A stretch of 64,000 nucleotides of DNA. Source: Candidatus Bathyarchaeota archaeon. GTDB lineage: Archaea; Thermoproteota; Bathyarchaeia; Bathyarchaeales; Bathycorpusculaceae. Location of the stretch: assembly GCA_026014685.1 (NCBI GenBank), contig JAOZHW010000007.1:1-64000 (forward strand). The letters run 5' to 3'. The notes beneath the pieces were generated by a model. That model did no database searches. It was not told where the DNA came from and saw nothing but the letters and a program-made list of their open reading frames with translations. Positions 1 through 64,000 of this stretch are shown here, piece by piece. The position numbers were made by a program, and so were the translations under genes. Each line of letters opens with the position of its first letter. Position 1 is the first letter of the stretch.

Positions 1-22
1 CCGAACAGTATCGGATGCTGGT

Positions 23-147
23 GGCGGGGTATCCGAGCCAGGTCTAAATAGGTGGCCAGACACCGCAAGGTGCACCTAAGATATGGAGGAGGACTTAAGA
101 TCCTCTGGCGCAGGCCTTCGTGGGTTCAAGTCCCACCCCCGCCACCA
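23..147 (+). tRNA. tRNA-Leu (anticodon UAA) with a D-loop insertion
   Basis: The acceptor stem GGCGGGG (23-29) pairs with CCCCGCC (137-143), followed by A144 and an encoded CCA. The anticodon stem GAGGA/TCCTC (89-93/101-105) encloses CTTAAGA, giving anticodon TAA (96-98). The T arm is 120-136 with loop TTCAAGT, and the long variable arm (106-119) is the class II arm expected for Leu. The D stem is TCC/GGA (32-34/85-87), but the D loop is about 50 nt, some 32 nt too long. The extra segment can fold as TAGGTG/CACCTA around a CACC-GCAA-GGTG hairpin, so it is probably a non-canonical archaeal intron near 47-79. Exact splice sites cannot be fixed by eye. The 3' part of the gene is the attachment site of the downstream element. 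Confidence 0.9.
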
Positions 148-190
148 ATATGGTAAAATAACCAGAGGGTTTACGAAATCGGGTGATGAT
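116..190 (+). repeat. attL: direct repeat overlapping the tRNA-Leu 3' end
   Basis: This 75-bp segment begins in the variable arm of the tRNA and runs 43 bp past its CCA. It recurs at 14756-14830 with one mismatch (G153 versus A14793). Tyrosine integrases of archaeal elements typically target tRNA 3' halves and rebuild the gene, so this copy is the attachment site beside the intact tRNA. The stop codon of the integrase starts at the last base of the repeat. Confidence 0.92.
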
Positions 191-1344
191 TAGAATTTGC
201 GTTTTCTGAAGAGTTTATTGCCATCAATTTCGCAGACATAATCAAAGCCTGCTTCAATCAAGATGCAAGCTTCATTTGTTGTTTTAGCTACTTTTGAAAT
301 GTATTCAGTTTCGTTTTTGAACAATGTTTCAGCTAAACTGATGTATCTTTCTGTGTTCTCCGTGCTTTTATGTCCCAGTATTTGCTTGACGTGCAGTATG
401 TCTTTGGTTTTATGGTATTCCATCGTAGCCTTCCAATGTCTAAAAGTGTGGAAGGTTATTTGGTTAATTCTTGGGTTCTTAAGCTTGTGAGCTACTTTTT
501 TACGCTGGAATGCGTAGTCGTCTCGGAAGTTGTCAAGTGAATTGCTGGGGTTACCAAAGATTTTCTGTCCATATTTTCTTGGGTAGCATTCGAGCATGGC
601 TAATAGCTTCTGGCTTAGTTTGCATATTCTTGGGTTACTGCCTTTCTCTGGAGTTATGCGTATGGTTCCTGTTGCAGTGTCTAAATCTGTCCATTTTAGT
701 GTCCATGCTTCTCCACTTCTTATCCCTGTTTCTTTGAGCAATAATAGAAATGTGGCTATTTTTGTGGTTACTGCTGCTATTAGTTGGTCAAGCTCGTTTT
801 CTGTGGGTATGAATGGAATCTTGTTGACTACTTCATAAGTTGGTGGTGTCCATTTTCCTCCTCTCATTTTGAGGAAATTGTTGTAGGCGTTTACTGCGTT
901 AGCTTTTCTGCCTGTGCTCCAACTTTGTTTTGCTATGACTTCTTTGATTGATTCAGGATCATACAGATTTGCGCCCCTTTTTACAAGTACCTCTATTAGT
1001 TTTACGTCGCCTTCTATTGTTGCTTCAGCGTATCCTTGCTTTTTCATCCACCATAAGAATTCAAAGATTACTCCTTTAGAGTCTGCAGCGAATTCTTTGT
1101 CGCCCTCCCGCTGGGCGTTGACTTCGGGTTTAGTTGACAAGTTTTTCGACCTTTCGTCGCATACTTGTTGAGTAATTGTGTACAAAGAAGTCCTATTTAT
1201 GGAGGGCTGAATTCTGTGTCTTTCAGGGAAACTGAATCTGTATCCGCAGATTCTGCAAAGGTAACGTTGAACTGTACTGTCATCTGGTAAACGACGCTTG
1301 CCATCCTTGAATAGTTTATCAGAATGACAGTTTGGGCAGTTCAA
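190..1344 (-). CDS. Tyrosine recombinase (integrase) with N-terminal zinc ribbon
   Basis: Site-specific integrase of 384 aa. Residues 1-40 form a zinc ribbon (C3, C6, C30, C33) of the sort seen at the start of some transposase and archaeal integrase proteins. Residues about 90-165 look like a SAM-like core-binding domain. The catalytic domain carries R209 (TGIRSGEAW), H299 and R302 (HTFRHW), H325 (ILGH) and the nucleophile Y334 (ERYI), so all key residues are present. The gene runs toward the tRNA and its stop codon abuts attL, so integration leaves it intact, unlike SSV-type integrases that are split. It is last in a same-strand run after the two AAA+ genes, with a 24-bp gap. It should catalyse integration and excision at tRNA-Leu. 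Confidence 0.93.
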   Translation of the reverse strand: MNCPNCHSDKLFKDGKRRLPDDSTVQRYLCRICGYRFSFPERHRIQPSINRTSLYTITQQVCDERSKNLSTKPEVNAQREGDKEFAADSKGVIFEFLWWMKKQGYAEATIEGDVKLIEVLVKRGANLYDPESIKEVIAKQSWSTGRKANAVNAYNNFLKMRGGKWTPPTYEVVNKIPFIPTENELDQLIAAVTTKIATFLLLLKETGIRSGEAWTLKWTDLDTATGTIRITPEKGSNPRICKLSQKLLAMLECYPRKYGQKIFGNPSNSLDNFRDDYAFQRKKVAHKLKNPRINQITFHTFRHWKATMEYHKTKDILHVKQILGHKSTENTERYISLAETLFKNETEYISKVAKTTNEACILIEAGFDYVCEIDGNKLFRKRKF

Positions 1345-1368
1345 CGATTAACGTCTCTATTACAGGTT

Positions 1369-3189
1369 TTATGATTTGGCAGTTTCTGGGATGCAGATTG
1401 TTTTGTTAGTATCTGTAAAAACTACAGACCAAACATTGTCTGCTTTTTTGACGACTTTGAATCCAAAATATTTAGACAAAAGCAAGTTATGGGTTTCAAT
1501 GTTGCTGTTGGCTAAATTGCACTCCACGTTACTCCAGTATCTGTTATTATCTTGGTTGAAGTAGCCTTCAAGTTTTGCGAAAGGTACTTCTTCTCCAAGT
1601 TGCTCAACGTTTTGTTCTTTGTAAGCTTTCAAAGTAGCTATGATATCCTTTAGGTAATTTGGGAACTTTTCGTAAATCATCATTTGAAATTGCCATTCTG
1701 TTTCGAGTGTTTTTGAAATGTTTGCTATACTTTCAAGGTTAATGTTTACCAATTGCCCAACATAGCCGTCTGCTTTAACCAGAAGTTGTTCAACGATTTC
1801 TTTGGATATTCCAGCGTTATTTTGTCTTAGATTGACAAATTCAAGAAGCATATCTATGATTGCACAGTTTAAGGCGCCGCCTCGAATGTGCCTGTAAGCT
1901 CCATAGCCATGTGTTCTTAGGAACTCCTTGATTGACCTGTCTTCTATTTGACTTGCAAGGTTATTGACATTCGATTCATAGTTTGTGATTGGTGTTTCAA
2001 ACCATGTTCTCACTGTTGCATCTTTGAAAAGTCTCTGAATCAGTGGATATGCGTATTCTTCGATGGAACGGAAGAATTCAAACCTACTATTCCATGCTGT
2101 TTCATCTAAACTTTGTAGGCTTTTAACCCTCTGGTAAACGCCGTCTCCTCCATAAACTAAAAGTCCTATACGTCGTCCAAGTGCATTGTGGTTTGAACCC
2201 AAAGAATCGATTAAACTTCTGAATGAAGCTATTTTATCAGTGTCATAACCAGTAGGGTTTGCAGTGACAACAAACGTACATTGACCTTCAACTTCAAGGC
2301 TTCCAAAAGCTGTCGATGCACTAGCCTTACCTTTTTCCATGAAAGTTAACATAAACCTAAAGATTTCATGAGCAGATTGACTCTCAAGCTGTTCGATGCA
2401 CACTGGAAGAGTTTGGTCTTGAACCAGACCTTCAGAGTAACGATTTTCTGTGCGAGTACCAATTAGAGAAACAGGAGTTACTTTATCCCTACGTATTCCC
2501 GCAATGTCGTAAATGTAGCTCTTGCCCGTTGCTGGTCCTGTGCATAAAAGCGCATGAGGACAATAAAGCATGTCAACTCCTCTCAATATCGTTGCCTTAA
2601 AAACGGTTTTTAGTCGCGGGTCTTTTTCGGATTGGAATGACAAAAGTTCGTTTTCCACAAAGCTGTTCCAGTCAATTTTATCTAGAAGCGCTGTGTCAGC
2701 CAAGCGTAAAATAGGTTCGTATAGAATCTTATTGTCGATTAGAGTTGATGGATCAAAATTTATGGAATTAATTGGGTAGTAATCAAGCAGTTTAGTTACC
2801 CTTTTCTTTACCACAGTCGGCATACTTTCCCAAAGTTCAGTGAATGGAAGTAGGTCTGTTGGCGAGTATAACTTCAAGGGATAGGCGTTTCTTCCAGGAG
2901 TTATCAAACCTTGAGTGTCAAGGAGTAGGATTGGAGGGTTAGAGTGTGACCTTAAATTAGGCTTAGCTTCAAATAGTGTCCATGATTTGTCAAAGATTAC
3001 CTCGCCTGTCTTTAGTTGTCTGGTGATTGATTTACTGTAGATTGGTTTGATATATTGAAGAGGGGTCATTTTTCTAAAGTATGCTGAAAAGTCTACTATG
3101 CCAGTGAGACTTTCCAGTTGTTGGTTAGGATTTTTTGTTTGTAGAACCACTGGAGACAAGCTGTCCTTAGATGTATTGCTCGAGTTCAT
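1369..3189 (-). CDS. AAA+ ATPase, helicase-like (candidate replicative helicase of the element)
   Basis: Protein of 606 aa with one AAA+ core: Walker A TGPATGKS (217-224), Walker B-like LPVCIEQLE (261-269) and a sensor-1 strand ending in TANPT (Asn near 311), followed by an arginine pair (GRR) that could be a finger. The TANP sensor resembles the MCM/Lon side of AAA+ proteins, but no MCM zinc finger or full MCM signature was seen. The N-terminal 200 residues and C-terminal 200 residues are unrecognised. The start overlaps the end of the RFC-like gene by 23 bp, so the two are probably translationally coupled. A replication role is inferred from that partner and the plasmid-like context. It could instead be a Lon-like or BrxL-like ATPase. 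Confidence 0.75.
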   Translation of the reverse strand: MNSSNTSKDSLSPVVLQTKNPNQQLESLTGIVDFSAYFRKMTPLQYIKPIYSKSITRQLKTGEVIFDKSWTLFEAKPNLRSHSNPPILLLDTQGLITPGRNAYPLKLYSPTDLLPFTELWESMPTVVKKRVTKLLDYYPINSINFDPSTLIDNKILYEPILRLADTALLDKIDWNSFVENELLSFQSEKDPRLKTVFKATILRGVDMLYCPHALLCTGPATGKSYIYDIAGIRRDKVTPVSLIGTRTENRYSEGLVQDQTLPVCIEQLESQSAHEIFRFMLTFMEKGKASASTAFGSLEVEGQCTFVVTANPTGYDTDKIASFRSLIDSLGSNHNALGRRIGLLVYGGDGVYQRVKSLQSLDETAWNSRFEFFRSIEEYAYPLIQRLFKDATVRTWFETPITNYESNVNNLASQIEDRSIKEFLRTHGYGAYRHIRGGALNCAIIDMLLEFVNLRQNNAGISKEIVEQLLVKADGYVGQLVNINLESIANISKTLETEWQFQMMIYEKFPNYLKDIIATLKAYKEQNVEQLGEEVPFAKLEGYFNQDNNRYWSNVECNLANSNIETHNLLLSKYFGFKVVKKADNVWSVVFTDTNKTICIPETAKS

Positions 3190-3838
3190 TTATCGCACCT
3201 CGAAGGTCACCTCTATTAGTTAGTATGGTTTGTAGTACTCGTTGGCTCAGTTGTTGGACTCTTAAAGGTCCCTTTTCTTGCATAATTATGTAATTTAGTC
3301 TATCAAGCATGTCTTGGGGGCTTATTGGCTCAAATTTAAACTTTGTAAGCCGCGAAAGAAGGGGTGCTGTAATGGCTGGATGGTCTGGTTTATTCCAAAT
3401 AAAAATAAACCTGACAAGATCAAAATACTTCGGGTCCATCATTTTTCTCAGAATTGTTTCAACTGTTGAGTTGAGTTTTTCACATTCATCCAAGATTACT
3501 AGTTTATATGACGGTAAGGGTAAATTCACGCGCAAGCCCGTTATGTCATGCGTTGTTATGCTCAAACCGCCTCTTATCCAGTTACCCAATGTATTGCAGG
3601 CTTCTTCCTTGCTAAGCTTTGCTGCTTCGTAAATTCTAAAGTTATAGTATTCGGCGTCTTCACCATAGAGAGCTTGCGCTAAGCAAACAGCTGTTGTGGT
3701 TTTTCCAGTGCCAGGATTACCTACAAAGGCTAAGTTTGGTATGTCTTTTGTTAGTAATCTGCTGTTCAAAAAAGAGATTACATGATGTTGACCGATAACT
3801 TGATTTAGGTTTGTTATAGGGTATTTTGCTAGAAGCAT
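3167..3838 (-). CDS. Truncated RFC small-subunit-like clamp-loader ATPase
   Basis: Protein of 223 aa with clamp-loader features: Walker A GNPGTGKTT (40-48), Walker B LVILDECE (113-120), sensor-1 Asn near 149 and sensor-2 GDLRGAIN (210-217). The family SRC motif appears as SRL (162-164). Cellular RFC small subunits are about 320 aa. This one stops right after the ATPase and lid modules and lacks the C-terminal collar that builds the pentamer. It lies 6 bp after a small basic gene and overlaps the AAA+ gene that follows. It may load the host PCNA at the element origin, interact with host RFC, or load the adjacent helicase. The clamp-loader family call is firm; its actual partner is unknown. Confidence 0.85.
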   Translation of the reverse strand: MLLAKYPITNLNQVIGQHHVISFLNSRLLTKDIPNLAFVGNPGTGKTTTAVCLAQALYGEDAEYYNFRIYEAAKLSKEEACNTLGNWIRGGLSITTHDITGLRVNLPLPSYKLVILDECEKLNSTVETILRKMMDPKYFDLVRFIFIWNKPDHPAITAPLLSRLTKFKFEPISPQDMLDRLNYIIMQEKGPLRVQQLSQRVLQTILTNRGDLRGAINELEQYI

Positions 3839-3844
3839 TGTAAT

Positions 3845-4081
3845 CTACTCCTTTGTACACAACTTTAGTTGCTCAATGTTGGCTACTGATGAAAAGATTT
3901 TTACCGAAGATTCCTTGCGGTCGTAGACGCATATTTCGTCACTATTGTAGCTGTTCTTTTTGTGTTTAGAACTTAACCAACAAGGTTCAAGTTTGTACCT
4001 TGTGGTAAGGTCCAAAACTTTTTCGTCAAAGGAAGCTTGTTTTCTATTTTTAGGTTTTTTACAGATTTTTTTTCTATTCAT
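3845..4081 (-). CDS. Small basic protein of unknown function
   Basis: Protein of 78 aa with a Lys/Arg-rich N-terminus (starting MNRKKICKKPKNRK) and no family recognised. It is the first gene of the leftward run and ends 6 bp before the RFC-like gene, so it is probably co-transcribed with it. The basic charge suits nucleic-acid binding, but no motif proves this. Its ATG follows an AT-rich bidirectional promoter region at 4082-4147. Confidence 0.6.
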   Translation of the reverse strand: MNRKKICKKPKNRKQASFDEKVLDLTTRYKLEPCWLSSKHKKNSYNSDEICVYDRKESSVKIFSSVANIEQLKLCTKE

Positions 4082-4111
4082 TTTTTATCACTGGGAAAAA
4101 CTCTGGTCAAC

Positions 4112-4156
4112 AAGTTTATAATGTCTATCGAATATAGTCATTAATCATTGATAGAC
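4112..4156. promoter_or_regulatory. Divergent promoter with inverted repeat (candidate operator)
   Basis: Between the two divergent transcription units lie an AT-rich TATA-like segment (TTTATAAT, 4115-4122) and an inverted repeat GTCTATC (4123-4129) / GATAGAC (4150-4156) with a 20-bp spacer. It is suitably placed to let the winged-helix product of the rightward gene control both the leftward replication genes and itself. The sequence is seen; the regulatory role is inferred. Confidence 0.5.
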
Positions 4157-4174
4157 AATAAAGTGAAAGACAGC

Positions 4175-5173
4175 ATGAAACAGAAAAGGGTTAGTTCGCC
4201 AAATCGCATATCGACGGAAGAGGAGGTTTATGCCAAAGCCGAAAACATCTTTTTTTCAGAACTTAATCTTAAGATGCCCAAGACAAGACTGCTAATACTT
4301 TTGTATCTTGCTCAGGCAAAGCCAGCCAACCCCAACAACCCAATTGAGTTGCAAAATGAAAAGATCTATGAAAAAACTCATACCACACGAACTAACGCGT
4401 TACACCACTTAGACGCCCTGTTAAGTGAAAAATTTATTCAGATTGTTCGCCAAGATGAATACAAAAATCGCGGAAGTAAACTAACTTACAAAGTCACTAC
4501 AAAGGGGCTGGTTGTAGCAATAATTTACCATGCTACCCCATTTTATGAGATCTTTAAACTAAAGCTACCATGGAATCCTCAATCTGAAGAAGGTTGTGAT
4601 TCAGCATTCTATAACCCAAGAAAGGAACCTGTTAAAATAGAAGATCTGGAACCCCATTGTTATTACTTAAAGGAAATACCCGTTCTTATTGAAAGTAATC
4701 AAGAATTATTCTCAATAAGGTATAACGATCTAAATGACGAGCAAAAAGAGATAGCTAAACGAAGTGCAATTTTCGCAGCTTATGATTATGCAGACAAACG
4801 ATTGCCGCTTTTTGAATCAGTAATCTGTAACAAAGGTATACCAAAAGGTCTTCTAAAGGCAAGCCAGCGGTTTCCTTATCTTAAGGAACAAATAAAACAA
4901 TCGCAAGCTGATCCGTTTAAGACTGAAAAACATGAGGCAAAAGAATTGGCGCCTGACGATGATTTCATCAATCTGTTCTTAACTCAGCCGATTCTTAAAA
5001 AATGGGAAAATTGGCACAAATGGGTTGATTTAATAGTAGGAACGCCAAGTCTAAAAAGAAGGCTTACGTCTAATTTGACAGAGAAGGTGAATTTTATGGT
5101 TATGAAGCGGAATTCACTTTTGACTCAAATAAATTCAATTAAACAAGTTATTAATTTAATTAATCAATGGTAA
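4175..5173 (+). CDS. Winged-helix DNA-binding protein (element regulator or initiator)
   Basis: The first ATG (4175) gives 332 aa. A TTG at 4148 would add nine residues but lies in an arm of the upstream inverted repeat. Residues about 25-105 form a winged-helix/MarR-like domain: a helix pair followed by the recognition helix around TTRTNALHHLDALLSEKFI and a charged wing (YKNRGSKLTYKVTTKG). The C-terminal half is helical and charged with no recognised family. It is transcribed away from the helicase and clamp-loader genes across a shared operator-like region. It could be a repressor of the replication operon or a replication initiator. The winged helix is clear, the job is not. Confidence 0.7.
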   Translation: MKQKRVSSPNRISTEEEVYAKAENIFFSELNLKMPKTRLLILLYLAQAKPANPNNPIELQNEKIYEKTHTTRTNALHHLDALLSEKFIQIVRQDEYKNRGSKLTYKVTTKGLVVAIIYHATPFYEIFKLKLPWNPQSEEGCDSAFYNPRKEPVKIEDLEPHCYYLKEIPVLIESNQELFSIRYNDLNDEQKEIAKRSAIFAAYDYADKRLPLFESVICNKGIPKGLLKASQRFPYLKEQIKQSQADPFKTEKHEAKELAPDDDFINLFLTQPILKKWENWHKWVDLIVGTPSLKRRLTSNLTEKVNFMVMKRNSLLTQINSIKQVINLINQW

Positions 5174-5188
5174 TTTAATACAAACCAA

Positions 5189-5213
5189 TTTTTTTAGTTT
5201 TTTAGTTTTTTAG
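5189..5213 (+). terminator. Triple T-tract terminator
   Basis: Three runs of six or seven T separated by AG follow the winged-helix gene stop by 16 bp. Archaeal transcription termination on the non-template strand needs such T-tracts, so this is a likely intrinsic terminator. Confidence 0.6.
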
Positions 5214-5345
5214 TGGAATAAGCCCCTTATGTACCAAATTCGAATAAAATATAAAAATAAAACTGGAAGATAATGCTCATAATTCTTAAATAGTTCCAAA
5301 TTATTTATATCTATACACATTAAACGATTTTTGAGGAGTTTTTAA

Positions 5346-5501
5346 TTGGGTGTAATATGCTTTAGTATTGACTCCAAACTGGAAGAATCCTTTAGAAAAA
5401 AAGCAGGAGAAATCTACGGAGCCAGACGGGACAGCGTAGGTATAGCATTGAGACAAGCGATCAAGAATTTTCTAGAAGTCAGCAATGACAACTTTAAATA
5501 A
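5346..5501 (+). CDS. Small ribbon-helix-helix (CopG-like) protein
   Basis: A TTG-started 51-aa ORF. The order is strand (CFSIDSKLEESF), helix (RKKAGEIYG), turn, helix (RRDSVGIALRQAIKNFL), as in Arc/CopG/MetJ DNA-binding proteins. A strong ribosome-binding site GAGGAG (5333-5338) sits 7 nt before the TTG, and a TATA-like TTATTTATAT lies further upstream, which supports translation. It opens a rightward run with the next two small genes. In plasmids such proteins usually control copy number or partition; that role is inferred. Confidence 0.65.
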   Translation: MGVICFSIDSKLEESFRKKAGEIYGARRDSVGIALRQAIKNFLEVSNDNFK

Positions 5502-5524
5502 AAAATATCGTGAGGTGAACAAAT

Positions 5525-5800
5525 ATGAAAATAGGAAATGAAATCTTATCAAAAAAGACAACAGGACTAAGCGCAAAAGACCATGATGAATTTGAACGTT
5601 TTAAAGAACAAAGAAAAAAGAAAACACAACAAAAAGAAAAAGAAGAAAAAATTACTGCTAAAATGCCAAATGATGAGGGGGATGCAACCGACACTGAGAT
5701 AGCAAAACAAAGAGAAGACCTTGCAAAAGAAAAACACGCATACGACGAACTAAACAACATTAAGAACAAACAACAAACACAGAGGAATGCAAATTGGTAG
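5525..5800 (+). CDS. Small charged coiled-coil protein
   Basis: Protein of 91 aa dominated by Lys, Glu and Gln, with helical heptad-like stretches (EFERFKEQRKKKTQQKEKE, then EIAKQREDLAKEKHAYDEL) and no recognised domain. A GAGGTGA ribosome-binding site lies 7 nt before the ATG. Its end overlaps the next gene by 7 bp, suggesting translational coupling. Function unknown; a partition, scaffold or nucleic-acid-binding partner is possible. Confidence 0.6.
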   Translation: MKIGNEILSKKTTGLSAKDHDEFERFKEQRKKKTQQKEKEEKITAKMPNDEGDATDTEIAKQREDLAKEKHAYDELNNIKNKQQTQRNANW

Positions 5801-6087
5801 ATTTTTGTGACAAAAACAAGTTGCTAATCAAACAACTTCAAAAATATCTTGAAACAGCCGACCATGACTTTCTGGAGATTTGCGGAAAACTATTGCTGGA
5901 AGGACGAGCCATACCGGACATTAGAGGAACAGTTTGGGAAATACTGCAAGATTTAGATGCGATGGGGCTGATAACTATAGAAATTAAAGTTGAGCCAGAC
6001 TTAGATAATCTAAGAAAAATCAAAAAAGGCGATATTATTGTTCATCCAAAAAAATTAAATTTGGATTTAGATGGTCTTTTTTCTTAA
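5794..6087 (+). CDS. Hypothetical protein in the element's small-gene operon
   Basis: Protein of 97 aa from a TTG inside the end of the preceding gene. It is acidic with alternating helices and strands (QLQKYLETADHDFLEICG, then TVWEILQDLDAMGLITIEIK). The helical middle could be a degenerate winged helix, but no family is recognised. It is followed by the repeat-rich non-coding region proposed as an origin. Confidence 0.6.
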   Translation: MVDFCDKNKLLIKQLQKYLETADHDFLEICGKLLLEGRAIPDIRGTVWEILQDLDAMGLITIEIKVEPDLDNLRKIKKGDIIVHPKKLNLDLDGLFS

Positions 6088-6119
6088 TTTTTTTTTTAAA
6101 AAAAAAACTGCATTGCAGG

Positions 6120-6330
6120 AACACGTGAGATAGCGTGTGTGCACGAGCGAGATATAGTGTGTGAGAATGAGCGATATAGTTTGTGAGAGCAATTTACTCA
6201 TACTCATAATACTCAACACATAACTACTCAACCCAAAAGGAGTACTCAAGTAAGTACTCACTAAGAAAGTTAGATAGTTCTCAAGATGATACTCACTAAG
6301 AAAGTTAGATAGTTCTATCCTATCCAATCA
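6120..6330. repeat. Iteron-like repeat field (candidate replication origin)
   Basis: This non-coding stretch holds several repeat families. A 27-bp unit beginning TACTCACTAAGAAAG occurs exactly twice, at 6255-6281 and 6290-6316. The hexamer-like ACTCA recurs at least seven times between 6195 and 6296. A GAGCGA/TATAGT/TGTGAGA motif occurs twice between about 6140 and 6187. Repeats of this spacing beside replication genes are typical of iteron origins of plasmids. The repeats are seen directly; origin function is inferred. Confidence 0.55.
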
Positions 6331-6385
6331 CATGAACCAATTCCACTCTTCAAATAATAAAATAAACCACTTACGATTGTAACAA

Positions 6386-6467
6386 CTGTGTGGCTTCTCG
6401 GTTCGCCGGTTCTGTTTTCATAATTTCGCAGAATGCTCGAAGACCTAAAAGGTCGAAGAGCACACAG
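6386..6467 (+). ncRNA. Cloverleaf-forming sequence (candidate ncRNA or origin structure)
   Basis: CTGTGTG (6386-6392) pairs with CACACAG (6461-6467) and closes three hairpins. The first is CGG-TTCG-CCG (6399-6408). The second is TTCTG/CAGAA (6410-6414/6429-6433). The third is CTC-GAA-GACCT-AAA-AGGTC-GAA-GAG (6436-6460), with a symmetrical GAA/GAA internal loop. The four helices lie in series without overlap. It is not a tRNA: there is no T-loop or CCA. It may be a transcribed RNA of the element or a structured part of the origin. Confidence 0.45.
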
Positions 6468-6477
6468 GACGGTTGGG

Positions 6478-6509
6478 TCTTACACACAAAGAACAAAATC
6501 TGTGTAAGA
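6478..6509. promoter_or_regulatory. 9-bp inverted repeat upstream of the nuclease gene
   Basis: TCTTACACA (6478-6486) and TGTGTAAGA (6501-6509) are perfectly complementary with a 14-nt spacer. The pair follows the cloverleaf and lies about 55 bp before the nuclease gene. It could be an operator or a terminator stem; a TTTTATA-like box follows at 6523-6529. Confidence 0.45.
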
Positions 6510-6562
6510 TCTAATTTAATTCTTTTATACGAGTGAACAGGTAATTAAACAAAAGACCACCT

Positions 6563-7312
6563 ATGTCAACAAATCATGAACGGGGAAAAAAGGCTGAAGA
6601 ATTTTGTAAGAAGTGGCTTGAAAATTCATTTAAAGATCGCTTTTCAAAAAAGAATTTACCTGTAGGATTTAAAAAAGATGGAAAAATTGCCCAACACAGT
6701 TTCGATCTTGTATCAAGCGACAACCAAGTTGTAGCAGAGGTCAAATCACATCAAATAACCAAAGGTGGAAATAACCCATCAGGAAAAATTGCAGATACCT
6801 ATTATGCTTGTAGTATGCTTGAAAAAGTGAAATCAAATAGAAAATTATTGCTTCTTACTGATGAGCAATTCTATAATCTTTTCAAGCGTTATTCTGATGG
6901 CAAAATAGCCGAGGATATAGAAATTATCCAAGTAAATATCCCAGTTGATTGGAATTGCATTGTTGTTAACAAATTTGACGACTTGACCACATTTCCAAAT
7001 ATGGCCTTTGAAGATTTTTGGCAGGAATTGGCTGAGTATCTTTCTAATGAACGAGAAATAAGTAATTGGACAAAAGACAAAGGATATTTTGGAGAGAATT
7101 TTCTTGCAGGCCCGCTCTTAGGAAACTATGTTACTGTTAAAGCTCCTTCTGCAACTGTAATCCAAAAAGTGCCCAAGAGGGATTTTAAGATTATATATGA
7201 AAAGTGGAAAGATTATCTTAATGGAATTGAAAATAGAGGCAATTTAGCAAAAGACAGCCGATTTACAAAATATACCATAAGCATAATTCACGAGTTACTT
7301 GACAAATCATAA
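6563..7312 (+). CDS. PD-(D/E)XK nuclease-like protein
   Basis: Protein of 249 aa. Residues about 45-65 read FDLVSSDNQVVAEVKSH, which matches the Asp and Glu-x-Lys core of the PD-(D/E)XK nuclease fold, after a helical N-terminus (ERGKKAEEFCKKWLENSF). The remaining 180 residues are unrecognised. It lies alone on the plus strand after the repeat field and faces the MBL gene convergently. Candidate roles are a Mrr/restriction-type endonuclease for defence or a nuclease for element recombination. The fold is likely; target and partner are unknown. Confidence 0.65.
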   Translation: MSTNHERGKKAEEFCKKWLENSFKDRFSKKNLPVGFKKDGKIAQHSFDLVSSDNQVVAEVKSHQITKGGNNPSGKIADTYYACSMLEKVKSNRKLLLLTDEQFYNLFKRYSDGKIAEDIEIIQVNIPVDWNCIVVNKFDDLTTFPNMAFEDFWQELAEYLSNEREISNWTKDKGYFGENFLAGPLLGNYVTVKAPSATVIQKVPKRDFKIIYEKWKDYLNGIENRGNLAKDSRFTKYTISIIHELLDKS

Positions 7313-7357
7313 TGTCCTTTCCATAAGTATTGCGCTACCGAAAATTGAAAATTGTGC

Positions 7358-8824
7358 CTAAATGGCATAGCTATCTCCAATCTTAGTTGGAATAATAACT
7401 TTTTTGGACCAATTCTTGAAAGCATCTGCATTTTCAGTGTGGATAGGAATAACAACCTTTGGAACTACATAGTCGATGAACTGCTTTAGATGCAGACCAG
7501 AAGCGTGTCCCGATACATGGGTTCTGTTGATTTTCATTCCAAAATGGTTTATCCAGTTCTTGACTCTGTTCCAGTCTATCTTCATTTCAGCATCAAAAGG
7601 CTCACAAGCAGACTTAATGTAAACCGAACCCTTGCATGGCTTAACATCAATCATTTCTTTTAAGTCAAAGTTGCTGCAAAACATCAAAAATTCATCTTGA
7701 TTTTCCCGAACTTCTTGGTAACAAATAGCCCTATCAAGATAAGGCCTCTCCCAAGTATCATAATCTTGATTGCGAATCTTTTTATCACAAGAGCTATCCC
7801 CTATCATGCCCCAGCTTTTCCTAGCTGCATAAATCTCTATGTTCTCATCCTCCAATTTAGGCGCTAACGTGTCTGAGCATTTTGACAGTTGATCAAGCAA
7901 ATAAGCCTGTTTTAGTGAGATAGCCAACTTTTTACCCATATGCTTTGCAGCATTAAGAAACGACAACATACGATCTGTATCTCTAATTGACCAATTACAA
8001 ACCGAGAGCCCCTTAGCCTTACTTGTATAGCTACAAATTTCTTGTTCAACATCAATTTCTTTCTTGTCTGAATCCGAGTCTATCCGTGTCCCCTCAATTA
8101 TTAAGACATCTGGCTCTGCCGATCTACAAGCATCCATAAACTCTTGTGTCTTTTTCTCTCGTCTACCATGAAAGCGAAAGTCACCCGTGTAAACCACTGT
8201 TCCTGAAGAAGTATGAATTATGTATCCAGTTGCCCCCGGCAATGAATGATCAACCTGATAAGGCTCAATAGTCAAATGTTTAATCTTGAAAGACTCTCCA
8301 AACTTGAAAGTGCGAAAATCTCTCTCAATTAACAAATCTTCATGAGTCTGAGAGGTTTTACGGCTCAACTCACCTTTCTTGTTAATGTAAGTCTCAAAAC
8401 ACCTAACTAACTCCGTAAGATCGTTAAAACTTCCAGCGCCCGTATCGTTCATGGCCTTTAGTATGGAAAAAGTCTCGGGTGAAGAATAGATCGGCAAATC
8501 CTCCCGCAAGTGATTAATGTAAGAAGCATGATCCGCATGAGCATGAGAAACTAAAACCCCATCAAAATCAAGCTCTTCTTTTTCTATTCCCATATGTTTT
8601 AGAAAATCTTGTCGATAAATACCCTTAAGGTTCGGAATAAGCCCGAACTCAAAAAAATCGCCCAACCCATTACACTTTCTCGGCTGCAAAAATTCTGAAA
8701 AATACCTATTTGCAGTGCCAAAACTCATGCCGAAATCAAGAAAAACTCTCGCATCTTTATCTTCAAGAAGAATCTTGTTACCGCCGATCTCGTTAACGCC
8801 GCCATAGAAGGTTAGCTTAACCAT
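7358..8824 (-). CDS. Metallo-beta-lactamase-fold hydrolase (RNase J/beta-CASP-like)
   Basis: Protein of 488 aa with the metal motif HAHADH (94-99), a second metal His/Asp region (QVDHSLPGATGYII and YTGDFRFHG) and a C-terminal IPIHTENAD segment like the RNA-metabolising MBL module. The architecture fits an RNase J or CPSF-type nuclease, with an unusually divergent beta-CASP region. A role against nucleic acids is inferred from that. It is divergent from the radical SAM gene (140-bp gap) and convergent with the nuclease gene at 6563. As mobile-element cargo it could be a defence or RNA-processing factor. Confidence 0.75.
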   Translation of the reverse strand: MVKLTFYGGVNEIGGNKILLEDKDARVFLDFGMSFGTANRYFSEFLQPRKCNGLGDFFEFGLIPNLKGIYRQDFLKHMGIEKEELDFDGVLVSHAHADHASYINHLREDLPIYSSPETFSILKAMNDTGAGSFNDLTELVRCFETYINKKGELSRKTSQTHEDLLIERDFRTFKFGESFKIKHLTIEPYQVDHSLPGATGYIIHTSSGTVVYTGDFRFHGRREKKTQEFMDACRSAEPDVLIIEGTRIDSDSDKKEIDVEQEICSYTSKAKGLSVCNWSIRDTDRMLSFLNAAKHMGKKLAISLKQAYLLDQLSKCSDTLAPKLEDENIEIYAARKSWGMIGDSSCDKKIRNQDYDTWERPYLDRAICYQEVRENQDEFLMFCSNFDLKEMIDVKPCKGSVYIKSACEPFDAEMKIDWNRVKNWINHFGMKINRTHVSGHASGLHLKQFIDYVVPKVVIPIHTENADAFKNWSKKVIIPTKIGDSYAI

Positions 8825-8964
8825 GCCATCGCCTCTTTGATTGCATAATAATGTGAAAGTCTTTTAAGAATCTTCCAATGTGCAACATATTGAGATTAAA
8901 ATTATTCTTGAATGCCTTAGAGCTATTTCAATAGGCTTATTACTAGCTTCATTATTGAAATTTC

Positions 8965-10092
8965 ATGGAAAAGAAAATAATAGAAGTAGCATGCAAAACC
9001 TTCATGGTTGATGTCAGCCAGTACCCCTTGAACTTCCTGATTTTCCCTCACAGGCTCACAGGTAACAGTTACGTTGGCTGTGAACACAACTGTGTATACT
9101 GTTATGCACGATGGTACTGCAAACAAAACGAAATAAAAGTAAAAACTAATTCCCCAGAAATCCTACAAAAAGAACTACAAAACCGGATAAATAGAGGAAA
9201 ACACCGAGAACCACTATGCCTTGGCTCCATCAGTGACCCCTACCAACCCATTGAAGCTAAATACCAACTAACAAGAAAAACCCTACAAGTCTGCGAAGAA
9301 TTGAGTTACCCACTAATCATAGTAACCAAATCCGCTTTAATCCAAAAAGACATCGATATCCTAAGTTCTCTAGCCCAAAGAAACTTTGTAGCAGTAAACC
9401 TAACCATTACACCACTTGCAAATAAGGTACTTAAAAAACTGGAACCCCACGCACCCTCAAACAGAAAAAGACTAGAAACTATAGAACATATGACCAAAGC
9501 TGGAATACCCTGTAACCTCTACCTTTCACCTATTTTTCCACTTTTTTCTGACGAATTAATTGATGACTGCTTGGAGAAATCTGCTTTAGCTGGAGCCAAA
9601 TGTTGCTCAGCCATTCCGTTAAAGATTAGACCTGTAATTTGGCATAGTATAAAACAATTCTTCAATTCAAACTTGAATCTACTCATCAAAGAACTCGATG
9701 AGCTATATCTTACAGAACAGGCTCCTGATTTGGTAACAAAATACTATGATTTATACTTCAAGAAAGGAACCAAAGACCTCTCTGGATACAGATTGCCAGA
9801 ACTATCTTACAGACGCAAAATGATGGAACATATTGCTAACAAGTGTAAACAGCTTGGTATGTGCTTTACAAGCGAGGAATTTCTTGATCTATGGACTACA
9901 CCCTATTCTGATTGTGTAAACATCGATGGCTGGAATGCACCCACAGCTTACGATATCTTAAAAAAAATAAAAAACCAACCAAAAGCTAGCAAAGAACAGA
10001 TCATTGAATTAATCAAGAAACAGTTTATCCTGGATGATAAATGGGTTAAGTTAGCCAATAAGCATTGGGATAAAATTGAGTTATTTAGTTAA
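8965..10092 (+). CDS. Radical SAM protein of the SPL / DNA-repair-photolyase-like family
   Basis: Protein of 375 aa. The [4Fe-4S] site CEHNCVYC (C39, C43, C46) sits in the context NSYVGCEHNCVYCYARW, characteristic of the spore-photoproduct-lyase-like group (COG1533). The next signature, LGSISDPYQPIE, is also typical. Members are predicted to act on nucleic acids, but most have no proven substrate. The gene overlaps the convergent nuclease gene at 10085 by 8 bp and is divergent from the MBL hydrolase. Together they suggest a nucleic-acid-directed cargo module in the element. Family assignment is firm, substrate unknown. Confidence 0.85.
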   Translation: MEKKIIEVACKTFMVDVSQYPLNFLIFPHRLTGNSYVGCEHNCVYCYARWYCKQNEIKVKTNSPEILQKELQNRINRGKHREPLCLGSISDPYQPIEAKYQLTRKTLQVCEELSYPLIIVTKSALIQKDIDILSSLAQRNFVAVNLTITPLANKVLKKLEPHAPSNRKRLETIEHMTKAGIPCNLYLSPIFPLFSDELIDDCLEKSALAGAKCCSAIPLKIRPVIWHSIKQFFNSNLNLLIKELDELYLTEQAPDLVTKYYDLYFKKGTKDLSGYRLPELSYRRKMMEHIANKCKQLGMCFTSEEFLDLWTTPYSDCVNIDGWNAPTAYDILKKIKNQPKASKEQIIELIKKQFILDDKWVKLANKHWDKIELFS

Positions 10093-10837
10093 CAATCAAA
10101 AGCAAACTTATTATTTTATCAAGTGTTTCAGTGCCTGTTGTTAAACCATTTAAATAAATGTTGAAAAGCTCTTCAGGTAGCTTTAATGCCCTTAGCGTCT
10201 TGCCGCTTTCTAATAATTTTACTCGATACTCAGTGCTGCCGATATTATGGTCCTTTTCAAAGGTTAATTCCCAGTTGTTTGCTTTGAATGTCTTTAAGGT
10301 ATAATCTTTAACTGGTGTTAAAATATTTTTTTTGTCTAATTCTTGAAAACTCCAATTGTCTTCATATTTTAAACCTATTTCGTAGTTAGAACTTTTCAAA
10401 CCAACTCTGAAAGTTCGGATGGTAGTTTCTTTAGGCATCTCTCCATTTGGTCTTTGATAATTCATCCATTGTTCATGCTCCCATTTCAAATATTCAGCCA
10501 CATTTCTGCTCGGAACTATGAAAAATCTGGGCAACTGATTCTCTCGCAGAAGCACGAAACAATAGAATAAGTTGTCGTCAACTATATCTTCATTTTTTTT
10601 ATCCATAATCCATTCATAGTTTGAACCAAAAGGTTTAGTGTTGTAAAGTCCGGTTTTTTCATCAGTTGTTTTTACTTCTACGATTATTCTTTTGCTATTA
10701 TTTGGGTTAACAGCAAAGATGTCCATGTGCTTAGTTTTTCCCAAAGTTGGTGTTGCTAAATAACCATGTACAAATAATTGAGCTACTGTGAAGAATTCGC
10801 CTGCAAGCGACTTTTCGTTTTTACCAAGTTTGTGCAT
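10085..10837 (-). CDS. PD-(D/E)XK nuclease-like protein
   Basis: Protein of 250 aa. Residues about 35-60 contain MDIFAVNPNNSKRIIVEVKTT, the Asp...Glu-x-Lys pattern of a PD-(D/E)XK core, preceded by an N-terminal helix (EKSLAGEFFTVAQLFVHGY) as in Holliday-junction-resolvase and Mrr-like folds. The C-terminal half has no recognised domain. It overlaps the radical SAM gene tail-to-tail by 8 bp. Similar size and core to the nuclease at 6563 are noted, but no clear sequence similarity is visible outside the active site. Confidence 0.65.
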   Translation of the reverse strand: MHKLGKNEKSLAGEFFTVAQLFVHGYLATPTLGKTKHMDIFAVNPNNSKRIIVEVKTTDEKTGLYNTKPFGSNYEWIMDKKNEDIVDDNLFYCFVLLRENQLPRFFIVPSRNVAEYLKWEHEQWMNYQRPNGEMPKETTIRTFRVGLKSSNYEIGLKYEDNWSFQELDKKNILTPVKDYTLKTFKANNWELTFEKDHNIGSTEYRVKLLESGKTLRALKLPEELFNIYLNGLTTGTETLDKIISLLLIVN

Positions 10838-10953
10838 TCTGACATCAATTTATTTGCTCTCATCTTGCATAAGTTCTTTTTGGTGAACTTAGTTCTTACG
10901 TGAGTGTTACGATGTTTTCAACGGGTAAGCCTCTCTTTATTAGTTAGGGCTAT

Positions 10954-11217
10954 ATGGTGCAAATATCAAAGATGTTTGATGATCCTTCAGTTAAAATCCT
11001 GCTATTTATCGGCAATAAGGAAGTCAGGTTTGCTGACCTTACAAAATTAATTTCAAGTCGAGGAGCATTATCATCGAATCTTAAATGCTTAGAGCAAGAC
11101 GGCTTAGTGAGCAGAAGGGTTGTACCGAGCAAGCCAATTCAAGCCTATTACTCTTTAACAGAGAAAGGAAAGAAAGCAGCCAAGAGCTTTTCTGATCTAA
11201 AAGTGCTTCTTCAGTAA
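10954..11217 (+). CDS. Small winged-helix transcriptional regulator
   Basis: Protein of 87 aa resembling ArsR/HxlR/PadR-type single-domain regulators: MFDDPSVKILLFIGNKEVRFADLTKLI, recognition helix ALSSNLKCLEQDGLV, wing SRRVVPSKPIQAYYSLTEKGKKA. There are no clear metal-binding Cys residues. It stands alone upstream of a 0.9-kb non-coding stretch and presumably controls element genes. Confidence 0.8.
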   Translation: MVQISKMFDDPSVKILLFIGNKEVRFADLTKLISSRGALSSNLKCLEQDGLVSRRVVPSKPIQAYYSLTEKGKKAAKSFSDLKVLLQ

Positions 11218-12138
11218 AAGTTCTCAGTAACACTATCAAATCTAAGTCACTATTAAATCTCTAAAGTTGTTGAAAAATGAGCCTTTTGACTGGAAGAATA
11301 TTGAGTATCTTAGAGTAGACATTGTTTTTTAGATGTCACTTAAACTTTTTCAGTTAAGGTTTAGCTGTTTTTCTGCGATTCTAAAACAGTTTCAAAAGTG
11401 ACATAAGAAACCATGATGCCCTGTTTAAGGCTAAAGAATTTGTCAATAACTAATGCTTTGTCAATAACTAATTCAAATGGGTAAATCGCAATCAACCTAC
11501 AACTATCCTTCTTTAGAAATTCAAAATACCAATCGACTCGAACATTAATTTGAATAAAAATTGTTATATCAATGCCTTAAAGCAAGAAAATAGAACTTTT
11601 TCTTTTGGTTAAAGAGACCTTAAGTGTTTAAGTTATTAGAAAAGCGTTCGATAAATATCCAAATAGTAACAAACAGTCTATTTGGACTGATTTCTCCTAA
11701 CTCCATTCAACATATTAAATCCAAACATGATTTATGCACTACACGATTCATAATCTATTCCCATCAGTTAACCCCAAGTTGCAGTAGTAAAAGAATAGTA
11801 AAAATGGCTTAACATACAAACAGATTTCCCTTCCAGAATTTCTTTTTCAGCTTCCAAACACATCTTACAGGAAAACGATTCTAAGCTATCGAAAATATAT
11901 TTTGAAGGATAAACTTAGGATAGTAAGAACTATGTATACCTTGAAGCAAAAAACCATACTTAGCTGTGTACTTCCAAATTACTACTGGAAAACAACAGAA
12001 ATGAAGTAAATAAAATACAACAGGAAAAGCTCGAAGGCTGTTCTTAAAGACAGAACATAGCTGGGTTCCTTAGAGACCTTCCTTTTAATAGCTTAATTTC
12101 AGATGCTTTAATACCGACTTTCCTTATTAACAGTTCCA
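11218..12138. other. AT-rich non-coding stretch of about 0.9 kb
   Basis: No credible gene was found on either strand; the longest ORF (62 aa at 11624) has no coding character. The stretch holds a nested stem-loop at 11333-11404 and a 16-bp direct repeat TTTGTCAATAACTAAT at 11439-11454 and 11457-11472. It may be decayed coding DNA or a second cis-acting region of the element. Confidence 0.5.
11333..11404. repeat. Nested inverted repeat (72-nt stem-loop)
   Basis: ATGTCACTT (11333-11341) pairs with AAGTGACAT (11396-11404), and within it CTGTTTT (11365-11371) pairs with AAAACAG (11383-11389). Two perfect stems of 9 and 7 bp share one axis. It could be a cis-acting DNA site, a terminator or a small RNA. 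No promoter was identified with confidence. Confidence 0.45.
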
Positions 12139-12423
12139 ATGACTAACAGGGCACCAAACCTTTGCATCCGAGATATTACCTTAGAAATTGGTAACTTTAC
12201 AGTAGTGGCTAAAGTAGTAGCTAAGTCCAAAACTAAAGCAGTAATCGAAGACGACACAGGAAGAATAACACTGAACTTGCACGGTAAACAAATACAACAA
12301 GTCCAAGTAGGGCAAACAATCAAAATCTCAGGAGCCTTTGCCCAAACAAAAGACGGGTTTATGGAGATCAGCTCTTGGAAAGAAATAGAAAGTATACAAA
12401 AAAGCGCATTCAAAAGCTTATAA
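12139..12423 (+). CDS. OB-fold single-stranded-nucleic-acid-binding protein (RPA-like)
   Basis: Protein of 94 aa made of one OB fold: IRDITLEIGNFTVVAKVVAKSKTKAVIEDDTGRITLNLHGKQI, then VQVGQTIKISGAFAQTKDGFMEISSW. This strand pattern is that of archaeal RPA/SSB OB domains. It would bind ssDNA, fitting the element's own helicase and clamp-loader-like genes, although it lies 8 kb from them. It is short for a cellular RPA and carries no zinc finger. Confidence 0.75.
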   Translation: MTNRAPNLCIRDITLEIGNFTVVAKVVAKSKTKAVIEDDTGRITLNLHGKQIQQVQVGQTIKISGAFAQTKDGFMEISSWKEIESIQKSAFKSL

Positions 12424-12543
12424 ACAGAATTATCCGAATTTGTTGGATATGACACCTGAGCCCCTTTCTTTGATTTATCGGTGAAATCTACTTCCAATAC
12501 TATCACATTACCAAACTCAATAGATTTAACACATTAAAATATT

Positions 12544-12819
12544 GTGACCATATTGGAAATATTACATACAGCAGACATGGTTAAAGTGGTAAAAACAATT
12601 GATGTGGCAAAAACGTTAAATACACATACCACATCTAAACTATTGGAGAAATTACTGGTGCAACGAAGAAAAGAAGTCAATACGCGCAATGTAGTTCTCA
12701 AAATAGAAACATACAACCGCCTTGACAGGTATAAAGTAAGACTAATAAGCGAAAAAGGAAATTCTAAGCTAACGTTTGATGATGTGTTAAACGACTTATT
12801 AGATAACATTAAGGCATAA
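12544..12819 (+). CDS. Small protein with RHH/VapB-like C-terminus
   Basis: A GTG start gives 91 aa. The C-terminal half (VLKIETYNRLDRYKVRLISEKGNSKLTFDDVLNDLL) matches the strand-helix-helix plan of archaeal VapB/RHH antitoxin-like proteins. The N-terminus is unrecognised. No toxin-sized PIN gene follows. It directly precedes the DNA methyltransferase gene, so it may regulate the restriction-modification pair. Confidence 0.6.
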   Translation: MTILEILHTADMVKVVKTIDVAKTLNTHTTSKLLEKLLVQRRKEVNTRNVVLKIETYNRLDRYKVRLISEKGNSKLTFDDVLNDLLDNIKA

Positions 12820-12884
12820 AACAGGAGAGATGGCAAACGCAAATAGAATATAACCACATTTACTCAGAAGATTGTCTCACATTC

Positions 12885-13715
12885 ATGAATAGGCTTAATA
12901 AGAAAATTTTTAGTGTGATAGTGACCTCTCCCCCGTACAACCTAAGCAAAAAATATTCAAAATATAAAGACGATAAAGAGCGAAACGAGTATCTAACATG
13001 GATGGGAAAAGTTGCTGAAACTGCTAAAAGTGTTCTAAAGGATGATGGCTCATTTTTCTTAAATGTTGGTGGAAGACCAAGTGACCCGTGGCTCGAATTT
13101 GATGTGGCAAGAGAATTTAACAAGCATTTTGAATTACAAAATGTAATCCATTGGATAAAACATATTTCCCTGCCTAAAGATACATCAGTAAAAACCCATA
13201 GTCTTAATGGCGATATGTCTTTTGGGCATTTCAAGCCAATAAATACCAATACTTACCTTAACCAATGCCATGAATATATTTTTCATTTTACCAAAAACGG
13301 GAAAGTCCAGTTAAACAAATTAGCCATTGGTGTACCTTATCAACATAAAAGCAATGTTACACGATGGAAAGAGAAAAGAGACTTAAGGGATAGAGGTAAC
13401 GTTTGGTTTATACGTTATGAAAATAAACAAGGTGGTTTTTCACCAATTCTACATCCAACTATCTTTCCAGAAAAATTGCCTTATCTTTGTATAAAGTTGC
13501 ACGGAGTTAAAGAAGATACCGTGGTGTATGACCCGTTTATGGGTATTGCTTCGACTGCTTTGGCATGTTTAACTTTAGGTGTCAAATTTATCGGTACAGA
13601 AATTGACGAAAAATATGTAACTATAGGTAATAGCAGGATTAATGAGAGGTTAAAAGAGCTAAATCAGAAAAAAGAAGATTTTTTTGCAGAAAAAGGTAGC
13701 TCTGAAATTTCTTAA
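12885..13715 (+). CDS. DNA methyltransferase, beta-class (probably N4-cytosine)
   Basis: The catalytic SPPY motif (15-18) precedes the SAM-binding DPFMG motif near the C-terminus, the beta-class order. SPPY favours N4-cytosine. The first ATG gives 276 aa, but coding similarity extends upstream: the same frame is open to 12813 and reads YNHIYSEDCLTF just before the ATG, a typical MTase beginning. No ATG, GTG or TTG exists in that stretch. An ATG at 12830 is in another frame and would fit if one base were missing near 12850. The true start is therefore unclear; a sequencing slip or a real frameshift is possible. The gene is followed 7 bp later by the nuclease. Confidence 0.85.
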   Translation: MNRLNKKIFSVIVTSPPYNLSKKYSKYKDDKERNEYLTWMGKVAETAKSVLKDDGSFFLNVGGRPSDPWLEFDVAREFNKHFELQNVIHWIKHISLPKDTSVKTHSLNGDMSFGHFKPINTNTYLNQCHEYIFHFTKNGKVQLNKLAIGVPYQHKSNVTRWKEKRDLRDRGNVWFIRYENKQGGFSPILHPTIFPEKLPYLCIKLHGVKEDTVVYDPFMGIASTALACLTLGVKFIGTEIDEKYVTIGNSRINERLKELNQKKEDFFAEKGSSEIS

Positions 13716-13722
13716 GCAGTAA

Positions 13723-14382
13723 ATGTTTTATATACATTCAACAAATTGCTACGTTATGCAGACAGAAGATAAGCCTTTAGACTTGGAAAGCGTTTTTTTG
13801 CTCCATAAAAAAGTAGGTCATATATCATTTTCAGAAGTAGTTTCAAAATCTTGTAAATTTAAAATTATACCAATAGACAAAAACTCACCTGAAGATAAAG
13901 AATTAGTTAGACATTTAACTCTTTCATTAAATAATTTTCTAAAAGTCGCTGGAAAAGCTGGACAAAGATATACAGGAGCAAGAATAAATGACATTGGAAA
14001 AAACCTTGAAACACAGATTGTTGAAGAAATAAAGAAAACACCCTTAGAAATATCGAAGTTATCCTCAAGTGGGTATCCTGATTTTGAGTTAAAGCAAAAA
14101 ACGAGAGTTAGTTATCTTGAGATTAAAACAACAGGTAACGTCCATAAAGATTTGACACAGCATCGGATGTTTTATTATTCTTCAGGGAAAAAAATAAAAT
14201 CAGATGCAAGGCATTTACTTTTACAAATACAAATGGCAGAAGAGCAGAGGGGTTATTGGAAGTTAGTATCTTGGGAAATCCGAGACTTATCCTCTTTAAT
14301 GGTCGAACTGAAAACCGAGTTTAACGCTTCGTTTCATGATTTTGGTGCTACACCCCTTTTAGCTTCATCTGAACCAGCTTAA
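13723..14382 (+). CDS. Type II restriction endonuclease (PD-(D/E)XK)
   Basis: Protein of 219 aa directly after the methyltransferase. The core GYPDFELKQKTRVSYLEIKTT gives P-D...E-x-K, the active site of PD-(D/E)XK endonucleases. Size and pairing fit a type II restriction enzyme; similarity to the MjaI-like group is suspected but unproven by eye. The start may be ATG 13723 or ATG 13756. In the element this pair may act as a stability module or as defence against other DNA. The target site cannot be read from the sequence. Confidence 0.8.
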   Translation: MFYIHSTNCYVMQTEDKPLDLESVFLLHKKVGHISFSEVVSKSCKFKIIPIDKNSPEDKELVRHLTLSLNNFLKVAGKAGQRYTGARINDIGKNLETQIVEEIKKTPLEISKLSSSGYPDFELKQKTRVSYLEIKTTGNVHKDLTQHRMFYYSSGKKIKSDARHLLLQIQMAEEQRGYWKLVSWEIRDLSSLMVELKTEFNASFHDFGATPLLASSEPA

Positions 14383-14755
14383 GTAACGTCATCAACCGAA
14401 AAGTAACAGTCTCATTGAACGGCAGAATAAACCTACCGTAACAGAATCGGAACAGGTTATAATAATTTAAGATAGCTGATCCGTCGGTAAGTGGCCATCG
14501 CATTAATCTTTAAGTTGTTTAGGTTTTCAGTTTTCTGTAAATTCTTGGTTTTAACTAGAGACCATTTTATATTGAATCAGTAGAAATGCTCTTTGATAGT
14601 AAACAACGGACATATGTGAATTTCTTGCAACGACAACTAATATATAGCAAAAAAGTTTCTCAAAAAATTACTTATCACGGGTAGTTTGATACTCCAAAAA
14701 AGAGGTAACCCTTCTTTTAAATAAAAAAGGGGTTATGCGGGTGATATCTCCCTTG
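14383..14755. other. Non-coding right end of the element
   Basis: No gene is seen. A stem TAACCC (14706-14711) / GGGTTA (14730-14735) with an A/T-rich inner part lies 20 bp before attR. It could be a terminator or an integrase-arm or excisionase site. The rest is AT-rich without clear structure. Confidence 0.5.
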
Positions 14756-14830
14756 CTTCGTGGGTTCAAGTCCCACCCCCGCCACCAATATGATAAAATA
14801 ACCAGAGGGTTTACGAAATCGGGTGATGAT
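14756..14830 (+). repeat. attR: second copy of the tRNA-Leu 3'-end repeat
   Basis: Matches 116-190 at 74 of 75 positions and includes the T arm, the 3' acceptor strand and CCA of tRNA-Leu. No 5' tRNA half precedes it, so it is not a functional tRNA. It marks the right boundary of the element. Just beyond it, similarity to the left end continues loosely (AGAATTTGC versus AGGAATTTGC). Confidence 0.92.
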
Positions 14831-14840
14831 CAGGAATTTG

Positions 14841-15539
14841 CTATGTTACAAATCCGATTGCGAGATCAGATACTTCTTTTCCATTATCGAACATTTTCCA
14901 GTTTCCTGTGAGTTCAGGTAAGCGGTTTCTAGCTTTTTGAAAAGCAGCAGTCAAAAGCATTGGCTCATATTTTCCCCTTGGCCCGTAAAATAGGTAAGTA
15001 TAAAATAAAGTTGAGAACATGGCGGAGTGTTCCCAATTAGTCTCCCTCACTGGCGCAATACAATATCTGCAACCTTCTTTAGATAATTTATTTATCAAAT
15101 CCTTATGACCTGCCCCACATGCCGACAGAATAATTAAGCAGGGTTTTTCAGAACTAGGTCTGTCTGACCAGATATCATCCAGATCTTTTAAATAAAACGG
15201 ACTATTTCCAGCCAACAGAATTGTTTCGCCAGTCTTCTCATCTTTTCCACCATGAGCTGAAATATGTATGGTATAGGTAAGTGAATACTTTAGCCAGTCC
15301 CTTAGGTTGGTCAAACCATCTTTTGCACTACGTGATTCTCTTAGTTTGTGCCAAACAGGTTTCTGCTTTGCAGCAACTCTTTGTCGATTCAAGATATTCA
15401 TATATTCTTTGACAAATTTTCCTTCAGAGCATTTTTCATATTTTTTTACGGTACAATCAATTATAGTTAATCCTTCGCGGATTTTTTCCCGAGTGGAAGT
15501 CATGACTATACCCTTTCCTTGAGGTAATCCTGAAGGCAC
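14841..15539 (-). CDS. Stand-alone CHAT/caspase-like peptidase domain protein
   Basis: Protein of 232 aa. The putative dyad is His96 (TIHISAHGG) and Cys141 (IILSACGAG), the motifs of clan CD peptidases of the CHAT type. No TPR or sensor domain is fused. It sits 10 bp outside attR with its 3' end toward the element. CHAT proteases often act in bacterial defence (for example with gRAMP/Craspase or in gasdermin-linked systems), but no such partner is adjacent here. It could be host defence, a cell-death factor or cargo of an older insertion. Confidence 0.8.
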   Translation of the reverse strand: MPSGLPQGKGIVMTSTREKIREGLTIIDCTVKKYEKCSEGKFVKEYMNILNRQRVAAKQKPVWHKLRESRSAKDGLTNLRDWLKYSLTYTIHISAHGGKDEKTGETILLAGNSPFYLKDLDDIWSDRPSSEKPCLIILSACGAGHKDLINKLSKEGCRYCIAPVRETNWEHSAMFSTLFYTYLFYGPRGKYEPMLLTAAFQKARNRLPELTGNWKMFDNGKEVSDLAIGFVT

Positions 15540-15818
15540 ATTAATAATTTTCTAATAAATTATTTTGCCAGAATTAATCAGTAGCGGCTCTCATGTTCTT
15601 TTCCCCCTTCAACAAAAAATCACAATATTCGTTTTCGGCTATGTGGATTCCCCATATTATAGATCTCAATTTCTTCGCACACGCCACCCTGAACCTGAGT
15701 CCAAATTACAATATAATCTGAATCCTTTCACGCCCCAAACCAACGTGATTCCCATAAATCAGCCAAAGCTGAGCTCTGGGTTCAACCTTGCGGAAGGGCG
15801 TCTCCAAAATTAGGGGAT

Positions 15819-16586
15819 TTATGGGAAGTCCTTGTGAATCGCTGTCCCCCCTGCGGGTGCATGGACAGTAAAGTTGCCAAGGAGGGCTTCACCTGCAGAC
15901 ATGTTGCCCTGTGTACCGCAAAAGTAGCCGATGACTACTTTGTAGGATTGTCCATTCGCTAAACTTGTGGAATAACGGTCTGAGGGGTGATTGACAAGGG
16001 TAAATGGGTAATTTGGGCTGTCAATGCGGAATGGGCAGTATCCCAATAAATCAAGGTATGTCTCAAAGCCAGTTTGCATATTAATGAAATACATTCCATA
16101 CGGGATCGATATGGAGGAATTGCAAACAGAAGCAGTGCTTACAACCCCTGATACGGTTACTCTTTCATTATTCAAGACTGACAAAATCAACGAAGCGCCG
16201 GCAACCTGCCTACTGCCAGAGGCAAAAACCGTAACGGTATAGTTTCCAATTGGCGTAGAATCAGGAACATTAATGTATAATGTACTTGTAAAATTTGACG
16301 CGCCAGCAGCAGGCCTAAATTTACAAGTCACGTTGCTCGAGCTAACCTCACCACTTAACGTTATGTTCTCACTATCCCCAATAGAATTCACTTCAAATTG
16401 TATTCGGGAGCCTTCTCCTCGCAACGCATAGATTTGGCGTTGAAAGCTGAGGCTAATTCGTGTTGTGGCTAACTGGTTTAACTCGTTGAGCAGAATCAAC
16501 GCACCGCCAACAAGCGAAAAAAGAAGTAACATTATAACTATAGAAGCTATAGCGATTTTTCTGTGCATGTTTGAGTTGCTAATCAT
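15819..16586 (-). CDS. Secreted or membrane-anchored protein of unknown function
   Basis: Protein of 255 aa. Residues about 10-34 form one hydrophobic segment (IAIASIVIMLLLFSLVGGALILL) acting as signal anchor. The remainder is Ser/Thr/Asn-rich with several N-glycosylation sequons (NIT, NVT, NFT, NSS) and an Ig-like beta pattern (GNYTVTVFASGSRQVAGASLILSVLN). Four Cys in the C-terminal part may form disulfides. Likely extracellular; no family recognised. Confidence 0.7.
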   Translation of the reverse strand: MISNSNMHRKIAIASIVIMLLLFSLVGGALILLNELNQLATTRISLSFQRQIYALRGEGSRIQFEVNSIGDSENITLSGEVSSSNVTCKFRPAAGASNFTSTLYINVPDSTPIGNYTVTVFASGSRQVAGASLILSVLNNERVTVSGVVSTASVCNSSISIPYGMYFINMQTGFETYLDLLGYCPFRIDSPNYPFTLVNHPSDRYSTSLANGQSYKVVIGYFCGTQGNMSAGEALLGNFTVHAPAGGTAIHKDFP

Positions 16587-16701
16587 TTGCTTTATTCTCC
16601 TGATATTGTTCCAATAGACCGAGGGCCCCTTTAGTTCTACTCATGGAACAAAATCAGGTTAAACGTTCCAAAACTGGAACAGTCAACTCTATTGAATCAC
16701 T

Positions 16702-16732
16702 GGCTTTCGCGGGTTCAAGTCCCCCGTCGCCA
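16702..16732 (+). pseudogene. Degenerate tRNA 3'-end fragment (possible relic att site)
   Basis: The fragment GGCTTTCGCGGGTTCAAG... resembles the tRNA-Leu 3' end at 113-144 in variable arm, T loop (TTCAAGT is identical) and acceptor end (CGCCA). The T stem has a C-C mismatch and there is no encoded CCA or 5' half. It is best explained as a leftover of an earlier integration at the same tRNA, making 14831-16732 a possible older relic. Confidence 0.55.
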
Positions 16733-16812
16733 AAACTTGCAGTCAAGAAACTATGCTTGGCAAGGAATGTGAATAAGAACGCTTTTAACCAGAAGTAATC
16801 CAACAATTAACT

Positions 16813-17715
16813 ATGCTATGGGGTAAGGTGCGGAAAACTGAATTAGCAGTTACATTGATTCTAACGATTAGTTTTCAACTTGCCCTATTGAACTTGGCGA
16901 CTGCTAACCCGTCAATACCGCCTGATATCCCAGTGGTTGTTACAGTACCAAACATTCAAATCAACGCTGAAATTTCACAATCAAATGAAGCTTACGCAAC
17001 GGTTGACTCAATCTATCAAACAACAACAGTTTACAAGTTTGGTGACACATACAATAACGGCTCAATAAGGATGGCATACAACAGAATCGATGCTTACTAT
17101 CCGGTACCGATTGACAGCAAAAATGTTCAAGTAAAGATGGATGGCGAAGACCTCAATTGGACATATAGGGATAAAGTGTTTACTCACCTTTTTGATTCTG
17201 ACTTGCCAAACATTAACTGGTCAATATCACCAGTTCCTAACACTTTCTCACTATCAACACACTATGAAATTGAAGTCCCAAAAACAACTCAAGCCAACAC
17301 ACATTTGGGAACTTATGCTTTGGTTATCCCCGTAGAATCACGCTATGGCTTAGATGAAATAAGCGGAAATTACTCTGGTTATTCTTGGGTTGGTTGGAGT
17401 TCAAATTCGTCGGCACATGTTAGAATAAAAATCGACCCCTCTTTTAGTAATCTTCATTTGTATTCAATCAATAACCTTGGAATTTTAACCCAACTTGAAT
17501 ATCGCCTTTTAAATGGGAATTTAGCAGAAACCCAAATACAGTTAATTGGCAGTAATCGTCCTTTTGGTTTGGTTCTAACATTTGATAAACCCCAAGAATC
17601 ACCATTGCAACCTATGCTTACCCTGATAATAGTTTCAGTAATAATTGTGTTGTTGGCTATTCTTGTGTTGATTCTAAGAAGACATCGAAGAACACAGTTT
17701 AGCCTAAAATGGTAG
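16813..17715 (+). CDS. Secreted protein with C-terminal membrane anchor
   Basis: Protein of 300 aa: an N-terminal signal peptide (ELAVTLILTISFQLALLNLATA, about 9-31), an extracellular domain rich in Asn/Ser/Thr and aromatic residues, and a C-terminal transmembrane helix (about 268-288) followed by RRHRR, giving type I topology. No enzyme motif is seen. It resembles archaeal cell-surface proteins in layout only. Confidence 0.7.
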   Translation: MLWGKVRKTELAVTLILTISFQLALLNLATANPSIPPDIPVVVTVPNIQINAEISQSNEAYATVDSIYQTTTVYKFGDTYNNGSIRMAYNRIDAYYPVPIDSKNVQVKMDGEDLNWTYRDKVFTHLFDSDLPNINWSISPVPNTFSLSTHYEIEVPKTTQANTHLGTYALVIPVESRYGLDEISGNYSGYSWVGWSSNSSAHVRIKIDPSFSNLHLYSINNLGILTQLEYRLLNGNLAETQIQLIGSNRPFGLVLTFDKPQESPLQPMLTLIIVSVIIVLLAILVLILRRHRRTQFSLKW

Positions 17716-17795
17716 TAAGCATTTCACTTTTCATCATGGCCGCTCGCGTTCAATGGCGATAAAGTTAAGAGGGTTTGTTTTGAAATGTTACTGTT

Positions 17796-18284
17796 ATGAG
17801 TGCGCCTCAGGAACTAGAAAAAACCGCCATGACCTTTGTTGCGGATGCGGTTGAGTTTGAAAAACAAGGCGAAACCCAAAAAGCCATCGCCCTCTACAAG
17901 AAAGCCATAGACCGCCTCAACAAACTCGTCGAACGATACCCCGACCACGGTTTTAGCAAAATATACCGCGACCGCGCCGACCTCTACCAACAACGCATCA
18001 CCGCCCTGCAAGCCGCAAGCGCCAAAGCAGAAGCCGAAGCCAAAGCAGCGCCTGCCCCTCAAGAAGTCGCCGCCCCAAAACCTGAGCCCCAAGTTGACTA
18101 TATGCCGATTCTTATGGAAATTAACCGAAAACTCGACGACTTAACCGCCTCAGTAGCTCAACTCAAAGACGACGTGGTAAACCTCAAGGTAAACGTTAAT
18201 GATGCTGCAGCTAAGACGGAGTTAACGCAGAAGGAAGCAACTGAAATCAGAAACCTCCTGTACTCAATTAAGTACGACAGATAG
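17796..18284 (+). CDS. MIT-domain-like / coiled-coil protein
   Basis: Protein of 162 aa. Residues 5-75 (AMTFVADAVEFEKQGETQKAIALYKKAIDRLNKLVE) follow the three-helix pattern of MIT domains, which bind ESCRT-III tails, or a single TPR-like hairpin. A Pro/Ala/Lys linker follows, then a C-terminal coiled coil (INRKLDDLTASVAQLKDDVVNLKVNV). Domains of this type occur in CdvC/Vps4 of TACK archaea, so a link to division or membrane remodelling is possible. No cdv gene is in the window, and the TPR alternative cannot be excluded. Confidence 0.65.
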   Translation: MSAPQELEKTAMTFVADAVEFEKQGETQKAIALYKKAIDRLNKLVERYPDHGFSKIYRDRADLYQQRITALQAASAKAEAEAKAAPAPQEVAAPKPEPQVDYMPILMEINRKLDDLTASVAQLKDDVVNLKVNVNDAAAKTELTQKEATEIRNLLYSIKYDR

Positions 18285-18310
18285 GCATCAATTTCCCGCC
18301 TGCATAGAAA

Positions 18311-18775
18311 CTATTGTTTCTTTTGTATGAACTCTTTCGGAGTTAAAACTTTGCCCTTAAGGTTGGGTAACCTGTCGAAGTGGTCTTTGTTTTCAGTAAG
18401 CAGAATATCGCAGCCTTCAGCTAAAAAACATGCGGCAATTGCTACGTCTTGGTATTCTATAGGCTGCCCTTTTGAGATTAGGTATGCGTTTAGCTCAGCA
18501 ACTATTTTGGCGACTTCCCCGTTCAAGGGCACCCAGCGAAATTGGTCAAGCACTTTTTCTGCTTTTTTGATGGCTGCTGAATAATCCCTTCTTAGGTATG
18601 ATCCTGTCAAGATTTCTGAGACGCTAACGGTGCTTATGAAGGCGTTGTTGGTGCTGGTTAATTGTTTGCAGAGGTTAATTACCTCTTGTTTTCCTCGGTC
18701 TACATCTACGATTATTGAAGTGTCAACCAACACAGTTTTGATGTCTTCTTGACGTTTCTTGCTTTTTGGCACCAT
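18311..18775 (-). CDS. VapC-type PIN-domain toxin (ribonuclease)
   Basis: Protein of 154 aa with PIN acidic residues: the first Asp in VLVDTSIIVD, Glu in VSEILTGS, and Asp in YQDVAIAAC and LLTENKDHF. PIN toxins cleave RNA using Mg2+. The gene overlaps the upstream AbrB-type gene by one base, the normal antitoxin-toxin arrangement. A complete, probably active VapBC module. Confidence 0.88.
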   Translation of the reverse strand: MVPKSKKRQEDIKTVLVDTSIIVDVDRGKQEVINLCKQLTSTNNAFISTVSVSEILTGSYLRRDYSAAIKKAEKVLDQFRWVPLNGEVAKIVAELNAYLISKGQPIEYQDVAIAACFLAEGCDILLTENKDHFDRLPNLKGKVLTPKEFIQKKQ

Positions 18776-19020
18776 TAGGGCACCAGTCCAAGTCGCTTGA
18801 ATCGACTAGTTGAGTCGCTACGGAGCGCTTTTAGGGTCTTTTCGAAGTCGTCAGGTAAAAAGTCAGTGCAGTTTTCCCATGTCTCATTTGTTTTTTCGAT
18901 AACTATCTTTTTTCCTTCCACTTTCATTTTTACCCTGTCGCCCTCCGCTATCCCTGCTGCTTCACGGATTTTTTTTGGTATGGTGACTTGTGAATGTCTT
19001 GTTACTGTGACCGAAGTCAT
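18775..19020 (-). CDS. AbrB/MazE-type antitoxin (VapB)
   Basis: Protein of 81 aa with an N-terminal SpoVT/AbrB swapped-hairpin DNA-binding domain (TVTRHSQVTIPKKIREAAGIAEGDRVKMKVEGKKIVIEK). The C-terminal tail should wrap the PIN toxin encoded next. It likely represses its own operon, as these antitoxins do. Confidence 0.88.
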   Translation of the reverse strand: MTSVTVTRHSQVTIPKKIREAAGIAEGDRVKMKVEGKKIVIEKTNETWENCTDFLPDDFEKTLKALRSDSTSRFKRLGLVP

Positions 19021-19128
19021 GTTTTTCCCTTAATATTTACTTGTAACTGTTACTAATAAATAATTACTACAATATTGTAGGAAAAGCAGCTGCAACAAAT
19101 TTTTATCTTAACATCAGCAATAAAGGGT

Positions 19129-19599
19129 ATGGCTCACGAGAATTTGGTTGCCATCAGCAAAGTTAACGCAGAGACATTCAACGAATTTTTAGGCTTAATT
19201 GATAAGCTTGCCGAGTACGAAAAACTTGCACCCCCAACTGGCGACGCCAAAGAACGGCTACGCAGAGATTGCCTCTCAGAAGCCCCAAAATACAGCGCCT
19301 ACCTCGCCCAGTTCGGCGGCAAATACGTCGGCTACATCATCCACTACTTTACATACTCAAGCTTCCTTGCGCTGCCCACCCTGTTCATCGAAGACATCTT
19401 CGTCTTAGAGGAATACCGCGGGCGAGGGATCGGCGAGAAAATGTTTAGCTTCCTCAAACAGGTTGCTAAACGTGAAGGCTGCGGAAGAATCGAGTTCACG
19501 GTGCTTAAGTGGAATAAGTCCGCGCAGGAATTCTACGAAAAAAACGGCGCTAAACGCTTAGAGTGGTACCTTTATCGCTTGACAAAAGAAGACTTTTAA
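19129..19599 (+). CDS. GNAT-family N-acetyltransferase
   Basis: Protein of 156 aa. Motif A, VLEEYRGRGIGEKMFSFL (Q/RxxGxG/A type), binds acetyl-CoA, and the motif B region ends with AQEFYEKNGAKRLEWYLYRL. The overall pattern is close to the diamine/spermidine acetyltransferase (SSAT)-like group; the substrate is uncertain. The stop overlaps the stop of the convergent coiled-coil gene. Confidence 0.88.
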   Translation: MAHENLVAISKVNAETFNEFLGLIDKLAEYEKLAPPTGDAKERLRRDCLSEAPKYSAYLAQFGGKYVGYIIHYFTYSSFLALPTLFIEDIFVLEEYRGRGIGEKMFSFLKQVAKREGCGRIEFTVLKWNKSAQEFYEKNGAKRLEWYLYRLTKEDF

Positions 19600-20444
19600 T
19601 CCGTGGGTCGCGCGGCTTTTCTTTGCAGCAGCGTGTTGATGGAGTCTATGAGAGCTTCGCAGGCAAACCATCTCATCTCCAACGAGCCATCCGTCTCCAA
19701 TTCCGAAACCTCCCTCTGACAAGCTTTAATCTCTTTTAGAACAGGTTCCCGTTTTCTCTCAAAATCGTCCTGTAGCTTCTTTTTTTGAGCGTTAAACTCC
19801 AGCAGCGCCAACTCAAGCGCCCTTTGCTTATCCGCTATTTGTTGGGCTATATCGAGTTCTTTTTGTTCTCGGCTCTTCTTGGATATGCCGTGGAAGAAGC
19901 CTGTTTTCATTCGGATAACTTTTTCCTGTTCCCGTTTGAGGTTTTCAATCTGGCGGTTGAGACGTTTGATTTCGTGGTTTTGTTTGGTTTTGATTGCGCC
20001 TGCCAGGGTGGCGTATTGGGTGTTGATTTGTTGCAGGTTGCTTTTGTGGTAGGTGAGGGTTTTGATTTTTTGGTCTATGGTGGCTTCTTTTTGTCGTCTC
20101 TCTTCGAGTTGGATTTTGATGTTTGCGAGTGTGTCGGTGCGTTCCTCAATGTACTGGTCGTCTGGGGTGATGTTTGGGTGCGCTTCAAACTCTGCTAGCA
20201 CGGCTTCTACGTTTGTGCGCCAACGGTCATAGTGGTCACTGAAGGGGGTAGAGGCAAATTTTTGGTTACCCAAAGTGTGCAACCGCTTAAGTGTGGCTTC
20301 GGTCACTTCCTGCTCGCTTGTCAGTGGCTTTTGTTGTGGAAGCTGCCGATGGGGTAAACTACGTTTTCGCTCTTTCTTCCGTTCTCGTAGCGGTTTACGA
20401 AATTCCCTGCCTTTCGGAGTCTTTATTCGAGGCGGATAACCCAT
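19596..20444 (-). CDS. Coiled-coil protein of unknown function
   Basis: The start MGYPPRIKTPKGREFRK at 20444 is preferred, giving 282 aa. The upstream in-frame extension to 20813 is Cys/Phe/Val-rich, antisense to the next gene and not protein-like. The N-terminus is strongly basic. Residues about 90-260 are long coiled coils (IKTKQNHEIKRLNRQIENL and similar). An SMC-like or structural role is possible, but no head or hinge domain is present. Confidence 0.7.
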   Translation of the reverse strand: MGYPPRIKTPKGREFRKPLRERKKERKRSLPHRQLPQQKPLTSEQEVTEATLKRLHTLGNQKFASTPFSDHYDRWRTNVEAVLAEFEAHPNITPDDQYIEERTDTLANIKIQLEERRQKEATIDQKIKTLTYHKSNLQQINTQYATLAGAIKTKQNHEIKRLNRQIENLKREQEKVIRMKTGFFHGISKKSREQKELDIAQQIADKQRALELALLEFNAQKKKLQDDFERKREPVLKEIKACQREVSELETDGSLEMRWFACEALIDSINTLLQRKAARPTD

Positions 20445-20633
20445 GTAATCAGATTGATTTCTTGAAGTATTTAATTTATGCCTAAAAATCACTTTGAACT
20501 GGGCAAAGGTTGCTTGACTGGTTGTAATATGTAAAAATTGGGAATATAATTGCAAGGGGACTAAACCAGTTATATAGCGACGCCGAAGTGGAGTATAGAG
20601 AAACCCGACATCAGAAAGGAGAAACAAAATAAC

Positions 20634-21248
20634 ATGTACATCCAAGAAATAGAAACCCTGCTCGCAATAAAAATCAAAGACGCAGAACCAATGCTCGACA
20701 TCATGGGTGCAGACCGAAAAGTCCTCCAAGTCGCAACCCAAGATGCAACAAACTACCTCAAATTCGTCGCCGACCCAGCAAACCAAAACAACGACGCAGA
20801 CTCCATGGGTCAACTTCCAAGCTTAGACCGAGCAGAAGTAGAAGCGTTTCTATCTTTCTACACAGGCCTTTGGCTAAAGAAATGGAAAGAACGATTCAAC
20901 CTCCTCATCGGTGGAGGAACAACCAAAGCCGCCCAAACCATCAAAACCCAAGAGGCACTCGCCAAAGGTGAAGCAGTCTGGACTAAACTTGCCTGCAGAG
21001 ACGAATTAACAAATCTCGTTGCCTCTGCATTGATTCGGAACGGTGAAATCTGCGGCACCGCAATCATCGCAGAAAACACCATCAAAACGGTGCTCGCAAA
21101 ACACGCAGACCAAGACATCAACACCAAAGAGCAAACCCTCAGTATACTGAGCGAGTCACTTCGCAGAGTAACTGAAATCGCTCAACGGCATGGTCCACTG
21201 GTTTCAATTAAAGTTGAGAAAAGCTACTATTGCCAAATGAGCAACTAA
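20634..21248 (+). CDS. Hypothetical helical protein
   Basis: Protein of 204 aa preceded by a GGAG ribosome-binding site. It is mostly alpha-helical with no signal peptide or membrane segment, and no family is recognised. A GGGTT loop (LIGGGTTKAAQTIKTQEALAKGE) is notable but not a known motif. Its downstream region carries a long hairpin and T-tract. Confidence 0.65.
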   Translation: MYIQEIETLLAIKIKDAEPMLDIMGADRKVLQVATQDATNYLKFVADPANQNNDADSMGQLPSLDRAEVEAFLSFYTGLWLKKWKERFNLLIGGGTTKAAQTIKTQEALAKGEAVWTKLACRDELTNLVASALIRNGEICGTAIIAENTIKTVLAKHADQDINTKEQTLSILSESLRRVTEIAQRHGPLVSIKVEKSYYCQMSN

Positions 21249-21264
21249 CCTCTCCTTAAAGTTC

Positions 21265-21345
21265 GCTGAAGCCCTGAGGGTGGCAATCTGGTTAGGTGTA
21301 GGGTGCCAGACCCATCCTCAACTCCAGCAAAAAACGGTTTTTTCT
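21265..21345 (+). ncRNA. Long hairpin plus terminator (3' UTR element or small RNA)
   Basis: A stacked stem forms from GCTG/CAGC (21265-21268/21325-21328), TGAGGGTGG/CCATCCTCA (21275-21283/21312-21320, one G-U) and TCTGG/CCAGA (21287-21291/21306-21310). It is followed by AAAAAA-CGG-TTTTTT, which ends in a T-tract terminator. It lies between two genes, so it may be the 3' end of the upstream mRNA or an independent RNA. Confidence 0.5.
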
Positions 21346-21385
21346 TGGGCAATCTAAATAAGTCTTAGATGCGGCGTCAGGTGGT

Positions 21386-21883
21386 ATGAAGCCGATTTGT
21401 CAGGTCTGCGGCGGAACCTACCGCGGCATTGCGCTCTCCACAGTCAAAGACGGAAAACAAGTCGAAGTTTGTCCCTCCTGCTACAAAACCTTGGACGCCC
21501 AGTACCGAAAAAACAGCTGCTTAGCCTGCGTATTTTTCCACGTTGGCAACTGTGAACTCTTCGGCACCGAACTAGACGAGCCATACGTGCAAAGCGCAAG
21601 ATGCGAATACTTCACAACCAGCACCGACCCGTCAGTGGTGGCGGCGGTGAAGGAAAAAGCTGACACGGCACGCAAAAAGACCAAAGAAAACGCCCACCCC
21701 CTAACGCTTGAAGAGCTAATCGCAGAGATGGGTGAACGAGGGCAAATTTTGACCTATTTCTGCTGCCACTGCGGCGGACCTCTCAAGGTGGGCGGTAAAC
21801 AAGAAATCCAAAAAACCTGCCCCCAATGTAAAAGGGACCTCTCCGCTATCAATTTAACAAAGTTAATCAGTCAACACCTTTAG
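21386..21883 (+). CDS. Zinc-binding protein with multiple Cys clusters
   Basis: Protein of 165 aa. It opens with CQVCGG and CPSC (a zinc ribbon), then a Cys-rich middle (CLACVFFHVGNCELFG, CEYF), and ends with a second ribbon CCHCGGPLKVGG...CPQC. At least two Zn sites are likely. This form is seen in uncharacterised archaeal proteins; a nucleic-acid or protein interaction role is probable but unproven. Confidence 0.75.
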   Translation: MKPICQVCGGTYRGIALSTVKDGKQVEVCPSCYKTLDAQYRKNSCLACVFFHVGNCELFGTELDEPYVQSARCEYFTTSTDPSVVAAVKEKADTARKKTKENAHPLTLEELIAEMGERGQILTYFCCHCGGPLKVGGKQEIQKTCPQCKRDLSAINLTKLISQHL

Positions 21884-22016
21884 TTTTCCTTGTTTTTTTA
21901 AGGGATTTACGAAAATTTTTTGAGTTGCGGAAGGTGTAAAAATGGGTAGATTTGGGTATAATTCTGAAAAATCCTTTTAATTAATTTCCCTCTTCTCGGT
22001 GCAGTGTTGGACGAGT

Positions 22017-23888
22017 ATGCCTAGCAAGAAGCTAATCCTCTCAATTATCTGTATATGCCTAGTTTTATCTATCGTTGCATATCAAGTGCTTAATACACAG
22101 TTACAAGCTACAAACGCCACGAATTCCCCCAATGCCACGACGAGCCCCACATCCACTCCAACCAACGCCCCAGCATCATCTGGCAGCTCTACCAGTACAC
22201 CCACACCGACCTCCACAAGTTCAAGCAGCTCTGGAACAAGCACAAGTAACACCGATACTTCAGGAAACGCAGCTATCCATGAAGATTCTGCCGATTACGT
22301 TTGGAACTCTTCTGAGGTTATCGACATAACTTTTAGTGGGACTTCGGTAACCTCTAACTCACCCAACATCTCAGTTGATGGTGCAAAGGCAACAATCACC
22401 GCTGAGGGTACCTATAGGCTCACTGGCGCGTTGAGTAATGGACAAGTTGTTGTTGATAGTCAAGGCACTGGTACTGTTCGGCTCATTTTAGCGGGCGTAG
22501 ATATAACTTGCTCTAACAGCGCACCCCTCTATATTCTAAACTCTGAGAAAACAATAATTATCCTTGAAGCAAACACCCAAAACCATCTAACCTACACCTC
22601 AAGCTCAACAACCGAACCAAACGCAGCACTCTACAGCAAAGACGACCTCACAATCTACGGCGACGGCACACTAAGTGTCACATCTACATACAATGACGGC
22701 ATAACAAGTAACGACGGCCTCATCCTCAAGAGCGGTACCGTCACAGTCAACGCCCAAGACGACGGTGTGCGAGGCAAAAACTACCTCATTGTCGAGGGCG
22801 GAAAAATCACTGTAACAGCGGGAGAGAACGCTTTCATCTCAGACAACACCGCTGACTCCACCAAAGGTTACGTTTCCATGTCAAGCGGCACAGTAACCCT
22901 CACCTCAGGAGGAGACGCCATCGACGCTCAAACCGACGTCATCATCTCAGGTGGGCAGGTCACCGTTACCTCTGGTGGCGGAAGCAGCAGTAGTTTAGCT
23001 TCTGGCATTTCTGCTAAGGGAATAAAAGGTGTTGTTAGCATCGTCATCGATGGCGGAACCATCAACGCAAACTCAGCAGACGACGCCCTCCACTCCAATG
23101 GAACCATAACCATCAACGGCGGAACCCTTTCAATTTCAACTGGGGACGACGGTATACACGCTGACTCTGCTATAACCATCACAGCTGGAACTATAGATAT
23201 AACCAAAAGCTACGAAGGCATCGAAGCCGAAACAATCACTATCAACGGCGGAACTATATACCTTGTCTCAAGTGATGACGGCATAAACGGTGCAGGCGGA
23301 AATGACCAATCCGGATTTGGAGGGGGCCCCGGCGGCAGAGGCGGTGGAGATGCTTTTATGAATTCAGGTAGCTGCAACCTCTACGTCAACGGCGGATACA
23401 TCGTAGTCACCGCTGCAGGCGACGGCATCGACATCAACGGCGCCATAACCATGACTGCCGGATCCGTAATCGTCAACGGTCCTACATCTAACAACAATGG
23501 GGCGCTGGATTTCTCTTCCTTCAAGATGACGGGCGGCTTCCTTATCGCGGTTGGCAGTTCAGGCATGGCGCAGGCGCTCAGCACTACATCCACTCAATGT
23601 AGTGTGCTGGTGAATTTCCAGAGTTCATACTCAGCTGGAACCCTCATAAGCATCCAGAGCTCAAGCGGCACCGACATCGTAACCTTCAAGACCTCAAAGC
23701 TGTTCCAATCCGTAGTCGTCTGTTCGCCAAAGCTAACTCAAGGAACCACATATAACGTTCTCGTAGGCGGAAGCTCAACTGGCACACTCAAAGACGGCGT
23801 CTACTCAGGCGGAACCTACAGCGGCGGCACCCAATACACCAGTTTCACCATAACCAGCGTGGTAACCTCGATTGGCGGAAGATTCTAA
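22017..23888 (+). CDS. Secreted beta-helix carbohydrate-binding protein (Cthe_2159-like)
   Basis: The start is set at ATG 22017 (MPSKKLILSIICICLVLSIVAYQVL), a signal peptide or anchor. A GTG at 21999 would add six residues. A Ser/Thr/Pro-rich linker (about 35-85) leads to a long domain of repeated GxITIxGGTxxIxSxDDGI units, the parallel beta-helix of the Cthe_2159 family (PF14262), first described as binding cellulose and acidic sugars. A Gly-rich loop (FGGGPGGRGGG) interrupts it. The gene is convergent to the VTC/lamin-tail/DUF4956 operon. In bacteria this domain co-occurs with VTC, DUF4956 and CotH, which supports a surface role. Confidence 0.85.
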   Translation: MPSKKLILSIICICLVLSIVAYQVLNTQLQATNATNSPNATTSPTSTPTNAPASSGSSTSTPTPTSTSSSSSGTSTSNTDTSGNAAIHEDSADYVWNSSEVIDITFSGTSVTSNSPNISVDGAKATITAEGTYRLTGALSNGQVVVDSQGTGTVRLILAGVDITCSNSAPLYILNSEKTIIILEANTQNHLTYTSSSTTEPNAALYSKDDLTIYGDGTLSVTSTYNDGITSNDGLILKSGTVTVNAQDDGVRGKNYLIVEGGKITVTAGENAFISDNTADSTKGYVSMSSGTVTLTSGGDAIDAQTDVIISGGQVTVTSGGGSSSSLASGISAKGIKGVVSIVIDGGTINANSADDALHSNGTITINGGTLSISTGDDGIHADSAITITAGTIDITKSYEGIEAETITINGGTIYLVSSDDGINGAGGNDQSGFGGGPGGRGGGDAFMNSGSCNLYVNGGYIVVTAAGDGIDINGAITMTAGSVIVNGPTSNNNGALDFSSFKMTGGFLIAVGSSGMAQALSTTSTQCSVLVNFQSSYSAGTLISIQSSSGTDIVTFKTSKLFQSVVVCSPKLTQGTTYNVLVGGSSTGTLKDGVYSGGTYSGGTQYTSFTITSVVTSIGGRF

Positions 23889-23953
23889 CTTTCATTTTTT
23901 CTTCATGGTCTTCGTAACTATGGCTCAAGTTTTTCCTAAAAGGGCAAATCCGC

Positions 23954-24064
23954 TTTTTATAAGGGGCGGGCGGGTCCTCAGAGAGCAACAAAACTTTCGT
24001 TATGTTGACTTTGATCTTTCTATATATAAGGGAGGGGAGGTAGTTCAAGAGAAGTCGCGTGGTC
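23954..24064 (+). repeat. Dispersed repeat copy A (partial, with a degenerate second copy)
   Basis: Carries the core TATATAAGGGAGGGGAGGT (24022-24041), then AGTCGCGTGGT (24053-24063). A decayed copy of the same start lies at 23954-23975. It is in plus sense, downstream of the plus-strand gene ending at 23888. The hairpin half found in copies C and D is absent. Confidence 0.65.
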
Positions 24065-24081
24065 CGCAGACATGTTTAAGC

Positions 24082-24807
24082 TTATTGCATTCCTGTTTGG
24101 CAGAGTTGCTGGTTTCTGCATATCACAAACTTTCCAATCGCCAACTGCGGTCTAATTGTGTTCGGAAACAGTCCACGAATGTAGTTTGGGAGTACTTCGT
24201 TGTATTTTACCTCCAAAATTATGTTCTGCTGCTCCAGAGTGGGCAACCCAACTAATGTTTCGTCAAAAAACTCTTTGTAACCAAAAGAAGTCCGCATTTG
24301 TGTATCAAAAGTTACCCTCACGTTTCCCACTGGGTGTATGTAGGCTTCTCGCGCGTATTCTACGATGACAACTGGGCGCATCAGGTTGCAGCGTGTTTCT
24401 AAAAAGAAATCTCTGAGCAACTGATTCTCGGTGTTAGCGAGAAAGCTGAAGTCTTTAGCTATTAATCGGTCTGCGTCTTCGCGGGTGATGCGGGTGCTTT
24501 CTTTTAGCATGTATGCGCCGATTTTTGTTTTTCTCTCAAACTTTATGAAGTCGTCGCTGTGATTGTAGATGCGAATTCGGTACTTTTTGCGCCGATACAC
24601 TCCTGCCTCTTTATCGTTTAATGCAGTGTCATAGAGGTCGTCGAAGTATAGGCTGCGAACGTTGTAGTGACAGTGACCGTTAGAAATCATATGCGGGTCA
24701 GGTTTGAGTAGAGTGCAGAGTTTTTTCTGTAAAACTTGGTATTCGAATGGGTCGATTTCGTATTTGAGTTCATGTCTTAGGCAAGGCTTCTTTTCTGACG
24801 CTATCAT
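24082..24807 (-). CDS. VTC-domain protein (polyphosphate-polymerase-like)
   Basis: The start at 24807 overlaps the upstream lamin-tail gene in an ATGA junction, giving 241 aa; a longer frame to 24852 is less likely. The VTC signature is visible: RHELKYEID, YNVRSLYFDD, YRRKKYRIRIYN, FIKFERKTKIGAYMLKES and VEYAREAYIH, that is, the basic tunnel residues and the Glu-Lys pattern of the triphosphate-tunnel fold. Eukaryotic Vtc4 makes polyphosphate from ATP; the prokaryotic cluster members are not characterised as to product. It lies in an operon with the lamin-tail and DUF4956 genes. Confidence 0.85.
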   Translation of the reverse strand: MIASEKKPCLRHELKYEIDPFEYQVLQKKLCTLLKPDPHMISNGHCHYNVRSLYFDDLYDTALNDKEAGVYRRKKYRIRIYNHSDDFIKFERKTKIGAYMLKESTRITREDADRLIAKDFSFLANTENQLLRDFFLETRCNLMRPVVIVEYAREAYIHPVGNVRVTFDTQMRTSFGYKEFFDETLVGLPTLEQQNIILEVKYNEVLPNYIRGLFPNTIRPQLAIGKFVICRNQQLCQTGMQ

Positions 24808-25451
24808 TGGGTTCTGCCTCCGCAAATTTTCCCTTTGAAAACCACAATGCAAACTGCAAACGCTCCAACTGCAACGATGACCAAAACTATCCCTGTATCA
24901 GCGGTGAACAAGGACGAGCTTGAGTTGTTAGCTGCGCCCGGCGTTGGGTCTGTGATGTATGTCCAGTTTGAGTCGCCATCCACCGTTCGACCATAAGAAA
25001 TATCCGCAATCTGTTCGCCAAAGGTGACGGAATCCATCAGCGAGCCATCTGTTGCGTAGAGTCCGATGGTTTCGCCGTCGCCATCTAACTTGAAATTGGT
25101 ATGTAACCCGCCTAACATGACATCGGCGTCTGCCCAGACAAGCAGGTATCCATGGGCTTGGATTACTGTGTCGTTGGGGAATTGCCATCGGTAGCTGGTG
25201 AGGTTGTCGGTGAGGAACATATCGCTTAAATCAATCGAGTAATCGGCTGTGTTGTATAGTTCAATCCAGTCCGTATAGTTGCCGTTGTCGTTCTGTACGG
25301 TTGATTCGTTGATAGCCATAAACTCGTTGACGACCACAGTTGTGGAAGAAGCGCCGCTAACCGCAGACCCAGAAGTTGAAAATGTTGCAAATAAAAATGC
25401 TGCACCAAGAATTGCAGCGGATGTCTTAGTTAGGGTTTTCATTTTTTCCAC
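24804..25451 (-). CDS. Membrane-anchored lamin-tail-domain (LTD) protein
   Basis: Protein of 215 aa: a signal peptide (about 8-30, TSAAILGAAFLFATFSTSGSAVSG), an LTD domain (about 38-175) with VVVNEFMAINEST, DWIELYN and the later DSVTFGEQIADISYGR, and a C-terminal transmembrane helix (VLVIVAVGAFAVCIVVFK). LTDs on the outside of prokaryotic cells often sit next to CotH kinases. No CotH domain is present. It is the middle gene of a DUF4956-LTD-VTC operon. Confidence 0.88.
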   Translation of the reverse strand: MEKMKTLTKTSAAILGAAFLFATFSTSGSAVSGASSTTVVVNEFMAINESTVQNDNGNYTDWIELYNTADYSIDLSDMFLTDNLTSYRWQFPNDTVIQAHGYLLVWADADVMLGGLHTNFKLDGDGETIGLYATDGSLMDSVTFGEQIADISYGRTVDGDSNWTYITDPTPGAANNSSSSLFTADTGIVLVIVAVGAFAVCIVVFKGKICGGRTQ

Positions 25452-25482
25452 GCTCAGGCATATTTAAGGAAGCGATTCTGGG

Positions 25483-26148
25483 TTATGTGGAATCCGAGGT
25501 GTAACTAACTATGGATGCATCTTTTACTCCTTTGATTTTTAGGAGTTCATCCACCTGGGGCACCTCTTTGCTGCTCATGCGAACCTCACCCATCAACTCT
25601 ACGCCATCCGCATTTACGGTTCGGGAGCGGATTTTGTGTTTAGGCAGGGCTGCTTGAACAGCATTTTCGGCTGCGCTTGTGTAATGCACTACAAGCAGGT
25701 ATGGGTCTGGACCCCGGATTTTTGTGCGCTCAAGAACAACCAGCATAACCGCGATGACCGGTACACCGATTATGGCGACGATGTATAAGCCTGCGCCACA
25801 GATTATGCCAACAGTTATGGTCCAGAAGGTGAAGACTATGTCTTTGGGGTCTTTGATGGCGGTTCGGAACCGAATTATGCTCAGTGCGCCGATCATGCCC
25901 AGAGACAGCGCGACGTTGGAGCTAATCGGCAACACAACCAGAGTCACAACTAAGCCCGTTAAGACTAGGCCTATGTTGAATTGCCGGTTGTAGACGACGC
26001 CTTTGAAGGTTTTTCGGTAAATGTAGAAGATGACTAGGTTTATGAGAAAAGACATCACAAGCGCTATGACTACTCGGTCGACTGTTAAGGTCTCATATGT
26101 AGCTGACGGCGTTAGGAGATCTGTAAGCCACTGTTGTAGGTCTGCCAT
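25483..26148 (-). CDS. DUF4956 integral membrane protein
   Basis: Protein of 221 aa with about four transmembrane segments (near 27-45, 58-80, 82-100, 107-135) and the family motif GALSIIRFRTAIKDPKD between them. The C-terminal half is a cytosolic alpha/beta domain. DUF4956 proteins co-occur with VTC and CotH genes, so it may be the membrane part of that surface-modification machinery. First gene of the leftward operon, 31 bp before the LTD gene. Confidence 0.88.
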   Translation of the reverse strand: MADLQQWLTDLLTPSATYETLTVDRVVIALVMSFLINLVIFYIYRKTFKGVVYNRQFNIGLVLTGLVVTLVVLPISSNVALSLGMIGALSIIRFRTAIKDPKDIVFTFWTITVGIICGAGLYIVAIIGVPVIAVMLVVLERTKIRGPDPYLLVVHYTSAAENAVQAALPKHKIRSRTVNADGVELMGEVRMSSKEVPQVDELLKIKGVKDASIVSYTSDST

Positions 26149-26314
26149 TCTGAATCCCTGTTTTTGTTTGCGAAACAGGGTTGTGCTATATAGATTAAAT
26201 AGATTTTACAGAATTATACCCAAATTCCTTCAAAATCAGTCATAAGCGTTGGAATAATCGTTTTTGGGTGATTTTTGGTTAACCTTTAAATTTGGCTTGT
26301 TAGTGCTTGGTTGA

Positions 26315-26404
26315 TGGTGAGGAGAGCCTGTGAAAGCGGTTTGGGAGCCCCTCTCCCTTCTAATTGGGGTTTCCTGGGCCGTTGGAGTAGGAACAGACTC
26401 ACCA
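26315..26404 (+). ncRNA. Candidate structured RNA with its own promoter
   Basis: TGGTGAG (26315-26321) pairs with CTCACCA (26398-26404). Inside are CTGT/ACAG (26328-26331/26393-26396), GGGAG/CTCCC (26343-26347/26353-26357) and GTT-CC/GG-AAC around 26369-26394. A TATA-like TTTAAA (26285-26290) sits about 27 nt before the first paired base, the archaeal TATA-to-start distance. It is intergenic between two minus-strand genes. It matches no RNA family I recognise and has no C/D or H/ACA boxes. Confidence 0.5.
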
Positions 26405-26448
26405 CTTCTCAATAATTAGCTGCAAGGTTTTATGGGTAGAAAGGAAGG

Positions 26449-27723
26449 TTAGCTGTTTTGAAGGTTATACAGCTCTGTTAGGGCAGATTTCTTTACCACA
26501 AACCCTACATCGCCTCTCGCAATTACCCGAAAAGCATGCAACGCGAGTTGCTTGTAGAATTCGCAGTAGTAGCTTTTCTGTAGCATCTTGGGGTCGGCTG
26601 TGTGCATTTCTGCGGGGCAGGGTGAACCGCACATGTTGCGGAACGTGCATGTTTGGCATTCCGTTATGTCATCGACGCTGCGTTTGGTTACTTTGAGGAA
26701 GTTCTGTGAAGCCGCGATTTGCTCGATTGGGTCGTTGAAGATGTTTCCGCCGTTGAAGTCTTCGATGCCTATGAATTCCCCGCACGGATAAGCGTTTCCA
26801 TTGGCTGCAACTGCAAAGTATCTTCTGCCGCCGCCACAAGGTGAAATGTCACACATCATGACACGCGCCGAAGGCGCGATGATACCCAGCAAGATGTTAG
26901 CGAAGTCTGCGACCACAATTCTTTTGCCCGCTTTTGTTAGGCGTATGGCTTCTTCGGTTGCACCTATGAATGCTGCAGCGGCAACCGCAGGGTCAGGCCT
27001 CAGCGCGTGAGCACTTTGTTGCGTACCGCGAACGGGGTTCATCAGGCACAACGTTACCCCTTTGCTTTGCAGTAACCGTACCATGTCTGTTAATTGCCCA
27101 ACATTGTATGTGGTCATAGTAGTTACAACGTTTAAGCCTCTGTAGCCCCTCAACCATTCCAGAGCTTTCATTACCTGTTTGTAGTGTCCTTGTCCCCTTA
27201 AGAAATCATTAATCTCCTCAACCGGCGAATCCAAAGAGACGCCCACGTTAACTTCATATTCCTTGATGAAGTCTGCGTCGCATTCTGTTAGGGCTAAACC
27301 ATTTGTTTGTATACCAAAGAAGACTTCTTTGTGGTATTCTCTGATGATTTGGAATAAGTTTTCTTTGTTAAGCAGCGGTTCGGTTCCGTGAAAGATGACT
27401 GAGCCCTTCTTGTTTTGGCTTTTGAAGAACGCGGAGGCTTTTTCTACGATAACTTTGAGTTCTTGGTAAGTCATGTTTTTGCCGCGACTTTTGACTTCTT
27501 TGGGCAGGTAGCAGTAGGGGCAGTTTGCGTTGCACATGTCGGTTGGGTTAACGTAGAACAGGATTAGGTCGGTGTTGTAGCGGAGTTCTTTCATTTCGGT
27601 AGCGAGCTTTGTTTGCATTTGGTTGTAGAGTTGTTCTAGTTTGGTTGTGTCGCCTGTGCCCCAAAAGTTTGTTTGGGGGTCTATTTGGAATTCTGTTCCG
27701 TCAACGGTTATCTTGTCGAACAT
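26449..27723 (-). CDS. Radical SAM/SPASM peptide maturase
   Basis: Protein of 424 aa. The radical SAM cluster is CNANCPYC (C64, C68, C71), and the C-terminal region (about 290-390) is a SPASM domain binding two more Fe-S clusters (CDISPCGGG, NAYPCGEF, CQTCTFRNMCGSPC, YYCEFYKQ). SPASM enzymes of this layout modify ribosomally made peptides. A 36-aa ORF ends 27 nt upstream on the same strand, a natural substrate candidate. A GGAG ribosome-binding site precedes the ATG. No protease or exporter is adjacent. The substrate assignment is inference. Confidence 0.9.
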   Translation of the reverse strand: MFDKITVDGTEFQIDPQTNFWGTGDTTKLEQLYNQMQTKLATEMKELRYNTDLILFYVNPTDMCNANCPYCYLPKEVKSRGKNMTYQELKVIVEKASAFFKSQNKKGSVIFHGTEPLLNKENLFQIIREYHKEVFFGIQTNGLALTECDADFIKEYEVNVGVSLDSPVEEINDFLRGQGHYKQVMKALEWLRGYRGLNVVTTMTTYNVGQLTDMVRLLQSKGVTLCLMNPVRGTQQSAHALRPDPAVAAAAFIGATEEAIRLTKAGKRIVVADFANILLGIIAPSARVMMCDISPCGGGRRYFAVAANGNAYPCGEFIGIEDFNGGNIFNDPIEQIAASQNFLKVTKRSVDDITECQTCTFRNMCGSPCPAEMHTADPKMLQKSYYCEFYKQLALHAFRVIARGDVGFVVKKSALTELYNLQNS

Positions 27724-27750
27724 TGATTGGTTAGCGCTCCAAAAAAAGGG

Positions 27751-27861
27751 TTAGAAGGGGGATTCGTCACTTTGCATTACGTAGTGAGTGAGTCCTGCCC
27801 CTTTATACTTGCATTCTAGTCGGTAACTTTTGGTTTGCATGGTTGTTGCGGTTTTTTCCAT
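27751..27861 (-). CDS. 36-aa peptide, candidate RiPP precursor
   Basis: The ORF starts MEKTATTMQTK, has a single Cys (LECKYKGAG) and ends HYVMQSDESPF. Its stop lies 27 nt before the radical SAM/SPASM start, same strand. A TATA-like AAATTAAA (minus strand, about 27891-27899) is 30-40 nt upstream. Small size, position and promoter fit a precursor with an N-terminal leader and modifiable C-terminal Tyr/His/Cys residues. It lacks the multiple Cys of CXXX-repeat peptides. Existence as a gene is likely but unproven. Confidence 0.6.
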   Translation of the reverse strand: MEKTATTMQTKSYRLECKYKGAGLTHYVMQSDESPF

Positions 27862-27912
27862 GTGGTTTCCCTGTGTGGGGTTTGGTTTGTTTTAATTTAA
27901 GCCTTACCAACT

Positions 27913-27930
27913 GTATTACATATGTAATAC
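27913..27930. promoter_or_regulatory. Perfect 18-bp palindrome (candidate operator)
   Basis: GTATTACATATGTAATAC is fully self-complementary and sits between the divergent peptide/radical SAM unit and the membrane-protein gene at 27962. It lies about 32-49 bp upstream of that ATG, i.e. over the promoter if the mRNA is leaderless. A dimeric repressor such as an RHH or HTH protein would bind such a site; its identity is unknown. Confidence 0.6.
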
Positions 27931-27961
27931 TAGGGCGAATGCTTTTATCCCCACTCCGCCA

Positions 27962-28591
27962 ATGAAGCCCCTAAAACACACTGGAAAGAACACTATGATC
28001 CTACAAAGACAAAGCAAAGCAAAACAAGTCTCCATAATGGCCATGACAGCAGCACTCTTCGCAATATTCTTCTACCTCTCCAAACTCATCTCACTCCCCA
28101 CCTTCACCTTCCTATACCTCCCAATCATCCTACTCGGCGTCATCCCCATCTGGTTCGGTTGGAGCGGCTTAATCGGCAGCATGATAGGCGCATACATCGG
28201 CGGCGTCTACGTCGAATCACTCCCCCTCCACCTCGCATGGGTCGAAGTCACAACAGTCATAATCATCTACGCCCTAAACTGGCTCCTAATCCCACGATTC
28301 GCCGCAGAAGCAAAAACCCTAAAAGGCCTCATAGTCCTCGGAAGCGTATACGCCCTTTCACTGTTAGTCGGCACAATCGCCATACTCTGGCAGTTCGTCG
28401 CAGTCGGATTATTCCCAGCAGAAATCGCTTGGCCCCTCCTGCCCGGAACCTTTGCCCTCAACTTACCCATCGTCGTCATCGCTTGCCCAGCCTTGCTAAG
28501 GGCAATTTCACCACGACTACGCGCTTGGGGCGTCTATACTGGCAGCTTTGCCGAGTGGCGCGCCAGAAAAGCCACACCCAAACCCCTCTAA
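27962..28591 (+). CDS. Multi-pass membrane protein (ECF-transporter S-component-like)
   Basis: Protein of 209 aa with about six hydrophobic segments from residue 22 (VSIMAMTAALFAIFFYLSKLI). The AAxFAI pattern and length match substrate-binding S components of ECF vitamin/ion transporters. The ligand is not readable, and no ECF ATPase gene is nearby, so it would use a shared module. The upstream palindrome suggests ligand-controlled expression. Confidence 0.65.
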   Translation: MKPLKHTGKNTMILQRQSKAKQVSIMAMTAALFAIFFYLSKLISLPTFTFLYLPIILLGVIPIWFGWSGLIGSMIGAYIGGVYVESLPLHLAWVEVTTVIIIYALNWLLIPRFAAEAKTLKGLIVLGSVYALSLLVGTIAILWQFVAVGLFPAEIAWPLLPGTFALNLPIVVIACPALLRAISPRLRAWGVYTGSFAEWRARKATPKPL

Positions 28592-28678
28592 CTCTTTTTC
28601 CTTTTTTCCTGCCGTAGCTTCGGTTGATGGTAACGCTTTTATGTTATCGGTTGCCTAAGCGTCAATTGGTGCCCATTA

Positions 28679-29224
28679 ATGAAGTTGCGAATCATTAAAC
28701 TAAGCCTTGAGCAATTCACCAATCTACTCCAAGGCAAACCTTCGCCGTTTGCAGGTAATCTGCCAAGCGACTTTGAAGTTTTAGATGCTAAAGTTGACCT
28801 TTTCTCAAGGCAGGTTTCGCTGGTAGTTAGAAGTGACAGCTTTGAAGATGCTTCAGAAACCCTCCCGATACCTGAACTCACTGTACCAATTAAATCTGAG
28901 CAAAAACCAGCCGCCGCCCCCAAACAAGTACTCTCAGCACCAAGAGTTGAACCCAAAGCCGAACCCGCACCCCCACAAACAAAACCGCTAATCCCCACCC
29001 CAACCCAGCCGCCCCTCAGCCGCTACGCCGCCAAGATGGAAAACGAATTCAGCCCCGACCAACGAAAACTCCTCAGCTTTACCGTTAAAGAGGATGTTGT
29101 GGTGGTTAAACCGGTGACGTTTTTGAAGGCCGAGTGGGACGACATTAACGATGTTGTGCGTGGACTCGGCGGCAGATGGGTAAAGGGTGACATAATCAGT
29201 TACTGGGAAATTCCTCTCCAGTAA
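28679..29224 (+). CDS. Hypothetical protein with Pro/Ala-rich linker
   Basis: Protein of 181 aa: an N-terminal beta-rich domain (about 1-70), a Lys/Pro/Ala linker (about 75-115), and a C-terminal compact domain (FTVKEDVVVVKPVTFLKAEWDDINDVVRGLGGRWVKGDIISYWEIPL). The C-terminal part looks like a small conserved DNA- or protein-binding module, but no family is certain. It is probably leaderless: the ATG follows a TTTTATG box by about 40 bp. Confidence 0.65.
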   Translation: MKLRIIKLSLEQFTNLLQGKPSPFAGNLPSDFEVLDAKVDLFSRQVSLVVRSDSFEDASETLPIPELTVPIKSEQKPAAAPKQVLSAPRVEPKAEPAPPQTKPLIPTPTQPPLSRYAAKMENEFSPDQRKLLSFTVKEDVVVVKPVTFLKAEWDDINDVVRGLGGRWVKGDIISYWEIPLQ

Positions 29225-29285
29225 GAATGCCGTTTGTAATAGCTTTTGGTTTGTTGTGGCGGTTTTTCTTCTTAACCGCTTGTCC

Positions 29286-29334
29286 TTTAAATAAGGGAGG
29301 GGAGGTAGACGCTGAGAGACGGCGTGGTTTTCAG
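29286..29334 (+). repeat. Dispersed repeat copy B (partial)
   Basis: TTTAAATAAGGGAGGGGAGGTAG then GACGCTGAGAG and GGCGTGGTTTT match copies A, C and D in order. It lies 62 bp after a plus-strand stop codon, in plus sense. Beyond 29334 the match fades. The remaining sequence to 29536 holds nothing recognisable. Confidence 0.65.
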
Positions 29335-29536
29335 GAGATGGGACACCGCGTGAATAGGCGAGGTAAGATTTACAGACCGCAGTTCATGCCGCAAGGGCCG
29401 ACGAGGTCATGGGTAAATTTGTTGTCCATGTCGGGTATTAGTTGCGGTTTGCACTTATGTATTATGTACATGGAGGAGGCGAAAAGTAGAAATCCCCTCA
29501 AACCTATCCAACAATAGGTAACTGGAGCAACAGTAG

Positions 29537-29704
29537 TTGAAAAAGAAAGAGAGTCTAGAAGTCAGCGAATCAGAAACATTCGCATCCTACGACGAGAAAC
29601 TCAAAAACAAGTACGGCGACAACTGGCTGGGCAGGGGCAAATGTACGGGACTTGAGTTTAAGCGTTGGTTGGCGTTACGTGACAATTTAACTGAAATTCC
29701 CTGA
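29537..29704 (+). CDS. Small 55-aa protein or gene fragment
   Basis: A TTG-started ORF rich in Lys/Glu with a fairly protein-like end (YGDNWLGRGKCTGLEFKRWLALRD). No good ribosome-binding site is seen. It could be a small gene, or the surviving end of a decayed one. Nothing else is recognisable between it and the next gene. Confidence 0.35.
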   Translation: MKKKESLEVSESETFASYDEKLKNKYGDNWLGRGKCTGLEFKRWLALRDNLTEIP

Positions 29705-29910
29705 TTGATAGGCGAAATCGGGGTTAAACATGCCTTCTTGGCAGATGCTTCATGTTTTTAGTTTATAAAATAAGCAACAAGGCTTGGTACCATACTCAAT
29801 GGTTGTTCCCTTTGCAGGATGGCATAATTGATTCTTTATCTGAAATGTAGGGTCAAAATTTGAACAGTCGTACCCAAGTTTATACTATAAGCATCCACAT
29901 ACTTCTCCAA

Positions 29911-31035
29911 TTATGTAGGTAGCAGTATTATTTTTTCGGCTGGAAGAATCCTGTTGATTTGGTTTGAAATTATCATCGTAAGCCCGTCTTTTAACAAATT
30001 CGCAGATGACATGCTCTTTTCTAAGCTTTCATTTGATGCATACCTTTTGGTTTGTTTCTTTTCGTTAGCCTCCAGTTTTTTTAAAGTATTTTTCATAAGT
30101 CTTTGATAGTGTTCTATCGGAGATGAAGCTGTTTTTTCAGCAAACTTGATTGCTTTTACTGCTAATCGCCCGCTTAAAGCGGCTAGATCCATACCTACTC
30201 CACGGTATAAGTCAATTAGGCCTGCAGCATCTCCAGCTAGTAAGATGTTGTCTTCTCCAAGGAAGGTTGTTATCTTCTGGGTAGAGGCAAATCCCTCTTT
30301 TTTCACGATTTCACCCTGAAGTAAGTGTTTTTCTTTTATGTAATTGAAGAATCGGTCTGCATAATCTACTGCGTTTTCATTCGCCCCTGTTCCTATGACC
30401 CATTTTTCATCCTTCAGATAGACCCAGGCAAACATTAAGGGGCAATATTCTCGATTGTAATACATGTAAAGTTTGTTTGGGTCAAGGTTTCCTTTTCCTT
30501 CAAAATAGTAGTTTATTGCTGTCCCTAAACGGCTTTTTTCTAAAGACGCAGGGTTTATTTTGCTTCTTATTCCAGAAAGCATTCCGTCTGCACCGATTAG
30601 AAAACGTGTGGTGACTTGAGTAGACTTCGTATCTTTTGAAAGTGTTAGGTTTATTCTTTTTTGGCTTTTGGAAAAATCAATTAATGAGGTGTTATCTTGA
30701 AATTCTGCTCCTTCTTCGATGGCGAGTTGATTTAGCCAACTGTCAAAAGTTGAACGCCAAAAGTTAAGCATCTTCATTTTTCCCCCCAAGGTTTTCCCTG
30801 ATGGTGTAATCATGTCCACTTTGTAGAGTTCATTCTTGCATAGTTTTTCTTTAGGAATTTTTTTACCTATGAGTTTTTCGAAGTATGGAAATTGTATTCC
30901 TGAGCAAGGTTTGTTTCTGGGGGTTTTGTATTTCTCTATTAGAAGGGTTTTGAAACCTTGTTGTGCACTGAACCTTGCGGCTACTGAACCTGCAACTCCG
31001 CCTCCTACTACGGTAACATCGTACTCTTCCAACAT
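29911..31035 (-). CDS. FAD-dependent geranylgeranyl-reductase-family oxidoreductase
   Basis: Protein of 374 aa with an FAD Rossmann motif (VVGGGVAGSVAARFSAQQGFKTLLIEK, about 9-35), the family GADGMLSG element and a C-terminal GDAAGLIDLYRGVGMDLA FAD-binding motif. Family members saturate geranylgeranyl chains of archaeal lipids or carry out related reductions; the CSGIQFP segment near 43-49 is typical. It is followed upstream by a flavodoxin gene 8 bp away, a plausible electron donor and operon partner. Confidence 0.88.
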   Translation of the reverse strand: MLEEYDVTVVGGGVAGSVAARFSAQQGFKTLLIEKYKTPRNKPCSGIQFPYFEKLIGKKIPKEKLCKNELYKVDMITPSGKTLGGKMKMLNFWRSTFDSWLNQLAIEEGAEFQDNTSLIDFSKSQKRINLTLSKDTKSTQVTTRFLIGADGMLSGIRSKINPASLEKSRLGTAINYYFEGKGNLDPNKLYMYYNREYCPLMFAWVYLKDEKWVIGTGANENAVDYADRFFNYIKEKHLLQGEIVKKEGFASTQKITTFLGEDNILLAGDAAGLIDLYRGVGMDLAALSGRLAVKAIKFAEKTASSPIEHYQRLMKNTLKKLEANEKKQTKRYASNESLEKSMSSANLLKDGLTMIISNQINRILPAEKIILLPT

Positions 31036-31043
31036 TATCGCCT

Positions 31044-31526
31044 TTATTTTGTTTTAAGTATAATATTCTTGGCCCATTCAGAGATTTTCTCTTTATTTTC
31101 TGCTAATTCCTTATTAACGTTGGTGACGGTTAGTTCGCTTACAAAATCACATCCAGGTATCAATTGCTTCAAAGTTGAGAAAACCCGCTCGGACGGAGAC
31201 CCCAAGTTTGTACAAAAAAGAGCCACATGCTTTCCCGAGAAACTGTTCTCCTTTAGATATGTTCTTACAGCGGGGGCAATTCGCTTATTCCACATAGGCG
31301 TTCCAATAATAATGAGATCATAATCCTGAGGCGATTTCTCTATTTCAACAATTTTTGTTAATCTTTCTCTTGTTGCGTCATATCCACTTAGAATAAAACC
31401 AAAAAGGCCTTTCCTTTTCTTTTTATCAACTATTTCGGCGATGTCCGCGCCGATTTCCTGAGAAATCTGCTCTGCGACTAAACGCGTGTTACCGCTTCTT
31501 GAATAGTATATAACTAAAGATTTCAT
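31044..31526 (-). CDS. Flavodoxin
   Basis: The start at MKSLVIYYSRSGNTRLVAEQ (31526) is preferred; the longer frame adds 30 unlikely residues. The P-loop YSRSGNTR binds FMN phosphate, and the FMN flanking loops IIGTPMWNKRIAP and FCTNLGSPSERVF are present. 160 aa. It lies just upstream of the flavoprotein reductase and may supply electrons to it. The gene is divergent from a HTH regulator. Confidence 0.88.
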   Translation of the reverse strand: MKSLVIYYSRSGNTRLVAEQISQEIGADIAEIVDKKKRKGLFGFILSGYDATRERLTKIVEIEKSPQDYDLIIIGTPMWNKRIAPAVRTYLKENSFSGKHVALFCTNLGSPSERVFSTLKQLIPGCDFVSELTVTNVNKELAENKEKISEWAKNIILKTK

Positions 31527-31575
31527 TAAAGCCAACTCGCTGTGCTGAAACGCGTCAGTAGGTTTATTTATTAAG

Positions 31576-31625
31576 CTTAGTTTAATATATAAACCGTGAA
31601 GTAGAGAAAAATCCACTTAGTTTAA
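31576..31625. promoter_or_regulatory. Direct-repeat operator between flavodoxin and HTH genes
   Basis: CTTAGTTTAA occurs at 31576-31585 and 31616-31625, 40 bp apart (about four helical turns), flanking AT-rich TATA-like DNA in a divergent intergenic region. A dimeric regulator encoded by the right-hand gene could bind both copies. Seen in sequence; function inferred. Confidence 0.4.
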
Positions 31626-31630
31626 ACAAA

Positions 31631-32125
31631 GTGACTTACTTGGAAAAAATTTTTCAAAAAAAGGAAATTCACCTATTAAGGCAGAACCTCCAGACTATTC
31701 TGGAGCTATCTCAAGTAGTTGCAAGTAATACCAAGACTTTTGCAAATGTCTTGTCTTCTAATGGAAGTCTAAAACCTCAAGAGGCAAAAAAGTTCATAGA
31801 TCACTATAAAGGTCTCTTGGGCGAAAAGGAGATTCTGATTCTACTTGCGATTTCAATGAATGAGGGTATGGGTTTCAATAGGCTTAGAACCATTTTAAAA
31901 GGGTCGATGAGTTCCAAAACCATTTCTGAGAAGCTAAAACGATTGGAGCAAGAAAGATGGTTAACCAGAACGATGGTCAATGATAGACCATTTCGGGTGT
32001 CATATTCGTTGACTTCTCTTGGGAGGAAAATTGCAAATTTATCGTCAGTTATTGGAATACTGATACTTTTCCCTGATGAACCAGAAAACACACCCAGTAC
32101 AAACAAGCGGCTAGACAAGTGTTAG
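31631..32125 (+). CDS. Winged-helix (HxlR/MarR-like) transcriptional regulator
   Basis: Protein of 164 aa from a GTG. N-terminal helices are followed by a winged helix (EILILLAISMNEGMGFNRLRTILKGSMSSKTISEKLKRLEQERWLTRTMVNDRPFRVSYSLTSLG, about 65-130), the HxlR-type pattern. It probably controls the divergent flavodoxin/reductase operon. No redox Cys is seen. Confidence 0.82.
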   Translation: MTYLEKIFQKKEIHLLRQNLQTILELSQVVASNTKTFANVLSSNGSLKPQEAKKFIDHYKGLLGEKEILILLAISMNEGMGFNRLRTILKGSMSSKTISEKLKRLEQERWLTRTMVNDRPFRVSYSLTSLGRKIANLSSVIGILILFPDEPENTPSTNKRLDKC

Positions 32126-32196
32126 TTAATAAGTACTATTAATAGCAACATCCTACATACTATAATGATGAGCCTTATTGAAATCTGCATTATGTA

Positions 32197-33099
32197 GTGG
32201 AAAAAATGAAAACCAATGATCTTCGACGCTTCATCAAGACAACCGAAAAAATGGTTGTTCCATCCAAAGTTGCGTCCACAACCCAAGGAAGCGCTATGCT
32301 TCGAAAACTTCCTCTACGATTCCAACGATACATAGTCAATAGAGGCGCACGCACCAATCCATACATGAGTTTTGTAGTAGAACCGTACGCTGTGTTTCTC
32401 GCTTTTGAAGTCACCGATATTAAAGCAGCAGAGCAGTTGTTACCACCCAACTACAGCTTGTCTCCTTCAGCAATGTTTACTGACACCGACAAGCGAAAAT
32501 GCGCAATAGTGAGTGCCTTTAATGTGCACACAAGCGTTTTTTGGGGTAGCCGCGTAGAGTTCTACTTAATCGCCGAGAACTGTAAAACTGGACTGCTCTC
32601 GTGGGTTATCATTGAGTACGAAAGCAATACCCATAGTTACGATCCAAAGCAGGGTTTTGTAGCTCCGAGCACCAAACATTCAGTAGTCACGACGTCATAT
32701 CTTGGAGAGATCATAGTTGATGTGTTAAGCAACAGATCAGCTAACAGCCTTGTCTTAATAGCAGACCTAAAGAACGGGATTCTCAAAAAACTAGACCAGC
32801 GTCTGTGGGTCGAGGGAAATCTCTCAGTCGACTACGGCGGAGAACTGCAACAATGCACTAAACCGTTTAGTCTGGTTTTCGATCCAACCGAGATGGCTCA
32901 AGCGTTAAAGATTCCAATCGACGATATCTCTTTGTGTACGAATACCTTTGGGGCTGGTTTATTGAATCCAGATCCTTTCGAAGTAGCGTGTTTTCCATAC
33001 GCTCAACACTTCGTTACTACGAGTGTTCCGACAGCCACTTCTATGCGGACTGCTGATGACCTTGAGCAGGCAGTTAATGAGATAAACAGAGCAAGATGA
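32197..33099 (+). CDS. Hypothetical protein, possibly acetoacetate-decarboxylase-like fold
   Basis: Protein of about 300 aa (GTG at 32197 or ATG at 32206), soluble, with mixed alpha/beta content. Segments such as LAFEVTDIKAAEQLLPPNYSL, CAIVSAFNVH and SFVVEPYAVF recall the acetoacetate decarboxylase superfamily, but the catalytic Lys cannot be placed. Treat the name as tentative. Confidence 0.5.
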   Translation: MEKMKTNDLRRFIKTTEKMVVPSKVASTTQGSAMLRKLPLRFQRYIVNRGARTNPYMSFVVEPYAVFLAFEVTDIKAAEQLLPPNYSLSPSAMFTDTDKRKCAIVSAFNVHTSVFWGSRVEFYLIAENCKTGLLSWVIIEYESNTHSYDPKQGFVAPSTKHSVVTTSYLGEIIVDVLSNRSANSLVLIADLKNGILKKLDQRLWVEGNLSVDYGGELQQCTKPFSLVFDPTEMAQALKIPIDDISLCTNTFGAGLLNPDPFEVACFPYAQHFVTTSVPTATSMRTADDLEQAVNEINRAR

Positions 33100-33225
33100 A
33101 TGCGCCTGAGGAGATGGGCTGTAAAAAGTAGCACACTTAAGGTTTGTTGATTATTATTGCCGTTCCCAGTGAGGGTAATTCTTAATTAGCCCCTCTGCTA
33201 AATGGTTGGCTGAAGGTACTTAAAT

Positions 33226-34290
33226 ATGGTGAAAATGGATTTCGGTGGCGTCCAAGAAGACGTCATCACCCGAAAAGAATTCACAGTGGCAAAAGCCCAA
33301 AAAATCCTCAAAGACGAAGTCGTCGTCTCCTTGGGCTACGGAATACAAGGCGCAGCTCAATCATTAAACATGCGAGATAACGGCATAAAAGTAATCATCG
33401 GACAAGAAAAAGAAGGCGTATTCAAAAAAGAATGGGATAAAGCAGTAGCAGACGGATGGGTTCCAGGCGAAAACCTGTTCCCACTCGAAGAAGCAGCCAA
33501 AAAAGGCACAATCAAAATGTTCCTACTTACCGACGCCGCGCAGAAGGCAGTATGGCCAAAAATTAAAGCCACCCTCAAAAAAGGCGACGCACTCTACTTC
33601 AGCCACGGATTCAGCATAGTCTACAAAGAACAAACAGGCGTCATCCCACCCAAAGACATCGACGTCATATTGGTCGCGCCAAAAGGCAGCGGCACCAGCG
33701 TCCGCCGCAACTTCGTCGACGGATCAGGCATAAACTGCAGCTTCGCAGTCTTCCAAGACGCCACAGGCAAAGCCGAAGACCGCGCCAAAGCACTCGGCAT
33801 CGCCATCGGCGGAGGATACCTCTTCCCAACCACTTTCGAGAAAGAAGTCTACAGCGACCTAACTGGCGAACGCGGAACCTTAATGGGCGCACTTGCAGGC
33901 ATACTTGAAGCCCAATACAACACGCTCCGCGCTAACGGTCACAGCCCAAGCGAAGCCTTCAACGAAACCGTCGAAGAACTCACCCAGAGCCTCATCCGCC
34001 TCGTAGACGAGAACGGCATGGACTGGATGTACTGCAACTGCAGCGAAACCGCCCGCATCGGCGCATTACGCTGGAAAGAACGGTTCCGCAGCGCAACTCA
34101 ACCCGTGTTTGATAGTCTCTACGAGTTGGTTGCGGCAGGCGAAGAAACCCGCATCGTCCTAGAGAAGAGCAAGGCACCGGATTACCGTCAGAAACTCGCT
34201 GATGAACTCAAAGCGATGGGCCAAAGTGAGATGTGGCGTGCTGGCGAAACGGTCCGCTCGCTTCGACCTAAACAGGCAAAGAAAGAGTAA
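33226..34290 (+). CDS. ilvC: Ketol-acid reductoisomerase (branched-chain amino acid synthesis)
   Basis: Protein of 354 aa, NADPH/Mg2+-dependent. The N-terminal Rossmann region has VVSLGYGIQGAAQSLNMRD. The Mg2+-binding region includes LTGERGTLMGALAGILEAQY and the C-terminal knotted domain has CSETARIGALRW. It converts 2-acetolactate to dihydroxyisovalerate. Its neighbours are not ilv genes, so it is an isolated pathway gene. A T-tract terminator follows. Confidence 0.93.
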   Translation: MVKMDFGGVQEDVITRKEFTVAKAQKILKDEVVVSLGYGIQGAAQSLNMRDNGIKVIIGQEKEGVFKKEWDKAVADGWVPGENLFPLEEAAKKGTIKMFLLTDAAQKAVWPKIKATLKKGDALYFSHGFSIVYKEQTGVIPPKDIDVILVAPKGSGTSVRRNFVDGSGINCSFAVFQDATGKAEDRAKALGIAIGGGYLFPTTFEKEVYSDLTGERGTLMGALAGILEAQYNTLRANGHSPSEAFNETVEELTQSLIRLVDENGMDWMYCNCSETARIGALRWKERFRSATQPVFDSLYELVAAGEETRIVLEKSKAPDYRQKLADELKAMGQSEMWRAGETVRSLRPKQAKKE

Positions 34291-34295
34291 GCCCT

Positions 34296-34335
34296 CTTTT
34301 CTTTTACTTTTTGTTTAATTTATTTTTGTTTTTTA
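34296..34335 (+). terminator. T-tract terminator after ilvC
   Basis: Runs of T (TTTT, TTTT, TTTTT, TTT, TTTTT, TTTTTT) span 40 nt after the ilvC stop, in line with archaeal intrinsic termination. Confidence 0.5.
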
Positions 34336-34423
34336 GCCATTACCTCATTGAGTTCTTGTTTGTTTGCGAAGTTAGTCTTTTATAGTTGAACGGTGCGCCT
34401 GCTTAGCTAATGCGAGGTTCCCT

Positions 34424-35782
34424 TTGGATTACGTTACCGTAGCTGCAATAGCGGTATTCGTTACGACACTATTTTTGATGATTAAGCGTCCAAGGGGCAT
34501 TAAACTGGGTTACGCGGCAGGCATCGGTGCAGTAGCTTCGCTGTTGCTGGGCACGGTCAGTTTGGGGCAGGCTGCAGAGTCGTTTTTGCATATTTGGGAT
34601 GCAGCGTTAGCTTTTGTTGGCATAGTGGCGTTTTCGGTGATTTTGGATGCTATGGGCTTCTTCAAATGGGCCGCCCTGCGTGTGGTGCGGTTGGCGAAGG
34701 GCAGCGGGGTGCGTCTCTACTTTTACGTGTCATTGTTGACGGCGGCGGTTAGCATCCTTTTTGCTAACGACAGCGCCGTTCTCATCCTAACCCCTATTGT
34801 TTTGGAAATTATCAGTGAATTAAAAATCGACGGCAAAGGCAGGTATGCATATCTCTTCGCTGCGGGGCTCATAGCCGACACAGCCGCCATGCCACTCATA
34901 ACCAGCAACCCCATCAACATCTTAAGCGCAGACTACTTCGGCTACACCTTCATCGACCACCTCGTCTTTATGGCGCCAGTCGCCGTCGCCACAATCGCAA
35001 GCAGCATGCTTCTGGTGTACGTGTTTTTCCGCAAAAAGATCCCCAAAACCTACGACACCAAACTAGTCGACATAATATCCACAGGCTCCACGCCGATAAG
35101 CCGCCGTATGCTCAAGGTTTGCTTGGGCACTTTGGTGGCGATTGATGTGGGCTACGTTGCGGCTTCGCTTTTCAGGATTCCTGTGTCGGTGGTGATTTGT
35201 TCAGGTGCAGTGTTCCTTTTGGCGGTTTATTTGGCTGATCTCAAGGGTGAAGTGGTTCGAGGGGAACGCAAAGGTCTCGTTGGTTTAGCTAAGGACATCA
35301 ACTGGGACATCGTGCTCTTTATGCTGAGTATTTTCTTTGTGGTCCAGGGCTTGACAAACGCTGGAATCACCCAATTGTTGGCGGATACATTGGTGTCCGC
35401 GAACTCGCTGCCTTCGGTGATGGGGATTATTGCGCCGAGCCTCGTGGTTACGGTTGGCGCAAGTTTCATGAACAACTGGCCCATGACCATCCTTGGCTTG
35501 ATGTCGATTCACCAAGCAGCCGCAACCGTCACCTTGAGCAGCCAAGCGTTCACGGAGTTGGTTTTCTCCAACATCATCGGCAACAACCTTGGCCCCCACT
35601 TCTTCCCACTCGGCTCGCTGGCAATTCTGATGTGGCTGGAGACGATGAAGCGCAAAGGTGTCAACATCAGCCTGTGGAGTTACCTAAAGGTCGGGTCTGT
35701 CCTCTCCATCGTCGAAGTCGTGGTGGCGTCGGTGGTTCTTTGGGTTGAAGTAACCTACTTTGGATGGGTACTTCCGATTTAG
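34424..35782 (+). CDS. ArsB/NhaD-type permease
   Basis: Protein of 452 aa from a TTG, with about eleven transmembrane segments. The ion-transporter superfamily motifs NDSAVLILTP (about 115-125) and SNPINILSADYFG (about 165-177) match the ArsB/citrate-like and NhaD families. It could export arsenite or exchange Na+/H+; no arsA or arsR gene is adjacent. Its 3' end overlaps the convergent ThiF-like gene by 4 bp. Confidence 0.82.
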   Translation: MDYVTVAAIAVFVTTLFLMIKRPRGIKLGYAAGIGAVASLLLGTVSLGQAAESFLHIWDAALAFVGIVAFSVILDAMGFFKWAALRVVRLAKGSGVRLYFYVSLLTAAVSILFANDSAVLILTPIVLEIISELKIDGKGRYAYLFAAGLIADTAAMPLITSNPINILSADYFGYTFIDHLVFMAPVAVATIASSMLLVYVFFRKKIPKTYDTKLVDIISTGSTPISRRMLKVCLGTLVAIDVGYVAASLFRIPVSVVICSGAVFLLAVYLADLKGEVVRGERKGLVGLAKDINWDIVLFMLSIFFVVQGLTNAGITQLLADTLVSANSLPSVMGIIAPSLVVTVGASFMNNWPMTILGLMSIHQAAATVTLSSQAFTELVFSNIIGNNLGPHFFPLGSLAILMWLETMKRKGVNISLWSYLKVGSVLSIVEVVVASVVLWVEVTYFGWVLPI

Positions 35783-36534
35783 CGGTGACAAACCTGACAG
35801 TGGGGGTTCTTTGGAAGCGGCACCACCGTAAAATCCATGTCACGGAAGTCGCAGACCAACAGTTTACCCGCCAAACTCGACCCAACTCCCGCGAGGAGCT
35901 TGATGGTTTCCATGGCTTGCATGCTGCCCATGATTCCCGCCGAGGCACCGATTATGCCAAAAACCCCTCCAGATTGGGGGTTGCTTTGGTGGTTGTGCAT
36001 TGTGCACTCTAAGCAACCTGTTTCGGGCGGGTTGAAAACTGAGAGGTTGCCTTCTAAACCCATGACTGCACCGAAAACGTAGGGAATTTTAAGTTTTATA
36101 CATGCTCTGTTGAGCAGGTAGCGGGTTTGGAAGTTATCTAAGCAGTCAACCACCACATCTACAGCCTTCAACAGAGATTCAACGTTATCTTCATCCACCT
36201 TTTCGGATACCGCTTCAATTTGCACCAGAGGATTTTGCTTGCGCAGTTTTTCGGCGGCGACCTCTGCTTTGTGGTGGTGGAGGTCGTTTGGGGTGTAGAG
36301 GATTTGGCGGTGCAAGTTAGGGGTTTCGACGGTGTCTTGGTCGATTAAGCGCAAGTAGCCGACGCCCGCCAAAGCCAGATAGAGAGAGCAGACTGAGCCT
36401 AATCCGCCCACGCCGACTATGGCGACACGGGATTTGGATAGTTTCTCTTGCCCAAAGGAACCTAATTCTTCTATCAGTATTTGGCGACTGTAGAATAGTT
36501 TAGCGAATTCTGCTTTGCCTGCTACATCCATCAA
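35779..36534 (-). CDS. ThiF/MoeB/HesA-family E1-like adenylyltransferase
   Basis: Protein of 251 aa. The Rossmann ATP motif is VGVGGLGSVCSLYLALAGVG, followed by LIDQDTVETPNLHRQ and DCLDNFQTRYLLNRAC. Zinc cysteines are CLEC (near 170) and CQVC at the C-terminus. It activates the C-terminus of a ubiquitin-like sulfur carrier (ThiS/MoaD/SAMP type). The partner is not in the window. Confidence 0.9.
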   Translation of the reverse strand: MMDVAGKAEFAKLFYSRQILIEELGSFGQEKLSKSRVAIVGVGGLGSVCSLYLALAGVGYLRLIDQDTVETPNLHRQILYTPNDLHHHKAEVAAEKLRKQNPLVQIEAVSEKVDEDNVESLLKAVDVVVDCLDNFQTRYLLNRACIKLKIPYVFGAVMGLEGNLSVFNPPETGCLECTMHNHQSNPQSGGVFGIIGASAGIMGSMQAMETIKLLAGVGSSLAGKLLVCDFRDMDFTVVPLPKNPHCQVCHR

Positions 36535-36659
36535 TGCTCAATCCTGCTGGGCTGTATTTTGCTTTAACGTGAAACTGCCTATCATAGATTTCCCTTACCA
36601 ACCTTTTCATTAAAATTGGTGATTCTGGGGCTTAACAGATTAACTTTTAGAAAAAAGGT

Positions 36660-37016
36660 TTAGATGGATGCTTCTTGTGAAAGATCAGCTTGAAGGACCT
36701 GGCGAGTTCTTTTTCGTAACAGCACCACCCCAACCACTCCAACAAGCGCCACCAAAACGACGCTTCCAACCGCGATCAACGTGTAGTCAGTTTGCCCCTC
36801 AACAGCTTGAGGGTTAGGTTGTCCATTCATTTCACCCGGAGAACCCGATGGCATCGGCATAGTCCCGTTGAAGTCAGGCCTGTTTCCGCTACCAAAATCG
36901 TATGGTCCACCAGAGGGCCTAGTCATGTTTCCGTTCCAGTTTGGCGGGGCGGTTCCGTTGAAGTCGGGCGGCTGCATCATTTCGCCAGATTGAGCGTTCA
37001 CGGAGTTTATCGACAA
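36660..37016 (-). CDS. Membrane-anchored Pro/Gly/Asn-rich protein, N-terminus disrupted
   Basis: Residues 1-118 from a TTG hold a Pro/Gly/Asn-rich surface domain (repeats of DFNGT-P) and a C-terminal transmembrane helix (LIAVGSVVLVALVGVVGVVLL) followed by RKRTR. The same frame continues upstream as a signal peptide (KKIQTALAAAIFLFGCLLSINSVNAQ) without a start codon. Adding one base in the A5 run at about 37074-37078 would join it to a GTG-started basic start (VEVKTRSLHKK). Either a homopolymer error or a frameshift is likely; the protein is probably a secreted, anchored protein of about 150 aa. Confidence 0.6.
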   Translation of the reverse strand: MSINSVNAQSGEMMQPPDFNGTAPPNWNGNMTRPSGGPYDFGSGNRPDFNGTMPMPSGSPGEMNGQPNPQAVEGQTDYTLIAVGSVVLVALVGVVGVVLLRKRTRQVLQADLSQEASI

Positions 37017-37217
37017 AAGACATCCAAACAGAAAGATTGCTGCTGCAAGGGCTGTTTGTATTTTCTTGTTACCTTTTTGTGTAAGGAGCGAGTTTTCACT
37101 TCCACATTTGAGGAGTCAGGAGGTAGCTTTGGGGCGGATATAAGATTTTACCAAGATGTCTCCCAAAACAAAAACCACGGAAAAAAATTAATGGCAAAAA
37201 AGAAAAAAAGAAACGCG

Positions 37218-37601
37218 TTACGCGTATTTCTTGTCGTTGTAGCAGTACCAACGCTGATACTGTGGAATCCAAGTCAAGGGTTTACCACAAGTTTGGCAAA
37301 GTGGCTGCGAAGATGCCTGCTGCTGAACTGGAGCTGCGGCTTGAGCGGCAGGTTGCTGGTAGCTTTGTTGGTAGGCGATTTGGGCGACGGGTTTTAATAT
37401 GATGAAGTCTGAAGCTGCTTGAACTTCTTCCCAAGCGACGTTTTGGATTTGTCCTTCGTCGTTTTCGACGGTCAAGGATATGCCCATTTTGCCGACTGCA
37501 AACGCGACATCCTTAACTTTACCAAGTAATCTGCCTTTTGCGTCTATGACTTGCATGGAAACCAGTGCATCTCTGGTTAGGGGTTTATCGTTTTCGCTCA
37601 T
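37218..37601 (-). CDS. PRC-barrel protein with C-terminal zinc ribbon
   Basis: Protein of 127 aa: a PRC barrel (about 8-72, LVSMQVIDAKGRLLGKVKDVAFAVGKMGISLTVEN), a Gln/Ala-rich linker (about 73-98), and CQTCGKPLTWIPQYQRWYC. PRC barrels occur in archaeal cell-division (CdpB/SepF-associated) and RNA-processing (RimM) proteins. This one has no known partner here. Cytosolic. Confidence 0.75.
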   Translation of the reverse strand: MSENDKPLTRDALVSMQVIDAKGRLLGKVKDVAFAVGKMGISLTVENDEGQIQNVAWEEVQAASDFIILKPVAQIAYQQSYQQPAAQAAAPVQQQASSQPLCQTCGKPLTWIPQYQRWYCYNDKKYA

Positions 37602-37756
37602 GTTGATTCACTCAGATTCTGAATAGTTTGTTCCTGTTAAAAGAATTTTCTGTTCACCGACAAATGCTGCTCAAAGCAAGGTGGCAAGTAAACGGTGGCT
37701 TGTTTAGCAAGGGCTAAATACCCCCAAAACCTGTAGTTTAAGTGTAAGGTGTTTTT

Positions 37757-37999
37757 ATGTCAAATATTGATTTATCCCAAGAGGCAACAGCGAAAATTAA
37801 ACAAGCCATAAACGAATTCAAAAACTCCCTTGGAACATATTTTAAAGACAACACTATCGAAATTAAAACTTGGAAGTTCGCCGTAGAAAATAACGAAGCA
37901 GGCTACAGCATAGATGCCGCCGTTAAAATCCAAATAAAACCCAAAGAAAAATCTGCCGACCCCACCAAATCCACAAGCACGACTGAACTGCTAGGATAA
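37757..37999 (+). CDS. Small hypothetical protein
   Basis: Protein of 80 aa with a helical N-terminus and beta-rich centre (EIKTWKFAVENNEAGYSIDAAVKIQIKPK), possibly a small SHOCT/beta fold. A TTTAAG TATA-like box lies about 20 nt upstream. No family recognised. Confidence 0.6.
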   Translation: MSNIDLSQEATAKIKQAINEFKNSLGTYFKDNTIEIKTWKFAVENNEAGYSIDAAVKIQIKPKEKSADPTKSTSTTELLG

Positions 38000-38035
38000 A
38001 AGAAAAGCGACTTTGTGGCATTAGACGCCACACCA

Positions 38036-39121
38036 TTAGTTTTCAGCAGAAGGCAGAGGCAGTTCTGTTTTCTGCACACTATTTACAACCGAAGCTTTTA
38101 GCCCCGCTATGTTGATGAGTGGGTAACCAATTAGCACTTGGCACCAAAAAGTGATTAGGCGGGTAAGTGTGGTTGCAGCGGCAGCGGTGGCAAGAGGGAC
38201 ACCGTAAAGGCTAAACATGTTCACCATAGTTATCTCGACTGCGCCAACTGGGAACCCAGCGGTTAAGGTTTCAACGGTGGATGTAACGCTGAAAACCGTT
38301 GCTAAACTAAAAATGCTAATCTCTGGATACCCCAAAGCGTAGAACACCATCAAAAAGACTAGCAGACTGAATATCCAAGCGATTACGGCGAAAAAGAGCG
38401 GTTTGAGCAAAAGCTTGGGGTGCGTTCGGTATGTTTTGAAGGATAAGCTAAAGGATAACAGGGTTTTCTGCAGGTTTTCCCTTTCCTTCTCAAGCCAAGA
38501 AGGCTTCTTGATTATGAATCGGATAATCGTCATCAAAATGTTGACCAACCGCTCAGCTGCACCCTCTTTGAGCGCTATGTAGAGGATGATAGCTACCACC
38601 GAAGCGGTCCCAACAGTAACTAAAGTAACTAGCAAAACAAGGTAAGAAGTAACCCAACCATTGATCACCAACGCGATAAACCCAACTATCAAGCCCCCAG
38701 TGTAAACAAGCGTACTTATCAAGCGAGAGGTTATCACGGTTGCAGAAGATATTCCAGTGTCGTTTTCGGGTTCTCTTTGCGCGAGATAGATTCTGGTTGC
38801 TTCTCCACAGACGGTTTGGCAGGGTAGAATCATCTCGACAAAGTTACCGATCCAGTTGTAGAGCATGATGCGGCGGAATTTTATGTTGATTTTTAATGCG
38901 TCAAGCAGTGAATGCCAAATCAGCGAATCAAAGAAAACCGCCATAACAACGCAAAGAATCGCCAAAGAATAGAAAATCGCGTAGTTGGTGAAGTCAAGGG
39001 TGCTTAAAACCCTCAAAAAACCAGCGAAGTCACCGAAGAAAAGCAGGTAAAGGATGAACGCGATAAGCCCCAATACCATTAACACAATCGATTTGCGGGT
39101 TTGGGTGAAGGCTATCGACAT
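38036..39121 (-). CDS. UPF0104/LPG-synthase TM-region family membrane protein
   Basis: Protein of 361 aa with about eight transmembrane helices. Motifs of the lysylphosphatidylglycerol synthase TM region are seen (FEMILPCQTVCGEATRIYL and FPVGAVEITMVNMFSLYGVP). Family members (AglD-like) are implicated in lipid-linked sugar or lipid translocation. Exact role unknown. It follows the carB-side non-coding region with a copy of the dispersed repeat upstream. Confidence 0.85.
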   Translation of the reverse strand: MSIAFTQTRKSIVLMVLGLIAFILYLLFFGDFAGFLRVLSTLDFTNYAIFYSLAILCVVMAVFFDSLIWHSLLDALKINIKFRRIMLYNWIGNFVEMILPCQTVCGEATRIYLAQREPENDTGISSATVITSRLISTLVYTGGLIVGFIALVINGWVTSYLVLLVTLVTVGTASVVAIILYIALKEGAAERLVNILMTIIRFIIKKPSWLEKERENLQKTLLSFSLSFKTYRTHPKLLLKPLFFAVIAWIFSLLVFLMVFYALGYPEISIFSLATVFSVTSTVETLTAGFPVGAVEITMVNMFSLYGVPLATAAAATTLTRLITFWCQVLIGYPLINIAGLKASVVNSVQKTELPLPSAEN

Positions 39122-39594
39122 ATCTTTTTCTCACATGTTTTAAAATCAAAGGGTAACTAGGGTTTCAGGCGCTAAATCCCATACATCAATGAGAACACAC
39201 CGTGAAATGTAATAAAAATTGTGGTAACTTGGGGTACACCAGAAAAGAGCAAGCAGACAGCTGAATTCTGGCTTATCAGCAGTCAAAATGTGTGTCTTGT
39301 TGTTTTGTAGAAGACCCCTATATACAACAACCAGCAGACCTCAAAAAAGTTGCTTCAACGGTTCAGAACCTGCCAATAAATTGAGAGCGGATTGTGGCGA
39401 TTTCCACAAGCACTTCAGCTTCGCGAGGCTTAAGGCAGGGTCAAGTGCGATTTTTTCTTTAGCCCCTTATTTAATGCCGCATACGTTTCCGTATCCGTAC
39501 TTGCTGGAATCACGCGACGTCTCAAAGCTGACCTCCCCTCCCTTATATAAAGAAAGAATGAGGCCTTTGCTCTTTTGAAGCCTTTTAGTGGATT
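39122..39594. other. Non-coding region holding dispersed repeat C
   Basis: 473 bp without a supported gene between the UPF0104 gene and carB. The only strong structure is the repeat at 39466-39551. The plus-strand ORF at 39288-39578 is an artefact of that repeat. Confidence 0.55.
39466..39551 (-). repeat. Dispersed repeat copy C (full length, with hairpin)
   Basis: Read on the minus strand: TTTATATAAGGGAGGGGAGGT, then GAGACGTCGCGTG, then GGATACGGAAACGTATGCGG. ATACG-GAAA-CGTAT is a stem-loop. It starts 44 bp after the carB stop, in carB sense. Copy D has the same stem with loop GATT. Confidence 0.75.
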
Positions 39595-42500
39595 CTACCA
39601 TCTTTTCCAGGGTAACTCGTCCATGTATTCGTTGAGGCTGCGTATGGTGTTGCCGTTTTTGTCTTTATGCTTCAGCACTTCAACGAGTGCCTCGGCTAGT
39701 TGCAGGTTGGTGATGACGGGGACGTTGAATTCTACTGCTTGGCGTCGGATGGTGTAGCCGTCGGTTATGATGTCGCTCATGTTGCTGCGGCGGTTAGCCA
39801 TGGGTACGTTTATGACGAGGTCTATTTTGCGTTCTTGAAGGTAATCGAGGATGTTGGGGGTTACGTCGGGGTCTTTGACTTTATGCAGTACTGTGGCTGT
39901 TACTTCGTTGGCGTTAAGCACTTTAGCGGTGTTGGCGGTTGCGTAGATTCTAAAGCCCATATCCAACAAGGCTTTAGCTATGGGAACCACACGTTTTTTG
40001 CGTTCTTCGTCTCCGCCGACGCTAACTAGGACTGAGCCGCCTTTCGGTGGAATCGTAAACTCCGCCGCTTGCAACGCTTTGAAGAATGCATCTGAAAAGT
40101 TTTCACCTAAACACGCCACTTCGCCTGTGCTTAGCATTTCTACGCCCAAAACGGGGTCTGCGCCGCTGAGCCGCATGAAGCTGAATTGGGGCACTTTTAC
40201 GCCGACGTGAGGCGCGACTTTCATAGGGGAGAGCTTGACATGGCCGATTTTTTTGCCCAGCATAGCCAGCGTTGCGAGTTCGATGAGGTTTATGCCGCGG
40301 CATTTGCTGACGAAAGGCATGGAGCGGGATGCGCGGAGGTTGCATTCGATGACGTTGACAACGTCGTCTTTGACGAGATACTGGATGTTGTAGGGTCCGT
40401 GGATTTTTAGGGCTTTCACGATGCTGATGGTGGCGGTTTCGATGTCTTTTTGCACTTCGGGCTTGAGTGCCTGTGGCGGGATAGTCATGGTTGCGTCGCC
40501 GCTGTGTACGCCTGCGTTTTCGACGTGTTCCATGATTGCGCCTATGAAGACGTTTTCGCCGTCTGAGACGCCGTCTACTTCGACTTCTTTGGCGCGGGTG
40601 ATGAATTTGCTGATTACGACGGGGTGGTCGCGGGAGACTTTTGCGGCCAAGTTGAGGAAGTTTTCAAGCGCTACTTCGTTGTATGCGACGCGCATGGCTG
40701 AACCCGAGAGCACGTAGCTGGGTCTTACCAGAACGGGGTAACCGATTTTGGTTGCAAACCGTTTCGCTTCCTCGATGGATTGGAGTTTGCTCCAGCTTGG
40801 TTGAGATATTCCCAATTGGTCGAGTAGTGCGCTGAATTTGGAGCGGTCCTCTGCTAGGTCCACGTCTTGTGCGGAGGTGCCCAATATTTTTGCGCCTGCG
40901 TCTGAGAGCGGCATGGAGAGGTTGTTTGGGATTTGTCCGCCGACGCTTGTGATTATGCCCATTGGGTTTTCTTTGTCGTAGATGTCAAGGATGCGTTCAG
41001 TTGTTAATTCCTCGAAGTATAGTTTGTCGCTTATGTCGTAGTCTGTGCTAACGGTTTCGGGGTTGTAGTTAACCATGATGGCTTCTTTTATGCCGTTCTT
41101 TTTGAGCGCCCAAACCGTGTTGACGCCGCACCAGTCGAACTCGACGCTACTGCCGATACGGAAAACACCTGCACCCAACACGATGACTTTGCTTTGTGTT
41201 TTGCTGAATTCGATGTCGTCTTCGTCGCCGCCATAGGTCATGTAGAGGTAGTTGGTTTTTGCTGGCCACTCCGCCGCTAACGTGTCAATTTGTTTCACGA
41301 CGGGAATGATGCCGTTGGTTTTGCGGAAGGCGCGTATGGATTTTTCATCTGTTTTTTGGCACACCGCTATCTGCTCGTCTGAAAAGCCGAGCCGTTTGGC
41401 TTCCCGGATAACGTCTACAGCGTTGCTTTCTGCCAAATTGAGCTTGCAAAGTTGCTCTTCCATGTTTACGATGTTTTGGATTTTGTAGAGGAAGAAGGGG
41501 TCTACGCCGCTTAAGCGGTAGATTTCCATTATGGGGATGCCGATTTTGAGGGCTTTAGCGATCTTGTAGAGGCGCTCGTCTGTGGGGTGCGCCATTTCGT
41601 CTCGCAGGCGCTCTTCAGATTCTGGTTCTGCATCTTCGGGGTTGCAGACTAAACCGATCTTGCCCGTGTCGAGCATGCGTACCGCTTTCTGTAGTGCCTC
41701 TTCGAAGCAGCGACCAATCGCCATGACTTCGCCGACGCTGCGCATTTGTGGTCCGACGTGGCGGTCGGCGTTTTTGAATTTCTGCAGGTCCCAGCGTGGG
41801 ATTTTGACTGTGATGTAGTCCAGTGCTGGTTCGAAGCAGGCGGTTGTGACTTCGGTGACTTTGTTGATGAGTTCGGGCAGGGTGTAGCCCAAGGTTAGTT
41901 TGGTTGCGATGTAGGCAAGTGGGTAACCTGTGACTTTGCTTGCCAACGCAGAGCTGCGTGACATTCTTGAGTTGACTTCGATGACGCGGCATTCCTCGGA
42001 TTTGGGGTGAAGCGCCCACTGTATGTTGCATTCGCCTACGATGCCCAAAGCGCGGATGGCGTTGATGGATATGCTGCGGATTTGGTGGTATTCTCTGTTG
42101 GTCATGGTCTGCGAGGGTGCAACAACTATGGAGTCGCCTGTGTGGATGCCCATGGGGTCAAAGTTTTCCATGTTGCATACGGTTAGGCAGTTGTCTGCGT
42201 AGTCACGCATGACTTCGTATTCGACTTCTTTCCAGTGCCCCACGTATTCTTCGACGAGGATTTGGCTGATGCGACTCTGGGCAATGCCGATGGTTGCGAT
42301 TTCTTTTAGTTCTTTTTGGTTGCGCGCTACTCCTGCGCCTTTGCCGCCTAACGTGTAAGCGACACGAATCATAACTGGGTAACCGATTTCCTCCGCAATC
42401 TCCAACGCTTGTTTAACGCTGGTTGCGGCTTTGCTCTTTAGGTATGGGACGCCTGCTTTCTGCATAGCTTGGCGGAAGCGTTCTCGGTCGCCTGTGTCTT

Positions 42501-42870
42501 CGATAGCTTGCACAGGTGTACCTAAAACTTTAACGTTATACTTCTGGAGTAAACCTTTCTTTTCGAGTTCTAAGCCGCAGTTGAGTGCGGTTTGTCCACC
42601 GAAGCCAAGCAGGATGCCGTCGGGGCGTTCTTTCTCTATGACTTTTTCGACGTATTCGGGGGTGACTGGGAGAAGGTAAACTTTCCCTGAGAGGCGGGGG
42701 TCGGTTTGGATGGTGGCTATGTTTGGGTTGATGAGGACGGTTTCGATGCCTTCTTCTTGGAGCGCTTTTATGCATTGGCTGCCGCTGTAGTCGAATTCGG
42801 CTGCTTCACCGATTTTGATGGCGCCGCTGCCTAGCACCATGACTTTTTTAATCCAGTCAAACTTGGGCAT
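39595..42870 (-). CDS. carB: Carbamoyl phosphate synthetase large subunit
   Basis: Protein of 1091 aa, the usual large-subunit length. Two ATP-grasp halves are visible: the first begins [24 protein letters not shown], the second [45 protein letters not shown] and [15 protein letters not shown] are the paired catalytic segments. A C-terminal MGS-like regulatory domain follows (about 950-1080). It makes carbamoyl phosphate with carA for arginine and pyrimidines. It starts one base after the carA stop, in an argG-argH-carA-carB run. Confidence 0.95.
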   Translation of the reverse strand: [1091 protein letters not shown]

Positions 42871-44028
42871 CTATGGAGCCTCCAAGCTTTTTGCAAATTT
42901 ATCAAACAAAAGCTCCGTATCATACGGTCCCGGAGATGCTTCGGGGTGCCACTGCACAGCGAAAACGGGTTTAGTTTTATGGTGAATGCCCTCGGTGGTT
43001 TTGTCGTTGGGGTTAACAAACCAAGGTTCTAAGACGGTGTTTTTGAGTGATTTCATGTTTATGGCGTACCCGTGATTCTGCGTGGTGATGTAGCATCGGT
43101 TGCTGTTTAGGTCCAGTGCAGGCTGGTTTTGGGCGCGGTGGCCAAATTTGAGTTTGTAAGTGTCGCCTCCCAATGCAAGCGCGAGGATTTGTGCGCCCAG
43201 GCAGATGCCCATCATCGGAGTTTTCTCGCTTAACTCCCGCACGGCCTCGATGGTTTTGACACATTTCTTAGGGTCACCTGGACCGTTACTGATAAAGACG
43301 CCGTCAGGGTGGTAGCTCAATATTTGTTTGGCTGATGTGTCGTAGGGGACACGGACGACGTTTATGCCGCGTTTGAGGAGGTTGCGGATGATGCTGTACT
43401 TCACGCCGCAGTCGATTAGTACGGCGGTTCGTTTGCCTTCGACGTTGTAGGTAATTGGTTTTTTGACTGAGACTTCTTTGGCTAAGTCGGTTTCGTTTGG
43501 GTCCGCGATGCTTTTGCCGTTCTTTAGCAGTGCATCCATGTCGGGTTCGTTGCCTTCCTCAAACACCTGCAGTATGCCCAGCATGACTCCGTGTGTGCGG
43601 AGTTTTTTGGTTAAGCGTCGGGTGTCTACGCCGTAGATGCCTGGGACGCCTTCGTCTGCCAGCCACTTGTCCAGCGTCCGCGTGGATGCCCAGTGGAACG
43701 GTTCATGGCAGAGTTCGTGGATGATTAAGCCTTGAGGTTGAATGTGGTCGGATTCGAAGTAGAGCGGCAAACCGCAGTCCAGGACTTTGTCTGGTACACC
43801 ATAGTTGCCGACCATTGGGTAAGTGAAAGTTAAAATCTGCCCCTTATACGACGGGTCAGTCAATGCTTCTGGGTAGCCAACCATCTGGGTTGAAAAAACC
43901 ACTTCGCCAGAAACTTTTGCTGTTGCACCAAAACCTTTACCGATAAATGACGTTCCGTCTTCGAGAAGCAGAACCGCTTTTTTACATTTTTTGGACGTGC
44001 TATCTTGTGGAGCCAAAGCCCTATTCAA
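42871..44028 (-). CDS. carA: Carbamoyl phosphate synthetase small (glutaminase) subunit
   Basis: Protein of 385 aa. The N-terminal CarA domain (EDGTSFIGKGFGA) is followed by a class I glutamine amidotransferase with the nucleophile Cys in MMGICLGAQILALALGG and the His/Glu in QWHPEASPGP. It supplies ammonia to the large subunit. Directly followed by carB; preceded by argH with a 10-bp gap. Confidence 0.95.
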   Translation of the reverse strand: MNRALAPQDSTSKKCKKAVLLLEDGTSFIGKGFGATAKVSGEVVFSTQMVGYPEALTDPSYKGQILTFTYPMVGNYGVPDKVLDCGLPLYFESDHIQPQGLIIHELCHEPFHWASTRTLDKWLADEGVPGIYGVDTRRLTKKLRTHGVMLGILQVFEEGNEPDMDALLKNGKSIADPNETDLAKEVSVKKPITYNVEGKRTAVLIDCGVKYSIIRNLLKRGINVVRVPYDTSAKQILSYHPDGVFISNGPGDPKKCVKTIEAVRELSEKTPMMGICLGAQILALALGGDTYKLKFGHRAQNQPALDLNSNRCYITTQNHGYAINMKSLKNTVLEPWFVNPNDKTTEGIHHKTKPVFAVQWHPEASPGPYDTELLFDKFAKSLEAP

Positions 44029-44038
44029 CCTACCAGTT

Positions 44039-45556
44039 TCAATTTTTAAGCTTTACGCTTTCTTTTGTTTTTGCAGAAGAGTATGCCTCGACGGTTTTGT
44101 TGAGTGTGGTTTCGGCGCCTGCAAGGTGGTCTTTGAGTTTAGCGACGACTTTTTTGTTCTCTGCGAGCATTTTGTTTCGTGTTTTAAGTGCGCGTTTGAC
44201 TTCTGCGGGTGATGGACCGCCTTGTACTTTATATGTTTCGATTAGTTTGCGTAAATTTGTGCATGAAACAATATCTGCGTCTTTTACATCTAACTTGACG
44301 CCTGCCACATCCAAAGCCACCTTCTGCAGCAACTGAGCCGTGGCGTCGTTTAGCGTCTTCTTTTCGTCGATTAACGCCTTGACGAGGGCGCCGACGATTT
44401 TGTGGGACGTGCGAAAAGCCACACCGTATTTGCTTACGAGCATGTTGGCGACTTCGGTTGCCGCCACAAAACCCGAAGCTGCTTTTGCTTCGACGTTGCC
44501 TGAGACTTTGATGTTGGGAATAAGCGCTGTAAAGATGCCCAAAGATGCTTTTAGGTTATCAGTTGAAGCCCACAGCTTCGGGGTGACCTCTTGGAAATCC
44601 AAGTTGTATGTAGTCGGTAACCCTTTCAAGGCAGAAGCTGCAGCTACGAAATCGCCCAACGCGTAGCTTGCCCGAGCGCGGATGACTTCGAGGACTTCGG
44701 GGTTTTTCTTCTGTGGCATAATGCTGCTAGTCGAGGTGAATTCGTCGGGTAACTCGACGGTGCCGAACTCTGCGGAACTCCAGACGATTAGGTCTTCGGC
44801 GAAGCGGCTCAAGTTGACCGCAAGCAACGCCAACGCCGCTTGGGTTTCAACTATGAAATCTCGGTTACCGACTGCGTCAATAGAGTTCTCCAGCACATCG
44901 GTGAAGCCTAAGAGTGCTGCGGTTTTTTTGCGGTTAATCGGAAAACTCGTCGTCGCCAATGCACCTGCGCCTAAGGGACACAAGTTTACCCGCCCATAAG
45001 CGTCCAGCAGTCTTTGCAGGTCGCGGCCCAGTAGGTCGGCTTGGGAAAGCAGGTAGTGGGCGTATGTGACGGGCTGCGCGGCTTGAAGGTGTGTGTATTC
45101 GAGGATAATTGTCTCCGTGTGTTTGGCGGCTGATTCGAGAAGCTCTTGCTGCATGTCAACGATTTGCTGCATTATGGTGAGCAGTTCACTGCGGAGGGCA
45201 ATGCGTATGGCGGTGGTGACTTGGTCGTTTCGGCTTTTGGCGATGTGGAGGTTGCCGCCCACTTCTGGGCCCGTCTCAGCCAGCACGGCTTCTTCGACGG
45301 CCATGTGGACGTCTTCGGCGTTGGGGTCGAGTTTTTGAGGAGTTTGTTTTTGGAGGGCGGAGAGGATTTTTGCGCCGTCTTGCCATTGGATGATTTTTTG
45401 TTCCATAAGCATGGCGACGTGTGCCTTGTTGATGGCTAAGACAGCGTCAGCTAAGCGTGCGTCGTCCTTGCGGGACGAGCAGAACTTGGCTACGTCTGAG
45501 CGGACATCGCCGAGTCTTCCGCCATGCAACATTTTAGACGTATCTTCGTCCTCCAT
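44039..45556 (-). CDS. argH: Argininosuccinate lyase
   Basis: Protein of 505 aa, fumarase/aspartase superfamily. The signature SSIMPQKKNPEVLEVIR is present, along with LHIAKSRNDQVTTAIRI (substrate binding) and EYTHLQAAQPVTYAHYLL. It splits argininosuccinate into arginine and fumarate. Same strand as argG (15-bp gap) and carA. The C-terminal 60 residues are a longer Lys-rich tail than usual. Confidence 0.94.
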   Translation of the reverse strand: MEDEDTSKMLHGGRLGDVRSDVAKFCSSRKDDARLADAVLAINKAHVAMLMEQKIIQWQDGAKILSALQKQTPQKLDPNAEDVHMAVEEAVLAETGPEVGGNLHIAKSRNDQVTTAIRIALRSELLTIMQQIVDMQQELLESAAKHTETIILEYTHLQAAQPVTYAHYLLSQADLLGRDLQRLLDAYGRVNLCPLGAGALATTSFPINRKKTAALLGFTDVLENSIDAVGNRDFIVETQAALALLAVNLSRFAEDLIVWSSAEFGTVELPDEFTSTSSIMPQKKNPEVLEVIRARASYALGDFVAAASALKGLPTTYNLDFQEVTPKLWASTDNLKASLGIFTALIPNIKVSGNVEAKAASGFVAATEVANMLVSKYGVAFRTSHKIVGALVKALIDEKKTLNDATAQLLQKVALDVAGVKLDVKDADIVSCTNLRKLIETYKVQGGPSPAEVKRALKTRNKMLAENKKVVAKLKDHLAGAETTLNKTVEAYSSAKTKESVKLKN

Positions 45557-45571
45557 ATAACTAAGAAAGGT

Positions 45572-46774
45572 TTAGGGTTTTTTTGCCTTGGGCTTCTTGC
45601 TGGCTTTCTTTAACGAATTGTACATCCGCGTCTGCAAGCCCCAGAGCTCGATGAAGCCTTTGCTGTAGGATTGGTTAAAGCTTGTTTTTATGTTGTAGTT
45701 GGCTAGGTTTTTGTCGTAGAGGCTGTTGGGTGAGCTGCGTCCGACGACTTGGAGGCTGCCTTTGAAGAGTTTTAGTTTGACTTCGCCTGTGACGTTTTCC
45801 TGTGAATGGTTGATGTAGGCGTCTAAGTCGTCTTTGAGTGGGTCAACCCACAAGCCCGCGTAAGCCAGAAAAACCCATTCAGCGTCGATTTGCTGTTTGA
45901 AGAGCACTTGGTGGCGTGTCATGACCATTTTTTCGAGGTCTTTGTGCGCTTCAAGAATTACCAGTGCAGCGGGGCATTCGTAGACTTCGCGTGATTTTAA
46001 GCCGACGATGCGGTCTTCGATGTGGTCTATTCTGCCGACGCCGTGTTTGCCAGCGATTTCGTTAACGGTTTGGATGAGCGCGAGGGGCTTCATTTTTTTG
46101 CCGTTTACCGAAACGGGGACACCTGCCTCGAACCCGATGGTGATGACTTCGGGCGTGTTAGGCGCTTTCTCTGCCGAAGCTGTCCACTCATACGCGTCCT
46201 CTGGCGGCTCATTGTTTGCGTCCTCAAGCAAGCCGCATTCGATGGCGCGGCCCCAAACGCTGGCGTCGATGCTGTACTTTTTGGCGCTTTCGCTGACGGG
46301 GATGCCTTTGGTTTTGGCGTAAGCGATTTCTTCTTCCCGTGTTAAGCCCCATTCGCGGACGGGGGCGATGATTTGTTTGTCAGCTGCGAGGGATGCGAGG
46401 GTTATGTCGAAGCGAACTTGGTCGTTTCCGCGTCCTGTGCAGCCGTGAGCTAAGCCTGTTGCGCCTTCCTTCTCCGCGACCTCCACCATCTTTTTGGCGA
46501 TCAGTGGCCGAGAGAGGCTGGTGCTGATGGGGTATTTGCCTTCGTAGAGTGCGTTGGCTTTGATTGCTGGGAAAATGTAGTCTGTGCAGAATTCTTCTTT
46601 GGCGTCGATTGAGTAGTGTTTTAGGACGCCGAGTTTTTTGGCTTTCTCTTCGGCCGCTTTGAGGTCTTCGCCTTGACCTACATCCACTGTGACTGTGATG
46701 ACTTGTGCGTTTAGTTTTTCTTGGAGGTACTTGATTAAGACGGATGTGTCTAATCCGCCGCTGTAAGCTAACAC
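45572..46774 (-). CDS. argG: Argininosuccinate synthase
   Basis: Protein of 400 aa from a GTG: LAYSGGLDTSVLIKYL is the ATP P-loop, and GCTGRGNDQVRFD is diagnostic. It condenses citrulline and aspartate. The GTG start removes the beginning of the first strand. The frame continues upstream as ITTEKYV, and an ATG at 46809, 15 nt after the likely transcription start, is one base out of frame across a G5 run. So the true N-terminus may need one more base. First gene of the arg-car run. Confidence 0.93.
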   Translation of the reverse strand: MLAYSGGLDTSVLIKYLQEKLNAQVITVTVDVGQGEDLKAAEEKAKKLGVLKHYSIDAKEEFCTDYIFPAIKANALYEGKYPISTSLSRPLIAKKMVEVAEKEGATGLAHGCTGRGNDQVRFDITLASLAADKQIIAPVREWGLTREEEIAYAKTKGIPVSESAKKYSIDASVWGRAIECGLLEDANNEPPEDAYEWTASAEKAPNTPEVITIGFEAGVPVSVNGKKMKPLALIQTVNEIAGKHGVGRIDHIEDRIVGLKSREVYECPAALVILEAHKDLEKMVMTRHQVLFKQQIDAEWVFLAYAGLWVDPLKDDLDAYINHSQENVTGEVKLKLFKGSLQVVGRSSPNSLYDKNLANYNIKTSFNQSYSKGFIELWGLQTRMYNSLKKASKKPKAKKP

Positions 46775-46847
46775 ATATTTTTCGGTTGTTATGGTGTCTG
46801 TTCCCCCATTTTTTGGTTGGAATTGTTTCCCTTACCTTGAGGGCTGT

Positions 46848-46876
46848 ATTTTTAAACGTTGTGACTTTTTTGTCAC
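46848..46876 (-). promoter_or_regulatory. argG promoter with inverted repeat (candidate operator)
   Basis: On the minus strand TTTAAAAATA (46848-46857) is a good TATA box. Immediately upstream of it GTGAC (46861-46865) and GTCAC (46872-46876) form a 5-bp inverted repeat around T6 at the BRE position. It is a plausible arginine-repressor-like site; no regulator is identified. Confidence 0.45.
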
Positions 46877-47072
46877 TTAACAAGCTCTTTGTGTTCTATT
46901 TGGGACATTTATTGAAGGGCGGGATCAATTCTATTAAACAGACTAACGGCGATTGGGTTTCTTGTTTGGTCATCTGCGATTTTTTTGGATTATCACCTCT
47001 CTTCTTTTGCCTTATTTCGAATAATTCTACTTTATCAATTAAGGAAAATGAGCATATCTTTGAAGAGGGAGG

Positions 47073-47543
47073 CTACGACTTTAAAATAACCTTTATGCCC
47101 TCTAAAGCTCGCTTCGCGTCTATCCATTTAGGAATATTATTTAGCTGGCTTTCAATCTCTGAGGCGGCTATACTTGGAGTTATTTTACTTGCTTTCCTCT
47201 TCAGATATTCCTCTTGAGTAAGGGCAATTGATACCCAAATGCAGTCGCCCCAAGGATCTCCCTCAGCTGATACCTCCTCGTATAACTCTATGCCTGACGG
47301 TTGATTGTAAATCTGAGCTAAAGCCTTAGAACCGTCAATTATGCCTATTTCATAAAATAGTTGAAAACTCGATTTTACTAAGCTCTCCCATTTACCCAGA
47401 TTTTCAGCGATTAATATTTTGATCCCTTCAACATCTTTTTCACCGAACCTACGAAATACCGGCTCAACCTTGAGCACAACTCTTCCACTTTTTTCGTCAT
47501 GATTTTCAATGCTCAACCTATAATTAGCCAATATTATAGTCAT
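47073..47543 (-). CDS. Hypothetical protein
   Basis: 156 aa from ATG 47543, chosen because GGAGGG lies 9 nt upstream. An alternative TTG at 47558 overlaps that site. Mixed alpha/beta soluble protein with a beta-rich N-terminus (IILANYRLSIENHDEKSGRVVLKVEPVF); no family recognised. Confidence 0.65.
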   Translation of the reverse strand: MTIILANYRLSIENHDEKSGRVVLKVEPVFRRFGEKDVEGIKILIAENLGKWESLVKSSFQLFYEIGIIDGSKALAQIYNQPSGIELYEEVSAEGDPWGDCIWVSIALTQEEYLKRKASKITPSIAASEIESQLNNIPKWIDAKRALEGIKVILKS

Positions 47544-47657
47544 CTGATAACCCTCCAATCATTATTTCATCTAACTGTGGGTAAATTTAATTATTTTTAA
47601 CATGTTCTAAGCAAGCGATAGCAAAACTTAAAACCGCATAATAGTAAAAAGAGAGCC

Positions 47658-48134
47658 ATGACTCAAGGAGAAGCGGAAAAAAGAGATAAGCTAATTTATG
47701 AAGCTGTAAATGATCGTTATGCACTTGAATGGAAGAGAACAGATGACCTTGATGCGAAAGCGAATAATTTAACGGGTTTTGCTGGATTATTGGCAACTCT
47801 AACCGCTGGAATAACTACATTGCTACCGAAAGCTGACGGAGAATACTTGTTCTTGATTCCGTTAATATTGTTTCTATTTTCGGCCCTTTTTGGTATCTTA
47901 GCGTCATGGATAACAAGCTTCAGAGGATTAAATCCCAAGCAGCTAATTGACGGATACAAAGACAGGACAGAGTTAGAGACTTTAATTGCCCTAACTGCCA
48001 CAACTTCCGAACATACTCTGCACAATTTTTCTTTAAATGGGCGAAAAGTCAGATATATTTCCGCTTCTTTCATTGTTTTAATCTTAGCAGTGGTATCATT
48101 TTTTATAGTTTGTTTGATAAACTGGTTAATGTGA
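47658..48134 (+). CDS. Two-transmembrane protein (SLATT/S-2TM-effector-like)
   Basis: Protein of 158 aa. The N-terminal helix (RDKLIYEAVNDRYALEWKRTDDLDAKANNLTGF) runs into two close transmembrane helices (GLLATLTAGITTLL and YLFLIPLILFLFSALFGILASWI), with a third at the C-terminus (ASFIVLILAVVSFFIVCLI). The RxDxLDxKA...GF start is seen in 2TM proteins linked to nucleotide-signalling defence, but no sensor or cyclase gene is adjacent. An operon with a 50-aa gene is likely. Confidence 0.65.
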   Translation: MTQGEAEKRDKLIYEAVNDRYALEWKRTDDLDAKANNLTGFAGLLATLTAGITTLLPKADGEYLFLIPLILFLFSALFGILASWITSFRGLNPKQLIDGYKDRTELETLIALTATTSEHTLHNFSLNGRKVRYISASFIVLILAVVSFFIVCLINWLM

Positions 48135-48143
48135 GGTGAGAGG

Positions 48144-48296
48144 TTGACGCAGAGCGGTACAGAAAGGGATGCCGGAAAGAAAGAGTGGAAACCTGACCCA
48201 TCATTAACGATGGAAATTAGGAAAGGGGCAGATTGGAAATCTGATGACAGTTTGACGATGACATTAAAGGCTTCGAAGAAAACAAAGAAAGAATAA
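48144..48296 (+). CDS. 50-aa protein with an internal duplicated motif
   Basis: A TTG-started ORF 9 nt after the two-TM gene. It carries the same motif twice: WKPDPSLTMEIRK and WKSDDSLTMTLKA, W-K-x-D-x-S-L-T-M. A GAGGTGAGAGG ribosome-binding site precedes it. No match known. Tight coupling suggests it partners the membrane protein. Confidence 0.55.
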   Translation: MTQSGTERDAGKKEWKPDPSLTMEIRKGADWKSDDSLTMTLKASKKTKKE

Positions 48297-48582
48297 CCTC
48301 CGTCTATTGGCATGCTTTCCCTTGAGGAAGCCCCCCAAGTTTTTTACAATTAAATTTTGCAAGACGCCGAGTCTCAGCAGCTTTTGAGGCACAAAAATAG
48401 GACGAAAAGTGCTTTCAAGGTTTTATTAAGGCACATTGAGTCAGCGTTTATTTGTCATTTGAATATGAAAGAAAGGAAAGTCAAAGAACAAGAACTCATA
48501 AAGAAACGAGCTACACAACAAAAAAGTCAATCCAGACGCTAACAAGCTTTAAATGTCCCATTTGATACAACAAGAAAACAAC

Positions 48583-49161
48583 ATGACAGTCGCTCAAAAC
48601 GTCCGCAACCACCTCAAAAACAAACCCTACCTACTCGAAGCCCTCGAAAAAGGCATCGTAAACCTAAGCGAACTCAGCCGTCAACTCCAAAAAGAACTCA
48701 AAACTGACGACACCAGCGCCATAAAAGCCGCCCTGCGCCGCTACAGCGAAGAACTCCAAAAACACCGCCAGAAACGCGAAGAAAAAGTCCTCGCCCTCCT
48801 CAGACGCAGCGGCATAGCAATCTACGACCGCAAATCTGTCATCATAACCTCCAAAGAACTCACCCTCAACACAGGCATGAAGGTGGATTTGCTAGACAAA
48901 TTCGTCTACTTGCTGGATCGCAGTGATTTGCCTGAACGTATAAGCGCTTTGGTGAAGCATGAAAACTGCACCATGATAGTGGTTCACTCGCCTGAAGAGT
49001 TGGAAGCTACGCCGGGAGTTGTCGCTTTTCTGGCTACGTTGCTGGCGGAGCAGAACGTGAACATCGTCGAGTTCATTTCTTGCTGGACCGAAACCATCAT
49101 GGTAGTTGACAAAAAAGACAGCCTCAAAGCCTACGAAGTTCTGTCGAATTTGGTGGGGTAA
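48583..49161 (+). CDS. ACT-domain protein (putative regulator of aspartate-family synthesis)
   Basis: 192 aa from ATG 48583. The ATG at 48553 overlaps the TATA-like TTTAAA (48548-48553), so transcription probably begins near 48575. The N-terminus is helical (HTH-like, KGIVNLSELSRQLQKEL). The C-terminal 60 residues (CTMIVVHSPEELEATPGVVAFLATLLAEQNVNIVEFI) are an ACT domain, as in aspartokinases. It lies before the thrC-hom-aspartokinase genes, so it may sense their product. Ligand not determined. Confidence 0.8.
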   Translation: MTVAQNVRNHLKNKPYLLEALEKGIVNLSELSRQLQKELKTDDTSAIKAALRRYSEELQKHRQKREEKVLALLRRSGIAIYDRKSVIITSKELTLNTGMKVDLLDKFVYLLDRSDLPERISALVKHENCTMIVVHSPEELEATPGVVAFLATLLAEQNVNIVEFISCWTETIMVVDKKDSLKAYEVLSNLVG

Positions 49162-49280
49162 CCAAGCAGTCAAACAAAACATCTGCAGCTAAAATTTGTG
49201 CTATGTAATGGTTCCGCGAAAAGCGGTGTTGCAGTGTGTTTTACGCCTAATTAGACGCTATAACAGATTCCTATGCAGAA

Positions 49281-49329
49281 ACCTATTGGAGGGGAGAGTG
49301 CTGTCAGCGGATAGGTGCGTTTTTACGCA
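49281..49329 (+). promoter_or_regulatory. Structured leader region before thrC
   Basis: ACCTAT/ATAGGT (49281-49286/49311-49316) encloses GCTG-TC-AGC, and TGCGT-TTTT-ACGCA (49316-49329) follows. Both hairpins are in the 288-bp gap before thrC. They could be a leader or a small RNA. It matches no riboswitch family I know. Confidence 0.35.
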
Positions 49330-49476
49330 ACTATGCGTGCGCGCCAAGTTCTAAGGAGGGGCAAACAGCCACATTGATTCTCTTAGGCTGCACCAAAATT
49401 ATTAATTGCAGCGCTGATACTTCTCTGACTATACTCGTAACTTGAACAGGTGCCTTGTTCACTGGAGAGACAAAGT

Positions 49477-50724
49477 TTGGTTCATCAGGAATGCATAAAC
49501 TGCAAAGCAACCTACAGCGTAGATGAAGTTGTCTACTTCTGCAAAAAATGCAAAGACATCCTCGAAATAAAATTCGACAAAAACGAATTAGCCCAGAACT
49601 TAGCGGCAAGCGACTGGAAAACCAAACCGCTCAGCGTCTGGCGCTACCGCCCCTTAATGCCCATCCACGAATCCACCAAACTCGTCACCCTCGGCGAAGG
49701 CGGCACAGGCCTCCACCAATCTCCGCACCTCGGCAACGAATTAGGCATGAAACATCTCTACGTTAAAAACGAGGGGGAAAACCCCACAGGCAGCTTCAAA
49801 GACAGAGGCATGACCGTCGGAGTAACCAAAGCCGTCGAACTCGGCGCACGCCACGTCATCTGCGCCTCCACAGGCAACACCTCCGCCAGTTTGGCAGCGT
49901 ACGCCGCCAGAGCAGGCATCCGATGCACCGTACTCATTCCCTCAGGCAAAATCGCGTATGGCAAACTCAGCCAAGCCATGATTCACGGAGCCAAAGTGCT
50001 TCAAGTCAGAGGAAACTTTGATGAAGCCTTAGAGTTCGTTTTGAAGTTAGCGGAGAAGCACAAGAGCATCTACCTGTTGAATTCGATTAATCCCTTCCGC
50101 ATTGAAGGCCAAAAGTCGTTGGGCTACGAAATCTGCGAGCAACTCAACTACGAAGCCCCAGACCGCATCATCATCCCAGTGGGCAACGCAGGCAACATAA
50201 GCGCCGTCTGGAAAGGCCTCAAAGAATTCCACCAACTCGGACTCATAAAGAAGCTGCCCAAAATGACAGGTATCCAAGCCGCAGGTTCAGCCCCCATCGC
50301 GCAGGCAATCAAAACAGACAGCGACAAAATCGTCCCAGTCGAGCACCCCGAAACCATCGCCACAGCCATCCGCATCGGTGCACCCGTCAGCTGGAAAAAA
50401 GCCGTCAACGCCATCCGCGAATCAGGAGGCACCGCAGAAACCGTCACCGACGAAGAAATCCTCGATGCACAAAAAATCCTCGCCAGAATAGAGGGCATCT
50501 TTGTGGAACCCGCATCTGCCTCATCCATCGCAGGCTTAAAGAAACTCATCAAGCAGGGCACGGTGGCAAAGGACGAAAAGGTTGTCTGCATAACCACGGG
50601 GCACGGCTTAAAAGATCCCGATACAGCCATAAAGCAGTGTGAGAAGCCAGTGGAAGTGGACGCGGAAATCTCCGCTATAGAGGAAGCGTTAGGCTTAAAG
50701 AACCAACCCATAATTGCACGGTGA
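49477..50724 (+). CDS. thrC: Threonine synthase
   Basis: The start is TTG 49477, seven nt after GGAGAG; the GTG at 49450 is less likely. The N-terminal zinc ribbon (CINCKATY...CKKCKD) is archaeal-type. The PLP lysine lies in ENPTGSFKDRGMTVGV, and the phosphate site in VPVGNAGNISAVWKG. It converts O-phosphohomoserine to threonine. Followed 7 bp later by homoserine dehydrogenase in a thr operon. Confidence 0.94.
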   Translation: MVHQECINCKATYSVDEVVYFCKKCKDILEIKFDKNELAQNLAASDWKTKPLSVWRYRPLMPIHESTKLVTLGEGGTGLHQSPHLGNELGMKHLYVKNEGENPTGSFKDRGMTVGVTKAVELGARHVICASTGNTSASLAAYAARAGIRCTVLIPSGKIAYGKLSQAMIHGAKVLQVRGNFDEALEFVLKLAEKHKSIYLLNSINPFRIEGQKSLGYEICEQLNYEAPDRIIIPVGNAGNISAVWKGLKEFHQLGLIKKLPKMTGIQAAGSAPIAQAIKTDSDKIVPVEHPETIATAIRIGAPVSWKKAVNAIRESGGTAETVTDEEILDAQKILARIEGIFVEPASASSIAGLKKLIKQGTVAKDEKVVCITTGHGLKDPDTAIKQCEKPVEVDAEISAIEEALGLKNQPIIAR

Positions 50725-50731
50725 AGTATGA

Positions 50732-51775
50732 ATGAGGATTATCTTAGTTGGATACGGCGTCGTCGGTAAAGGTGTAACGACGATTCTCGCGCAGAAGTAC
50801 GCGGAGAAAGTCAAAGATTACGGGTTCAACCCCAAAATCGTCGCCATCGCAGACTTAGACGGCGCAGTCATAAACCCCAGAGGTTTAAGCCCTGAAAAAC
50901 TTGAAGCCATCAAACAAAAAGGGTACCCGATTTCTGCGGATAAAGAGTTCGGGCATCCAGGCATGAAAGCCCTTGACGTAATCGAGAACGTAGAAGCAGA
51001 AGTTGTCGTGGAAGTCACCCCCGTTAACATCCAAACCGCAGAACCCGCCATATCACACATCACCAAAGCCTTCAAAACGGGCAAACACGTCGTCACAACC
51101 AACAAAGGCCCACTCGCACTAGCCATGCCTGCACTCACCGAACTCGCGGAATACAACAACGTTTACCTCCGATTTAGCGGCACAGTCGGCGGCGGCACCC
51201 CCATGCTGGAATTCGCCAAACGATGCCTCGCAGGCGACCACATCAAAGCCATACGCGGCATCTTCAACGGCACCACCAACTACATCTTAAGTGAGATGTC
51301 ACAGAACCGCGTTACCTTCCAAGACGCCCTCTCAAACGCGCAGAAACTGGGCTACGCTGAGCGGGAACCCTCCATGGACATCGACGGATTCGACACCGCA
51401 TGCAAAGTAGTTATCTTGTCGAACTGGATTATGGGCAAAAAAATCACCCTAAAAGACGTTGACCGAACAGGCATCCGCGACGTCACATTAGATATGCTGG
51501 ATGAAGCCTCAAAACGGGGCAACACCATAAAACTCATCGGGTCAGTTGACGGCGACAAACCCACCGTTAAACCCACTGAAATCGCTAAAACTCACCCGCT
51601 TTGCGTCAGCGGAGTCCTCAATGCCGTAACTTTCTCAACCGAGTACGCGGGTGAACAAACCCTAGTTGGTAGAGGTGCAGGGGGAATTGAGACGGCAGGT
51701 GCAGTTTTAAGGGACCTTCTAGACATAAGACATAAGTTGGCAAATCGAATGCTAAATAGTAACTCGGAGCAATAG
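50732..51775 (+). CDS. hom: Homoserine dehydrogenase
   Basis: Protein of 347 aa: N-terminal NAD(P) Rossmann motif (RIILVGYGVVGKGVTTIL), catalytic region with GIFNGTTNYILSEM and the glutamate in YAEREPSMDIDGFDTACKV. No ACT domain is fused. It makes homoserine from aspartate semialdehyde. Overlap-free between thrC and aspartokinase (2-bp gap to the next gene). Confidence 0.94.
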   Translation: MRIILVGYGVVGKGVTTILAQKYAEKVKDYGFNPKIVAIADLDGAVINPRGLSPEKLEAIKQKGYPISADKEFGHPGMKALDVIENVEAEVVVEVTPVNIQTAEPAISHITKAFKTGKHVVTTNKGPLALAMPALTELAEYNNVYLRFSGTVGGGTPMLEFAKRCLAGDHIKAIRGIFNGTTNYILSEMSQNRVTFQDALSNAQKLGYAEREPSMDIDGFDTACKVVILSNWIMGKKITLKDVDRTGIRDVTLDMLDEASKRGNTIKLIGSVDGDKPTVKPTEIAKTHPLCVSGVLNAVTFSTEYAGEQTLVGRGAGGIETAGAVLRDLLDIRHKLANRMLNSNSEQ

Positions 51776-51777
51776 AC

Positions 51778-53187
51778 ATGAAGTTAGTAATGAAGTTCGG
51801 CGGCACAAGTGTCGGCAGCGGCGAAAACATCCGCCACGTAGCCGAAATAGTAACCGAATACGCAAAGAAAGGTGACCAGATAGCGGTTGTGGTTTCCGCT
51901 TTGGCAGGCGTCACCAACAGCCTCATCGAAACAGGTTGTCAAGCAAAGAGAAGTGACGAGAAAAAAATCCAAACCTTCACCGCAGAACTGCTCAAAAAAC
52001 ACACAGACGCCGTTTCAACGGCCATCAAGAGCAAGGCAATTCAGAAAGAAGTTAACCAGATTATTGAGAAAAACATCGCTGAACTCGAAAAAGTCCTCAC
52101 AGGCATCTGCTACGTCGGTGAACTCACCCCTAAAAGCAAAGACTACGTCGTCAGCTTCGGTGAACGTCTCTCTGCGCCGATTGTTTGGGGCGCCATAAAA
52201 GACCTCAAAGCCCAAACCCAATGTTTCACAGGCAAAGAAGCAGGCATAGTTACTGATAGCAACTTCGGCGAAGCTAACCCTCTGATGAACTTCACAACTC
52301 ACCTTATCCGAGAAAGAATAGGTCCACTGCTCGAGAAGGGCGTTATTCCAGTTGTAACAGGCTTTATTGCGGCAAACCAAGACGGCATAGTCACCACCGT
52401 CGGACGAGGAGGCTCAGACTACACCGCAACCATCCTTGGCGTCGCATTAAAGGTGGATGAGGTTTGGATTTGGACCGACGTTGACGGTATCATGACCACT
52501 GACCCCAAGCTGGTGCCTAAAGCTCGCATGCTGCCGCAACTCAGTTATCAGGAAGCAGCGGAGATGGCGATTTTCGGCGCCAAAGCCATGCACCCCCGCG
52601 CATTGGGACCCGTAAGCAAAGAAAACATACCCGTCCGCATCCGCAACACAGCCAACCCCAAAAACACAGGCACCCTTATCACCAAAGAACCCGCTGCAGA
52701 CGCTAAAGAAGCAGTCAAAGCAGTCGCCATGATAAAAGATGTCGCTATGATAAACGTTTACGGAGCTGCAATGGTCGGCGCACCCGGCAGCTACTCCAAA
52801 GTCTTCGATGTGCTAGGCAAAAACGGCATCAACGTCATGATGGTATCCGCTGCAGCTTCAGAAGCCAACATATCCATGATAATCAAACGCAGCTTACTCG
52901 GTAGAGCAGTTAGCAACCTCGAAATTGCGCTGCAAGAAAAAGGCGGCTTAGTCAGCGAAGTGACAACAGAAGACGACGTGGCAGTCATAGCGGTTATGGG
53001 TGCAAACATGAAGGGCACTTTGGGTGTTGCGTCAAAAATCTTTAGCACCGTCGCCAAGAAGGGCATCAACATCCGCATGATCGCGCAGGGCAGCTCAGAA
53101 CTCAACATCTCTTTTGTAGTTAAAGAGAAAGACGGCGCCGCTGTGGTTCGCGCGATTCACGACGAGTTTAACCTCGACAAAACATAA
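51778..53187 (+). CDS. lysC: Aspartate kinase
   Basis: Protein of 469 aa, an amino-acid-kinase fold starting KLVMKFGGTSVGSGENI, with VTTVGRGGSDYTATILGVAL and VWIWTDVDGIMTTDP. Two C-terminal ACT domains (about 320-390 and 400-465) permit feedback inhibition. First step of the aspartate family. Last gene of the thrC-hom-lysC run; a T/C-rich stretch follows its stop. Confidence 0.95.
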   Translation: MKLVMKFGGTSVGSGENIRHVAEIVTEYAKKGDQIAVVVSALAGVTNSLIETGCQAKRSDEKKIQTFTAELLKKHTDAVSTAIKSKAIQKEVNQIIEKNIAELEKVLTGICYVGELTPKSKDYVVSFGERLSAPIVWGAIKDLKAQTQCFTGKEAGIVTDSNFGEANPLMNFTTHLIRERIGPLLEKGVIPVVTGFIAANQDGIVTTVGRGGSDYTATILGVALKVDEVWIWTDVDGIMTTDPKLVPKARMLPQLSYQEAAEMAIFGAKAMHPRALGPVSKENIPVRIRNTANPKNTGTLITKEPAADAKEAVKAVAMIKDVAMINVYGAAMVGAPGSYSKVFDVLGKNGINVMMVSAAASEANISMIIKRSLLGRAVSNLEIALQEKGGLVSEVTTEDDVAVIAVMGANMKGTLGVASKIFSTVAKKGINIRMIAQGSSELNISFVVKEKDGAAVVRAIHDEFNLDKT

Positions 53188-53226
53188 CCCTTTCCCCTTT
53201 TGTTTTCCATCTCTCGCTGGCAGTGA

Positions 53227-54879
53227 ATGGAAGCTTTAATAGAAAACATCCACCCCTTTTTGCATCAAGGTGACCAGCAACTGCCACGCTTCCCCTTCAA
53301 ACAGCTTGACAGATGGCAAATCTGCCTATTCATCGCTGCGTTGGCATACAGCGGCATCCTCCTCGCAATAATGCCCGCTAACTCGCTTATGTGGGATGAA
53401 GTTACCCATCTGCACGGCGGGTTTCTCCTATCCAGAGGACAGGCTGTAACGTGGGCTTTGACTAACTCGTTTTATCCGCCTGCCTTCGACGTTTTTGCCG
53501 CGTTGTCTTTTTTGGTTTTTGGACCAAGCGTTTGGGCAGCCCGCGTGGTCAGTGTCGTTTTTGCGGTGCTCTCGCTCTTTGTCGTCTACGAATTAGCAAA
53601 CTTGCTCTACAACTCAAAGAAGGCGGCGCTGGGCTCGGCTGTTTTGTTTGCGGTTATGCCTGGAATCGTTTGGATTTCAAAGATGGCTATGATTGAGACC
53701 TTGCTGATTTTTACTGTTTCATTGGCGATGCTTTTCTTCTTTCGGTGGCTCAAGTATAGCCGAGAAAAAGACCGCGTCCTCTTTGTCGCTACGTTTGTGT
53801 TGGGGGTGTTGGTGAAGTATCAGGTAATCGTAATTGTACCGTTAATTGCTGTTTTTGGCACTTATTTTTGGAAAAGAGACTATTTTCGCGGTGAACTGAA
53901 AAAATGGTTTACGCTGCCCAGAGTAGCCATCGTGGCGACTGCCCTATTTGCAGCAACTGTAATAGGGTACGTTCTTTTGTCGTCTAAGACTTTGGATTTT
54001 CTGATTTACGCGTTCGGCGTGGGCTCCGAGCAGAAAGCCACCTACAGCACCCGCTACCCAATCCCCATCTTTTATTTTGCCGAAATGACATGGGTAACTG
54101 AACTCTTTCATCCCATCTCGCTTCTACTCTACCTTGCGGGTCTTGCGGGGTTGGGGTTGATGATTTACCGCAGAAAAACAGGCGACAAATTCCTGCTTTT
54201 GTGGTTCACCGTTACCTACGTTGTTTTTACTTTGGTTTCTAACAGGGAATGGCGATACATGACAGTGGCGTTTCCTGTGTTAGCCATCGCTGCCTCCAGC
54301 TTCATCGCAGCATTATGGACTAAACTACAGGAAATCAGCAAGAAAGCCACATCCAACTTGAGCAAGTGGAGCGCAAGAGCAGGCACTGTGGTTTTGGTAG
54401 CTTTCGTTGTGAGCGGAGGTTTTCTCAGTGCGGTGGACGCCTACAATTGGGTGTGCCATGACCGCGCAGAGGTTCCCGTGGAGCAAGCCAGCCTCTACGT
54501 TGGTCAGAAGTTGAGTGAAAACCAGACCCTTGTGGTTGTAGCGGCAGTTAACCACTTCAGCAAATACATGGTCTCATTCTACCTAAGCACAAAGGATGCA
54601 ACGCGGGACTTTAACCAGACCTGCCTTCAGTACCCTGCCTCAGCCATGGACACATTCGCCTCTGCGTTTAACGTTTCAGAACTCGTGACCCTCTGCCAAG
54701 AAAGCGGAACAAGGTATGTTTTGTTGTACGAGTATGGCGGGTTGCAGTATTTTGAATCCAGCTTATCTGCGTCGCAAGTTTACGATTTACTAAACGCGAC
54801 GGGAAAGTTCAGTCTTGAAACCAGTTTTGGAGTTGAGCCGCATAGGATTTTTGTGTTCAGTTTCGATGATACGGCTTAA
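53227..54879 (+). CDS. Membrane glycosyltransferase (GT39/ArnT-PMT-like)
   Basis: Protein of 550 aa with about ten transmembrane helices. The first loop, MWDEVTHLHGGFLLSRG, holds the catalytic Asp-Glu pair of PMT/ArnT/GT39-type enzymes. The C-terminal 150 residues form an extracellular domain. It would transfer sugar from a lipid carrier to protein or lipid outside the cell; acceptor not known. Confidence 0.85.
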   Translation: MEALIENIHPFLHQGDQQLPRFPFKQLDRWQICLFIAALAYSGILLAIMPANSLMWDEVTHLHGGFLLSRGQAVTWALTNSFYPPAFDVFAALSFLVFGPSVWAARVVSVVFAVLSLFVVYELANLLYNSKKAALGSAVLFAVMPGIVWISKMAMIETLLIFTVSLAMLFFFRWLKYSREKDRVLFVATFVLGVLVKYQVIVIVPLIAVFGTYFWKRDYFRGELKKWFTLPRVAIVATALFAATVIGYVLLSSKTLDFLIYAFGVGSEQKATYSTRYPIPIFYFAEMTWVTELFHPISLLLYLAGLAGLGLMIYRRKTGDKFLLLWFTVTYVVFTLVSNREWRYMTVAFPVLAIAASSFIAALWTKLQEISKKATSNLSKWSARAGTVVLVAFVVSGGFLSAVDAYNWVCHDRAEVPVEQASLYVGQKLSENQTLVVVAAVNHFSKYMVSFYLSTKDATRDFNQTCLQYPASAMDTFASAFNVSELVTLCQESGTRYVLLYEYGGLQYFESSLSASQVYDLLNATGKFSLETSFGVEPHRIFVFSFDDTA

Positions 54880-54929
54880 AGATTACTTAGCTTTTAATCC
54901 GAAGATGCAATTGGATAGAGGTGAAGCGT

Positions 54930-55517
54930 ATGGTTAAGTTATACCTTGAAAACGAAACGCTGCAGAAACTAAAGCAACTGCTGGGTGCTCAGTACGAGTT
55001 TTTAGGCTTCACCTTAAACCTCGAAACATCCACCCTGACAGACAACCTATGCAGCAACACTTGGACGGACTCGGCGGTAAAACTCGTAGTACCCATGCTG
55101 AGCCACTACGCTGTGGGTACTCAAACGCCTCTAAGGGGCAAATTGGTCAAATTCAGAGACATCCCAGGCGGCTACGCATATGAGGGCGCATTCATCAATC
55201 GGGCGATTAAACCCATAGCGCAAGCCTTCGGCGATAATCCACAAAAGTTGCCTCAAGCCGCAAAACTGCTCGGCGGCAAACCGCTAAGCTTAGGCGACGT
55301 TGCAGCCGAAATCCCGGCCCTCAAAGGCATCCCTTTAACCTACATCATGTACGCCGCAGAAGAGTACCCTGCGTCAGCCAACATACTCTACGACGAGTCA
55401 GCGAACAGCTTTTTGCCGACGGAAGATTTGGCGGTTTTAGGAGAGTTGGCAACGATACGGCTGATTGAGGCAAAAAACGCTTTTGAGCAAAGACAAAACA
55501 CCCAAATAAAGAGCTAA
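54930..55517 (+). CDS. DUF3786-family protein
   Basis: 195 aa from ATG 54930, with GAGGTGA 5 nt upstream, preferred over GTG 54921. The segment SAVKLVVPMLSHYAVGTQTPLRGKLVKFRDIPGG fits DUF3786, a domain seen near corrinoid and methanogenesis-type genes. No such neighbour is here. Soluble; function unknown. Confidence 0.75.
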   Translation: MVKLYLENETLQKLKQLLGAQYEFLGFTLNLETSTLTDNLCSNTWTDSAVKLVVPMLSHYAVGTQTPLRGKLVKFRDIPGGYAYEGAFINRAIKPIAQAFGDNPQKLPQAAKLLGGKPLSLGDVAAEIPALKGIPLTYIMYAAEEYPASANILYDESANSFLPTEDLAVLGELATIRLIEAKNAFEQRQNTQIKS

Positions 55518-55532
55518 AACAAATTTTTCTTC

Positions 55533-55607
55533 TTTATATAAGGGAGGGGAGGTAGACGCTGAGACGTCGCGTGGTTTACGCGTCCGCGGATACGGATTCG
55601 TATGCGG
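55533..55607 (+). repeat. Dispersed repeat copy D (full length, with hairpin)
   Basis: TTTATATAAGGGAGGGGAGGT, then GAGACGTCGCGTGG, then GGATACGGATTCGTATGCGG. The ATACG/CGTAT stem is shared with copy C while the loop differs (GATT for GAAA). It starts 16 bp after a plus-strand stop codon, in the same sense. Confidence 0.75.
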
Positions 55608-55748
55608 CTTTAATTGAAGGATAGAGAAAAACAATTAAAGAAAAACAGGGCAAAACAGGTTAGCAACTCATGGAAGTTTATGGTTGAAACAGTATGTTTA
55701 TATTGGAATCTAGTGTTTTAGTGACTACGCAATTGAGGAAAATTGGAT

Positions 55749-56141
55749 ATGTCTACTCATAGCAGTATACGCAAAAGAAAGCTAACAGGCGGCAAAAAAC
55801 GCGCTTACCGCACCAAAAAGAAGTACGAAGCAGGCGGATACCCAGCAGAAACAGTGCTTGGCGAACCCAAACGTAAAATCACCAGAGGCTTAGGCGGCAA
55901 CATGAAAGTCAAGGTGTTAACAGAAAAGTTTGCCTCTGTGACTGACCCCAAAACTGGCGCCACACAAAAAACAGAAATCACCCGTGTAGTTCGCAACGGC
56001 GCAAACGTTGACTACAACCGTCGAGGCGTAATCACCAAAGGCGCAGAAATCGAAACTGCACTGGGCTTAGCCAAAGTCACCAGCAGACCAGGCAACGACG
56101 GCATCATAAACGCCGTATTAATCGGCAAAGAAAAAGCCTAA
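55749..56141 (+). CDS. rps8e: Ribosomal protein S8e
   Basis: 130 aa from ATG 55749. The S8e signature is seen: RKLTGGKKRAYRTKKKYEAGGYPAETVLGE, then KVKVLTEKFASVTDPKTG. Archaeal/eukaryotic small-subunit protein, absent from bacteria, so it identifies the domain of life. The neighbouring SRP19 gene is convergent. Confidence 0.96.
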   Translation: MSTHSSIRKRKLTGGKKRAYRTKKKYEAGGYPAETVLGEPKRKITRGLGGNMKVKVLTEKFASVTDPKTGATQKTEITRVVRNGANVDYNRRGVITKGAEIETALGLAKVTSRPGNDGIINAVLIGKEKA

Positions 56142-56153
56142 TTATTTTTCAAT

Positions 56154-56465
56154 TTATCTTTTGGCAAGCTGAGCCGCTTGCTGACTTTTAATTTTCTGCA
56201 GATGCCTCGCTAAATCCTGAATTAACTCTTCTTTTGATTCCCGCTTCTCAACCATCAGCATACCCATCTTTGCCCAAGGCATCTTAGGAAAATGTGCTTC
56301 AAGGTTAACTTCGTTTTCTAATCCAAGCTTGTCTGCGGCTTCTTTGACTTCGAGGATTTTAGGTGAAACCACAGCGAGGTTTTTGGGCACTCGACGTCCT
56401 TCCTTGCGGGTTTTGTTGATGTCGAAGTAGACGGGCCAGATTATGAATTTGTCAAGTTTACGCAT
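56154..56465 (-). CDS. srp19: Signal recognition particle 19 kDa protein
   Basis: 103 aa with WPVYFDINKTRKEGRRVPKNLAVVSP, the RNA-binding core of SRP19, and a Lys-rich tail. It stabilises SRP RNA for SRP54 binding. Ten bases downstream of gltX, so likely the last gene of the gltX-side operon. Confidence 0.94.
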   Translation of the reverse strand: MRKLDKFIIWPVYFDINKTRKEGRRVPKNLAVVSPKILEVKEAADKLGLENEVNLEAHFPKMPWAKMGMLMVEKRESKEELIQDLARHLQKIKSQQAAQLAKR

Positions 56466-56475
56466 AGCTTTTCAC

Positions 56476-58227
56476 CTATTTTTGGGCGTAGTAAGCGACT
56501 AGTTTTTCGCCGACCTCGTCCACCCGTACGAAGCCGTAACGTTCAAACTGTATGATGTCGTCTGGCTTTAACTTTTTGCACGCCAACTCCGAGTAACCTT
56601 TGGTGACTGTGGCGTCTTGCTGAACCACTTCGGCAGGGTATTCGCTGCCTTTAGGTATCCACTGGATGAGTTGCACCTTGAGTTTACGGACGTCTTCGTA
56701 GGATTCGCTGGCGAAGGCTGCAGTTACGCAGGTTTCGGTTTTGCTTTGGATTTGGATGTTAAAGAGCTCCATAAGGCGGATAGTTTGGTCTTGAAGCATG
56801 GCTTCTGCGTCTTTTTGTGCAATCCACAAAGAAACTGCTTTTTCATCGCCACTCGCCGAGATGGTGTATTGCCTAACGCCCCGCTCAGGATGCTCTGGAT
56901 GCAGCGGCAACTTCGCCACAAAAGCCTTCGGCAACCCCACAACTTTGAGTTCAACTGGGGCTGCGACGAAGAAGTATCGGTTGCTTGAAGCGTCAAGGAT
57001 TCTGCGGTTGTGCGAGTAGAGGTTCTCCCAACTCAAGGTGACGTCGTTGGGTTTTGTGCCGACTTCGATAATCATCTTCTTTATGGCTTCCGCTGTGATT
57101 CCCCGTTTCTTTAAAGCAGCAAAAGTGCCTAATCGGGGGTCATCGAAGTCCGTGAAGTCACCTTCTTTTATGCCTGCCACAATTTTAGATTTGGATAATG
57201 CGGCACCAGTGATTTTTAGTCTGCCGTAATGTATGGCTTCCGGGTACTCCCAGCCGAGATGCTGGTACATGTACTTCTGGCGGACCATGTTAGTGTAATG
57301 CTCTTTGCCGCGTATGATGTGGGTCATACCCATCAAGTGATCATCTACACCCGCTGCGAGGTTGTAGAGGGGCCAAAGGAAATATTTGCTGCCGACACGA
57401 GGATGTGGATATTTTTTGGTGTCGATTACACGGAGCGCTGGCCAGTCACGGATAGCAGGGTTAGGGTGATCTAACTCAGTTTTAACGCGGACCACTGCTT
57501 GTCCTTCTTGGTAGCCGCCGTTGAGCATTTTTTGCCAGCGTTCCCGCTGTTCTGCGGGTGACATGTTGCGGCATGGACACGCCTCCTTCGCTAAGGTCGC
57601 CTTGCGGAAATCTTCAGGGGCGCATTCGCAGACGTATGCGTTGCCGTCGCCGATCATTCGCCCAACGATTTCATAGTAGATTTCTAATCGGTCGCTTTGG
57701 ATGTATTCTTCGTCTATTTTGCACCCGAGCCACTTGAGGTCTTCGCGTATGGCATCGTAGAATGGAAGCTGGGGTTTCTTGGTTTTTGGGTCTGTGTCTT
57801 CGAAGCGGAGGATGAATTTGCCGTTATACATGCGTGCATACTCGTGGCTCAACACGATGGCGCGTGCGGAACCCAAATGTAAAACACAATCAGGGTTGGG
57901 GGAAAATCGGGTGACGATTTGTTTGTACTTCTCAGCGTTAGGAAGTGGAGAGAGCTTTTTCTCCTCAGCTTCAGGTTTTTTCTGTGTTTGAGGCCAATTT
58001 TTCTCTACGATTGCCTTCTGTTCAGAAAGTGAAAGGCTGTTAACTTCCGCGACAACTTGGTTAATGACAACTGAGAGTTCTTTGACGCGGCTTCTTAGTT
58101 CGGCTTTTTCGCCCAAAACCTTGCCAACCATTGCGCCTGCCTGCGCTTTCCCATCATGTCCAACCGCGTTAAGCAAGGCGGCTTTACGGATAAACTCTCG
58201 TAGTTCTGTATCGTTCTCTAATGCCAA
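56476..58227 (-). CDS. gltX: Glutamyl-tRNA synthetase (archaeal type)
   Basis: Protein of 583 aa, class I. The HIGH-like motif is HLGSARAIVLSH and the KMSKS-like motif is ALSKSKIV. An N-terminal helical extension (1-85) is typical of archaeal GluRS, and the C-terminal part is a beta-barrel anticodon domain. It may charge tRNA-Gln as well, through the amidotransferase route. Same strand as the isoprenoid genes that precede it. Confidence 0.95.
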   Translation of the reverse strand: MALENDTELREFIRKAALLNAVGHDGKAQAGAMVGKVLGEKAELRSRVKELSVVINQVVAEVNSLSLSEQKAIVEKNWPQTQKKPEAEEKKLSPLPNAEKYKQIVTRFSPNPDCVLHLGSARAIVLSHEYARMYNGKFILRFEDTDPKTKKPQLPFYDAIREDLKWLGCKIDEEYIQSDRLEIYYEIVGRMIGDGNAYVCECAPEDFRKATLAKEACPCRNMSPAEQRERWQKMLNGGYQEGQAVVRVKTELDHPNPAIRDWPALRVIDTKKYPHPRVGSKYFLWPLYNLAAGVDDHLMGMTHIIRGKEHYTNMVRQKYMYQHLGWEYPEAIHYGRLKITGAALSKSKIVAGIKEGDFTDFDDPRLGTFAALKKRGITAEAIKKMIIEVGTKPNDVTLSWENLYSHNRRILDASSNRYFFVAAPVELKVVGLPKAFVAKLPLHPEHPERGVRQYTISASGDEKAVSLWIAQKDAEAMLQDQTIRLMELFNIQIQSKTETCVTAAFASESYEDVRKLKVQLIQWIPKGSEYPAEVVQQDATVTKGYSELACKKLKPDDIIQFERYGFVRVDEVGEKLVAYYAQK

Positions 58228-58243
58228 ATCAGTTACGCTCGCT

Positions 58244-59338
58244 TTACTTGTTTCGGGTTATCAAGAATTCAGCGAACGCTTTTAATTTTTCCTTAGCTTC
58301 TGGTGTGGGTAGAAGTTTATCGACTTCTTTCCAGCTGTCGGTAACCATGCGTTCTGCGAGGGCTTTGACGTGCTCGAAGGCACCGTACTTTTTGATTATG
58401 GCTATGGCTTCGTTACGCAGGTTCTGGTCAAAAGTGTGCATGGATAGGATTTCGAGTAGACGTTTTCTGTCTTTAGCGTTGGCTTTCTGAAGGGTATAGA
58501 TGACCAATAGGGAACGTTTGCCTTCGCTTATGTCTCCGCCGACGCAGCCTTTACTCTTGGCAAACTCTTCACCCGTTAAATCCAAAATGTCGTCCTGCAT
58601 CTGGAACGCGACGCCGATGCATTCAGCTAAGCGGCCTAGTTTCTCGACTAATTTGCTGTCTGCGCCTGCGAGAACCGCCGCCATCTTCGCCGACATACGC
58701 GCCAACGTGCCTGTTTTGTAGGCGCACATCTGCAGATAGTCCTCTTCGCTTAGGGCGTCCGCGTTGGCTATGCCGCGATGCCAAGCGATATCCATGGCTT
58801 GTCCCATGCTGAGGTTGACCATTTCCTGAACGTAGATTTCGTAGACGTCTCGTTGGGCTTCGGCTGACAGTTTGCTTCTGTTCACCATCAAGGGTAACAG
58901 AGGCAGATAGTACATGGCGTTTCCCACGTTGATGGCTATGTCGACGCCGTAAATTTTGTGTGAACAGGGTTTGCCTCTTCGGACTTCGGATGAATCTTCG
59001 ATGTCATCGATAACCAATGTGCCGTTGTGTATGACTTCGGGGATGATTGAGAAGTCAAGGCAGTAATCGCTTTTTTTACCCAGCGCCTCACAGATAAGCA
59101 GAAATAGTGCTGGTCGCCAGCGTTTTCCACCGCGGTCAAGCATGTCCCAGATGGGTTCCGAGATGGCTTTGTTAAGAGGCTCAAGGTTGTAGCTGTATAG
59201 GGGTGGGTTAACTTTGAATAGGACTGCGTTTTTGGTTAGTTTTCTGGGGATGTATTTTTCTATGGCTTTGTCCACTTGGGGAGCGGTGTCTGTTAGAAAT
59301 TTTTCTACATTCACTTTACTATGCGCCTCGTTTTGCAT
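58244..59338 (-). CDS. idsA: Geranylgeranyl/farnesyl diphosphate synthase
   Basis: Protein of 364 aa. The first Asp-rich motif DDIEDSSEVRRG (FARM) and the second DDILD (SARM) are present, with GKRWRPALFLL. A bulky residue pattern for chain length is not resolved. It makes the C15-C20 prenyl chains for archaeal lipids. It overlaps the IDI2 gene by 20 bp. Confidence 0.92.
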   Translation of the reverse strand: MQNEAHSKVNVEKFLTDTAPQVDKAIEKYIPRKLTKNAVLFKVNPPLYSYNLEPLNKAISEPIWDMLDRGGKRWRPALFLLICEALGKKSDYCLDFSIIPEVIHNGTLVIDDIEDSSEVRRGKPCSHKIYGVDIAINVGNAMYYLPLLPLMVNRSKLSAEAQRDVYEIYVQEMVNLSMGQAMDIAWHRGIANADALSEEDYLQMCAYKTGTLARMSAKMAAVLAGADSKLVEKLGRLAECIGVAFQMQDDILDLTGEEFAKSKGCVGGDISEGKRSLLVIYTLQKANAKDRKRLLEILSMHTFDQNLRNEAIAIIKKYGAFEHVKALAERMVTDSWKEVDKLLPTPEAKEKLKAFAEFLITRNK

Positions 59339-60419
59339 ATTTTTGGAGGTTGAAGCCTCGAGCTGTGAGCCACTGGGCAGTTTTACCCGTTACAACCACG
59401 GGCGTTTTAGGTAAATCAGAAATCTTTTCAGCGCCAACCAAAAACATGACGTTTCGCAACTCTTCAATAAGGCAACTGAGCTTCTGCTCGGTTTGTTTGG
59501 CGCCTTTCACTGCAGTTTGCAGAATCGGCTGCACGATGCTGGCTAAGCTGGCGTTTAAGGCTAATGCTTTGGCTATGTCGGTGCCGCTTCTGATGCCGCC
59601 CGATGCGATTAAGGGGAGTTTAACGGTTTGGGATGCTTCGATGAGGCTGACTGCGGTGGGTATGCCCCAATCCCAGAGGGCTTCACCGATAAACATCTGC
59701 GTTTCGCCCCCAGTTTTGGGTGCACGGTAGTATTCGACTGCTGCAAAGCTGGTTCCGCCGACGCCGCTTATGTCGATGGCTTTGACGCCTGCTTTCTCAA
59801 GCGCTTTAGCATCCTCAGCTGATATGCCTGCACCCGTCTCCTTAACGATTACAGGCTGCTCGATTGAGGCAGCGATTTCCGCGATTTTGGATAGGACGCC
59901 TTTGAAGTTTGTTTGCCCTTCAGGTTGAACCGCCTCCTGCAGGGCATTTAGGTGGACTGCCACCGCGTCAGCATCAATCATTTCCACGATGCGTTTGACT
60001 TCTTTCACGCCGTAACCATGGACGAGTTGAACGCCGCCGACGTTGGCGATTAAAAATGCATGAGGCGCTTTTTCTCGGGCGACGCGGTAGGTTTTTTCAA
60101 GGTTTTTGTTTTCTATAGCGGCTCTTTGGCTTCCCAAACCCATGCCTAAACCGAGTTTCTCCACGGCTTCCGCGATTGAGGCATTGATTTTGATAGCTTC
60201 CTCAGCGCCGCCAGTCATGGCGCCTACGATTATGGGTGCTTTGAATTTTTTTCCAAGAAAAGTGGTTTGTAGGTTTATTTTGGCTTTGTCGGTTTCGGGT
60301 AAGGCGCGGTGAACGAGTTGAAGGTCTTCGAAGCCAGAAGTGGCTTTCTTAGCTTGCGCTTTATCATCCAGACAAATTCGGATGTGGTCGACTTTGCGCT
60401 TGCCCGTTTCCTCTGCCAT
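59319..60419 (-). CDS. fni: Isopentenyl-diphosphate delta-isomerase type 2
   Basis: Protein of 366 aa, FMN/NADPH-dependent TIM barrel: RKVDHIRICLDD, APIIVGAMTGGAEEA, GLGSQRAAIE, IVKETGAGIS, ALWDWGIPTAVS, LIASGGIRSGTDIAKALAL. It interconverts IPP and DMAPP, as in most archaea. Overlaps the GGPP synthase gene at its 3' end and starts one base after the IPK stop. Confidence 0.95.
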   Translation of the reverse strand: MAEETGKRKVDHIRICLDDKAQAKKATSGFEDLQLVHRALPETDKAKINLQTTFLGKKFKAPIIVGAMTGGAEEAIKINASIAEAVEKLGLGMGLGSQRAAIENKNLEKTYRVAREKAPHAFLIANVGGVQLVHGYGVKEVKRIVEMIDADAVAVHLNALQEAVQPEGQTNFKGVLSKIAEIAASIEQPVIVKETGAGISAEDAKALEKAGVKAIDISGVGGTSFAAVEYYRAPKTGGETQMFIGEALWDWGIPTAVSLIEASQTVKLPLIASGGIRSGTDIAKALALNASLASIVQPILQTAVKGAKQTEQKLSCLIEELRNVMFLVGAEKISDLPKTPVVVTGKTAQWLTARGFNLQKYAKRGA

Positions 60420-60420
60420 T

Positions 60421-61224
60421 TTACGCCTTCTCTATTTCAGTGCCTAACACGCTTTGGTCTGTTAAGGCTCTGTAAATAGATAACCCTTTCGTGGCGCCCG
60501 TGATGGTTACATGGATGCCTGCTTCCACGACAGGAATTAACTCAGCGATTTTGCCAGCCATGCCGCCTGTTACGTCGGTGCCTTGTGCTTTTCCGAGTTT
60601 AGGTTGGAGTTCTTTGAGTTCTTTTAGGGTGAGTTTCTTGAAGGGTTTGGCTTCGGGGTTAGTTTTAGGGTCACAGTCGAATAACCCGTCGGTGTCGGTG
60701 CCTATGACGATTTTTTGGGCTTTGTACTTTAATGCCAAGTAAGCAACGAGTTGGTCGCCTGAGAGAACGGTGAAACCCAGTTTTTCGTCGAACACTACGT
60801 CACCGTAGAGGACGGGTGTAAAAATCAGTTTTGCCATGTTTTTCATGACGGTTTCGTCGAAGAATTTGACTTTGCAGTTTTCTGTAACGAAACAGTTGGA
60901 TGGTGCGATGCTGACTGCTGGAATCTCATGCCATATTAAGGCGTCCATAACTAACCCGTTTAGAACGGTCATCATATGGTGAGTTTCAGCGAAACCAAAC
61001 TTTTGTGTCGGGTCTTCTTTATAGCCGTCTTTTATGCCGTATTTTGCTGCGGTTGGGTGACCGAAGCTGCCTCCGCCGTGGACGACGATGAGGTTATCTA
61101 AATCGGCGCGTTTAATCTCTTCGGCCAATCGGTTAATTATGTCTGTTCGAGGTTTTGCCTCTTCTGCTTTGTCGGTTATGGCTGAGCCGCCAAGTTTTAG
61201 TATGATTGGTCTTGCATCGTTCAT
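60421..61224 (-). CDS. Isopentenyl phosphate kinase
   Basis: Protein of 267 aa, amino-acid-kinase fold. LKLGGSAITDK, VHGGGSFGHPTAAKYGI (with the catalytic His) and GTDTDGLFDCDP are present. It makes IPP from isopentenyl phosphate in the archaeal mevalonate pathway. First gene of IPK-IDI2-GGPPS. Confidence 0.94.
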   Translation of the reverse strand: MNDARPIILKLGGSAITDKAEEAKPRTDIINRLAEEIKRADLDNLIVVHGGGSFGHPTAAKYGIKDGYKEDPTQKFGFAETHHMMTVLNGLVMDALIWHEIPAVSIAPSNCFVTENCKVKFFDETVMKNMAKLIFTPVLYGDVVFDEKLGFTVLSGDQLVAYLALKYKAQKIVIGTDTDGLFDCDPKTNPEAKPFKKLTLKELKELQPKLGKAQGTDVTGGMAGKIAELIPVVEAGIHVTITGATKGLSIYRALTDQSVLGTEIEKA

Positions 61225-61361
61225 CGCAAATCTTACCTGTCTATGTTATTTGAGTTCTGGTAATTTAACGTTGCAGTTGTTCTGCCTCGCCGTCCAGTAC
61301 GGTAACAGAGCCGCCTGTTTTAACCGTGAATGCGTCAGATTACCTATGCACAAAAAAGGCG

Positions 61362-63362
61362 TCAAATTGCCCCGCGGTTTCGCCGTCGCCTTAAAAACAC
61401 CAAAGCCGCCAAAACAGCCCCAGACGATACTGCAGCAGCTGCCACAACCATAAATACCCAATTAATACCAGCTGCAACAAGTACATATGGCCTCATCATT
61501 TCGTTGTCTTCGTGCTCTAACATGTGACAGTGCCAAACATACCCTGGACCCGCTGTCGCATCAAAAGCGTATGGACTGCCATCCAACTGCGTCCACCTAA
61601 TCCTAATCGTAACAACCTCCCCTGTATTCACAATCACGGTGTCTTTCCAGCCTTGCTCGCTTGGAGCTGCAGCTTTTTTGGTGCCAGTCAAGTAGGGATC
61701 CAGTGATTGGACGTTGATTGTGGTGTGGTTGAATGGTGTTTCACCGTTGAGGCGACTCCATTCAGCTAGGTAGCTGCCGATGTTGAAGGTTTGTCGGCTC
61801 ACGATTTGGAACTGCACCAGATGCAGATGAATAGGATGCGCCTCCATAAGCGGGTTGACTATGACCCAGTCCTCGGTGCTGCCCACAGTTGGGGTTTCCG
61901 TAATTGGCGCAGACCATTCTTGCCCGTCAAGCAGCATCATCTGTGTGCCGCTTGCTCCAGCAACATCGGTCAACGTTAAGATGCGCTGTTTGCCCGATGA
62001 GGCTAAAGTGGGGAATTCTCCGCTAAGAGTTGGGTTCAACTCGCTGGGCAAATCTTGCCCCTTGAAACCCTGCTCACCCACCACTGTGAACTGCATGATT
62101 TGACCCGTGGTCTGCGCGTTTTGGTTGCCTTCTTCAGCGGTGTTTCTTAGCACAATTTTCTCCCCCACCGCTACGTTGGAGAAGTCAACGAGTATGTCTA
62201 TGCGTTCCCCTAGCGCGATGAGTTTTGAGGTTGATTCAACGGGTGCTTTTAGGTATCCCCCGTCTGAGCCAATTTGGGTGAAGCTCATGCCGTTTGAGAA
62301 GCTAAGGTCGTAGAAGCGAGAGTTCGAGCCATCTAAGATGCGTAGCCGATAGAGTCCTTGTTTTACGTCCATGTTGGGCCACGCTAAGCCGTTGACGATT
62401 ATGGTGTTTCCCAGAAAAGAGGGCTGCCACTGCGGATGCACAGCAGGGGTGTTGCCGACAGTTGGGTAGTAGAGAGAACCGTCAGGGTAGAAGCTACGGT
62501 CCTGAATGGCTAAAGGAACTTCAAATTCACCTGACGGCAAAAACTTCTCGACGGAGTCAACTGTGTTCCTCAGCAGATAGAAGCCTGCTAAACCTGAGAG
62601 CACGTTTAGGCGGGTTAAACCCAAAGCGTGATCATGGTACCACAACGTGGCTGGCGGCTGCCCGTTAGGGTATACGTAGACCGCTGAGTTTGCTTCGGTT
62701 GAGGCAGCAGTGTTGTAGGCGGAGCCGTGTTTGCCGTCGGCGGTCCACCAAGCGTCGGGGTGCCCATCCGAGGTTGATGGGACTTCGCCTCCGTGCAGGT
62801 GGGTGACGATTGTCGGCGGAATTTGGGTTTGCATGTTGCCGCCTGTCATGTCCATGGCGTCGCCGTTTGGGTTTGCCCAGTGAATCGAGGTATCTACAGG
62901 AACCAAGTACTTTAAGGGCTGCCCGTTTGAGTCTAAGAGGTTGTTTACCCATTTCACTTGAACGGGGACACCTTGGATGGCTTCAAAAGTACAGCCAGGA
63001 GTGCTGGCAAAGTTCCCCAGAGCTTCGCCTGTGAGGGGGTTGTGGGCTTCTGCTTGGTAACCCCAGACTTTTGTGGCTGCAAACCCCGTCGGTGACCCAT
63101 CTGCTTTCGTGGCGGGCAACATCTGTTGGGTGAATTCGGCGACTTTTACGGTGTATTCTTGTCTGATGAGGTTGCCATTGTTATCTGTGATGTTGGTTGG
63201 GGTGTAAACTGGCGGCGGACCTGTTAGTTGGTTGACGAATTTGGGTATAGTCTTGGGGTCCAGTAACTGGGGAGTTTGAGAGAAAACTGCAGGAACTAAA
63301 GAGAAAATTAACAGTGCACAAAAAATAGTTGCTAGGGCAATTAGCTTTTTGGAGCTTGACAA
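61362..63362 (-). CDS. Secreted multicopper oxidase (CotA/bilirubin-oxidase-like)
   Basis: Protein of 666 aa. Signal peptide (about 6-28). Copper sites: THLHGGEVP, LWYHDHALG, HPIHLHLVQF and WHCHMLEHEDNEMM (type 1 Cys and Met, type 2/3 His), all complete. A C-terminal transmembrane helix with RRRRN anchors it outside the cell. It oxidises phenols, metals or bilirubin-type substrates with O2. Placed between IPK and mevalonate kinase, on the IPK strand; a laterally acquired gene is possible. Confidence 0.92.
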   Translation of the reverse strand: MSSSKKLIALATIFCALLIFSLVPAVFSQTPQLLDPKTIPKFVNQLTGPPPVYTPTNITDNNGNLIRQEYTVKVAEFTQQMLPATKADGSPTGFAATKVWGYQAEAHNPLTGEALGNFASTPGCTFEAIQGVPVQVKWVNNLLDSNGQPLKYLVPVDTSIHWANPNGDAMDMTGGNMQTQIPPTIVTHLHGGEVPSTSDGHPDAWWTADGKHGSAYNTAASTEANSAVYVYPNGQPPATLWYHDHALGLTRLNVLSGLAGFYLLRNTVDSVEKFLPSGEFEVPLAIQDRSFYPDGSLYYPTVGNTPAVHPQWQPSFLGNTIIVNGLAWPNMDVKQGLYRLRILDGSNSRFYDLSFSNGMSFTQIGSDGGYLKAPVESTSKLIALGERIDILVDFSNVAVGEKIVLRNTAEEGNQNAQTTGQIMQFTVVGEQGFKGQDLPSELNPTLSGEFPTLASSGKQRILTLTDVAGASGTQMMLLDGQEWSAPITETPTVGSTEDWVIVNPLMEAHPIHLHLVQFQIVSRQTFNIGSYLAEWSRLNGETPFNHTTINVQSLDPYLTGTKKAAAPSEQGWKDTVIVNTGEVVTIRIRWTQLDGSPYAFDATAGPGYVWHCHMLEHEDNEMMRPYVLVAAGINWVFMVVAAAAVSSGAVLAALVFLRRRRNRGAI

Positions 63363-63522
63363 ATTTGTCTCCTCAAAAGAATCGTTACTGTATGTTTAGC
63401 TTTGTCTTGTAAAAAACATTTGCCCACCCCGCCGCCTCTACAAAAAATGTGGCGCCTAGCAACTTTTGTAAACGAACATTTTTATCCCAACACCACACTA
63501 GCATCCAGTCAAGGTGTAACAT

Positions 63523-64000
63523 ATGGGTAAAGGTTCAGGTTACGGAAAAGTCATCCTGTTCGGCGAACACTTCGTCGTCCACGGCATCCCCGGAGTCGTG
63601 TCAGCAATCGACTCCTCAACAGATGCAGAAGTCAAAAAATCCCCAACAATGATAATCAGAGATGAACGCAAAACCGCCAAAGGTTACAGCGAAGAAAAAC
63701 GGCTCCAGCAAATCGAATCCATAGAGCGCATGCTCAAAGCCATGGATTTAGATCCCAAGATGACCTTTGACATCTGGATAGGCGGCACACTGCCCGGCTT
63801 CAGCGGACTAGGCGCCTCGGCGGCAAGCAGCGTCGCCATCGCACGCGCCATCAGCGAAGAACTCAACCTTAATTTATCTAACGAAAAAATCAACTCAGTC
63901 GCCTACGAAGGAGAAAAAGCCTACGCAGGCAACCCAAGCGGCATAGACAACACCGCAGCCACCTATGGCGGCGTCATGTGGTTTAAGAAGAACCCATCAG
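63523..64000 (+). CDS. mvk: Mevalonate kinase (partial, runs off the window)
   Basis: The first 159 residues are present. GHMP kinase motifs: GKVILFGEHFVVHG, then the ATP-binding loop GTLPGFSGLGASAASSVAIARAI, and GNPSGIDNTAATYGG. It phosphorylates mevalonate for isoprenoid synthesis. A short leader with AAGGTG 6 nt before the ATG is seen. It is divergent from the multicopper oxidase and the IPK operon. Confidence 0.94.
   Translation, partial: MGKGSGYGKVILFGEHFVVHGIPGVVSAIDSSTDAEVKKSPTMIIRDERKTAKGYSEEKRLQQIESIERMLKAMDLDPKMTFDIWIGGTLPGFSGLGASAASSVAIARAISEELNLNLSNEKINSVAYEGEKAYAGNPSGIDNTAATYGGVMWFKKNPS

Follow-up and report, generated by a model that had tools for sequence, protein, structure and literature searches.

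A 14.6-kb integrative, plasmid-like element in a tRNA-Leu gene of Bathyarchaeia with a putative replicative helicase and a short RFC-related protein

Results

Contig C7 of a genome of 2.3 Mb and 23 contigs, which is probably metagenome-derived, begins with the 64,000-nucleotide stretch analysed here (the window). This stretch contains an element of 14,640 bp (116-14755) that has entered a tRNA-Leu(UAA) gene at its 3' end. We consider it probable that this is a plasmid-like element which integrates into genomes of Bathyarchaeia, a class that is abundant and uncultured, and that it replicates with a helicase and an RFC-related protein (mini-RFC) of its own. The original prediction of a complete 14.6-kb integrative element with replication genes in tRNA-Leu was borne out by the att pair, by the intact integrase and by relatives that lack the insert. 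The features are listed below.

23..147, plus strand: tRNA-Leu(UAA) gene, CCA encoded, integration target (ARAGORN; acceptor, anticodon and T arm read by eye)
116..190, no strand: attL core (74/75 vs 14756-14830)
190..1344, minus strand: tyrosine recombinase, 384 aa, with N-terminal IS1-type zinc ribbon (PF00589, E=5e-19; NF050000 zinc domain)
1369..3189, minus strand: 606-aa AAA+-like putative replicative helicase (motifs; association with primases in relatives)
3167..3838, minus strand: mini-RFC, 223 aa, RFC AAA+ and lid domains, no collar (NCBIfam, PDB, comparison with host RFC)
3845..4081, minus strand: 78-aa orphan ORF (no Pfam match)
4148..5173, plus strand: 341-aa orphan, winged-HTH-like by reading (no Pfam family)
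5346-5501, plus strand: RHH-like small gene (tblastn relatives)
5525-5800, plus strand: charged coiled-coil-like small gene (tblastn relatives)
5794-6087, plus strand: wHTH-like small gene (tblastn relatives)
6130..6310, no strand: short tandem repeats with units of 22, 15 and 35 bp (TRF, repeat search)
6563..7312, plus strand: 249-aa protein, PD-(D/E)XK-like EVK motif by reading (tblastn)
7358..8824, minus strand: beta-CASP metallo-beta-lactamase (MBL; RNase J/CPSF-like), cargo (profile matches)
8965..10092, plus strand: radical-SAM protein (PA0069/Rv2578c-like), cargo (profile matches)
10085..10837, minus strand: 250-aa protein, PD-(D/E)XK-like EVK motif (phrog_29029, E=2e-5; reading)
10954..11217, plus strand: HxlR-type regulator (PF01638, E=3.5e-12)
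12139..12423, plus strand: small OB-fold protein, weak (several OB families at E~0.002, below cut-off)
12544..12819, plus strand: 91-aa orphan, possible small DNA-binding protein (no significant match)
12885..13715, plus strand: Type II DNA methyltransferase, TSPPY motif IV (PF01555, E=3e-47; PADLOC MTase_II, E=3e-98)
13723..14382, plus strand: Type II restriction endonuclease, partner of the methyltransferase (PADLOC REase_II, E=1e-20)
14756..14830, no strand: attR core (74/75 vs attL)

Ends of the element and the target tRNA gene

The att cores form a 75-bp direct repeat, and recomputation gave the same 74 matches as counted originally. The sequences around the two copies diverge right outside the repeat, and the best other ungapped match to the 75-mer within the window is 39/75. 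attL comprises the T arm, the acceptor and the CCA of the tRNA-Leu and 43 bp further downstream, and the 3' end of the tRNA is rebuilt by the element's own copy. The tRNA has, by reading, an intron of ~39 nt in the D-loop, and because of this intron ARAGORN missed the gene in default mode, whereas in permissive mode it called Leu at 23-147. Nothing scored above the gathering score in the Rfam scan, where two tmRNA matches were the tRNA ends. The contrast in base composition claimed originally was found between the element (36.2% GC) and its flanks (46.9% on the left, 44.8% and then 48.0% on the right), but it is blurred at the right edge (38-44% in 14.8-17.8 kb) and over the integrase gene (40-42%).

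The end of contig C15 is exactly the first 147 bp of C7 and stops at the tRNA CCA. C15 is likely the left flank of C7, and the overlap shows that the assembly graph branched at the integration target. As proof of excision the overlap was rejected, since an empty attB would branch at 153 whereas the overlap stops at 147; all that it suggests is a branch.

Occupation of the site in relatives

The tRNA-Leu(UAA) gene is present in most of the 32 genomes of the genus that were searched. In three of these (G060, G058 and G061) the right-flank genes of the window (GNAT at 19129, 19596 and onward) follow the tRNA-Leu collinearly at 3-8.5 kb, and no element gene was detected between the tRNA and these genes. 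In the window the same genes lie 19 kb from the tRNA-Leu, a distance that shrinks to 4.3 kb when the element is removed. They are also present, inverted, in G062. An intact integrase of the same family stands at the same tRNA-Leu in G049 and G045, and C-terminal integrase fragments lie next to it in G053, G047, G048, G040 and G043, the last of which may be cut by the contig end. The presence of integrases or their remnants in several genomes indicates that the site was used repeatedly. As to whether related genomes carry the same cassette, modules of the element do recur, shuffled, but the element apart from the helicase was not found as a block in the 91 genomes of the family; neither did these genomes contain the same gene order as ordinary chromosomal DNA without att repeats.

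In G046 a partial copy of the tRNA-Leu (L126, 7272-7374) was seen 3.6 kb downstream of the tRNA, and it is possible that it marks a small element or a remnant att.

The integrase

The integrase gene is intact and adjoins attL, with its 3' end towards the tRNA. The alignment confirmed the original statement that the catalytic residues are complete (R209, K234, H299xxR302, H325, Y334). An SSV-type (suicidal) split was not found, the gene being whole in the integrated state. In this respect, and in using the 3' half of a tRNA as target, the enzyme resembles the classical (non-suicidal) archaeal tyrosine recombinases (PMC8371274), from which it is set apart by the zinc ribbon at its N-terminus; the review mentions neither Bathyarchaeota nor zinc in its main text.

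Of 257 Bathyarchaeia genomes, 152 contain relatives of the integrase (E<=1e-25), with a maximum of seven in one genome. Among the 24 best-scoring loci (L194-L217), to which the tRNA tally is confined, 22 have a tRNA whose 3' end faces the integrase 3' end at a distance of at most about 150 bp; the exceptions are L209, an ambiguous case, and L210, where the orientation is opposite. The tRNA is tRNA-Leu in 14 cases and that of Arg, Cys, Phe, Ala, Pro or Met in the others. Two of the 22 are D-loop-intron tRNA-Leu genes that had been found in the separate tRNA-Leu search. The genome of the window itself contains two more integrases of the family (L003 in G000:C11 and L004 in G000:C5), one of which is split over two frames at a tRNA-Cys, and the other is intact at a tRNA-Phe. 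Relatives also occur on eight IMG/VR viral contigs (L153-L160), several of which stop at most a few bases from the 3' end of the integrase, and on one of them (L159) the integrase relative is accompanied by a terminase and a capsid protein of the encapsulin fold. The integrase is thus a class-wide module common to viruses and plasmid-like elements; the zinc-ribbon tyrosine recombinases apparently represent a class-wide family of tRNA-targeting integrases, and this module is not specific to the element described here.

The 606-aa putative helicase

The 606-aa protein contains a GPATGKS P-loop, an IEQLE motif, a sensor Asn311, Arg340 and a C-terminal helical/winged region, and it matched no Pfam (PF00493, MCM, included), PHROG, NCBIfam or solved-structure (PDB) family. 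Homologues with 24-30% identity were found in 5 of 256 other genomes of the class, and none in the 31 other genomes of the genus that were searched; elsewhere in the phylum there is one in G498 and a fragment in G475. The aligned family shares the P-loop G222, Q267, E269, E285, G287, N311 and R340, although the relative in G033 lacks the P-loop lysine and that in G137 is cut short. In the Walker-B-like motif of the family, [DE]-Q-[IL]-E, the position expected for the catalytic Glu is taken by an invariant Gln.

The functional assignment comes from the neighbours of the relatives. The neighbour of the gene in G138 is a primase that combines PriS- and PriL-like domains, and its neighbour in G228 is a PriS-like primase (the PriS scores in both are just under the Pfam cut-off, the PriL score is above it). 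In G498 a 1078-aa protein (L148, G498:C47, 901-4137) is a fusion of a Prim-Pol (PF09250, E=1e-26) and the helicase. Because a primase is encoded beside, or fused to, these relatives, the 606-aa protein was marked as a replication helicase. In the original description of an AAA+ helicase-like protein, AAA+-like holds by motif only.

Comparisons with MCM gave faint signals. The MCM3 profile matched the hairpin/sensor-1/arginine-finger stretch at E=0.22, which is not significant, and hhalign aligned the protein with the host MCM in that register too, with E=0.09 and a probability below 1%; RFC scored above MCM in hhalign, but over the 14-residue P-loop only. The AlphaFold2 model of the window protein was of low confidence (pLDDT 49.6). 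The model of the G138 relative was better (pLDDT 72), and with it Foldseek returned nothing at E<=0.001; a match to MCM5 had E=0.25 and is not significant. As the MCM signals (E=0.22 and 0.25) are sub-threshold and the Walker-B-like motif is not the usual D-E, helicase activity is regarded as putative, and we classify the protein with low confidence as an MCM-like replicative helicase. No relatives of it were detected in IMG/VR with the narrow patterns used, nor in the phage and plasmid records.

The mini-RFC

The gene of the mini-RFC overlaps the start of the helicase gene by 23 bp. Its product matches RFC small subunits (NCBIfam NF001679, E=9e-31; PDB RFC, E=5e-25), with which it has the AAA+ and lid domains and all ATPase motifs in common, Walker A, Walker B, the arginine-finger box and sensor 2 being retained in the motif alignment. 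It differs from them by the absence of the collar of about 116 aa (the host RFC small subunits run 112-117 residues longer), by a DECEK Walker B and by a two-residue insertion before the SRC box. A second mini-RFC (230 aa, 34% identity) was found in G096, which belongs to another genus of the family. The two share the DECEK motif and the insertion, and they group together in the tree with a support of 0.93, on long branches. The protein, which had been described as a truncated clamp loader, belongs to a short RFC family without collar and is no truncation of this copy. There was no third copy among the matches listed in a class-wide profile search, the rest of which were full-length host RFCs, and IMG/VR contained no relatives detectable with the narrow patterns used. 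In phage records, the listed matches to the mini-RFC had 25-29% identity and came from haloviruses and large phages.

For the role of the mini-RFC, gene coupling allows a guess. It could stem from a clamp-loader ATPase that has come to serve the replication helicases of elements as their own partner or loader, namely the MCM-like 606-aa protein here and, in G096, a Prim-Pol protein; such plasmids would then replicate with a helicase and an RFC-derived loader, and the element in the window would borrow the host primase. We put this forward as a speculation and rate it as rather unlikely.

Other genes, repeats and related elements

The identities of the small ORFs rest on reading. The order of the RHH, coiled-coil and wHTH genes is kept in G068 (L228, 4282-5258), near an integrase of another type, and the RHH gene also occurs in G096 (56% identity). 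A search of 162 other genomes from the order gave no relative of the 341-aa orphan, and the 249-aa protein has a 48% identical copy in G098. The beta-CASP gene has a 75% identical copy in a tRNA-Cys island of G047 with an integrase of the same family; this island showed no helicase match, and no att repeats were found in the stretch searched. Two of the originally named features stood in reduced form. OB families did match the 12139-12423 product, but weakly, and the repeats at 6130-6310 are present, but they are short and degenerate, in an AT-rich gap between genes, and could at best be a candidate replication origin. At the right end of the element the methyltransferase and restriction enzyme genes are adjacent and make up a Type II restriction-modification (R-M) pair. 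None of the scanned ORFs matched a primase in Pfam, such as would mark an AEP/Prim-Pol plasmid; no capsid, portal or terminase was found by Pfam (main ORFs) or PHROGs (ten ORFs), such as would mark a tailed provirus, nor did the element show any recognisable conjugation family.

The element of G096 (C1:1071440-1086550) is also about 15 kb long and has the mini-RFC, the RHH gene, HxlR (67% identical), radical-SAM (58% identical) and R-M genes, the last represented by a large R-M-like protein in the stretch, in common with the element of the window. It differs in having another type of integrase, which stands beside the mini-RFC, and, also beside the mini-RFC, an 888-aa Prim-Pol/PriCT protein in place of the 606-aa helicase. 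No att repeats were found in the left part of it, which was the part searched.

Discussion

The element fits an existing category, the cryptic integrated elements (CIE) of Thaumarchaeota, which have an integrase at one end, att repeats and no capsid or conjugation genes, are mostly under 20 kb (median 17 kb), carry R-M genes and use varied replication proteins such as MCM, Cch and primpol (PMC6563490). The terminal integrase, the att repeats, the length under 20 kb, the R-M genes and a replication protein are found here likewise, but the host belongs to another class and the replication pair differs, consisting of a helicase of no named family and the mini-RFC; PMC6563490 uses none of the terms RFC, clamp loader or replication factor C. 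It is also of interest to compare it with the Prim-Pol/AEP plasmids (pRN1 and pTN2 types). Like these, the helicase relatives in G138, G228 and G498 are linked to an AEP primase, whereas the window element has no recognised primase and its helicase no shown sequence relation to the pRN1/pTN2 types.

The combination of helicase and mini-RFC was, as originally suspected, absent from the libraries and open-licence papers searched and looks new. The suggestion of a new element family is supported in part; it does not hold for a coherent family with a single gene set, because the modules recur with different partners: the helicase has a handful of other occurrences, the mini-RFC one, and the RHH/coiled-coil/wHTH trio, HxlR, radical-SAM, MBL and integrase genes each recur in different Bathyarchaeia elements. 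The element is thus a mosaic, whose integrase and cargo are shared with other elements of the class. Searches of the open-licence literature gave virus papers for Bathyarchaeia and no survey of plasmids or integrated elements of the class. Plasmids of Bathyarchaeia are poorly described; the present element is complete, its ends are defined, and it brings a replication helicase family unnamed in the searched libraries together with a collar-less RFC that two independent elements possess. The integrase family and the tRNA-Leu site provide a practical handle to find the elements of this lineage, and perhaps to build vectors.

We propose that the partners joined by the zinc-ribbon recombinase are an attP of 75 bp and the 3' half of tRNA-Leu(UAA). 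Integration leaves both the tRNA and the integrase gene intact, as is seen from the anatomy of the element, so the reaction should be reversible and release a circle of 14.64 kb. The circle would be replicated by the 606-aa protein as a ring helicase, perhaps from an origin at 6130-6310, while the translationally coupled mini-RFC might load or anchor the helicase or recruit the clamp machinery. Polymerases, PCNA and full RFC would be supplied by the host, and so would the primase, as none was recognised in the element. The Type II R-M pair probably stabilises the element, and the radical-SAM, beta-CASP nuclease and HxlR genes can be regarded as exchangeable cargo. With one mismatch between the att copies and no recognised primase, the element may also have lost the ability to replicate by itself.

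That last point leads to an alternative which we think unlikely, namely a satellite or defective remnant, i.e. an island with integrase, R-M and cargo genes whose replication module is decaying and which is excised only with help or never. A primase stands beside or is fused to the helicase in the relatives and none was recognised here, the clamp loader has no collar, decayed integrases lie at the same tRNA in other genomes, and the MBL-bearing island of G047 has the same integrase family without a helicase match. However, the main genes are all open and the att copies are nearly identical, and the mini-RFC, which retains its ATPase motifs, is found again in an independent element. It is very improbable that the element is a provirus (tailed or of another kind) or a satellite of a virus, with capsid genes that are lost or hidden: the integrase family does occur on IMG/VR contigs, once with a terminase and a capsid protein, but the structural genes looked for were absent from the main products (Pfam) and from ten products (PHROGs), and relatives of the helicase and mini-RFC in IMG/VR, and of the helicase in phage records, were not found with the searches used. 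As the defining tests for a provirus and for a suicidal integrase gave negative results, we dropped both identities, and the element is a cryptic integrated, plasmid-like element rather than a provirus. The fading of the GC contrast at the right edge could suggest an ordinary low-GC region of the chromosome with a chance tRNA repeat, but the probability of this is negligible, the 75-bp repeat exactly bounding the integrase and R-M genes and the block being missing from relatives.

Immediately to the right of attR, in low-GC DNA, the gene at 14841-15539 has a weak likeness to CHAT/caspase-like peptidases (E=0.02), and the DNA around it may be an older insertion.
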